A stretch of 34,912 nucleotides of DNA from IMG/VR virus record IMGVR_UViG_3300027759_000238, positions 1 through 34,912 of that record; one strand, 5' to 3'. The translations under genes were made by a program, and so were the position numbers. This DNA is from a virus. Below, in pieces: positions 1 through 34,912 of the stretch (within the stretch, counting starts at the first letter, position 1; the number at the start of each line of letters is the position of its first letter). Under the pieces are notes generated by a model. That model saw only the letters and a program-made list of their open reading frames with translations. It ran no database searches and was not told the DNA's origin.

Positions 1-1278
1 CGTGGAGACGCGCAGCAGGTCGAGGTACTGCCCACGCGACTTGGCGGGGTCGGGTTTGTGGACTACGAGTAGCATATCCGTGCGCGCATACCGTTCGGTT
101 ATGCGGTCAGGCACGGGATACTCGTGGCAGGGGTGGTGCCACTTGTAGCCGACGCGGCCATGTATCTTCTCGTAGTAGAAGACGATGCCGACGCCCCAGT
201 CGAACTTGTAGCGCAGGCGCGTCGTGTCGTAGGACCAAACGCGCTCAATCTCCTCGCGCCAACCGGGTTGCAACTCCTCGTCGAGGTCGAGGCTAACGCA
301 GATGTCAATGTCTTTGGGGACCAACGCCAATGCCGCATTTCGGGCCAGATCAAAGCGCCAGGGGCTGATGTAGATGTTGCGCACGTCAGCCCCTGCTTTA
401 CGCAGGGCCTTGACCGTGCCGTCGGTGCTGCCGGTGTCGGCGACGAGGATCAGGTCGGCGTCCTTTGCCGCAGCGCAAAAACGCTCGGCAAACAGGATTT
501 CGTTCTTGGAAATGGCGTAGACGCAGATTTTGGGCTTCCAGGCGTAGCGTTTGAACAGGCTGGCAAAGACGCTGTCCGAGGTGCGCAGATAGTGGTCGTC
601 CACGCGCTTTAGGTCGTCTGACCAGATCGTCTCCCACATGTGGACGCAGTAGGCGTCCTTCAGCATCAGGTCGGAGAACTCGGTGGGCGGCTCAAGGATT
701 GACTTGTTGGTCCAACCGAACGGCAGGAACTCGTTGGCCGAGCGCAGCGCGACTTCCCGCTTGTTTTTCTCGTATAGCTTCCAGGGCAGCACGACCGCGC
801 CGTAGGCCCAAGTGTCGTTGACCTCGAAGGCGTCCAGCCAACGCTTGATGAACTTAGCGTCTTTCTCGGCCATGATGAGGCCCGCGTTCATAGATTGCGG
901 GTTTTCCGTTGTGTCGGCGCTCAACACGCAGGGCCATTCGCTCAGCATGTTTAAACGCTGGATCAGCAGCATGTCGGTGTCGAGGTAGATGCCGCCGTGC
1001 TTCAGCAGGATTTGCAGGCGCAGCACGTCGGACTGGTACTGGACGTGCGTCAGCTCAAAGCCGTTGTGCTCAGTCGGCGGATCGACCTTGACCATCTCGA
1101 CATAGGGCCGGATGCGCTCCCAGTTGGGATTGCCTACCGGCTCCTCGTTGACGTGCATGAGGATGCGCTCGGGCACCTGGATGTCGTGAGCGGCGCGCAC
1201 GGCGAGGTAATTGACGAAGCTAAACTCGCGTGAGTTTGGGCCCGTCAGCCACACAAAGTGGACGATGTTGGGGATCAA
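1..1278 (-). CDS. Two-domain glycosyltransferase, 3' end cut by window edge
   Basis: Translation gives 426 codons without a stop, leaving the window at its left edge. The start is a TTG at 1278-1276: an in-frame TAA lies eight codons upstream and a GGAG Shine-Dalgarno sits nine bases before it. Residues 1-220 look like the glycosyltransferase sugar-binding DXD family (GT32-like): a QSDVLRLQILLKHGGIYLD stretch at about 82-100 and the DTD metal-binding motif at about 100-102. Residues 250-390 look like a GT2-type transferase, with ADTGSTDGT at about 280-288, a DLDEE motif at 331-335 and a following YKWHHPCHEYP segment. It would transfer sugars from nucleotide donors. It is the last gene seen in the virion operon, so its target could be the fibres, a host surface glycan or phage DNA. 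The domain calls are firm; the substrate is unknown. Confidence 0.88.
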   Translation of the reverse strand, partial: MIPNIVHFVWLTGPNSREFSFVNYLAVRAAHDIQVPERILMHVNEEPVGNPNWERIRPYVEMVKVDPPTEHNGFELTHVQYQSDVLRLQILLKHGGIYLDTDMLLIQRLNMLSEWPCVLSADTTENPQSMNAGLIMAEKDAKFIKRWLDAFEVNDTWAYGAVVLPWKLYEKNKREVALRSANEFLPFGWTNKSILEPPTEFSDLMLKDAYCVHMWETIWSDDLKRVDDHYLRTSDSVFASLFKRYAWKPKICVYAISKNEILFAERFCAAAKDADLILVADTGSTDGTVKALRKAGADVRNIYISPWRFDLARNAALALVPKDIDICVSLDLDEELQPGWREEIERVWSYDTTRLRYKFDWGVGIVFYYEKIHGRVGYKWHHPCHEYPVPDRITERYARTDMLLVVHKPDPAKSRGQYLDLLRVST

Positions 1279-1342
1279 GTTGTGCTTCTCCGGGTCAGGT
1301 TACGGAGACACTAGTCGAAAGCGCGGTGCTGTCTAGCCGGGC

Positions 1343-1609
1343 TTACAGGCGCAACGAAATACGTTTAAGCACGTCGGCTTGGGTTAAACCGCTCGCAGCC
1401 GGGGCGGTGGACGACCACGTTGTGCCATTGGACGTTAGCACATTACCGGTAGTGCCGGGAGCAACAGTCTGCAAGGCGCTTGTGCCATTGCCCAGTAGGA
1501 CGTTGTTCAAAGTTAGCGTAGCCGCAGCAGTACCGCCGTTTGTGACAGCCAGAACGCCAGTCGAGCTTGCGCCTTCAGCGAGGAAGCTAAGATTGCGAGG
1601 GATGCTCAT
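1343..1609 (-). CDS. Small tail-fibre-like protein
   Basis: An 88-aa protein with an AAGGA Shine-Dalgarno upstream of ATG. The segment GTTGNVLTSNGTTWSS (about residues 53-68) is a motif often found in phage tail fibre and tail collar proteins, usually near a chaperone or tip region. The rest is a serine/threonine/alanine/glycine-rich beta-type sequence. It lies between a 222-aa unknown protein and the glycosyltransferase, 65 bases from the latter. It may be a short fibre tip, a fibre-associated protein or a remnant of a longer fibre. The gene looks real; the exact role is not shown. Confidence 0.65.
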   Translation of the reverse strand: MSIPRNLSFLAEGASSTGVLAVTNGGTAAATLTLNNVLLGNGTSALQTVAPGTTGNVLTSNGTTWSSTAPAASGLTQADVLKRISLRL

Positions 1610-1632
1610 GGTGCGGGTTCCTTAGCGGTAGC

Positions 1633-2301
1633 TTACTTTATTTTCTGAAGCTGGAGAACATTGTTCTCTTGTTCAATCGTTGCCGTAAGCAGGGGCTGGA
1701 TCAGCGTCTGGGCTTCTTCCAACGTCAATGACCCGTATACAGGCGCGTTCTCCACCACAAGCGGCAAGGATTGCATTGGGATAAGACCGGCTTGTATGGC
1801 AGCGCCTAGGGTGTGCGGGTTGCTCATAACGTGCAGAACGGTGGCTGCCAGCGGCTGACCCATAGCTACGATCTCGGATTGCATCTCGCGCAGGGTGGAT
1901 ACCGTAAACTCGTTGGCGGCGTTGGCTTCGAACATATCTTCGTCGCTGTAGCCGGGGATGCGGGTTGGCTCTGCGATGTCGTAACACTCGGCCAGAAGCC
2001 CGTTCAAGATTTCAACTTCTTTACGGTTAAGCTCGTATGCCTCGTCGATAACGACCATGTGGGAGTCGAGTTCGATAAGCTCGGCTTGCATCTTTAGCTG
2101 CTCATGTTTGGGCGCATCGGTAGCCTTTAGATGCTCGAGCTCTGCCACCTTAGCAGCGTGCTTGAGATGGCTGACTTCTTCTAAAGCTACGGCGCGAATA
2201 CGACCTTCCAAAAAACCCTTAAGGATTTTAATCTTCTCCCACGGCGTGTTGCCAAGGACTTGATAACGATAGTTAAACTCAGAGTTCAGCTTAGAAGGCA
2301 T
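1633..2301 (-). CDS. Hypothetical tail-region protein
   Basis: A 222-aa protein I do not recognise. It begins with a basic, aromatic stretch (NYRYQVLGNTPWEKIKILKGF), followed by a helical charged region (about residues 30-105) likely to form coiled coil, and a C-terminal part rich in leucine and alanine. No signal peptide or membrane segment is evident. It begins three bases after the 69-aa gene upstream and lies in the same minus-strand operon downstream of the fibre and adhesin genes. A tail-fibre assembly chaperone is possible from position and helical make-up, but no motif proves it. Confidence 0.7.
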   Translation of the reverse strand: MPSKLNSEFNYRYQVLGNTPWEKIKILKGFLEGRIRAVALEEVSHLKHAAKVAELEHLKATDAPKHEQLKMQAELIELDSHMVVIDEAYELNRKEVEILNGLLAECYDIAEPTRIPGYSDEDMFEANAANEFTVSTLREMQSEIVAMGQPLAATVLHVMSNPHTLGAAIQAGLIPMQSLPLVVENAPVYGSLTLEEAQTLIQPLLTATIEQENNVLQLQKIK

Positions 2302-2304
2302 TGT

Positions 2305-2514
2305 TTATTCCACCGGAAAATCAGGGAAGGGCGTCCATGAAAGCGTTTCTTCGTCCCACAGACAAGGGTTGCCGTCCGCAGGGTATGGGATTGGAGGCAC
2401 ATAGGAAACAGCCGCTTCGTCCCACGGCCACGATGGATAGTGGGTAGCGTCTAGGGCGTTTTGCCGGTTTTGAGCAATTTGCTCTGGTGTGGGTGAGGGA
2501 ATGTCTGGATACAT
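2305..2514 (-). CDS. Small Trp/Pro-rich tail-region protein
   Basis: A 69-aa protein with GGAG five bases before ATG. It has an N-terminal proline/glutamine-rich helix and a C-terminal half with the spaced pattern YPSWPWDE, PPIPYPADG, LWDEETLSW. Similar Trp-Asp-Glu/Pro-Tyr-Pro patterns are common in short proteins next to tail fibre genes of marine phages and cyanophages. The upstream adhesin's TAG stop is part of this gene's ribosome binding site (TAGGAG). The role is unknown; a tail-associated structural peptide is a guess based on location. Confidence 0.68.
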   Translation of the reverse strand: MYPDIPSPTPEQIAQNRQNALDATHYPSWPWDEAAVSYVPPIPYPADGNPCLWDEETLSWTPFPDFPVE

Positions 2515-2522
2515 CTTAGCTC

Positions 2523-3370
2523 CTATGTTCCATACGATGCTGCGGCAAGTGATTGTCTACCCGTACCAACACCAGTTGTGTCGGTAGCTACAACGCCCGT
2601 ATTAGATACAAGATTGGTTATATTAGTTGCACCAACACCGTATCCAAATATGGCTTTATCTGCGCCGTAACCGGCAGCGGCTAAAACGTCTCTAGCTGTG
2701 CCAACGCCGGTAGTGTCAGTAGCTACAACTCCGGCATTAGACACAAGGTTGGTCATAGAAACAACACCAGTTGTATAACCATATCCAAAAATAGCTTTGT
2801 CAGTTCCATAACCAGCAGCGGCTATAGCGCGCCTAGCAGTGCCTACGCCAGTTGTGTCTGTAGCTACAACGCCTGTGTTAGACACAAGATTGGTAAGGGA
2901 AAGATTAGTACCACCAACATACCCATACCCAAAAATAGCTTTGTCAAAGCCATAACCAGCAGCGGCTATATAAAACCTAGCCGTACCAACGCCTGTAACA
3001 TCACTACCAACAACACCTGTGTTAGATACAAGGTTAGTTATAGCGGTAGCTTGCCCATACCCAAAAATAGCTTTGTCAGTTCCATATCCAGCAGCGGCTA
3101 AATTTAGTCTAGCTGTACCAACTCCAGCAGTGTCAATAGATACAACCCCAGTGTTAGATACAAGGTTGGTTATGGCAGTTGCTGCACCTGTATCACCATA
3201 CCCAAAAATAGCTTTGTTAGTGCCATAACTAGCAGCGGCTAGACTTTGTCTAGCTGTACCAACGCCAGTTGTGTCTGTAGCCACTACGCCGTTATTAGAC
3301 ACAAGATTGGTAATAGCGGTAAGCGAACCAGTAGTACCATATCCAAAAATTGCACTTTTATTTGCGGTAA
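2523..3370. repeat. Six tandem about 120-145 bp coding repeats
   Basis: The DNA encoding the C-terminal half of the adhesin repeats a unit marked on the plus strand by ccaaaaatagcttt, the complement of the KAIFGYG codons, followed by ccagcagcggct. Copies have diverged mainly at third positions and in the short variable loop after IFGYG. Such arrays can gain or lose units by recombination and would change the adhesin's size. Confidence 0.8.
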
Positions 3371-4199
3371 CAAAAGTTATAGAGCCAGAACCAACCGTGG
3401 TCCATGTGTAGACGCGATAGCCGCCTGCAACAGTGATGGTTGGCGATCCAGTGGTAGCTGTGGCGGCTGAATAATTAGCGCCGTACCTGATTATGACTAT
3501 GCCTGAGCCGCCGCTGTAAGGTCCGCCAAAGCTGGGCGCTCCGCTACCGCTACCGCCGCCACCAGTGTTGGCTGTTCCGTTAGCGTTGGCTCCACCGCCG
3601 CCAGTACCGCCACTGCCTGTAACACCATTAACAGTTGCCGCGCCTGCGCCACCGCCAGCATACGTTACCGAAGACCCTGAAATGGAAGACGCAGTTCCGT
3701 TACCGCCGTTGCCGCCACTTGTGCCGCTAACGCCATTGCTGCCTACCGCACTAGCACCACCACCACCGCCGCCGACTTGGGTGACGCCACTGCCCGCGCT
3801 GTTTCCGCCCGAATTGCCCTGACCTGATGTTCCTGCGGCCCCGGTTGAACCATCAACACCGCCGCCTGCGCCACCAGAGCCACCAGTAGTCCCGTTACCC
3901 TGTGATCCGTCACGCGAACCGCCGCCACCGCCACCAATTGCAGTGGCTATACCGCCGCCTATGCTGCTGTTGCCGCCCAAGCCGCCACGGGTAGCGCCGC
4001 TACCTGCTGTGCCGCCAGCGCCAACCGCAACGGTGTAGGTTGCTCCAGCGGCAACAGAGGCTGTTGAAGTTAAAAGGCCGCCCGCTCCACCACCACCACC
4101 GCCATTAACGCCACCACCGCCACCACCAGCGACGACAAGGTATTCTATCGACGGGGGCGCAGCAGTGCTTCCAAGCAACATCTGTTGAAACGCAGACAT
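2523..4199 (-). CDS. Glycine-rich tail tip adhesin with six propeller-like repeats
   Basis: A 558-aa protein. Residues about 15-240 form a glycine-rich domain with runs of four to six glycines; it opens with IEYLVVAGGGGGG and closes with SGGSGIVIIRYG, a signature of the glycine-rich domain in many phage tail proteins. After a beta-type linker, residues about 278-558 contain six repeats of about 40-47 aa, each with KxAIFGYG, a TNLVSN segment, GVV..D and GVGTAR..LAAA.YG. The repeat layout is like RCC1 or kelch propeller blades. It follows the collagen-like fibre by one base. It probably acts at the distal tail in receptor recognition, like polyglycine adhesins of other phages; that is inference. 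The last repeat ends at YGT, directly at the stop. Confidence 0.82.
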   Translation of the reverse strand: MSAFQQMLLGSTAAPPSIEYLVVAGGGGGGVNGGGGGGAGGLLTSTASVAAGATYTVAVGAGGTAGSGATRGGLGGNSSIGGGIATAIGGGGGGSRDGSQGNGTTGGSGGAGGGVDGSTGAAGTSGQGNSGGNSAGSGVTQVGGGGGGASAVGSNGVSGTSGGNGGNGTASSISGSSVTYAGGGAGAATVNGVTGSGGTGGGGANANGTANTGGGGSGSGAPSFGGPYSGGSGIVIIRYGANYSAATATTGSPTITVAGGYRVYTWTTVGSGSITFVTANKSAIFGYGTTGSLTAITNLVSNNGVVATDTTGVGTARQSLAAASYGTNKAIFGYGDTGAATAITNLVSNTGVVSIDTAGVGTARLNLAAAGYGTDKAIFGYGQATAITNLVSNTGVVGSDVTGVGTARFYIAAAGYGFDKAIFGYGYVGGTNLSLTNLVSNTGVVATDTTGVGTARRAIAAAGYGTDKAIFGYGYTTGVVSMTNLVSNAGVVATDTTGVGTARDVLAAAGYGADKAIFGYGVGATNITNLVSNTGVVATDTTGVGTGRQSLAAASYGT

Positions 4200-4200
4200 G

Positions 4201-7581
<3,381 letters not shown>

Positions 7582-7589
<8 letters not shown>

Positions 7590-7809
7590 CGAGCGGCACA
7601 TCCGGTCGCGGGTACATCAACGAGATCACCTCGCCATGCGCCGCAGGCAGCCGCCAGGGGTCGTACTCATCGCGGCACTGTAGGCAAACCTTAAGCGACC
7701 GGATGTTGCCGTCGGAGAACAGGTCGGCCAGGGGGTACTTGATCTTGCAGCGGTCGCAGATCGCAATCGCCAGATAAGCCATGCCGCGTGTGTCTAGGTA
7801 GCCTTCCAT
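7582..7809 (-). CDS. Zinc-ribbon-like phage protein, paralogue A
   Basis: A 75-aa protein with MEGYLDTRGMAYLAIAICDRCKIKYPLADLFSDGN..SLKVCLQCRDEYDPWRL. Two CxxC pairs (CDRC near residue 18 and CLQC near residue 42) could bind one zinc ion. The C-terminal YPRPDVPL is also found in the next gene (FTRPDLPL), so the two look like a tandem duplication. It begins five bases after the adaptor stop codon. The family is common in environmental phages between head-tail and tail fibre genes but has no known function to me. Confidence 0.75.
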
Positions 7810-7813
7810 CGGG

Positions 7814-8800
7814 CTACCTCGTGTACATGCTGATGTTCGGGGCCCACATGATCGGCGAGTTGTCGCGCTCTTCCGCCTGGGCTGTGGCCAGCGATTGAGC
7901 GGCCTTGGCGTCCAGCACCGGGATCATCTGCGGGTCAACGTCGGGCAGTTCCAGCGCCAGCATAGCCGCCAGACCGGAGACGATGGCGTCGTACCAGCGC
8001 TGCGGAACCTCAACCTGCTCGGTCATGGTGCCCACATCCATGATGTAGCGGTGGCACCAGAGGGTGAGCTGATAGACTTCGGCTTGGTCGTTAGGCACCG
8101 GCCACAGATACATCTGCGGGTACGGGATCGAGCGGTTGAACCAGAATTGCAGGGGGCGGTTCGACTGGAACGATTTGTTGGGCAGGTTGGTGTAGTCGTC
8201 GCGGTTCAGACGCGCCAACGGGATTTCCGTGGGCGTGTTGCCCAGATAGATTTGATCGAAGCCCAGCGTGCCGGTTACGGCGCGGACGCGGAAGTAGCCC
8301 GTGGCCACGCTGGTATCGAGGTCGTACCAAGACCACTCACCGGCTACGGCTTCGGGCGTCTCTTCCTGCACCGTCGTCCAGGTAACCAAGTCGTCCGAAC
8401 GCTCAAGGGCGATAGGCACCGACGCTTGGCTCCACAGGACGCCGACCGTCGTGACAAAGGTATCGCTGCCGAAAGCTACAGTGTGCGTGGTGCTGGTATC
8501 GGTGTCCGTGCCCGACACCTCAAGCAGGTAGCGCAGGTTCGAGTTGAGGATGTCCACGATGCGGGTGGGCAGGTCGATGACGCCGTTTCCGGTGTACAAC
8601 GGGATGATCAGCTTCTCGATGCACCACAGCGGCACGCCCTGGTTCGCCAGATTGCCCAGCAGCAGGTAAAGCTGGTCGTTGGCGATGTCGATGTATTCAG
8701 AGGTGATCTGCTGGGCGGTCAACTTGCACCGACGCACGGCGTTGTCGATCACGCGCCGCGTGTCGAAAACAGTCTGCGAAACGGTGTTAGAATAAGCCAT
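7814..8800 (-). CDS. Head-to-tail adaptor, P22 gp4-like
   Basis: A 328-aa protein. The N-terminal region (about 1-90) is mostly helical with TVFDTRRVIDNAVRRCKLTAQQITSEYIDIANDQL, and the C-terminal region (about 230-328) has PYPQMYLWPVP, QLTLWCHRYIMDVG and a helical end. These match the arrangement of P22 gp4-like head completion proteins. Residues about 95-190 form a beta-sandwich-like insert with aromatic and threonine-rich strands (FGSDTFVTTVGVLWSQ; GYFRVRAVTG). The family docks beneath the portal ring and joins it to the tail. No clear Shine-Dalgarno was found before ATG. The 74-base gap to the gene upstream shows nothing convincing. Confidence 0.78.
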   Translation of the reverse strand: MAYSNTVSQTVFDTRRVIDNAVRRCKLTAQQITSEYIDIANDQLYLLLGNLANQGVPLWCIEKLIIPLYTGNGVIDLPTRIVDILNSNLRYLLEVSGTDTDTSTTHTVAFGSDTFVTTVGVLWSQASVPIALERSDDLVTWTTVQEETPEAVAGEWSWYDLDTSVATGYFRVRAVTGTLGFDQIYLGNTPTEIPLARLNRDDYTNLPNKSFQSNRPLQFWFNRSIPYPQMYLWPVPNDQAEVYQLTLWCHRYIMDVGTMTEQVEVPQRWYDAIVSGLAAMLALELPDVDPQMIPVLDAKAAQSLATAQAEERDNSPIMWAPNISMYTR

Positions 8801-8874
8801 GGGCGCTGCTCGCTTAAATTGTCAGCAGCCCACTAGCCAGAGCGGACCTGTCTTTAGCCTACTTATAGCTCAGA

Positions 8875-9654
8875 CTAGCAGGGCATACCACCCTTGCGAA
8901 GTTTGGTCATGGGCTTGCCGGGGTGCATCGCCGCTTCGTGCTTATGCACCGCCTTTTTGACCATGGCCTTGTCCTGCTTGATGTCGGTCATGCCGCCCTT
9001 CTTCATGGCGGGAGCGCCCATCATCGGGGGAGCAGCCGCTTCCATTGGCGGGGCCGCTTGTGGGGCGGGTTGTTGTGCGGCGCGGGTGCTGATGGCTTTC
9101 TCTATGGCGCTCTTGATAGCGCCAGCAGCCATCTGCACTTTGGCGGGGTCTTTGACCGGGATTATTGGTTCGCGGTTGGGGCGAGAAGCCATAGCCGCCT
9201 TGTACTTCTGAGCACGAAGGGCGTCGGCAGTTTTGGCAGACGGCTTGCGTTGGGCAGAGCCGCCTTTCTTGTAGCCACCCGTTTCGTTCTTTTCGATGTC
9301 AACCATGCGCTTTTCAGCGTCGGTCATTGGCTTGTTGCCACTTGTCGTAGCGGGCTTTGAGGTAGCTGGCTTGGGAGCCTGGGTGTGTTCATTCTTCTCA
9401 ATGGCTACCATGCGCTTTTCGGCATCGGTCATCTTAACCGTCCCGCCTTGAGCTTTCTTCATCCCAGCCTTGCGCGCCTCAGATAGGGCAATAGCCACGG
9501 CTTGCTTTGGGTTGGTAACCTCGGCACCCTTCTTGGAGCCGCTGTGCAGCGTGCCAGCCTTAAACTCGCCCATCACCTTGCCAAACTTGGAGCCGCCCTT
9601 GGCGTAGCCGCCCATAGAGTACTGGGTCTTGGTGCTGTTCTTAAAACCGTCCAT
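8875..9654 (-). CDS. DUF6496-like basic protein
   Basis: A 259-aa lysine-, alanine- and methionine-rich protein. The N-terminus MDGFKNSTKTQY..GG and the FGKVMGEFKAGTLHSGSKKG..V.NPKQAVAIALSEARKAGMKK segment (about residues 24-67) match DUF6496. A TDAEKRMV.IEKNE motif appears twice (about 76-90 and 110-124), an internal repeat. The C-terminal quarter is low-complexity proline/alanine followed by MKKGG and LRKGGMPC. DUF6496 proteins are frequent in marine phage structural operons; their function is unknown. High positive charge suggests DNA or capsid-interior contact, which is inference. The gene starts three bases after its upstream neighbour's stop. Confidence 0.75.
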   Translation of the reverse strand: MDGFKNSTKTQYSMGGYAKGGSKFGKVMGEFKAGTLHSGSKKGAEVTNPKQAVAIALSEARKAGMKKAQGGTVKMTDAEKRMVAIEKNEHTQAPKPATSKPATTSGNKPMTDAEKRMVDIEKNETGGYKKGGSAQRKPSAKTADALRAQKYKAAMASRPNREPIIPVKDPAKVQMAAGAIKSAIEKAISTRAAQQPAPQAAPPMEAAAPPMMGAPAMKKGGMTDIKQDKAMVKKAVHKHEAAMHPGKPMTKLRKGGMPC

Positions 9655-9657
9655 GGC

Positions 9658-9954
9658 CTAACAATCCCACTTCTTGAGTGACAAGGCTTTGCGAGTTGGA
9701 CGGCCTTTTTCGTCCTTCATTGGTCCTGGCATACCAGACATTCTGGCGCAAAACGAGGTGCGTCGTCCCGCAGCCGTTGGAGACTTAGCCGCCTGCTTGG
9801 CACTGACTGGCGGCTTAATGTCGTGACCCTGCGCCTTCAGTGAGGCGCGGCCCTTGGCGTTGAGGCCACCCTCGGGGTTCTGGCCTTCCTTGCGCGTCCA
9901 CGCGCCGCCGCCGGTAGCGTAGCAGGTCTTGGTGGTGTTCTTGAAACCGTCCAT
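9658..9954 (-). CDS. DUF6321-like small protein
   Basis: A 98-aa protein. ATG at 9954 is preferred over the adjacent GTG because it aligns with the paralogous start of the next gene. It shares the DGFKNTTKTCY..GG N-terminus with the DUF6496-like protein and then has AWTRKEGQNPEGGLNAKGRA, SAKQAAKSPTAAGRRTSFCARM and SGMPGPMKDEKGRPTRKAL, the DUF6321 signature. It is strongly basic. The two genes are adjacent, and may act as a pair in the virion; function unknown. Confidence 0.78.
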   Translation of the reverse strand: MDGFKNTTKTCYATGGGAWTRKEGQNPEGGLNAKGRASLKAQGHDIKPPVSAKQAAKSPTAAGRRTSFCARMSGMPGPMKDEKGRPTRKALSLKKWDC

Positions 9955-9957
9955 CAC

Positions 9958-10413
9958 CTAACCCCTAACAAAGCCGCCGCGAGCAAACGCCTTAACTTGC
10001 GCCAAGCCGCCCATCATCGGGTTCTGGGTTGAGGGCCTCATAGACAGGTTAGACATAGCCATCGACTGGCCGGGCCTTTGCTGTTGTTGCGTCGGCGGAC
10101 GCATCATGGGCTGACCTCCCGGCGGACGCATCATAGGGGGGCCTCCCGGCGGGGGCGGGCCACCGGGAGGCATGGGCTGCATCAACGCCTGAAGGGCGGG
10201 AGGTAGCGGGCCCAATTGGGGAGCGCCGGGCGGACCCGGCGGCATCTGAGGTTGGCCTGGAGGGCCACCGGGTGGCATACCGGGTGGCATACCGGGAGGG
10301 CCGCCCATAGGCGGCTGGCCCGGAGGGGCAACAGGCTTCGGCGCAGTCGTTAGCGCCTCGGCTAGGTCGCGCGCGGCCTGTGCAGTTCGTTCTGCAAGCG
10401 TTGACGCAAACAT
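9958..10413 (-). CDS. Proline/glycine-rich structural-operon protein
   Basis: A 151-aa protein with an alanine-rich N-terminal helix (about residues 1-28) and a long low-complexity segment of GGPP, MPPG and PPGQP units from about 29 to 125. The C-terminus is QVKAFARGGFVRG, whose RGG-type end recalls the KGG motifs of the following two genes. No Shine-Dalgarno is apparent before ATG; the gene starts three bases after the upstream stop. Likely a disordered virion or assembly protein. No family was recognised. Confidence 0.62.
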   Translation of the reverse strand: MFASTLAERTAQAARDLAEALTTAPKPVAPPGQPPMGGPPGMPPGMPPGGPPGQPQMPPGPPGAPQLGPLPPALQALMQPMPPGGPPPPGGPPMMRPPGGQPMMRPPTQQQQRPGQSMAMSNLSMRPSTQNPMMGGLAQVKAFARGGFVRG

Positions 10414-10416
10414 GAA

Positions 10417-11088
10417 TTAAGCCGTTGATTGCTGGACGACAGTTACGCGAAGTTGGCCCTCGCCGGAAGCGACGTTTACACGCACCGCCCGCATCAGGGT
10501 TGTGGTGAACGCCGTCTGGTCGGTTGAGGCACCCGTTAGGGCCGCCACGGGATGGGCAACAGCTAGTGCCGTGGCGTACACCGCAGGGTCAAAAATGTCT
10601 TCGTTTGTGTACTGAACCGCGTAGGCCGCAGAACCCGACGCCAAGATGTTGCACGATATCGTGGTGACTTGGTTCGGCGTGTAGATGTCGAGGGGCCACC
10701 AAGGGCCGTCACCAATGCCGACAGCCGCGCCGCCAACTTCTACGTCTTCAGTGGTAAAGACGGTGAGGGTGGCCACCGTAATCAGGGTGACGGTTACAAA
10801 CGTTAGCGTCGTGGTGACGGTGTCGTTGTTCGGGCCGGTAATGATTTCTGAGTTTGCGGTCTGGGTGCCATCGGCATTTAGGACAGTGCCGTAGACGGTA
10901 AACGTCACGCTTGAAAGGTCGTCCGCGCTCGTTAACGTAACTTGGGTTGGGTAGATGAACGTTGCTACGCCGCTACTGACAAGAGCGCCGTCTAGCACAA
11001 TGGGGTCGCCATCAGCCGGGGTCTGCGCTTCGGCTACGCCGTTGGCGTCCGCCGCCGCGATGTCTATCGTCTTCTGAATGGGGCGCAT
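10417..11088 (-). CDS. Putative structural protein
   Basis: A 223-aa threonine- and valine-rich, mostly beta protein. It begins with an AAGGA Shine-Dalgarno and ATG. Notable segments are TFTVYGTVLNADGTQTANSEIITGPNNDTV (about 60-90), a run of beta strands in valine and threonine, and GPWWPLDIYTPNQVTTISCNI (about 128-148). Lack of membrane segments and location after the capsid genes suggest a minor virion or tail protein. It follows the second terminator, so it may be expressed less than the genes above. I do not recognise a named family. Confidence 0.7.
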   Translation of the reverse strand: MRPIQKTIDIAAADANGVAEAQTPADGDPIVLDGALVSSGVATFIYPTQVTLTSADDLSSVTFTVYGTVLNADGTQTANSEIITGPNNDTVTTTLTFVTVTLITVATLTVFTTEDVEVGGAAVGIGDGPWWPLDIYTPNQVTTISCNILASGSAAYAVQYTNEDIFDPAVYATALAVAHPVAALTGASTDQTAFTTTLMRAVRVNVASGEGQLRVTVVQQSTA

Positions 11089-11098
11089 GGGCCAATCC

Positions 11099-11135
11099 TT
11101 AAAAGAGCAGGGACCGCTCGGTTAGGAGCGGCCCC
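11099..11135 (-). terminator. Hairpin with T-run after jelly-roll-like gene
   Basis: On the minus strand GGGGCCGCTC (11135-11126) and GAGCGGTCCC (11119-11110) form a 10-bp stem with one G-U pair and a six-base loop. TTTT follows at 11104-11101, six bases after the stem. A leaky terminator is the best reading. Confidence 0.6.
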
Positions 11136-11143
11136 CGTCTATA

Positions 11144-11845
11144 TCACCGTTCTTTGGCTACGAAAATGTAGTCAACAGTCATGGTCCGCGCGACTGCGTT
11201 GCCGTTTTGAAGGGCAAAGCTAACCGTGCAGTTGGCGTCCGGCAGGAACGAGGACGAGCCGTCCAACGAGCCCAAGACGGTCCCGTCAACTTCGTAGGCA
11301 ATCGTGCTCTGGCCATCGTAGCACCAGCCCAGCTCAATGAACGTGTCATTGGCCAAGGTAGTGATAGCGGTAGCCGTGGTCGATCCCGTCGTGGCGTTCT
11401 TCCGCGCAACGATGGCTACGTTAGTAGAGCCATCAGCCTTGAGGAAGTACACACCGTCGGTCACGTCCAGCGGAGTAGCGTCTACGATTTGCAGACCGAA
11501 GACGAGGTCGCTTTCGGTCGCGTTGCTGACTTTAAAGCGGCAGCGGAAGAAGGTCTTCTTGCCAGCCGTAAAGCTCCACGCCGCAGGGTTCTTTTGGAGG
11601 GCAACGAGGTCGTTGTCCGCCGCCGTGTTGGTGATGAGAAGCAGGCCGCCGTCACCGGCAGTCAGGGCTTGAGTAGCCGCTGCGTCGGTTTCAGTGACTG
11701 TCCAATCGCCAGCGACATAGGTGTCGAAGTCGTTAAAGTACTGGTGGAAGAGGGTCGGGTCCGGTTGAACCATGTCAGCGAAGAGATTTACGTCGTTGAC
11801 GTTGGTAAGCCCGAACGGGAACCTAGTGTTCGAGATGTTGCCCAT
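11144..11845 (-). CDS. Jelly-roll-like structural protein
   Basis: A 233-aa protein. The N-terminal NTRFPFGLTNVNDVNLFADMVQPDPTLFHQYFNDF region precedes a beta-rich core: FFRCRFKVSN (about 98-107), SDLVFGLQIVD, DGVYFLKADGSTN, FIELGWCYDGQSTIAYEVDG and a C-terminal TVDYIFVAKER. The arrangement resembles LamG/concanavalin-like sandwiches of phage structural proteins. GGAGG lies just before ATG, directly after the terminator hairpin. It is a candidate capsid decoration or head fibre protein; exact position in the virion is unknown. Confidence 0.72.
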   Translation of the reverse strand: MGNISNTRFPFGLTNVNDVNLFADMVQPDPTLFHQYFNDFDTYVAGDWTVTETDAAATQALTAGDGGLLLITNTAADNDLVALQKNPAAWSFTAGKKTFFRCRFKVSNATESDLVFGLQIVDATPLDVTDGVYFLKADGSTNVAIVARKNATTGSTTATAITTLANDTFIELGWCYDGQSTIAYEVDGTVLGSLDGSSSFLPDANCTVSFALQNGNAVARTMTVDYIFVAKER

Positions 11846-11856
11846 TGGGGCCTCCT

Positions 11857-11888
11857 AAAAATGGGCCGGGAGCATAAACCCCCGGCCC
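11857..11888 (-). terminator. Strong Rho-independent terminator after the major capsid gene
   Basis: On the minus strand GGGCCGGG (11888-11881) pairs with CCCGGCCC (11870-11863) across a 10-base loop and is followed by ATTTTT (11862-11857). It lies ten bases past the end of the capsid gene. The T-run runs into the ribosome binding site of the next gene, TTTTTAGGAGG. Confidence 0.85.
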
Positions 11889-11897
11889 GGTTCCCGT

Positions 11898-12812
11898 TTA
11901 GATACCCGGTGTGCCGTACAAGCCGCGCCAGTCGGTCCAGCCGAACGCATAACGCTCGGTAGCCTTGTAACGCATGCTGTCGGTTTCGAAGTCGCCTTCC
12001 ATGGACTTTTCGAGCCCACGACGCTTGGCCAGCTTCAGACCTTCCGGCGCGTCGGTCTCGACCCACCAAGAGGTGGTTGAGGTGATACGCGACAGGTTGG
12101 CTTGGCCTTGATCGAGCAATCCCATGGATTTTACGGGATTGATATCGTTGTTTGCCGTGCCAGCCCGCAGGACGGACTTCAGAAGGACTTCGCCTTGGAA
12201 CACGTTCGACGGACCCAGAACGAGCTTCTTCGGGGTCAGGCGGATGCGCTTGCCGTTGTTGTCCGCAGCGTTGCGGATTTGAACAAGCATTTGTTCCAGG
12301 GAGGTCTGCGAAAGGTTGGCAGCGGTGGTCAGCTTGTTCGACTGAGTACCGTTGACAACCGGGTGGGTGGTGGCAACCAGTTCGACGCCGTCGCCGCCCG
12401 GATAGGCAGCGTTGAACGAGCGGTTAAGCACGTTCGCACCGAGGGTTTCCTTGGTTTCAACCAGCGACTGGGCGAGGTGTCGCGCATAAGTTTGACCAAT
12501 GCGGATGTGATCGCCGTCTTCCACCAGCACCTTGGTCAGGGCGAAAGCCAGACCGTAGACGCGGTAGACGTAACGCTGGATGAACAGCACGCCACCTGAG
12601 TTGTAGGTGACGGGCATACCATCGGGCAGCTCGGGGGCGGCACCGAAGCCGAACAGCACAGGCTCTTCGTGGTAGTTACGGGGGATACCCGTGAACTCCT
12701 TGAATACCTGCGACCACTCGTCGGCGCGCTGGGTGTAAATGCCGTTGAACTCTTCGTTCAGGATCGGCTCGACAATGGACCTAAAGTCCGTTGAACGCAT
12801 AGGAGAAGCCAT
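11898..12812 (-). CDS. Major capsid protein, Mu gpT-like
   Basis: A 304-aa protein with a strong GGGAGGA Shine-Dalgarno. It matches Mu-like prohead major subunit (gpT-like, HK97 fold) proteins: SIVEPILNEEFNGIYTQRADEW near residue 12, a THPVVNGTQSN motif in the middle (about 148-158), a LTPKKLVLGPS..F.GE.LLKS..R.GTANNDINP segment (about 190-226) and the YKATERYAFGWTDWRGLYGTPGI C-terminus. Length is normal for the family. It makes the icosahedral shell. It lies between the putative decoration gene upstream and the strong terminator downstream, as expected for the most abundant virion protein. Confidence 0.92.
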   Translation of the reverse strand: MASPMRSTDFRSIVEPILNEEFNGIYTQRADEWSQVFKEFTGIPRNYHEEPVLFGFGAAPELPDGMPVTYNSGGVLFIQRYVYRVYGLAFALTKVLVEDGDHIRIGQTYARHLAQSLVETKETLGANVLNRSFNAAYPGGDGVELVATTHPVVNGTQSNKLTTAANLSQTSLEQMLVQIRNAADNNGKRIRLTPKKLVLGPSNVFQGEVLLKSVLRAGTANNDINPVKSMGLLDQGQANLSRITSTTSWWVETDAPEGLKLAKRRGLEKSMEGDFETDSMRYKATERYAFGWTDWRGLYGTPGI

Positions 12813-12826
12813 GGTTCAGTCCTCCC

Positions 12827-13396
12827 TTAAGATAGCTGAGCCACTTCCGCGATGAACTGGTGCTGAGAAACCTGCACCTGAACAATCGGGAAAGCGTCGC
12901 CCCAAGCGTTGTCCGGGCCGGGCGTGAGCCCGATGACACGGAGTTGCGCGTTGGTGGCATTGGAAGCAACATCAAGCATCAGTTGGCTGATGCCAACCGT
13001 GACATTACCGGCGGAGATAGCTGTGTAGTCGTACTGCTTGCCGATGCTCGACACGTCCAGGGTAGCATTGGCCTGGATTTGATAGACGATGGTCGGGTCG
13101 AGTGTGACATACGCATTGATGTCAGTGCCAGCAGTCGAAGCGGTCCACTTGTTGGACACGCGACGGCGACCGTCACTGTCGGTCCATTCGCAGCCTTGGA
13201 AGGTGCCAATGAAGCTGTCGCCAATGGCGGCAGCCGCAACCGTACCAGCGCCCGTGGACGATGGAATGATCTTGACCGGTTGGTTTTGAAGGATGTTCGA
13301 GGCGTAGCCCGTGAGGATCGAGTACATAGTGGGGCGCGTGACCCCACTAGGATGATAATCAACGGCCAACCCGAACGGAGCGGAAGTCGTGGACAT
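12827..13396 (-). CDS. Putative capsid decoration/structural protein
   Basis: A 189-aa protein with a GAGG ribosome site before ATG. It is beta-rich with PFGLAVDYHPSGVTRPTMYSI near the start, IGTFQGCEWTDSDGRRRVSNKW (about 62-83) and AYVTLDPTIVYQIQANATL (about 94-112). Proteins with this FxGxFxGxEWTDxxGRRRVSxxW pattern sit next to Mu-like capsid genes in many environmental phages. A head decoration role is an inference from place, size and fold type. It is 14 bases upstream of the major capsid gene and likely cotranslated. Confidence 0.68.
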   Translation of the reverse strand: MSTTSAPFGLAVDYHPSGVTRPTMYSILTGYASNILQNQPVKIIPSSTGAGTVAAAAIGDSFIGTFQGCEWTDSDGRRRVSNKWTASTAGTDINAYVTLDPTIVYQIQANATLDVSSIGKQYDYTAISAGNVTVGISQLMLDVASNATNAQLRVIGLTPGPDNAWGDAFPIVQVQVSQHQFIAEVAQLS

Positions 13397-13432
13397 GACC
13401 TACCTCATTCGTGAGGGGTTAATGGGAACGCG

Positions 13433-13966
13433 CTAGGAGAAAACTCCTCGCGCAGGCGCGTCACGACGCAAGTCCGACATACCATCCCCTTCGATCAGCC
13501 TGCCTCCATCACGCATGACTTGCTCGCGCAGGCCCTCTGTTTGGTCAGCAAGGTGTCCCTCTTCACGGGCCGGAGCGTCGTGGTGAGCTTCCTGCATGTA
13601 CTTCTCATAGAGAGACATGGGCAGCTTAAACGCGAGCATCTCGTTTACCGCAATGTGTCCTGCCCACTCGCCGGTCTTCAACGTGGCGTATTCCATCCCA
13701 TAGACCTCTTCAGGTTTAATGGGCTCGTAGCCAAGTTGGATGCGACGGTGGATAGGGTCGCGGGGGTTGGTCGTAGTCAGCCAGCAAATATGCCAGCCTG
13801 GGATGTCGGGTAGATCGGGTAGTGCGTCGTTGAAAAGTCTTTGTTGGAACATCTTAAGCCTGTCGTCATCGCTGACCTCGCGCTGTTCGGTGACACTACG
13901 GTCATCCATGGCACGAGAGCGCCGACTGGCACCCAGTTCCCTTTTGAGGCGTTCGTCTACTTCCAT
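13433..13966 (-). CDS. Conserved head-operon protein of unknown function
   Basis: A 177-aa protein. ATG at 13966 is chosen because AAGGAG is eight bases ahead of it, while the alternative GTG at 13975 lies inside that Shine-Dalgarno. Landmarks are a charged N-terminal helix, DIPGWHICWLTTTNPRDPIHRRIQLGYEPI (about 54-83), GHIAVNEMLAFKLPMSLYEKYMQEAHHDAP (about 105-134) and a charged tail. The family is typical of phages of this head type and lies between scaffold and capsid genes, so an assembly role (scaffold helper or capsid-completing protein) is plausible, but unproven. Confidence 0.72.
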   Translation of the reverse strand: MEVDERLKRELGASRRSRAMDDRSVTEQREVSDDDRLKMFQQRLFNDALPDLPDIPGWHICWLTTTNPRDPIHRRIQLGYEPIKPEEVYGMEYATLKTGEWAGHIAVNEMLAFKLPMSLYEKYMQEAHHDAPAREEGHLADQTEGLREQVMRDGGRLIEGDGMSDLRRDAPARGVFS

Positions 13967-13980
13967 CTGGCTCACTCCTT

Positions 13981-14907
13981 TTAGCGTGCCGAGTTACGGT
14001 CGTGGGCTTGATACGCCTTTAGCATCTGGTTCCGTTTTACGGGATCATCCCAGTAGCCAGCTTCGATCATAGCCTGTTTTCTGTCGGGTGTCACGTAGAC
14101 CTCTTTTTTAGTGCTTTGAGGTGCGTGTTCGCGGGTGTTGCCCATCGGAGGGGCCTTCTTTCTGGCGGTGCCGTCGCCCTCGGGAGCCTTGCGGGTACGG
14201 GCCGCAGGGGCAACCCGATTGCGAAGGCGGTTGGTCAGTTCCTGCCAATACTCAACGCTGGCGGGATTGAAACCTTCGACCACCAAACGAGCGTCGATGG
14301 CGTTGGTAATGGCGCTGTCCTCGTTAGCGCCACGAACGTCATACCAAGGGTTGGCAGCCATCCACTCTTTGGCAAGGTTGATGGCGGCAGGGTCAGCACT
14401 AGCGGGGCGGTTTCGAGCCTCGCTAACTTGCTGCTTGGCGGTCTTTAGCTGGTGCGCACGGGACAAGGCTTCGTCCCGCATACGGATCGCCGAGGTTACA
14501 TCGTCCCCGTTGCCGCTTTCAACCGCCCGAGCAATAATGTGCTCGGCGCTGCGAACGGCGTTTTCTGCGTCGTCAATGCGGGCATCTATGGCCATCTCGT
14601 TGTGGCTAAGGGCGTTGCCCTCAACCGCTGCCAGCCTTTGAGCCATTGCCTCGTTCTGCTGACGGAGCATACGCAACTCGCGCTGCGCGTTCTCCTTGGC
14701 GAGCTTCTGAACTTGGCGACGCTTCAGCCGCTTGTTGCGGTTGGTGTTTACCGCAGTGTCGCCATCCGGGTCGTCATCGGCGTCATCAGCTAGGCGCTCG
14801 TCCTCGCCATCACCCTCGTCATCGTCGTCGTCGTGGGTGTCTTCGGGCGGCGTATCAACGGGGATCAACTCCTCGTCGTCGTCTTCTTCAATTAGGTCTT
14901 CTGCCAT
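13981..14907 (-). CDS. Putative scaffolding protein
   Basis: A 308-aa protein with AAAGGAG seven bases before ATG. The first 55 residues are extremely acidic (EEDDDEE, DDDDDEGDGEDE), followed by a basic KRLKRRQVQKLAKENAQ stretch and a long coiled coil (about 60-160). The C-terminal third is basic and ends with KKEVYVTPDRKQAMIEAGYWDDPVKRNQMLKAYQAHD, a segment shared by scaffolds of related phages. Acidic and helical N-terminus with basic C-terminus and position before the capsid genes fit an internal scaffold that templates procapsid assembly. A protease domain was not seen. Confidence 0.75.
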   Translation of the reverse strand: MAEDLIEEDDDEELIPVDTPPEDTHDDDDDEGDGEDERLADDADDDPDGDTAVNTNRNKRLKRRQVQKLAKENAQRELRMLRQQNEAMAQRLAAVEGNALSHNEMAIDARIDDAENAVRSAEHIIARAVESGNGDDVTSAIRMRDEALSRAHQLKTAKQQVSEARNRPASADPAAINLAKEWMAANPWYDVRGANEDSAITNAIDARLVVEGFNPASVEYWQELTNRLRNRVAPAARTRKAPEGDGTARKKAPPMGNTREHAPQSTKKEVYVTPDRKQAMIEAGYWDDPVKRNQMLKAYQAHDRNSAR

Positions 14908-14925
14908 GACCGGCTCCTTTCAGCC

Positions 14926-15357
14926 TTATAGGAAGGCTTTGATGGCCAGCGGATCGCCGGTCACCTTGCCCACTAGGTCGAGATCGTTAAAAATTACGAA
15001 GGTGGCTTCCTCGCCAATCGCTGCCCCTGTCGGAACAGACCAGCGGTCCCCGCCGTACTTCGGCACGCGCACAAAGTCGCCCACTGCTGCCCAGGAGCCT
15101 TCCGGCCACGTCGTCATGGTGTTGCGGTTCTTGAAGGCCAGTGAGCCTACCGCCACCACCTTGGCGACCTGGGTGTTGTACTTCTCGGTCTGGCGCACGT
15201 CATCCGTGAGGATGATGCCGCCCGCCGTCTTGGCCTTAGCCGTCTTCAATTGGACTAGGATGCGTGAACCGAAAGGCGATACGCCCGGCTCACACGGTGG
15301 AAACGCCTCGTCCAAGCTGCCGTAGTCAAAAGTTACATTGTTCGCAAAGTCATCCAT
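14926..15357 (-). CDS. GroES-like co-chaperonin
   Basis: A 143-aa protein. ATG 15357 is chosen over a longer frame because GAGGAAG stands six bases upstream and the extension lacks homology. Residues 28-143 fit the Cpn10 fold: SRILVQLK at about 31-38, a mobile-loop-like KTAGGIILTDDVRQTEKY (43-60) with the GGIIL chaperonin-binding motif, KVVAVGS (66-72), and VGDFVRVPKYGG near 95-106. Bacterial GroES is about 97 aa, so an N-terminal extension of about 27 aa is present. It would cap the host GroEL and help fold the capsid protein, as T4 gp31 does. The location beside scaffold and capsid genes fits. Confidence 0.85.
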   Translation of the reverse strand: MDDFANNVTFDYGSLDEAFPPCEPGVSPFGSRILVQLKTAKAKTAGGIILTDDVRQTEKYNTQVAKVVAVGSLAFKNRNTMTTWPEGSWAAVGDFVRVPKYGGDRWSVPTGAAIGEEATFVIFNDLDLVGKVTGDPLAIKAFL

Positions 15358-15367
15358 ATGTGCTTCC

Positions 15368-15562
15368 TCATAAATCGTAATCCTTGCGGTCTTGGTCGGC
15401 GACGATCCCGATGAGGATGTCCTTCGCCAGCTCCAAGCCCGCGTACACACCCACGCTGCGCCCGTAGTCGAACGCATCGTGGCCTTGGGGTTGTAGAAGC
15501 GCCTCTTTAGCAAACTGAGTTTGCTCTTCCTCCAAACGCCTCAGAACCATGTCTATCCTCAT
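15368..15562 (-). CDS. Small conserved head-operon protein
   Basis: A 64-aa protein, MRIDMVLRRLEEEQTQFAKE and then FDYGRSVGVYAGLELAKDIL. It is alpha-helical and mildly acidic. The ATG overlaps the preceding gene's stop by four bases (ATGA), which indicates coupling. Similar small proteins with a YGR.VGVYAGL motif occur next to portal genes of other environmental phages. Function unknown. Confidence 0.75.
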   Translation of the reverse strand: MRIDMVLRRLEEEQTQFAKEALLQPQGHDAFDYGRSVGVYAGLELAKDILIGIVADQDRKDYDL

Positions 15563-15699
15563 GCAGGCGTCTTCGGTGACGACTTGCCACCTGTTGCGCC
15601 CTTGCCTGCGCCGGTTTCGACGGGTTGGCCCATAGCCAACTTCTTGTGAAGCGGCATGGCGTCGGCGGGGACGGACTTGCTCTTGGTATCGTTAGCCAT
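15559..15699 (-). CDS. 46-aa conserved phage protein
   Basis: A 46-aa ORF starting at ATG 15699, nine bases after the portal stop, with a GGAGTTACC ribosome site. The protein reads MANDTKSKSVPADAMPLHKK and continues LAMGQPVETGAG, ending in a Gly/Lys-rich tail. The (S/I)PADAxPLHKxLAMG pattern recurs in short genes between portal and downstream genes in related phages. It overlaps the next ATG by four bases. Function unknown. Confidence 0.72.
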   Translation of the reverse strand: MANDTKSKSVPADAMPLHKKLAMGQPVETGAGKGATGGKSSPKTPA

Positions 15700-15709
15700 T
15701 GGTAACTCC

Positions 15710-18247
15710 TTATGGATTGGGGTTGGGGTTTAAAACATTCGGGGCGTTAGCCCCGTTGGCGATCTCCATCATCGCTAGTTCCTTTGCCGTTTGGTTGTCG
15801 GCATCGTTCATAGCGATCTTGGCTTGGATTTCGGTGGCTTTGGCCGTGTCGTTAGTGCGCTCGCGCATCTGCTCAAGCTGCATGTCGCTTTGCAATTTGA
15901 CCTGCGCCAGTTGCTGATCGCTTTGCAGTTTGGCCTGCGCCAGTTGCTGATCGCCTTGCATCTTCTGCGCGTCGAGCTGGAGCTTCTGGGTGGCAAGCTG
16001 CGCCTTGGCCTGCTCGACCTGTCCGCGCATCTGGATGTCGGCCAAGGCAGCCTGCGTAGCCGGGTCTGGCGGCGTGGGCGGCTGGATCGACTGGATAGCG
16101 GCGATGGCCTGCTCAATAACCGGCGGCAGAGACGCAAACGCCTCCTGAGCCTTGAGCGCCACGTTCAACGATGCCTCGGCCAGCATCTGGTCAAGCGCCT
16201 GCTTCGTATCCTTGTCCTTGATCTCTTTCAGCGCTTCCTGAAGATCAAATTCCACATTGCTGTCGGCTTCTTTGAACACCTCCTCGGCGTACCAGAAGGC
16301 AACGTGCTCCTTGATGTGGTTCAGCATCAGGGGCAGGTAGGCGGGCGCAATCAGGCGGCTCATGCCCAGCGCCGGAGATACCATGTAGGCCAAGTGCGTC
16401 TTGAGGTGCGCGACGTGGTCCTGCTCGGGAAACGCCACAACAGGACGCCCAAGCGTTGCCTTGACGTTCTCCGACACCGCGTTCTCTTCCGTCGGCGTCA
16501 GCTTCGGTGCCAGCAGGGCCGCCGCGTCTGGTATCTTCAGCGTGTCAAGGATGCGCTCCTCAACCTTGCGCAGGTCGTAGAGTTGCGGGAACATCTGCGA
16601 GCGCTGCGCCACGGCCTGCACCTGGGCAAAGCGTTGCGCTTCACTAAAGATGTTTGGGTCGCTGACCGGCACCACGTCCATCGGGCCTTCAAAGTCGGCT
16701 CGTTTGGCGATCTCCTCGCCAATCTCGGCCTCCTCCATCTCGTCGTCGAGATACATGCCGTTGAGGCGGTGCAGGATGCGCAACATCCGGCCCATGGCGG
16801 CGTGCAGACGAGCGTGGATGGCAGAGAACACCACCATGCCTTGCTCGATCTTGGCTAGGGTCGTGCCGACGGGGACGTTCTGGTTGCTGTCGGACACATC
16901 GTCCATGGTCGTGCGGACAACACCCTTGCCTGCATCCACCAAGAAGCCAAGGAGCTGGTACAGCACGCTCGACGGCGGGTTGAACGGGAGAGGCATGGCG
17001 ATCTTGCGCACGTCATCGACGTTTAGCCCGCCCTCAATCTCCTCAACCTGCGTCGGCTGGATATTGAGCGATTGCCCCCCGCGCGACCCGCCTTTTAACT
17101 TCAGCATGGTCTGCGAATTGGAAATATGCGCGCTGTCCATGAGCGCCCGCAGCGCCCCGGTCGCGGCGGCAGATAGGCCGCCAATCATGTGCGTAATGCC
17201 GATTGGGTACGCGCCGCGCCAAGGCACGAACGGGAACTCGACAATCCATTGCAACTCTTCTTGGGCGTCGTCGTCCTCGTCCCAGTTGCGGTATATGCTC
17301 AACACTTGGGACGACGACTTATCGACCGTGATGATGTAGGGGGCGGCGTCTTCGCCCTCTTCAACTTCAGCAACCGCGTAAATCTCGTAGACGGTACGCA
17401 GGCCGTCCTCGTTGTAGGACGTTTCGTCGCGCCCCTCGATCTTGTTGTTGGCCTGCTCGGCGTCGGAGCCTACTGGCGCTTCGCCCGACGGGATCAGGTC
17501 CACGTCGCGGTACATGCCGCTCTTGACGCGCTGCTCGTAGTCCAGCGTCGTCAGGTATTGGACGTGGGTCTTGCGTTGCGCTGAATAAAAGTTTGTGGCC
17601 GCGTAGGGCAGGTAAATGTCGTCGATGGCAACAAACAGGAAGTCGGGCCGGTTCTTGGCCTCGTTCCACGTCACCTTCATGTACTGCGCGCCGCCCAGCG
17701 GCACCTGGGTCAGAAGCTGCTCCAGCTCCGACCTAAACGATTGCGACTGGACGGTAAGCTGCCAGTTCATAAAGTCGGTAACACGGCGGGCCTTCGCCAC
17801 ACGCTCTCTTGTCAGCTTGCCGACGATGTTGTCCTTGACGGGCCCGTCGGCGGGAAACAGTTCCTTGATGGCTCTGGACGAGAAGTCCACGCAGACTTCC
17901 GTCAGCATGGGGTGCACAACCTTCGACGCGCCTTGGAACTGCGCTCCACCCGGAGCGTCGTCCCCTAGACCTGTGCGGCGGATGCCTTCCTCGTACTGCT
18001 CGTCGCGCTTCTTGCGCGCCTCTTTGTCCCGAGCCAGCAGCTCTATGAACGTCGAGGCGATGTCCTTCAGCTCGGTGTCGCCCATGTCCTCGGCAAGGTT
18101 GGCGTAGAAGTCGCTGTCGCCCTTCTTGGGCTCGTCCTCGTCCTCGTCCAGCGTCACAATAGCGCCGCCGTCCTCGGTGTCCTCGACATCGGCTTCGTCG
18201 CCCGTGTCTAGTTCGACGGTCTCGCCTTCGGGCATTTCATCGTCCAT
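15710..18247 (-). CDS. Portal protein, P22-like
   Basis: An 845-aa protein, in the normal range for P22-type portals. Residues 1-45 are acidic. Residues about 50-550 form the portal core: ARDKEARKKRDEQYEEGIRRTGLG, the SRAIKELFP segment, VVFSAIHARLHAAMGRMLRILHRLNGMYL (clip/stem helices, about 480-508) and PVSDPNIFSEAQRFAQVQAV. From about 735 to 810 there is a glutamine/alanine-rich coiled coil with the repeated unit QLAQ.KLQSDQ, comparable to the P22 portal barrel. It forms the dodecameric vertex through which DNA enters. It lies 13 bases downstream of the large terminase gene; AAAGGGA precedes ATG. Confidence 0.9.
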   Translation of the reverse strand: MDDEMPEGETVELDTGDEADVEDTEDGGAIVTLDEDEDEPKKGDSDFYANLAEDMGDTELKDIASTFIELLARDKEARKKRDEQYEEGIRRTGLGDDAPGGAQFQGASKVVHPMLTEVCVDFSSRAIKELFPADGPVKDNIVGKLTRERVAKARRVTDFMNWQLTVQSQSFRSELEQLLTQVPLGGAQYMKVTWNEAKNRPDFLFVAIDDIYLPYAATNFYSAQRKTHVQYLTTLDYEQRVKSGMYRDVDLIPSGEAPVGSDAEQANNKIEGRDETSYNEDGLRTVYEIYAVAEVEEGEDAAPYIITVDKSSSQVLSIYRNWDEDDDAQEELQWIVEFPFVPWRGAYPIGITHMIGGLSAAATGALRALMDSAHISNSQTMLKLKGGSRGGQSLNIQPTQVEEIEGGLNVDDVRKIAMPLPFNPPSSVLYQLLGFLVDAGKGVVRTTMDDVSDSNQNVPVGTTLAKIEQGMVVFSAIHARLHAAMGRMLRILHRLNGMYLDDEMEEAEIGEEIAKRADFEGPMDVVPVSDPNIFSEAQRFAQVQAVAQRSQMFPQLYDLRKVEERILDTLKIPDAAALLAPKLTPTEENAVSENVKATLGRPVVAFPEQDHVAHLKTHLAYMVSPALGMSRLIAPAYLPLMLNHIKEHVAFWYAEEVFKEADSNVEFDLQEALKEIKDKDTKQALDQMLAEASLNVALKAQEAFASLPPVIEQAIAAIQSIQPPTPPDPATQAALADIQMRGQVEQAKAQLATQKLQLDAQKMQGDQQLAQAKLQSDQQLAQVKLQSDMQLEQMRERTNDTAKATEIQAKIAMNDADNQTAKELAMMEIANGANAPNVLNPNPNP
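15890..15960. repeat. About 33-bp tandem repeat in the portal C-terminus
   Basis: Two near-identical units containing gcctgcgccagttgctgatcg encode the repeated QLAQ.KLQSDQ heptad-like segment of the portal coiled coil; the sequence breaks down on both sides. This looks like an in-frame duplication that lengthens the barrel. Confidence 0.7.
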
Positions 18248-18260
18248 GGCTCACGTCCCT

Positions 18261-19745
18261 TTAGGCGGCATACGGGTTGACCACAGGAGGCTTGTAGTCA
18301 ACCTCCTCCTCATAGCGTTTAGACGGTTTTACTCCCGTCAATAGGTTCTTGTCCATGCAGAGCCGAATTGCCTGCGTGCAACTGTCCACGTAGTCGTCGT
18401 GCTTGATCGACCCGGAGCCCGTAAACGAGCACAATTGCGCCAGCATTGGCTCGACCCAAGTTTTGGGTCGGCCCTTGTAATTCTCGCTCTCCGGCACCCA
18501 GACTTTGTTCTGTGCAAAGATGTGCGACACCATGTGCAGGCGCGTCAGCTTGTCCGCGCGCCCCGGATTGTACGGGTACGAGGTGATGCCCTCACGATCC
18601 AGCATCTGGCGCAGCGAGATGCCGCTTCCCTTGTCCTCAATCAGCAAAATATCCGGTTTCCTACCGCTGACCGCCATTTTCGACGGCCCAATCAGCGGTT
18701 TGATCAGCGCACGGTCCTCGTCGTCGCCGTAAGCGACTTTCATTTCCTTTTTGACCCGCGCCATTAGGTCAGGAAGCCCATATTGCTCGGCCCAGCAGTC
18801 CAAAAGCAAGACCGCCCGCTTATCTTCGTGCCAAAATACGCCCCAGACCGTGCAGGCGGTCTGATCCGCCGTGTGAGAGCGCTTATCGAGCGTCCTTTCC
18901 GTGAACGCCGTGTCCAGCGACATGATAATCCAGTCAAACGCCGGTAAATGCTGCTTCGCGGGCCACAATTGCAGCCACTTGCGCGCGATTATGCCGCCCT
19001 CCTCGCTGTCAATCAGCTCGCCCTCAAGTTCCTGGCGGCCTAATTGCGTGCCCTCGTACTGTTTTAGCTGCTCAAAAAACGACGGAGCTAGGTGGTCCCT
19101 GTTCTCGAACGTCGATCCGGTCGTCAGGACGCGCCCGACCTTGGCCGCAGACAATTTCCGCACGATGTCCTTGGGTTTCGGCGTCGTCGTCCACACAACG
19201 CGCGGCTGCTCGCCCAGACGCAAGCCCATCATGGCCATATCCCATGTCTCTTCGGGCTTGCCCCATGCTGCCAATTCGTCGCACCAGATGTCGGCGTGCT
19301 GTGGACCCCGCAAACGCTCGGGTTCTTCCGACGAGAAGCCGCGTATCGTTGCCTCGTTGCCGTTAAACGTCTGGATCGTCAGCATCGAGTTGGTGACGTT
19401 GTAATTTTTCACCAACGATGGCGGAATAATTGCCAGCAAACCGGCTGGCCCTTCGAAACACACATGCCGTATGTCGTTGAGCGTGGGCGCTATGACCGCA
19501 CGAGGCCGACCGACGGCATCGAAATACGTTTGTAGCGCTAGCCATTGCGCCCCGGTGAGCGTCTTGCCGAAGCCGCGTCCCGCCATCAGGCCCCATTCCG
19601 TCCAGTCGCCGGGTGGTGGCCGTTGCTTATCGCGTGCGGTTGCGTCCCACGACGACAGCCACTTGAGCGCATCTAGGTCAACGGGCGTCATCCGCGCAAC
19701 GTGCTCGGGTTTTATCGCGTCGAGGAAGGCTTTCAGGTCGAACAT
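18261..19745 (-). CDS. terL: Terminase large subunit
   Basis: A 494-aa protein from ATG 19745 (a TTG six bases upstream is a weaker alternative). Residues are numbered from that ATG. The ATPase domain has Walker A AGRGFGKT at about 55-62, Walker B ADIWCDE at about 151-157 and a WTTTPKP coupling motif near 185-191. The nuclease domain has SLDTAF with Asp at about 278, LLIEDKGSG with Glu at about 370 and DDYVDS at about 450-455, the acidic metal-binding set. It cuts concatemeric DNA and pumps it into the procapsid through the portal. The small subunit is not next to it, which is unusual. Confidence 0.95.
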   Translation of the reverse strand: MFDLKAFLDAIKPEHVARMTPVDLDALKWLSSWDATARDKQRPPPGDWTEWGLMAGRGFGKTLTGAQWLALQTYFDAVGRPRAVIAPTLNDIRHVCFEGPAGLLAIIPPSLVKNYNVTNSMLTIQTFNGNEATIRGFSSEEPERLRGPQHADIWCDELAAWGKPEETWDMAMMGLRLGEQPRVVWTTTPKPKDIVRKLSAAKVGRVLTTGSTFENRDHLAPSFFEQLKQYEGTQLGRQELEGELIDSEEGGIIARKWLQLWPAKQHLPAFDWIIMSLDTAFTERTLDKRSHTADQTACTVWGVFWHEDKRAVLLLDCWAEQYGLPDLMARVKKEMKVAYGDDEDRALIKPLIGPSKMAVSGRKPDILLIEDKGSGISLRQMLDREGITSYPYNPGRADKLTRLHMVSHIFAQNKVWVPESENYKGRPKTWVEPMLAQLCSFTGSGSIKHDDYVDSCTQAIRLCMDKNLLTGVKPSKRYEEEVDYKPPVVNPYAA

Positions 19746-19854
19746 ATACAAGTCACCGCGTGTGCTTCCGGCGTCTGAGGTTGTTTACAAGAGTAGGGCG
19801 TGTTGGTGCGTTTGGCAAATGGGGTGATGTGGGCCGGTGTGAGTTGCTGCGGGT

Positions 19855-19872
19855 TGCACCTTAGTGGGTGCA
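19855..19872. promoter_or_regulatory. TGCACC-N6-GGTGCA dyad, copy 1
   Basis: An 18-bp interrupted palindrome with perfect 6-bp arms. The same arms and spacer length recur at 20139-20156, and a related CACC-N6-GGTG element is found at 29763-29775. It looks like a dimer binding site. Confidence 0.5.
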
Positions 19873-19984
19873 GCTTATTGCTGGTTTTCTATAAAAAATT
19901 AGTGAGTGGTCATGCAACAGTTGCAGCCTCGGTCAAATCTTAGGGGGTGGGGGTCGGCATTAGGTTACCTGACTATTAGCCCCT

Positions 19985-20102
19985 CTAACCATTAGGCTAC
20001 CTAACGATTAGGTCGCGTGCCTATCGCATGGGGCTAATGGTTAGGGGCACTAACCATTAGGCTACCTAACGATTAGGTCGCGTGCCTATCGCATGGGGCT
20101 AA
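19985..20102. repeat. 53-bp perfect direct repeat, two copies
   Basis: The 53 bases 19985-20037 recur at 20050-20102 with no mismatch, separated by 12 bases (period 65). Each unit has TTAGG-CTA-CCTAA and another TTAGG, and the 12-base spacer region forms CTAATGGTTAG, an inverse of the repeat start CTAACCATTAG. A degenerate third unit (TTAGG-TTA-CCTGA) lies 32 bases upstream. Iteron-like or operator-like. Confidence 0.85.
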
Positions 20103-20138
20103 GGTGCGGCGCATTGTCGCACCTGGCAATTAGCACTA

Positions 20139-20156
20139 TGCACCTAACAGGGTGCA
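20139..20156. promoter_or_regulatory. TGCACC-N6-GGTGCA dyad, copy 2
   Basis: Perfect 6-bp arms and a 6-base spacer, identical in plan to 19855-19872. It is 49 bases upstream of the start chosen for the first plus-strand gene, where an operator or leader hairpin could control it. Confidence 0.5.
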
Positions 20157-20204
20157 ATGGTATTAATAGCAATGCCGCCAATCAGGGCGACGGGAGCTAA
20201 CGCA

Positions 20205-20378
20205 ATGACCCTTCAAGCTCACTATTCCAGAATGTCTAAGCGCCACTTTGCGAAGCTAGACATTGCAACTTGCACCGACGATGGCCATCGCACTTGGATC
20301 AAAAGCTTTCAAGTTGACGGTTTGGCTATGGCTCGCAAGATTGCCAAGATGCAGGGTGCAACACCCTGGAACTTCTAG
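20205..20378 (+). CDS. Small hypothetical protein, first gene of plus-strand cassette
   Basis: A 57-aa protein. ATG 20205 is preferred to the upstream ATG at 20157 because GGGAG lies eight bases before it and the extension is unrelated in composition. It is basic and aromatic (HYSRMSKRHFAKLDIATC; TWIKSFQVDGLAMARKIAKM) and could bind nucleic acid or form a small alpha/beta fold, but no family was recognised. It is the first gene of a plus-strand cassette and is followed by a GC-rich hairpin that may limit read-through. Confidence 0.62.
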   Translation: MTLQAHYSRMSKRHFAKLDIATCTDDGHRTWIKSFQVDGLAMARKIAKMQGATPWNF

Positions 20379-20401
20379 CTAGTTTCTAGCTAGTTTCTTG
20401 T

Positions 20402-20448
20402 GCGCGCTCGCGTGAACCTTGAACGCTTTTAGCGCGAGCGCGCCTTTT
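20402..20448 (+). terminator. GC-rich hairpin followed by TTTT
   Basis: GCGCGCTCGCG (20402-20412) and CGCGAGCGCGC (20433-20443) are perfect complements of 11 bp around a 20-base loop, followed by CTTTT. Good terminator or attenuator on the plus strand. An 11-bp tandem duplication (ctagctagttt) precedes it at about 20377-20398. Confidence 0.7.
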
Positions 20449-20481
20449 CCTCCCTCCCTCTTAACCCTAGGATTTATTGCC

Positions 20482-20643
20482 ATGCGCCTTCCCGAACGCC
20501 TCATTCTTTGCCTAGCCGGTCTAACCCTTGCGGTTATCGGTTGCACCCTAGGCGCGGCTACGGACGCGCCATTGATCATAATTCCAAGCGCGGCAATCGG
20601 CGCGTCTGGCATTCTCGCCATGATGGCTAGCGTTACCCGCTAA
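20482..20643 (+). CDS. Small membrane protein, 53 aa
   Basis: ATG 20482 is preferred over an earlier ATG at 20419 whose extension crosses the hairpin. AGGA precedes it in the leader TAGGATTTATTGCC, similar to the leader of the next gene. The protein has two hydrophobic segments, about residues 7-24 (LILCLAGLTLAVIGCTLG) and 31-49 (LIIIPSAAIGASGILAMMA), separated by a short ATDA turn, so a hairpin in the inner membrane is likely. It is holin-like in size but lacks supporting lysis context; function unknown. Confidence 0.6.
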   Translation: MRLPERLILCLAGLTLAVIGCTLGAATDAPLIIIPSAAIGASGILAMMASVTR

Positions 20644-20689
20644 CCCTTCCCGCCTCCCCTTTCCCTCGCAACGCATAGGATTTAGTCCA

Positions 20690-20911
20690 ATGGAAACCGC
20701 TTTCGCCTCTATCAACACGCCAGAACAAATCAGCCGCTTCCGCACCTTGTGCCTAGCGCAAGGCTTGGAAATGTACGCCAAGTTCAAGATGGTCCCTACG
20801 CGCGGCGCAACGCCGACGTTCATGCTAGCGGAAGCCGCCAAGCTAACGGGCCGCGCATTCAAGCGCGGCGCATATGTCGAAGCCGCGCAAGCCTTGCGCG
20901 CCTTGCTCTAA
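20690..20911 (+). CDS. Conserved small phage protein
   Basis: A 73-aa protein with leader TAGGATTTAGTCCA. It is helical, ISRFRTLCLAQGLEMYAKFKM, then TRGATPTFMLAEAAKLTGRAFKRGAYVEAAQALRALL. Sequences with this FRTLCLAQGLEMY...TP..ML..A..LTG..FKRG pattern are often seen in small phage early genes. Basic residues and the regular helical pattern suggest an accessory binding protein; function unknown. Confidence 0.7.
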   Translation: METAFASINTPEQISRFRTLCLAQGLEMYAKFKMVPTRGATPTFMLAEAAKLTGRAFKRGAYVEAAQALRALL

Positions 20912-20976
20912 GCACAATGGGCGGGAGCTAAGGCTTCCGCCTAACCCTTCCCTCTCAATCAAAAGGCCTGAAACCC

Positions 20977-21762
20977 ATGATCACGTTTGACCGTCTACTA
21001 TCCGTCGATAGCGCCAAAGCCGCCAAGGCTACTGGCTACGGCTACCTAAACGGTATCCATTACATGGCCCCGCACAATGAGGCGGGAGCGGGTAACCTAT
21101 GCTCGCACGCCTCGCCACAATGCATATTGCATTGCCTAGGCAAATATTCCGGGCAGGCGTCAATGGTTGCCGATTTAGAGCAAGGTACAAATAGCGTTCG
21201 AGAAAGCCGCAAGGCGAAAGCGCGAATGTTTATGAGCGAACGCCAAACCTATTTGCGTCACCTCGAAAAGCAAATCGCGCGCCTAGTCGCCAAAGCCGCG
21301 CGCGAAGGCTTGACGCCTTGCGTTCGCCTTAATGGATCAACGGATATTGCGTTCGAACGTATGCGCTTCGGCGCGTCTCGCCGGACGCTATTAGAGCGGT
21401 TTCCAGACGTGCAATTTGTCGATTATACGAAAGTCCCTAGCCGCCTCAAAAACGTACCCGCGAACCTTAGCCTTACATTTAGCCGCTCTGAAACCAATGA
21501 GACGGATTGCCTAGACGCATTGGCGCAAGGTCATAACGTGGCGGTCATATTCGCGCACGGATTGCCAGTGTCGCGGCTCTGGAACGGCTATCGTGTTATT
21601 GACGGTGACCGCCATGATTTGCGCCACCTCGATCCGAAAGGCGTCGTCGTGGGTTTATCGCCCAAAGGCGCAAAAGCGAAGCGCGATATGAGCGGCTTCG
21701 TATTGCGCGACTATTCCGCTTGCGAAGGCTCGCTCGTTCACGCGCCACGCCTAGCCGCCTAA
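20977..21762 (+). CDS. Gp88-like protein with clustered cysteines
   Basis: A 261-aa protein like the phage gene product 88 (DUF7227-type) family. Marks are NLCSHASPQCILHCLGKYSG (residues 40-59) with cysteines 42, 49 and 53 in a C-x6-C-x3-C arrangement, a helix of ESRKAKARMFMSERQTYLRHL, LTPCVRLNGSTDIAFE (about 111-126), VQFVDYTKVPSRL and LSLTFSRSETN. The three clustered cysteines could hold a metal or Fe-S cluster, as in some TIM-barrel phage proteins (Gp37/Gp68); that is inference. No enzyme activity is known. It is the largest gene of the cassette and uses no CTG codons. Confidence 0.75.
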   Translation: MITFDRLLSVDSAKAAKATGYGYLNGIHYMAPHNEAGAGNLCSHASPQCILHCLGKYSGQASMVADLEQGTNSVRESRKAKARMFMSERQTYLRHLEKQIARLVAKAAREGLTPCVRLNGSTDIAFERMRFGASRRTLLERFPDVQFVDYTKVPSRLKNVPANLSLTFSRSETNETDCLDALAQGHNVAVIFAHGLPVSRLWNGYRVIDGDRHDLRHLDPKGVVVGLSPKGAKAKRDMSGFVLRDYSACEGSLVHAPRLAA

Positions 21763-21790
21763 TCCCCATAACCTTGAAAGGAATAACCCT

Positions 21791-22024
21791 ATGCATCGCC
21801 CTATATCTGATATCGCTCGCGACATTAGCCGCACATGGCCTAAGCCTAATTTTGCGGCTAAGCCGTACCTAGACGCTATGCGCGGCTTGTATAGCGTGCA
21901 TGACGCTTACGGGTACGATAGCGGCAAATCCGTTGTTCTGTACTTCCTTAGCAATGCCGCCACGTTTAAAGGCGAAGCCGCGAAGGCGTTAAAGGCGGAA
22001 TTGAAAGCCGCCTTGAAAGGCTAA
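21791..22024 (+). CDS. Small conserved phage protein
   Basis: A 77-aa protein with GAAAGGA nine bases ahead of ATG. It reads IARDISRTWPKPNFAAKPYL, YSVHDAYGYDSGKSVVLYFL and AATFKGEAAKALKAELKAALKG. The D.YG.D.G..V..FL.NA..FKGE.A...K.ELK pattern is common in short phage and bacterial hypothetical proteins. Helical C-terminus; no known function. It lies in the middle of the cassette, 28 bases after the Gp88-like gene. Confidence 0.72.
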   Translation: MHRPISDIARDISRTWPKPNFAAKPYLDAMRGLYSVHDAYGYDSGKSVVLYFLSNAATFKGEAAKALKAELKAALKG

Positions 22025-22028
22025 TGCC

Positions 22029-22190
22029 GTGCAAACCATATCAGACGCTAAGGCGCGCGCTTGCGCCTATCACCTAGTCGATATCATCCAGACGCGCGCC
22101 TTCGCGCTTATGGATCGAGACAAGCGGCTTAGCTATGCGCGCGCTTGCGATATCGCGATGGATAAAATCGCCAAACAATCGAAAGGATAA
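22029..22190 (+). CDS. Small hypothetical protein with GTG start
   Basis: A 53-aa protein, MQTISDAKARACAYHLVDII then QTRAFALMDRDKRL and a lysine-rich end. GTG 22029 is supported by the leader GAAAGGCTAATGCC, which recurs almost unchanged (GAAAGGATAATGCC) before the next gene, also a GTG start. The protein is a short helical hypothetical with a basic tail. Not recognised. Confidence 0.66.
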   Translation: MQTISDAKARACAYHLVDIIQTRAFALMDRDKRLSYARACDIAMDKIAKQSKG

Positions 22191-22194
22191 TGCC

Positions 22195-22395
22195 GTGCTA
22201 TCCTATTCAGCCGCACAATCCCGCGCCCTTATGTCTGGCGCGACGCAAGCCGCCATTGACCTAGAAGCCGCGCGCCAATCCAAGGCGCGCGGCTCTATCC
22301 CGCAACGGAACATGATAAGGGCGTTACAAATGCACCCTTGGCTAAACGACGCTAGTGACTGGGCTAGGCTAGCAGGGGCGCTAAAACGCGCCTAG
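22195..22395 (+). CDS. Small hypothetical protein with GTG start
   Basis: A 66-aa protein, starting at GTG 22195 (MLSYSAAQSRALMSGATQAA) instead of an ATG 60 bases upstream, because the GAAAGGATAATGCC leader precedes it and the extension runs through the preceding gene. The C-terminal MHPWLNDASDWARLAGALKRA is helical. The final four bases overlap the end of the convergent terminase small subunit gene. Unknown function. Confidence 0.68.
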   Translation: MLSYSAAQSRALMSGATQAAIDLEAARQSKARGSIPQRNMIRALQMHPWLNDASDWARLAGALKRA

Positions 22396-22931
22396 CCGCC
22401 TTCTATGTCGTCCGGCGAGGCCTCTATAACCAAAGGCGCGGCTGTACCTTCTAGCCGCGCCTTTAGCGTTGCCAGAATTTCGCTCATTATGGGAGCGCTT
22501 GACGGCGCGTCACCGTCGCCCTTAGCGTTAGCGTGCCTAACTTGGAAGCCTGGTGCATATCGGCTATTCCAAGACGCTAGAAGTTTCAGGCGCGTCTCTA
22601 TCCGACTTTTCGCCCACCCTAATTGTTCGCCGTCTGGCACGTTAGGGAGCGGTTTCTTGCCGTCCGATATGTCTAGACATTCAATAGCGATTATATCCGC
22701 CCCTAAGTCCCTAGAGAGCTCTATTTCGTCGCCTAGCAGTGGATGAGCCTTCGCCCATTTATACAATACCCGATAGGAGACGTTTAGCGTTCTAGCGATT
22801 TGAGCGAGCGGGATACCGCTTGATAGCTCCTCGCAAACATATTCCGCCACCTCTTCCGTTAATGGCGAGGGAACGGGAGCCTTGCGTTTAGGGACTGATA
22901 GCAATTTCGCCTTAGTCGGTTTCTTCGCCAT
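22392..22931 (-). CDS. terS: Terminase small subunit
   Basis: A 179-aa protein. A basic N-terminus (about 1-20) is followed by a helix-turn-helix of GIPLAQIARTLNVSYRVLYKWAKAHP (about 39-64), as in DNA-recognition domains of small terminases. The helical centre reads ADIIAIECLDISDGKKP, then RIETRLKLLASWNSRYAPGFQV (about 111-132), resembling the R.RLK.LASW.S.YA pattern of the family. It recognises the packaging site and regulates TerL. It starts by a one-base TAATG overlap with the upstream AP2-domain gene. It is separated from the large subunit by about 2.6 kb of genes in the other direction. Confidence 0.85.
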   Translation of the reverse strand: MAKKPTKAKLLSVPKRKAPVPSPLTEEVAEYVCEELSSGIPLAQIARTLNVSYRVLYKWAKAHPLLGDEIELSRDLGADIIAIECLDISDGKKPLPNVPDGEQLGWAKSRIETRLKLLASWNSRYAPGFQVRHANAKGDGDAPSSAPIMSEILATLKARLEGTAAPLVIEASPDDIEGG

Positions 22932-23569
22932 TAGATCAAGTCCCCTGCACCGCTCAAAGTCACTATCGCCCTATCGAGCCATGTTGCGTCGTCATACTCG
23001 TAAAAGTCCACTACCTCTAAGGCGCGGTCTATCAGGCCCACGGATTTAAGGCGCGCAACGGTTGCGCCCAAGCGCGCTTCGTGCCTCGCCTCCCTAACCG
23101 CCTCGCTTTCATCGCTATTAAAAAGCTTAATATCGTCCCCGCAATAGAACGACAAAAGCGAAGCCGTATGCAGGCTAATATTGAACCGCTTGGAAACCCT
23201 CGCCCATATGGCAAGACGCTCATGCTCAAACGGATTTTTGATTGTCACGTCTCCCGGTCTAAGGAGCGAAGCCGGGAAATGAACAGCATCGTCTAGTTCG
23301 AAATCCGGGAACAAGTCCGCCAGCACCTCGACGGGTAGCTGACCAGGTTCCCAGGTGTAGGGCTTAGGAGGCCTAGGAGCGGCCCTAGGAGCCGTTTCTG
23401 GTGCGGCCCTAGCCTTGATACCCCTAGCGGCTTGATAGGCCTTAGACGCCTCTTCTGCTGTATCGAAATAGCCTAAGTGCTTTCGAACGCCGCCCTCACT
23501 GATACGAGCGAACCACCGCCCGCTACGAGTGTGAAAAGCTGCTCCCGGCAACGTCGTTTTTTGCAACAT
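22931..23569 (-). CDS. AP2-domain DNA-binding protein
   Basis: A 212-aa protein from ATG 23569, chosen because GGAGAG is seven bases upstream; a longer reading would run through repeat-derived codons. An AP2/ERF-type domain fits residues about 6-50: TLPGAAFHTRSGRWFARISE, then KHLGYFDTAEEASKAYQAAR. A proline/alanine-rich linker (about 52-75) leads to a C-terminal helical domain (about 80-212) with WEPGQLPVEVLADLFPDFEL and LSFYCGDDIKLFNS. No HNH motif was seen, so it is an orphan relative of AP2-HNH homing endonucleases. It is coupled to the small terminase gene. It may regulate the operon or bind the packaging site; unproven. Confidence 0.75.
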   Translation of the reverse strand: MLQKTTLPGAAFHTRSGRWFARISEGGVRKHLGYFDTAEEASKAYQAARGIKARAAPETAPRAAPRPPKPYTWEPGQLPVEVLADLFPDFELDDAVHFPASLLRPGDVTIKNPFEHERLAIWARVSKRFNISLHTASLLSFYCGDDIKLFNSDESEAVREARHEARLGATVARLKSVGLIDRALEVVDFYEYDDATWLDRAIVTLSGAGDLI

Positions 23570-23902
23570 CAAATTCTCTCCTTCCAAAATGGTGTACAAT
23601 CTGAAACCATAAACCATTACACCATAAACCATCCGGCTGTACACCAGAAACCACACACACCACTGCCACGTCTAAAGACGTTAGGCAGATGGTGGTATGG
23701 TTCTGGTGGTACAACCAAGCCGCATACACCAGTACACCTGCCACCAATAAACCACCCAAAACAGGTTTATTGGTGTACCCGTACACCACCCCGCACCCCT
23801 TGCAATTTCTTACACCCTGCGACAATCTGCCACATAGGCAACCAAAACCCCGCCGCTAAACTCACCCTCGTTGAAACAAACAACCCACGGAGACCTGAAC
23901 CT
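23570..23902. promoter_or_regulatory. Divergent regulatory region with TGGTGTAC repeats
   Basis: This 333-base gap separates the minus-strand AP2/terS pair from the plus-strand early operon and has no convincing gene. Four exact TGGTGTAC/GTACACCA copies occur at 23590-23597, 23639-23646, 23771-23778 and 23781-23788, with one-base variants at 23618-23625, 23724-23731 and 23732-23739. ACCATAAACCAT is repeated at 23606-23617 and 23621-23632. A plus-strand promoter candidate has TTGCAA at 23800-23805 and CAATCT at 23823-23828, 17 bases apart; the -10 is weak. The closing palindrome lies just upstream of its -35. Confidence 0.65.
23771..23788. promoter_or_regulatory. Near-perfect operator-like palindrome
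   Basis: TGGTGTAC and GTACACCA are separated by CC, forming an 18-bp interrupted palindrome, the best example of the repeated element in the region. It sits 11 bases upstream of the candidate -35. Confidence 0.6.
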
Positions 23903-24145
23903 ATGACAACCATAAGCAAGACCGCTGCCCTCAAGATCGCCCGCGCCCAAGTCGGCCAGCTCTACAGCAATGGCCGGGGCCAGTACGGTTTCAACACGTT
24001 CGACGCGGACCGCGACGGCTGGCTGATGGGCTGTTCGCAACCTTACGCCGCTGCCCGCCGGTCACGTGCCGACGCCGTCGCCATCCGCGCCCTGCTGGCG
24101 CAAGGCGTCGAGTATGAGGACGCCTATCGCTCGGTCTACGCCTAA
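23903..24145 (+). CDS. Small hypothetical protein, first gene of early operon
   Basis: An 80-aa protein. ATG 23903 follows GGAGACCTGAACCT, a variant of the leader used by other genes here; the much longer upstream frame lies in the regulatory repeats. It starts MTTISKTAALKIARAQVGQL and has a GYGFNTFDADRDGWLMGC-like centre and an AADAVAIRALLAQGVEYEDAYRSVYA-like helical end. It looks like a small alpha/beta phage protein; not recognised. Promoter-proximal place suggests strong early expression. Confidence 0.68.
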   Translation: MTTISKTAALKIARAQVGQLYSNGRGQYGFNTFDADRDGWLMGCSQPYAAARRSRADAVAIRALLAQGVEYEDAYRSVYA

Positions 24146-24174
24146 CCCACCCACCACGCGGCGATAATTACCGC

Positions 24175-24194
24175 AAAGGAGACCTGACCCAATG
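24175..24194 (+). promoter_or_regulatory. Conserved translation leader, copy 1
   Basis: AAAGGAGACCTGACCCAATG, ending in the start codon at 24192-24194. It recurs at 25452-25471 (one change) and 26866-26885 (one change), and in shorter forms before 23903 and 30017. GGAG is the Shine-Dalgarno, about 11 bases before ATG. Confidence 0.75.
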
Positions 24195-24371
24195 AAACTC
24201 GCACCCATCGCTGACCGCGTCGCCCAAAGCCTCACGGCGCAGCAAAACACAGCACTCGACTGGGAAATCATCCGCGACCATTGCGACATGGCAACCGGCA
24301 GCGACTTGGAATGTTACGCGCTTGATATGCTGACCGACATGGTCGCCGCACGCCTTGGGGTAGCGGCATGA
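24192..24371 (+). CDS. Small hypothetical protein, 59 aa
   Basis: The ORF starts with the conserved leader ATG and ends overlapping the next start by ATGA. The protein begins MKLAPIADRVAQSLTAQQN and continues as helix DWEIIRDHCDMATGSDLECY, ending MVAARLGVAA. Acidic and helical with two cysteines. Not recognised. Confidence 0.68.
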   Translation: MKLAPIADRVAQSLTAQQNTALDWEIIRDHCDMATGSDLECYALDMLTDMVAARLGVAA

Positions 24372-24580
24372 CCGCCTACTTCAACCGCCTCCGCCCTGTA
24401 GGCCTGGGGACTATCCCCAAGGTCGGCTGGCAATGGGTAGAGCAACCCGCCTTGGAGGCTTACCGGCCCCGCAACAGCGACCTGCCGGTCAGCGAGCGCC
24501 GCTACGGCGTTTACAGCACCGAACGTCCCCTAACAGACGAAGAGCTATACGCCTTCGAGATCAGCGAGATCACGCAATGA
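24368..24580 (+). CDS. Small hypothetical protein, 70 aa
   Basis: It overlaps the gene before by four bases (ATGA) and the one after by four. The protein starts MTAYFNRLRPVGLGTIPKVG and has WQWVEQPALEAYRPRNSDLP. The acidic helical C-terminus (PLTDEELYAFEISEITQ) may bind a partner. Similar short proteins occur in other phages' early regions. Function unknown. Confidence 0.65.
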   Translation: MTAYFNRLRPVGLGTIPKVGWQWVEQPALEAYRPRNSDLPVSERRYGVYSTERPLTDEELYAFEISEITQ

Positions 24581-24744
24581 ACATCACCTTCACTGTCACC
24601 AACAACAACCCAGACACGATCTGGAACAAGCTCGCTCAACGCCTAGGCCGTGAGCCAACCAACAGCGAAGCTGAGCAAGAGGTTAAGCGCATCCTTCGCG
24701 GCGATGTTGCGGCAATAAACACCGCAAAGGAAACAGCACAATGA
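24577..24744 (+). CDS. Small hypothetical protein, 55 aa
   Basis: ATG 24577 overlaps the preceding stop (ATGA). Protein MNITFTVTNNNPDTIWNKLA continues as a charged helix RLGREPTNSEAEQEVKRIL. A short beta strand followed by helix. It ends by overlapping the next start codon. Not recognised. Confidence 0.66.
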   Translation: MNITFTVTNNNPDTIWNKLAQRLGREPTNSEAEQEVKRILRGDVAAINTAKETAQ

Positions 24745-24983
24745 CCGACACAACATACAATGGCTGGCGCAACCGCGAAACGTGGCTTGTCAGCCTGTGG
24801 TTCCTCGATTGCAAGAATGAACCTATGACCGCCGACAGCATACGATCAATGGTCGCGGAAGCACTCGACGAAGACTTAACCAATATCGGCGTAATGAAAG
24901 GCTTTATTAACGACATTCTGAGCCTTGATCGCATCGACTGGGAAGAGCTCTCGGCAGCCACACAAGACCAGAGCGCGGCATGA
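24741..24983 (+). CDS. DUF7249-like small protein
   Basis: An 80-aa protein. The N-terminal TTYNGWRNRETWLVSLWFLD is the typical YNGW.N.ETWLV.LW pattern of a widespread small phage/bacterial family (DUF7249-like, from memory). It continues with an acidic helical region (EPMTADSIRSMVAEALDEDL, INDILSLDRIDWEELSAA). It starts and ends by ATGA-type overlaps with its neighbours. The family's function is unknown. Confidence 0.75.
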   Translation: MTDTTYNGWRNRETWLVSLWFLDCKNEPMTADSIRSMVAEALDEDLTNIGVMKGFINDILSLDRIDWEELSAATQDQSAA

Positions 24984-25072
24984 GAGCCTTCCTGCGCGCC
25001 GCCCTAGAGGGCGCTGTGGTCATCGCCTTTATCTGGGCGGTCATCACGGCGCTCGCCGTCTGGCAAGGCTAG
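24980..25072 (+). CDS. Tiny single-span membrane protein, 30 aa
   Basis: ATG overlaps the stop of the upstream gene (ATGA). It is 30 aa: a short amphipathic MRAFLRAALEG start, then a hydrophobic span of about 18 residues, VVIAFIWAVITALAVW, ending QG. The hydrophobic run with a flanking arginine suggests N-in insertion. Such tiny membrane genes are seen in phage early operons and sometimes modulate the host membrane or lysis; function unknown. Confidence 0.55.
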   Translation: MRAFLRAALEGAVVIAFIWAVITALAVWQG

Positions 25073-25078
25073 GCCCCG

Positions 25079-25135
25079 ATGCTGTTCGAGGCCCTGCTGC
25101 TTGCCCTAATCGTCGCACTAATTGGAAAGGACTGA
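25079..25135 (+). CDS. Possible tiny membrane peptide, 18 aa
   Basis: ATG 25079, six bases after the stop of the 30-aa gene. It encodes MLFEALLLALIVALIGKD, almost wholly hydrophobic with a charged end. Its end overlaps the ribosome site of the next gene (GGAAAGGACTGA). No clear Shine-Dalgarno is seen before it. It could be chance, or a small membrane peptide read by coupling. Confidence 0.3.
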   Translation: MLFEALLLALIVALIGKD

Positions 25136-25140
25136 CCCCT

Positions 25141-25275
25141 ATGAGCCGTTTTGGTAAAATTATCATGCCCGGTAGTTACGACACCGAAGGCGACTTCTAT
25201 GACGCCTTGTACGAAGAGGAAGAAGCCGCCCGCGCCGCTGAACAGGCGGCAGAAGACGAGAGCGAGGACGAGTGA
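25141..25275 (+). CDS. Small acidic protein, 44 aa
   Basis: ATG 25141 is chosen because GGAAAGGACTGACCCCT precedes it, an altered version of the shared leader; a longer frame upstream would run through the membrane peptides. MSRFGKIIMPGSYDTEGDFY leads to an extremely acidic C-terminus (EEEEAA, EDESEDE). DNA mimicry is possible but there is no proof. It overlaps the next GTG start. Confidence 0.62.
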   Translation: MSRFGKIIMPGSYDTEGDFYDALYEEEEAARAAEQAAEDESEDE

Positions 25276-25484
25276 ACCTCCGCCACACCACCCTAGGCCC
25301 CCGCGCCTGTAACGCCCTCGCTGACTATCTGGGCGTCCACACAGTCGCGGAGCTACGCGAGGCCCTAGCGAGCTACAGCAACCCGCTCTGGGAGCTCATG
25401 CGACTACCCAACGTCGGCGCGAAAACAGCGACCGACATTATGACCCTGTTGAAAGGAGACTTGACCCAATGCGTAACGACCTAA
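25272..25484 (+). CDS. Small helix-hairpin-helix protein, RNAP alpha-CTD-like
   Basis: A 70-aa protein from GTG 25272, coupled to the gene before (GTGA). LGPRACNALADYLGVHTVAELREAL (about 8-32) and LMRLPNVGAKTATDIMTLLKG (about 42-62) match the plan of bacterial RNA polymerase alpha C-terminal domains: L..RA.N.L...G..TV.EL, then the P.G.K....I HhH. Its end overlaps the leader and start of the next gene by 16 bases. The fold call is moderate. A role in DNA binding or in host RNA polymerase interaction is inference. Confidence 0.7.
   Translation: MNLRHTTLGPRACNALADYLGVHTVAELREALASYSNPLWELMRLPNVGAKTATDIMTLLKGDLTQCVTT
25452..25471 (+). promoter_or_regulatory. Conserved translation leader, copy 2
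   Basis: AAAGGAGACTTGACCCAATG, one base from copy 1. It lies inside the 3' end of the helix-hairpin-helix gene and its ATG at 25469 starts the next gene. Confidence 0.75.
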
Positions 25485-25948
25485 GAACCTGGGCGAAGAC
25501 AGCCCTCGACAAGAACCGCGACCAACCCGACCTAGCGGCAGCGTGGCTTGCTACACAAGGCGACAAAGACCTGCGCCACCAACTGTTGCGCCTTGGCGCG
25601 CAGCAGGTCGTGCGCTCGTTCTTCACCGCGCAGCGTGCTTCAGCGATGAGCATGGCGACAGGGCGCGTCATGGCGACACTGGGCGCACCAGACGTTGCCG
25701 ACCGCGTGGCCGCTAGGGTGGCCCGTCAAGCCTTCTGGGACGCCTACACGCTGTTCGGCATGACACCGATACGCGAAGCCACCAAAGAGCAACTGGAGGC
25801 CAGCGCAGCGGCACGCGAAACCCAAGCAAAGGGCGAACTACGCCTCGCCAAGTTCGAGCGCGCCGTGGCCCGTCGCTTGGTCGGCGCTCAACGCGTCTGT
25901 GATGCTCTCACCTCTGAGGCCGTCGAAGCTATGGCGAGGGCGGCATGA
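25469..25948 (+). CDS. Hypothetical helical protein, 159 aa
   Basis: The protein is alanine- and arginine-rich and almost all helical. Marks are MRNDLRTWAKTALDKNRDQP, ATGRVMATLGAPDVADRVAA and FWDAYTLFGMTPIREATKEQ (about 90-109). It follows the shared leader and overlaps the next gene by four bases (ATGA). No signal or membrane segment was found. It may be a DNA-associated protein, but I did not recognise the family. Confidence 0.68.
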   Translation: MRNDLRTWAKTALDKNRDQPDLAAAWLATQGDKDLRHQLLRLGAQQVVRSFFTAQRASAMSMATGRVMATLGAPDVADRVAARVARQAFWDAYTLFGMTPIREATKEQLEASAAARETQAKGELRLAKFERAVARRLVGAQRVCDALTSEAVEAMARAA

Positions 25949-26259
25949 CTAGGACGTTCGAGCGCAGCACCGCCGGACTGCGCGATGCCCTCATGAGCGA
26001 GATGGAGGACATCCGCGCCGGGATCGCCACGCCCGCAGAGGCCACCGCCTTCGCGTTGCTGGCGAAGACTATCGTCGCCAGCATGGAGGCCGAGATCACC
26101 GAGAGCTTGCGCCTCGACGCCAAGGAGGATCGCGACCGGCGGTTCCGTGAGCGCGAGCAAAACCGCCTCATAGCCGAACGGGAGGTACTGGCGCTGGAGT
26201 ACAAGCAGCAGAGCGAGGAAGCCGAGGAGGACGATGACGGTGACGTACACCAGCTTTGA
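25945..26259 (+). CDS. Hypothetical coiled-coil protein, 104 aa
   Basis: It starts at an ATGA overlap. The sequence has a helix with STAGLRDALMSEMEDI, then a strongly charged coiled-coil region (LRLDAKEDRDRRFREREQNR; LAEREVLALEYKQQSEEAEE by approximate reading) and a poly-acidic end. Likely a dimeric helical protein. The start of the next gene lies 26 bases before its end. Unknown function. Confidence 0.66.
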   Translation: MTRTFERSTAGLRDALMSEMEDIRAGIATPAEATAFALLAKTIVASMEAEITESLRLDAKEDRDRRFREREQNRLIAEREVLALEYKQQSEEAEEDDDGDVHQL

Positions 26260-26857
26260 GCAAGACGGCGAGTGGTGGTACGAGGGCGACTATTGCCGCC
26301 TGATCCACGCAGGCGGGAACAACCTCAAATACACGCACCACCCCATCGCGGCGGCGCAGGACATGAACGAAGACCCGTCGTTCCGTCACCTGTCGTTCGA
26401 GCAACTGTTTAACGCGGTCGTCAAATACGGACCGACCCGCAGCACTTCTTGGCGCAGGTATAACTACATGGAGGAGATTGCCGTGCCTATGCCGGAAACT
26501 AAGCGGGCGGTTGCCACGCACCTCGGCGTTAAGTGCCTCTGTTGCGAGAACATAGCGTGGGAGCCACCCCCGCCGGATAGTTCAGGCTGGGGGCTGAGGT
26601 GCAAAGACCTAAACGCCTTTGATGAGACCATCAGCGCGCAGATAGAATATGTTTGCGCGCTGCTTCCGCCCTTTCAAGTCGGCTTATGCACGACATACCC
26701 CGTCCTCTGCTCCGACTGCGTAGCCTTGGCGCGCACCGCCAAGCCGCACCCAGGACGATCCTGGCGGTACGAGAGGACAAACGCCCTGCGCGGCGTCCTC
26801 GCTGTCTTCGAACAGAAAGCAGTTTACAAACGCCAGCCGCACCCGGTAGGGTGCTAA
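26234..26857 (+). CDS. Hypothetical protein with cysteine pairs
   Basis: A 207-aa protein. ATG 26234 overlaps the preceding gene by 26 bases. The aromatic N-terminus YTSFEQDGEWWYEGDYCRLI leads to KCLCCENIAWEPPPPDSSGW (about 99-118, a cysteine pair) and CTTYPVLCSDCVALART (about 154-170, a second pair). Four cysteines could bind zinc. The C-terminus is basic. Not recognised; a zinc-stabilised phage protein is the simplest reading. Confidence 0.62.
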   Translation: MTVTYTSFEQDGEWWYEGDYCRLIHAGGNNLKYTHHPIAAAQDMNEDPSFRHLSFEQLFNAVVKYGPTRSTSWRRYNYMEEIAVPMPETKRAVATHLGVKCLCCENIAWEPPPPDSSGWGLRCKDLNAFDETISAQIEYVCALLPPFQVGLCTTYPVLCSDCVALARTAKPHPGRSWRYERTNALRGVLAVFEQKAVYKRQPHPVGC

Positions 26858-26865
26858 CCACACAA

Positions 26866-26885
26866 CAAGGAGACCTGACCCAATG
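26866..26885 (+). promoter_or_regulatory. Conserved translation leader, copy 3
   Basis: CAAGGAGACCTGACCCAATG, one base from copy 1, with the start codon at 26883-26885 and an adenine-rich lead-in. Confidence 0.75.
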
Positions 26886-27065
26886 ACCGACCTGACCTAC
26901 CCCGTCGACACCCGCCTGGAACTAGTCCAGGCCATCCAGGCGATAGCCATGAGCCTGTATGAGCAAGCCCCAGAGACCCTAGGGCTGGCCGAGATCATCG
27001 CGTCTAGCCAAGAGGTCTACGACCTCGCGGAGGCGCTCCTGAGCCATCTGGAGGAACGCAAGTGA
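26883..27065 (+). CDS. Small acidic helical protein, 60 aa
   Basis: It starts with the shared leader. MTDLTYPVDTRLELVQAIQA continues with helical and acidic repeats EQAPETLGLAEIIASSQEVY and DLAEALLSHLEER. Acidic, two-helix composition. It overlaps the next GTG by four bases. Not recognised. Confidence 0.65.
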   Translation: MTDLTYPVDTRLELVQAIQAIAMSLYEQAPETLGLAEIIASSQEVYDLAEALLSHLEERK

Positions 27066-27211
27066 GCCGCAACTACCTTAACAGCGAAGCGTTTAGGAAT
27101 TACGCCAGCGGCGGCTACCCCGCCAACACCCACCCCGACCGCGACTGGTCGCCACCCGATCCCGCCGACGCCGAGGACACTGAGGACGATAGCGAGGAGG
27201 CAGAGGCGTGA
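27062..27211 (+). CDS. Small acidic disordered protein, 49 aa
   Basis: GTG 27062 overlaps the preceding stop (GTGA). It reads MSRNYLNSEAFRNYASGGYP, then a proline-rich centre and an acidic tail (EDTEDDSEEAEA). Probably disordered. It overlaps the next start by four bases. Function unknown. Confidence 0.58.
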   Translation: MSRNYLNSEAFRNYASGGYPANTHPDRDWSPPDPADAEDTEDDSEEAEA

Positions 27212-27417
27212 AGCCTCTGCTCCTGGCCCTCGCCTTAACCGCCCTGCTGCTGCTGGGGAGCTATTTCATTCTTGTCGCGGTCAGCTACGCCAACGCCGCA
27301 ACACGGCCCCGTGCCGCGACCTTCACGCCCTTTCTAGCACCCATCAAGCCACTGCCCTGCGTCGCCTGTGTGTCGCTCATGGCACCCCCCGGCCAAGCCC
27401 TTGACGGCACCCAATAA
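27208..27417 (+). CDS. Small membrane or exported protein, 69 aa
   Basis: GTG 27208 overlaps the upstream stop (GTGA). It begins with one lysine and a long hydrophobic run, LLLALALTALLLLGSYFILVAV (residues 4-25), then SYANAATRPRA. The ANA-type sequence could be a signal peptidase site, or the run is an anchor. The C-terminal part is proline-rich with a CVAC motif (about 51-54) and a hydrophobic patch. It could be a membrane or periplasmic protein, for example for lysis or exclusion; unproven. Confidence 0.58.
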   Translation: MKPLLLALALTALLLLGSYFILVAVSYANAATRPRAATFTPFLAPIKPLPCVACVSLMAPPGQALDGTQ

Positions 27418-27445
27418 GGTGCCTACCGTGCCGACTAGGAGCACC
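27418..27445 (+). promoter_or_regulatory. Leader hairpin over the Shine-Dalgarno of the repressor-like gene
   Basis: GGTGCCTA (27418-27425) pairs with TAGG..CACC (27436-27445; AG bulged), a ten-base loop between. AGGAG at 27437-27441, the ribosome site of the Cro-like gene (ATG 27448), is inside the stem. It would reduce access to the ribosome unless opened. Confidence 0.4.
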
Positions 27446-27447
27446 CT

Positions 27448-27669
27448 ATGACAGACCTGAACCTTCTTGACCAAGCGGTTACCGCCGCTGGCAGCATCAG
27501 TGCCTTGGCCCGCAAGCTGGGCATCAAGCCGCAAGTTTGTAACCGCTGGGTCAAGCGAGGTTGGGTGCCACCGCAGCAGGCGCTCAAGCTCGAACTGTTT
27601 TACGGCATCCCCGCCAAGGACTTGGTCAAGCCCTCGCTGCGCGAGATGGCCGACCTACTCGCATCCTGA
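27448..27669 (+). CDS. Cro/YdaS-like HTH transcription regulator
   Basis: A 73-aa protein with LLDQAVTAAGSISALARKLG, then IKPQVCNRWVKRGWVPPQQA (about 6-46), the pattern of Cro/YdaS-type repressor domains (L.kAi.aaGs..aLA..Lgi....v..Wv.RG.VP). The helix-turn-helix spans about residues 17-38. The Shine-Dalgarno AGGAG is in a leader hairpin. It probably controls early phage promoters; candidate sites are the CACC-N6-GGTG dyads or the TGGTGTAC elements. It stops three bases before the PrimPol-helicase start. Confidence 0.8.
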   Translation: MTDLNLLDQAVTAAGSISALARKLGIKPQVCNRWVKRGWVPPQQALKLELFYGIPAKDLVKPSLREMADLLAS

Positions 27670-27672
27670 TCC

Positions 27673-29739
27673 ATGTCCGCAGTGACCTCGATCAATCCCT
27701 TAGTGCGTCAAGTTGAGGCCCCCACGGCGCTCCGTGAGCTGCAAGGCTGGCTGATCTGGCGCTATGAGACGCATCCCGGCGAGGCCAAACCGCGCAAAGT
27801 GCCGCACTATGTCGGCGGTGGGCGTCGGTACGGTAAGCAAGGCAGCCCAGAGGACCGCGCCAAGCTAACGACCTTCGGCGTGGCCCGCGAGGCGGCAGCG
27901 CGTCAGGGCTACGACGGCGTCGGGCTGGCGATGCTGCCCGATTGGGGCGTGACCGGCCTAGACTTTGACTACTGCGTCGATGCCAGCGGCAACATCCCCG
28001 CCGAGGTCATGGCTATCGTGGGCCGGACCTACTGCGAGTATAGCCCAAGCCACAACGGCGTGCGCGCCTTCGTGGTGGGCAACCTGGGCGACCACAAAAG
28101 CCTCAAGGACGCCACCAACGATTGGGGCCTAGAGGTGTTCAGCTCCAAGGGCTTCCTGACGTTCACGGGCAATGCGCTGCCCATCTGCGAGATGCTCGAC
28201 TATGTCGATCACATCGCGCCCGCTGACGATGGCGTTAAGGCTCTGTGCGCCGTGCGCTTCGGCGCGACCCGCACCAGCGACACCGGCGCTCTAGACTTCA
28301 TGGAGACGTTCGAGCCGCCTATGGGGCTGCGCGAAGAGGACATCCGCGAGCTACTGTCGGACCTCGATGCGTCCACGGGCCGCGACGATTGGATCAAGAT
28401 CGGCATGGCGATCCACCACGAGACGGGTGGCGAGGGCTTCGACATCTGGGACGAGTGGTCGAGCGATGGCTACACCTACCCCGGCACCGAGGCGCTACAG
28501 TCGCAGTGGGACAGCTTCGACCGGCGCGACGCCACGGGCCGTCAAATCACCATGCGCAGCGTCAAGAAGATGTCGAACATTGTTCGCATTGCGCAGGGGC
28601 TACAGCCACGCTCTTTTGATCTGATAAGCCGCGCCGCTGAAGAAGCGCGGATCGAAGCCGAGGGACGGCCCACCGACCCCGACACGTTCATCTCGACGGC
28701 TGACTATGCAGGCAAGTACCGCATCTATGGCGCGGACGAGTTCACCTCGCGCCCACCGATCCGGTGGATGATTAAGGGCGTACTGCCCCGCGACGGTGAG
28801 CTGATCGTCATCTACGGCGCTCCCGGTAGCGGCAAGAGCCTGTGCGCTCTGGACCTGACGATGGCCCTAGTGCGCGGCGAGCCGTGGCGCGGTCTCAAGG
28901 TCAACAAGGCCCGCGTCGTCTACGTCGCCGCCGAGGGCGCGGAGGGCGTGGCGCAGCGCCTCAAGGCGTACAGTCAGCATCACGGCGTCAAGCTGGGCGG
29001 CTTGCCCATCGGCATCGTGGCCGACGCACCGAACCTCATGGTCGAGGAGGACGCCACTGAGCTAGTCAAGTCGATCATCAATGCGGGCGGTGGCGATGTC
29101 ATCGTCTGCGACACATGGGCGCAGGTAACGCCCGGCGCGAACGAGAACAGCGGCGAGGACATGGGTCTGGCGCTCAAGCACTGCCGGTCTATCCGGCAGG
29201 CCACGGGGGCCATCGTCATCCTGATCGCGCACACCGGCAAGGACGCCAGCCGGGGTATTCGTGGCTGGTCGGGCTTGAACGGCGCTGCGAACACCACCTT
29301 GGAGGTCATCCGCGACGACGACAGCGAGGCGCGGATGTTGAAGATCACCAAGCAGAAGGACGGGCGCGACGACCTGACCCCTTGGGGCTTCAAGCTACAG
29401 GACGTGCTGATTGGCATCGACGAGGACGGCGACGAGATCAACTCGCCGGTCGTGATCGAGACCAATACCTTGGTGACGCCAAAGAGCGAGAAGACCAAGA
29501 AAAGCGAAGAGGATGTCTGGACGCGCAACGTGTTGGATTACATCGCCACGCTTGAGCCGCACGTCGGCGGCATGGAACTGCTTACGCTGCTCGACAACGT
29601 CATGGACTTCATGCCGAAGGACACCGCTTCGCGCCTCCCAGGTTTGCGGGCGCATATGGGCGATGTCGTCCAAGCCATGACCAAAGGCAAAAACCGTAGC
29701 ATCCACGTTGCCAACGGTTACGCCACGTTTTTAGTCTAG
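27673..29739 (+). CDS. PrimPol-type primase fused to RecA-like helicase
   Basis: A 688-aa protein. The N-terminus (about 15-190) looks like a bifunctional DNA primase/polymerase domain with GLDFDYC (95-101; DxD at 97 and 99), EYSPSHNGVRAF (122-133) and LEVFSSKGFLTFTG. Residues about 222-310 look like a PriCT-2 linker (GRDDWIKIGMAIHHETGGEGF..W..WS). A RecA/AAA_25-like helicase follows, Walker A GAPGSGKS (382-389), Walker B VIVCDTWA (about 476-483) and LIAHTGKD (517-524). A C-terminal region (about 590-688) completes it. It probably primes and unwinds at the origin. Placement with nuclease, single-strand binding protein and polymerase fits a self-contained replisome. Confidence 0.88.
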   Translation: MSAVTSINPLVRQVEAPTALRELQGWLIWRYETHPGEAKPRKVPHYVGGGRRYGKQGSPEDRAKLTTFGVAREAAARQGYDGVGLAMLPDWGVTGLDFDYCVDASGNIPAEVMAIVGRTYCEYSPSHNGVRAFVVGNLGDHKSLKDATNDWGLEVFSSKGFLTFTGNALPICEMLDYVDHIAPADDGVKALCAVRFGATRTSDTGALDFMETFEPPMGLREEDIRELLSDLDASTGRDDWIKIGMAIHHETGGEGFDIWDEWSSDGYTYPGTEALQSQWDSFDRRDATGRQITMRSVKKMSNIVRIAQGLQPRSFDLISRAAEEARIEAEGRPTDPDTFISTADYAGKYRIYGADEFTSRPPIRWMIKGVLPRDGELIVIYGAPGSGKSLCALDLTMALVRGEPWRGLKVNKARVVYVAAEGAEGVAQRLKAYSQHHGVKLGGLPIGIVADAPNLMVEEDATELVKSIINAGGGDVIVCDTWAQVTPGANENSGEDMGLALKHCRSIRQATGAIVILIAHTGKDASRGIRGWSGLNGAANTTLEVIRDDDSEARMLKITKQKDGRDDLTPWGFKLQDVLIGIDEDGDEINSPVVIETNTLVTPKSEKTKKSEEDVWTRNVLDYIATLEPHVGGMELLTLLDNVMDFMPKDTASRLPGLRAHMGDVVQAMTKGKNRSIHVANGYATFLV

Positions 29740-29761
29740 TAATTTTCTGCATTGACCATGC

Positions 29762-29775
29762 CACCCAAATGGGTG
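29762..29775. promoter_or_regulatory. CACCCA-AA-TGGGTG palindrome
   Basis: Perfect 6-bp arms with a two-base spacer in the 74-base gap after the helicase gene. Read as CACC-N6-GGTG it is like the two dyads at 19855 and 20139 (TGCACC-N6-GGTGCA). It may be an operator; no promoter pair was clear next to it. Confidence 0.4.
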
Positions 29776-29813
29776 CAGGGTTCTAAAACCAACCAACCCA
29801 AGGAGAAACGTCG

Positions 29814-30014
29814 GTGAAAAGCCGCCAGTATTACGACAGCTTGTCGATCCAGCAACTTATCGATGCCGCTAGGTACGAGAGCCGAGAGGGGCGACCGCAG
29901 CCGGAACTGCTGGCGGTCTTGGCCGACATGGTTGAGGGCTTAGACGACGACTGCTTGGTTATGCAGAACGAGATCGACCGGCTGACCCGTGAACTTAACG
30001 ATAAGGAGACCTGA
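29814..30014 (+). CDS. Small hypothetical protein, 66 aa
   Basis: It uses GTG 29814 with AAGGAG about eight bases ahead. It reads MKSRQYYDSLSIQQLIDAAR, then LLAVLADMVEGLDDD and a charged end with DRLTRELNDKE. Helical with a likely coiled coil at the end. Its end lies two bases before the next start, and the next gene's leader (AAGGAGACCTGA) overlaps its 3' end. Unknown. Confidence 0.65.
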   Translation: MKSRQYYDSLSIQQLIDAARYESREGRPQPELLAVLADMVEGLDDDCLVMQNEIDRLTRELNDKET

Positions 30015-30016
30015 GA

Positions 30017-30547
30017 ATGAGCGTTACCATTACGTTTACCGCCGAGACCCCCGAGGCTATGGAGCGGCAGTTGCTCAAATGGGAGGACGTGCTGTGCAAG
30101 GGGCGCCTTACGATTGAGGCCGCAAATCAAAGCAACGCGCTTGCTGCACAGGCGCAAATGGCCGCTGCGCGCGCCGCCAAGGAAGAGGCGCAACGCGCCG
30201 AGGCGCACGTCTCCAACGTCAAGGCTCTTAAGGAGATAGCCGCTAAAGCCGCCGCGTTCGTCGCAGAGCCGGTGGAAGAGCCTGTTACCGACCCTTTGCC
30301 CGTTGCCGTAGTGGCCGATACGGCAGCTACGGTATCTACGGCATCTGCGCCAACGGATGTACCTGCGACAGCGTCTGACGTGCCGGACTACGCCATCGTG
30401 CGTGAGGCGGTGCTGCGGCTGGCGGTAGTCAAGACGCCCGAAATCACTCGCGCCCTGCTGGACACTTACGGCGTCCGCAAGGCGGCTGACCTCGACCCTT
30501 CGCGCTGGGCTGCACTGCTGGCCGACGTTAACGCGGCGATGGCCTAG
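30017..30547 (+). CDS. Hypothetical protein with alanine-rich linker
   Basis: A 176-aa protein following the AAGGAGACCTGA leader. The N-terminus SVTITFTAETPEAMERQLLK and a helical coiled part (AQAQMAAARAAKEEAQRAEA) lead to an Ala/Val/Thr/Pro linker (about 85-122) and a small C-terminal domain with YAIVREAVLRLAVVKTPEIT, ALLDTYGVRKAADLDP. Phage proteins with this C-terminal domain occur beside replication genes; some act with single-strand binding proteins or recombinases, but no function is proven. Confidence 0.66.
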   Translation: MSVTITFTAETPEAMERQLLKWEDVLCKGRLTIEAANQSNALAAQAQMAAARAAKEEAQRAEAHVSNVKALKEIAAKAAAFVAEPVEEPVTDPLPVAVVADTAATVSTASAPTDVPATASDVPDYAIVREAVLRLAVVKTPEITRALLDTYGVRKAADLDPSRWAALLADVNAAMA

Positions 30548-30549
30548 CC

Positions 30550-30702
30550 ATGTGGCCCTGGTCGCGCATCCAAAAGCTAGAGCAGGCGCTGTACGACGAG
30601 CAGCGTGAAAACCGTATGCTGGAGCGTCGATGCGAGTGGCTCGACAACCAATGGGAAAAAGCGAAACGCGACCTAAAGAAAGCAAAAGGAGAAACCAAAT
30701 GA
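30550..30702 (+). CDS. Small coiled-coil protein, 50 aa
   Basis: It starts two bases after the previous stop. The sequence begins MWPWSRIQKLEQALYDEQRE and continues NRMLERRCEWLDNQWEKAKR with heptads, ending lysine-rich. The following gene has a similar MIWPF...IAELQ start, so the two look related. Its AAAAGGAG end also provides the ribosome site for the next gene, which overlaps by four bases. Confidence 0.68.
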   Translation: MWPWSRIQKLEQALYDEQRENRMLERRCEWLDNQWEKAKRDLKKAKGETK

Positions 30703-30965
30703 TTTGGCCATTTACCAAGATTGCCGAGTTGCAGCGCCAAGTGGGAGCGCTGCACGTTGTGCTTGATGCCAACGCCAATCGCATTGGGCAGATAACCGAC
30801 GAACTTAACCTGATGTACGTGCGAGCGGATTTTGATGCCGAGCGCGACAAGCGCAGGTTGGCCGAGATCGACCGGCTGTCGAAAGAGTTGGCTAAGGCGC
30901 GGAAGAACGACACCGCCAAGGACGCTAAGACCGGCAAGTTCACCAAGAAGGCCAAGGATGTCTGA
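30699..30965 (+). CDS. Small coiled-coil protein, 88 aa
   Basis: ATG 30699 overlaps the preceding stop and is supported by AAAAGGAG nine bases upstream; a longer frame lacks such a site. It reads [20 protein letters not shown], then a long coiled coil ([35 protein letters not shown]) and a lysine-rich C-terminus. It resembles the previous gene product at its start. It overlaps the nuclease start by eight bases. Unknown function. Confidence 0.7.
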
Positions 30966-32127
30966 GCACGCCCGCCTTAGCCCATCCGGCGCTCACCGCT
31001 GGATGCGTTGCCCCGGCAGCCTGCTGCTGGAAGAGAAACTGCCCGATACCTCGTCGGTCTACGCCGACGAGGGCACTGCCGCACACGAAGTTGCCGCTTG
31101 GATACTCGCCAGTGACCTGGACGAGGCCACGGCCCGCAAGGTCGTGGGCGAGCTAGGCGTCGAGGTTAACGGCAAGGTCTGGCCGATCACGGACGACATG
31201 ATCGACCACTGCATCGACTACGCCAAGCTGGTGCGTGAGTACGCCAACGGTCGCCCGATCCTGACCGAGCGGCGGCTGGAGTTCAGCCACGTTGTCGATG
31301 TGGCCAACCAGTTCGGCACGTCCGACGCCGTGATCTTGGGCGACGACACCCTGTTTGTGGTCGATCTGAAGTACGGCATGGGCGTTAAGGTGGACGCCAT
31401 GGACAACGAGCAACTACAGCTCTACGCCCTCGGCGCGCTCAAGGAGTACGAGTTCTTGGGCGACTTCTCTCTGGTCCAGATGGTCATCCATCAACCGCGT
31501 TTAAACCACGTCGCGGAGTACGTCATCACGGTCCCCGAGCTGCTGGCCTTCGGTCGGCGGGCGAAGGAGGCGGCGGCGCTGGCGTTAACCCCCAACGCTA
31601 CCCTTGTACCGGGGGAAAAGCAGTGCAGGTTCTGCAAGGCCAAGGCGACCTGTCCGGCGCTCCGCGAGGAGGTGCTGGACATCGTTGCCGCCGACGCCAG
31701 CGACTTTGACGACTTGACCGAGACGGTGAACGACGGCGACACCGACTACCTGTCGGTCGCCATGGACAAGGTCAGTTTGGTCGAGGACTGGTGCAAGGCG
31801 ATCCGCGCCGAGGTCGAGCGTCGGCTCATGGCTGGGCAGACGGTACCGAATTACAAGCTGGTTGAGGGACGCCAAGGCAACCGCGCCTGGGCCGACAAGG
31901 AGGCCATCGAGGCCCTGTTCCAGAGCTGGCGGCTGCGCAAAGACGAGATGTACGATTTTAGCTTGATCAGCCCGACCAAAGCTGAAAAGCTCTTAACCCC
32001 GGTGCGCTGGGAGAAGGCACAGAGCCTGATCTCCCGCAGCGCCGGTAAACCATCCGTGGCACCTGTCACTGATCGGCGTCCCGCCATTTCTGGCGGCGCT
32101 GCAACTGCCGACGAGTTCGGCGAATAA
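30958..32127 (+). CDS. DUF2800-like PD-(D/E)XK nuclease with four cysteines
   Basis: A 389-aa protein. ATG 30958 overlaps the preceding gene; a longer frame is antisense-like and lacks motif support. Residues 1-45 include RWMRCPGS (Cys18) and DEGTAAHE. The nuclease core has FGTSDAVIL (Asp123), VVDLKYG (Asp136, Lys138) and [12 protein letters not shown] (Gln152). [10 protein letters not shown] gives Cys223, 226 and 232. The four cysteines match the Fe-S clamp of Cas4/AddB-type nucleases. It probably processes DNA ends during recombination or replication. It is followed by the single-strand binding protein, a common pair in phages. Confidence 0.85.
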
Positions 32128-32147
32128 CTGCGAAGTGGAATGTTAAA

Positions 32148-32708
32148 ATGAAAATGCTTGTGAAAAATGTGCGTATGGCTTTCCCGGCGATCTTCGAGCC
32201 GGAAGCGTTTGGTGACGGCGACCCCGCCTACGGGGCCAAGTTCATCATCGATCAATCTCACCCGCAACTGGCGGAAATCCGCAAGGCCGTCACGACGGCT
32301 GCGACGGAGAAGTGGGGCGAAAAGGCTGCCGGTGTTCTCGCCCTGCTCAAGGACGACAAGAAGGTGGCTTGGGTCGAAGGGCCCTATCGCAACAAGAACG
32401 GCGACATCTACGACGGCTTCGAGGGTATGTATCACCTCTCCACCCGCAACGGTGGCAAGGCTCCTGTTAAGCCTTCGGTGTTCGACCAGCAGAACCGTCC
32501 GCTGACGCAAGCCGACGGTGTGGTCTACAGCGGCTGCTACGTCGATGCGTCCATTGAGTTCTACGCTCAGGACAACGGCTACGGTCGCCGCATCAACTGC
32601 TCGCTGCGTGGCGTCCGCAAGGCCGCTGACGGTGACAGCTTCGGTGGCGGTGCGTCTGCGTCCGCTGACGAGTTCGGTGCTCCTGCCGACATCGAGGACT
32701 TCGTCTAG
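32148..32708 (+). CDS. DUF2815-like single-stranded DNA-binding protein
   Basis: A 186-aa protein. VKNVRMAFPAIFEPEAFGDG, PAYGAKFIIDQSHPQ, GMYHLSTRNGGKAPVKPSVF (about 93-112), GVVYSGCYVDASIEFYAQDN and RRINCSLRGVRK fit the DUF2815 OB-fold ssDNA-binding family. The C-terminus is acidic (SADEFGAPADIEDFV), like the protein-interaction tails of single-strand binding proteins. It coats ssDNA and may recruit the neighbouring nuclease and polymerase. The first codons follow a short spacer after the nuclease. Its stop overlaps the next start by one base. Confidence 0.88.
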   Translation: MKMLVKNVRMAFPAIFEPEAFGDGDPAYGAKFIIDQSHPQLAEIRKAVTTAATEKWGEKAAGVLALLKDDKKVAWVEGPYRNKNGDIYDGFEGMYHLSTRNGGKAPVKPSVFDQQNRPLTQADGVVYSGCYVDASIEFYAQDNGYGRRINCSLRGVRKAADGDSFGGGASASADEFGAPADIEDFV

Positions 32709-32977
32709 TGTCCGACAGCGCACCTGCTGGGCACAACAGCGTCGCCTCCGGCCAGCTCAAGTCGATCATTGATCGGGTCGAGAAGCTGGAGGAGGAGAAA
32801 GCCTCCTTGCTGGAAGACATGAAGTATGTCTACAGCGAGGCCAAGGGCAACGGCTACGACACCAAGGCCATCAAGAAGCTAGTGGCACTGCGGAAGTTGG
32901 ACCGCACGAAACTGGCTGAAGACAAGGCCATGTTGGAACTGTATGCTGCTGCCCTTGGCTGTCTGGACTTAGTCTAG
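32708..32977 (+). CDS. GapR-like DNA-binding protein (DUF2312)
   Basis: An 89-aa protein from GTG 32708, sharing one base with the previous TAG stop. SGQLKSIIDRVEKLEEEKAS, LLEDMKYVYSEAKGNGYDTK and AIKKLVALRKLD are the full DUF2312 pattern of GapR. GapR dimers/tetramers bind AT-rich, overtwisted DNA in alphaproteobacteria and aid topoisomerase action. Here it may stabilise replicating phage DNA or compete with host GapR. It is followed by a GC hairpin. Confidence 0.88.
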   Translation: MSDSAPAGHNSVASGQLKSIIDRVEKLEEEKASLLEDMKYVYSEAKGNGYDTKAIKKLVALRKLDRTKLAEDKAMLELYAAALGCLDLV

Positions 32978-32985
32978 TAGAGCCT

Positions 32986-33021
32986 GCGCCCCCGGTTGGT
33001 TTCAGGTCTCGCCGGGGGCGC
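32986..33021 (+). terminator. Perfect 10-bp GC hairpin after the GapR-like gene
   Basis: GCGCCCCCGG (32986-32995) and CCGGGGGCGC (33012-33021) are perfect complements about a 16-base loop. The trailer is CCCACTTTC, so a weak terminator or an mRNA-stabilising element. It precedes the next gene's AGGA site. Confidence 0.6.
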
Positions 33022-33041
33022 CCCACTTTCAGGAAAACAAA

Positions 33042-33317
33042 ATGAGCGAACTAACGATCCCCGACATCCGGGCTCGTATGCGCGAGCTTGCGATTGAACT
33101 TAACTGCCCGGAGCTTGACTTCTTGGCCAGCGCCACTGTGCGCCGCTACAACGGGCGGAGAGCGCCTGTCAGGCTTCCGCCACTGACCTTGCAGCAGGAG
33201 GAGGCCGTTCGGGCGTATGCCCTTCTGCACCCCAAGGCGTCGCAGATGGACATGGCCACCCGGTTCTGCACCAACCAAGGCCGTATCAGCGAGGCCCTTT
33301 ACGGCAAACGTGGATGA
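33042..33317 (+). CDS. Small putative HTH protein, 91 aa
   Basis: It begins with AGGA and ATG. IRARMRELAIELNCPELDFL, then ATVRRYNGRRAPVRLPPLTL and a C-terminal QMDMATRFCTNQGRISEALYGKR (about 68-90). The C-terminus resembles a helix-turn-helix (DMATRF.TNQGRISEAL.GKR) seen in alphaproteobacterial phage genes. Likely a DNA-binding protein. It overlaps the polymerase start by four bases (ATGA). Confidence 0.7.
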   Translation: MSELTIPDIRARMRELAIELNCPELDFLASATVRRYNGRRAPVRLPPLTLQQEEAVRAYALLHPKASQMDMATRFCTNQGRISEALYGKRG

Positions 33318-34912
33318 CCACCCTCCACCTCGATTTGGAGACGTTCAGCACTGTGCCTATTACGCACGGCACGCACGCCTACGCCGAGAAGTCGGAGGTG
33401 CTGCTGGTTGCCTATGCGTTTGACGACGAGGGCGTAGAGGTAATGGACCTGACCGCTGGCGGCAGCTTGGACAACGTCCAGATGCTGATCGACAGTGCCG
33501 ACACCGTGGTGATCCACAACAGCGCGTTCGACCGCACCGTGCTGCGCCACCACAATGTTTATATTCCAGTGGATAAAGTCCACGACACGATGGTTCAAGC
33601 CATGGCGCACAGCCTGCCGGGATCACTGGGCCAGCTTTGCGACATCCTCGAGGTGCCGACCGACAAGGCTAAGGACAAGGCGGGCAAAAAGCTCATCCAC
33701 CTATTCACGAAGCCTCTGGGAAAGAACCGCATACTGGACCGCGCCACGTCGGCCACGCACCCCGACGAGTGGGCCGAGTTCGTTGAGTACGCACGCCTCG
33801 ACGTGGAGGCCATGCGCAGCGTTTACACGGCGCTGCCGGTCTGGAACCTGACGGCATCGGAGCGGGCGCTCTGGCTGCTCGACCAGCGCATCAACGACCG
33901 GGGCGTGGCCGTGGACCGGGAACTGGCGACAGCGGCCCTACGCGCCGCCCAGAGGGCCGGGCGGGCGCTTGCTGCCGAGATCAGCGAGTTGACCGGCGGT
34001 GCCGTGGCCAACACCACCCAACGTGGCAAGACCCTCGACCACCTGCGCTCCATCGGCCTAGAGACGGAGGACTTGAAGAAAGGCACCGTCAAGGCTCTGC
34101 TCGCGGGCACCGACATCAGCCCGCCAGTGCGCGCCATGCTGGAGGTGAGGTTACAGGCCGCAGCGACCAGCCCCGCGAAGTACCGCACCCTGCTCCAGGC
34201 CACGTCGGCTGACGGGCGGCTGCGGGGGACGCTACAGTTCTGCGGCGCGACACGCACGGGCCGGTGGGGCGGGCGACTGTTCCAGCCCCAGAACCTACCG
34301 CGCCCGACCCTGAAGCAGAAGGACATCGACTTCGGCGTTGCCGCCATGAAGGCCGACATCGAGGACGTGCTGTTCGCCAACGTGATGGAACTCTGCGCGT
34401 CCGCAGTGCGCGGCTGTCTGATTGCGCCCGAGGACAAAAAGCTGGTCATCGCCGATCTGAGCAACATCGAGGGGCGTATGCTGGCGTTCCTGGCCGGTGA
34501 GGAATGGAAGCTGGAAGCCTTCCGCGACTTCGACAAGGGCATTGGCCACGACATCTACAAGCTGGCCTACGCCAAGTCGTTCGGCATCGAGCCCGAGGAT
34601 GTGACCAAGGATCAGCGCCAGCTAGGCAAGGTGCAGGAGTTGGCCCTGGGCTACCAAGGCGGTCTTGGGGCCTTCAGCACTATGGCTGCGCTTTACGGCG
34701 TCAATCTGCCCGAGGAGACGATCAACAGTCTGGTGACGGCGTGGCGCAAGGCGCACCCCAAGACCAAGAACCTCTGGTACAACTGCGAGAACGCCGCCAA
34801 GGACGCCGTGCGCAACCCCGGCAAGAACCACAAGGCGGGCAAGCTGGTGTTCCGCGCCGACGACGGCTGGCTGCGCATGATGCTGCCGTCAGAACGCTAC
34901 CTCTGCTACCCC
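33314..34912 (+). CDS. Family A DNA polymerase, 3' end cut by window edge
   Basis: 533 codons are seen, without a stop. The 3'-5' exonuclease domain has LDLETFS (Asp7, Glu9), VIHNSAFDRTVL (Asp73) and YARLDVEAM (Asp163). The polymerase domain has motif A-like VIADLSNIEGRML (Asp at about 381) and motif B RQLGKVQELALGYQGG (about 435-450), with Leu in the position of E. coli Phe762. The right edge cuts the domain before motif C. No 5'-3' exonuclease is seen. It replicates the phage genome with the PrimPol-helicase and single-strand binding protein. It starts by ATGA overlap with the HTH gene. Confidence 0.92.
   Translation, partial: MTTLHLDLETFSTVPITHGTHAYAEKSEVLLVAYAFDDEGVEVMDLTAGGSLDNVQMLIDSADTVVIHNSAFDRTVLRHHNVYIPVDKVHDTMVQAMAHSLPGSLGQLCDILEVPTDKAKDKAGKKLIHLFTKPLGKNRILDRATSATHPDEWAEFVEYARLDVEAMRSVYTALPVWNLTASERALWLLDQRINDRGVAVDRELATAALRAAQRAGRALAAEISELTGGAVANTTQRGKTLDHLRSIGLETEDLKKGTVKALLAGTDISPPVRAMLEVRLQAAATSPAKYRTLLQATSADGRLRGTLQFCGATRTGRWGGRLFQPQNLPRPTLKQKDIDFGVAAMKADIEDVLFANVMELCASAVRGCLIAPEDKKLVIADLSNIEGRMLAFLAGEEWKLEAFRDFDKGIGHDIYKLAYAKSFGIEPEDVTKDQRQLGKVQELALGYQGGLGAFSTMAALYGVNLPEETINSLVTAWRKAHPKTKNLWYNCENAAKDAVRNPGKNHKAGKLVFRADDGWLRMMLPSERYLCYP

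Follow-up and report, generated by a model that had tools for sequence, protein, structure and literature searches.

Why should a few kilobases of a phage genome, located between the two terminase genes, be nearly free of a leucine codon that is used heavily on both sides? The window, i.e. the whole IMG/VR virus record IMGVR_UViG_3300027759_000238 with its 34,912 bases, has minus-strand late genes at about 1.3–19.7 kb and a plus-strand early/replication operon from about 23.9 kb, and the region in question is found between them. The gene of the terminase large subunit, terL (18261–19751, minus strand; Pfam Terminase_6N/6C), is 2641 bp away from terS, with about seven plus-strand ORFs in the spacer, which agrees with the initial annotation, where some 2.6 kb and seven genes had been reported. 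In the gap that separates terL from the first of these ORFs, a repeat search detected two direct repeats of 62 nt that have inverted-repeat arms (19976–20102) and no further match within the record; a promoter, an operator or a packaging site is possible. The plus-strand ORFs are the small p1 (20157–20378; ORF call and weak profile match to phrog_20574), p2 (20482–20643; homolog comparison) and p3 (20690–20911; ORF call and comparison), the gene of a GP88 family protein (20977–21762; phrog_1617 and PF17338, the latter with 120.9 bits against a curated cut-off of 24.4, besides codons and a structure model), p5 (21791–22024; profile and homolog search), a putative early protein of 77 aa that belongs to the conserved family phrog_13953 of about 75 aa, and the small p6 (22029–22190; ORF call and comparison) and p7 (22195–22395; GTG start; ORF call and codons). 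On the minus strand there follow terS (22392–22931), by profile and comparison an Sf6-like terminase small subunit (PF20901, 46.9 bits, curated cut-off 27), and, adjoining it, the gene of an AP2-domain protein with an HNH-endonuclease-like DNA-binding part (22931–23569; profiles).

CTG accounts for only 1 of the 65 leucine codons in the seven plus-strand ORFs (0 of 27 in the GP88 gene), while the flanks use it for 228 of 540 (Fisher p = 2e-13), and terS together with the AP2 gene has 6 of 42 (p = 2.5e-4 against the same flanks), so that the near-absence in the cassette, the low use in its two minus-strand neighbors and the heavy use in the flanking genes have all been confirmed as initially described. 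In terL, CTG use is normal (18 of 49). Glutamine CAG is likewise rare, with 4 of 27 codons in the block versus 161 of 270 in the flanks (p = 8e-6). The combined density of CTG and CAG is 13/kb in the block and 38–40/kb in the flanks, while CTA plus TAG rises from 17–20/kb to 49/kb and CTAG from 2–2.5/kb to 8.8/kb. A change-point scan of the whole record found one poor segment, 19451–23279, which contains terS and is also rich in AT, TA, CG and GC steps; its log-likelihood ratio (LLR) of 53.7 compares with a maximum LLR of 12.4 in 30 block permutations of the record. Of 769 further 2-kb windows with comparable GC content, a single one, from the contig L146, matches the lowest CTG/CAG value of the block.

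In most relatives that were found in IMG/VR by terL homology, terS directly precedes terL, and an opposite-strand cassette between the two has been detected in the window and in L006, L018, L022, L012 and L013, with genes that vary among these six (SprT-like, GP88 or GP88-like protein, p5). The order AP2-terS-cassette-terL is common to the window and L006. The observed/expected (O/E) ratio of CTG/CAG in the terS-terL gap is 0.42 in the window, 0.59 in L022, 0.61 in L006 and 0.78 in L018, and in L012 (1.08) and L013 (1.03) a cassette is present at the same place without any trough. A search with the p5 protein alone yielded 51 contigs, and in many of them a trough of 2–4 kb is found at p5, as for example in L138 (7 seen, 29 expected) or L146 (14 seen, 44 expected). 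As pooled word tables built on troughs that were selected by low CTG/CAG are circular for these words, the unbiased test is given by loci picked by homology: at the 31 dereplicated p5 loci, chosen by phrog_13953 homology only, CTG/CAG is near its lowest at p5 in 16 (KS p = 1.3e-7), and at 15 dereplicated GP88 loci it is near its lowest at GP88 in 7 (p = 1.2e-4). CAG ranks last or next to last among the words in each set, but ACG in the p5 set and GTA in the GP88 set are low as well, and CTG/CAG is therefore not the sole odd word. In L138, L146, L168, L171, L142 and L157 the trough has a sharp onset at the terminase side of the divergent early operon and fades over 3–5 kb, with O/E ratios of 0.54, 0.39, 0.41, 0.65, 0.70 and 0.86 in successive 750-bp steps. 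The GC content of the troughs ranges from 0.38 to 0.70 across phages, and many trough loci are members of one related clade. A property intrinsic to the genes has been ruled out, since the same genes are trough-free in L153, L156, L143, L012, L013, actinophages and bacterial contigs; L002, for instance, has a p2 homolog of 81% identity and no trough there. CTG/CAG troughs also exist away from the p5 gene in two AT-rich contigs (L183, 1001–4250; L177, 1–2750). A literature search for local trinucleotide avoidance of this kind found nothing.

The initial annotation had framed the scarcity as a matter of codon use. The scarcity is real, but it is not of codon nature, as a strand-symmetric DNA word is avoided instead. 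When synonymous codons are shuffled with protein and codon usage fixed, 53 CTG/CAG are expected across codon boundaries in the window block and 30 are seen, whereas CTA/TAG is at 113 with 68 expected; pooled over 12 trough loci, 142 boundary CTG/CAG compare with 326 expected, and in the flanks 2338 with 2156. In the troughs, the depletion is the same for sense CTG (103/215) as for sense CAG (110/214), which rules out a transcription-linked strand bias. Noncoding DNA has an O/E ratio of 0.43 in troughs and 1.07 in flanks (94/201 in a wider noncoding cut). The depletion is alike whatever base precedes or follows (relative ratio 0.24–0.39), and the avoided unit is thus a trinucleotide of 3 bp; a longer restriction motif has been ruled out by the same lack of influence of flanking bases. 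Selected folding of mRNA or single-stranded DNA was also rejected, as the structure excess over synonymous shuffles is no greater in troughs than in flanks.

What could make phages avoid a 3-bp word in one stretch only? Our preferred reading, held tentatively, is that an immediate-early cassette is concerned, which the window obtained along with its terS and AP2 genes, and in which CAG/CTG is selected against as DNA because this part is exposed first to host defence. The block cassette with GP88, the phrog_13953 protein and the small ORFs is probably immediate-early. In the window, these genes would have been acquired or replaced jointly with the terS and AP2 genes, and their stretch would be the first phage DNA that is exposed in the host. 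A DNA-directed host defence, either restriction-like or a CRISPR system with CAG/CTG as PAM, would read the word until the cassette products turned this defence off, and DNA exposed later would escape the pressure. That a host agent reads CAG/CTG is a guess; we know of no 3-bp restriction specificity that would fit, and a comparison of the cassette proteins with PADLOC models gave no match. Selection upon first exposure would account for the locality, the gradient, the strand symmetry, the reach into noncoding DNA, the mixed replacements (see below) and the presence in one sister phage but not in another.

That the segment is expressed early in the window phage, and enters early, is inferred from cultured phages: HMO-2011, HTVC309P, HTVC120P and CRP-6 carry the cassette genes at the beginning or at the end of their genomes. 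A second signature, separable from the CTG/CAG avoidance, is an excess of self-complementary steps: the dinucleotide rho in troughs versus outside is 1.33/0.99 for AT, 1.13/0.77 for TA, 1.59/1.20 for GC and 1.27/0.93 for CG, and at codon boundaries 2627 such steps are seen in troughs with 1994 expected, as compared to 10076 with 10166 expected in flanks. In L153 and L156 the excess is present, but the avoidance is not. In T5 (AY543070), the annotated first-step-transfer segment (1–10219) has self-complementary-step values of 1.09–1.21 versus about 0.88–0.99 beyond, the excess ends sharply at the annotated boundary, and with codon usage fixed there are 739 codon-boundary steps versus 601 (z 7.2). 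The segment has no EcoRI site. In T7, CTG/CAG is at its minimum in the first 2 kb and self-complementary steps are highest at 1–4 kb. HTVC309P also has its CTG/CAG minimum in the first 2 kb, in CRP-6 both signatures are extreme at the end that carries GP88, and N4 and SPO1 have one signature apiece; as the cultured genomes were picked by hand, these positions are a lead and not a test. A generalization, according to which first-exposed phage DNA bears a mark of its own (the excess of AT, TA, CG and GC and, in some lineages, CTG/CAG avoidance) because host surveillance checks the incoming DNA for a 3-bp word, would be rather unlikely at present. If the sharp dinucleotide boundary of T5 generalizes, the order of DNA entry would be readable from sequence.

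Similar segment-specific avoidance is known. In a relative of T5, EcoRI sites are missing from the pre-early region (PMC13250531), and as in this first-entry avoidance of the T5/T7 type, the word is depleted in one segment of the window only. In the T5-like phages, however, it is the early segment that lacks a 6-bp palindrome recognized by a known enzyme (EcoRI), whereas the word in the window has 3 bp, is non-palindromic and is reduced to a third or less, and the entry order is an inferred one. T7 produces Ocr ahead of the entry of its remaining DNA (PMC3874165); its early operon also lies at the terminase-side end, and its first 2 kb are lowest for CTG/CAG, but the effect is small (0.72, the mean being 0.95), and the pressure that is known for T7 concerns the 7-bp EcoKI site. 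In phages of CRISPR hosts, PAMs are depleted in whole genomes (Kupczok and Bollback 2014, PMC4246573), which is alike in that a short word of 2–3 bp is concerned strand-symmetrically and selection is held responsible, but differs from the single local segment found here. The right-arm small-gene cassettes of Cluster A mycobacteriophages and Gordonia phages share p5, SprT-like and GP88 or GP88-like genes with the cassettes described here, but have no CTG/CAG trough. Phage word avoidance is usually measured genome-wide, and a strong local avoidance at an early cassette would differ from this; it would reveal, from sequence alone, what part of the DNA the host meets ahead of counter-defence and at which word its attack is aimed. 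Several points speak against a first-exposure reading: the first-entering DNA of T5 has no CTG/CAG scarcity, phiKMV and lambda have neither signature, the cassettes of L012 and L013 are trough-free, ACG and GTA are also low, and many trough loci belong to one clade.

The initial annotation had suggested that the block may have come from another phage. In its present form, this would mean that cassette, terS and AP2 gene were swapped in from a CTG-poor, palindrome-tolerant phage whose signature the odd words represent, which is a serious but on balance unlikely explanation. The block differs from its flanks in composition, and its gene relationships conflict with those of its neighbors: the window terS is only 31–35% identical to terS of L006, L018 and L022, which are 69–81% identical to each other, whereas the terL proteins are 75–78% identical to that of the window. 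The poor segment of the window includes terS and the AP2 gene, neither of which is poor in L006 or L018, and 6-bp palindromes have an O/E ratio of 0.73 in the block as compared to 0.34 to its left and 0.27 to its right. Because of the conflicting identities and the palindrome tolerance, the AP2-terS-cassette segment has probably been exchanged as a unit in the window, and to this extent the suggested transfer holds. A single donor, however, fails to explain troughs in many other phages with GC contents from 0.38 to 0.70, which moreover form a gradient instead of two edges. No donor with a genome-wide signature of this kind was found, and outside the cassette all contigs that were inspected are normal. 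No contiguous block was found elsewhere; the cassette genes recur singly in other settings. The block had no DNA-level match among 50,697 phage records, and a terS search in IMG/VR confirmed no relatives. The recurring local troughs and the mixed replacements of CAG thus make a single foreign import insufficient.

A local mutation bias, by which C is converted to T in CAG within the stretch, for example by deamination of methylated CWG, is improbable. It could explain why in the window the sum of CAG and TAG stays at about 56–62/kb while the split moves toward TAG. When trough loci were aligned with trough-free homologs (L153, L156, L105, L085, L002, L012, L013, L143 and the weaker L141), 278 CAG/CTG losses and 57 gains were counted in pairs that are not independent, and CAG was substituted by CAA (54), CGG (51), CAT (27), AAG (16), CCG (15), GAG (13) and TAG (12). 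TAG thus makes up merely 12 of 278, and such mixed replacements across relatives favor avoidance over a single C-to-T process. Sister phages carry the same genes without a trough, and it is hard to see what would limit the effect of a methylase spatially.

Still less probable is an avoidance of priming sites that would keep the stretch free of start sites for the host primase. The DnaG primase of E. coli starts at CTG, and a strand-symmetric unit of exactly 3 bp would suit it, but there is no reason for a coding stretch of 3 kb to shun priming, and the phage has its own primase-like protein (27673–29739). A different translational rule, for which the 1 CTG among the 65 leucine codons of the seven ORFs would speak, had been suggested as a possibility. 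Under such a rule, CTG would be shunned on account of a lacking, attacked or reassigned tRNA. This is refuted, as the effect is not restricted to sense-strand codons read in frame, but concerns CAG equally and extends to other reading phases, both strands and noncoding DNA.

The fold matches of the GP88 model (pLDDT 83) are for the most part radical SAM enzymes, which are also the best ones (TYW1 with Z 5.9, NifB with 5.8, viperin with 5.7), with all Z values below 6 and thus under the trust level. The family has three invariant cysteines with the spacing CX6CX3C, which is not the CX3CX2C cluster motif of radical SAM enzymes. GP88 may, judging from the model, be a radical-SAM-like barrel enzyme with a role in phage takeover. 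For p5, a fold search gave no match beyond the chance range and no solved relative was found, and a PDB sequence search with p5 and GP88 gave nothing useful. The p5 family, seen in the window and in L223, L226, L227, L229 and L230, is highly conserved from the phages described here to mycobacteriophages and occurs also in bacterial contigs, e.g. of Chryseobacterium.

Some further observations concern the remainder of the record. Just outside the poor segment, at 23903–24145, there is a homolog of genes that in L018 and L022 lie inside the cassettes, and its CTG/CAG content is normal (10 versus 7.9 expected). Throughout 1–19700 and 23700–34912, i.e. with the exception of the block, palindromic hexamers reach only about 0.3 of the expected number, and this scarcity strongly points to pressure from Type II restriction on the phage. 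A tail-region protein of 1029 aa (4201–7290) contains long collagen-like GPTGPTG repeats.
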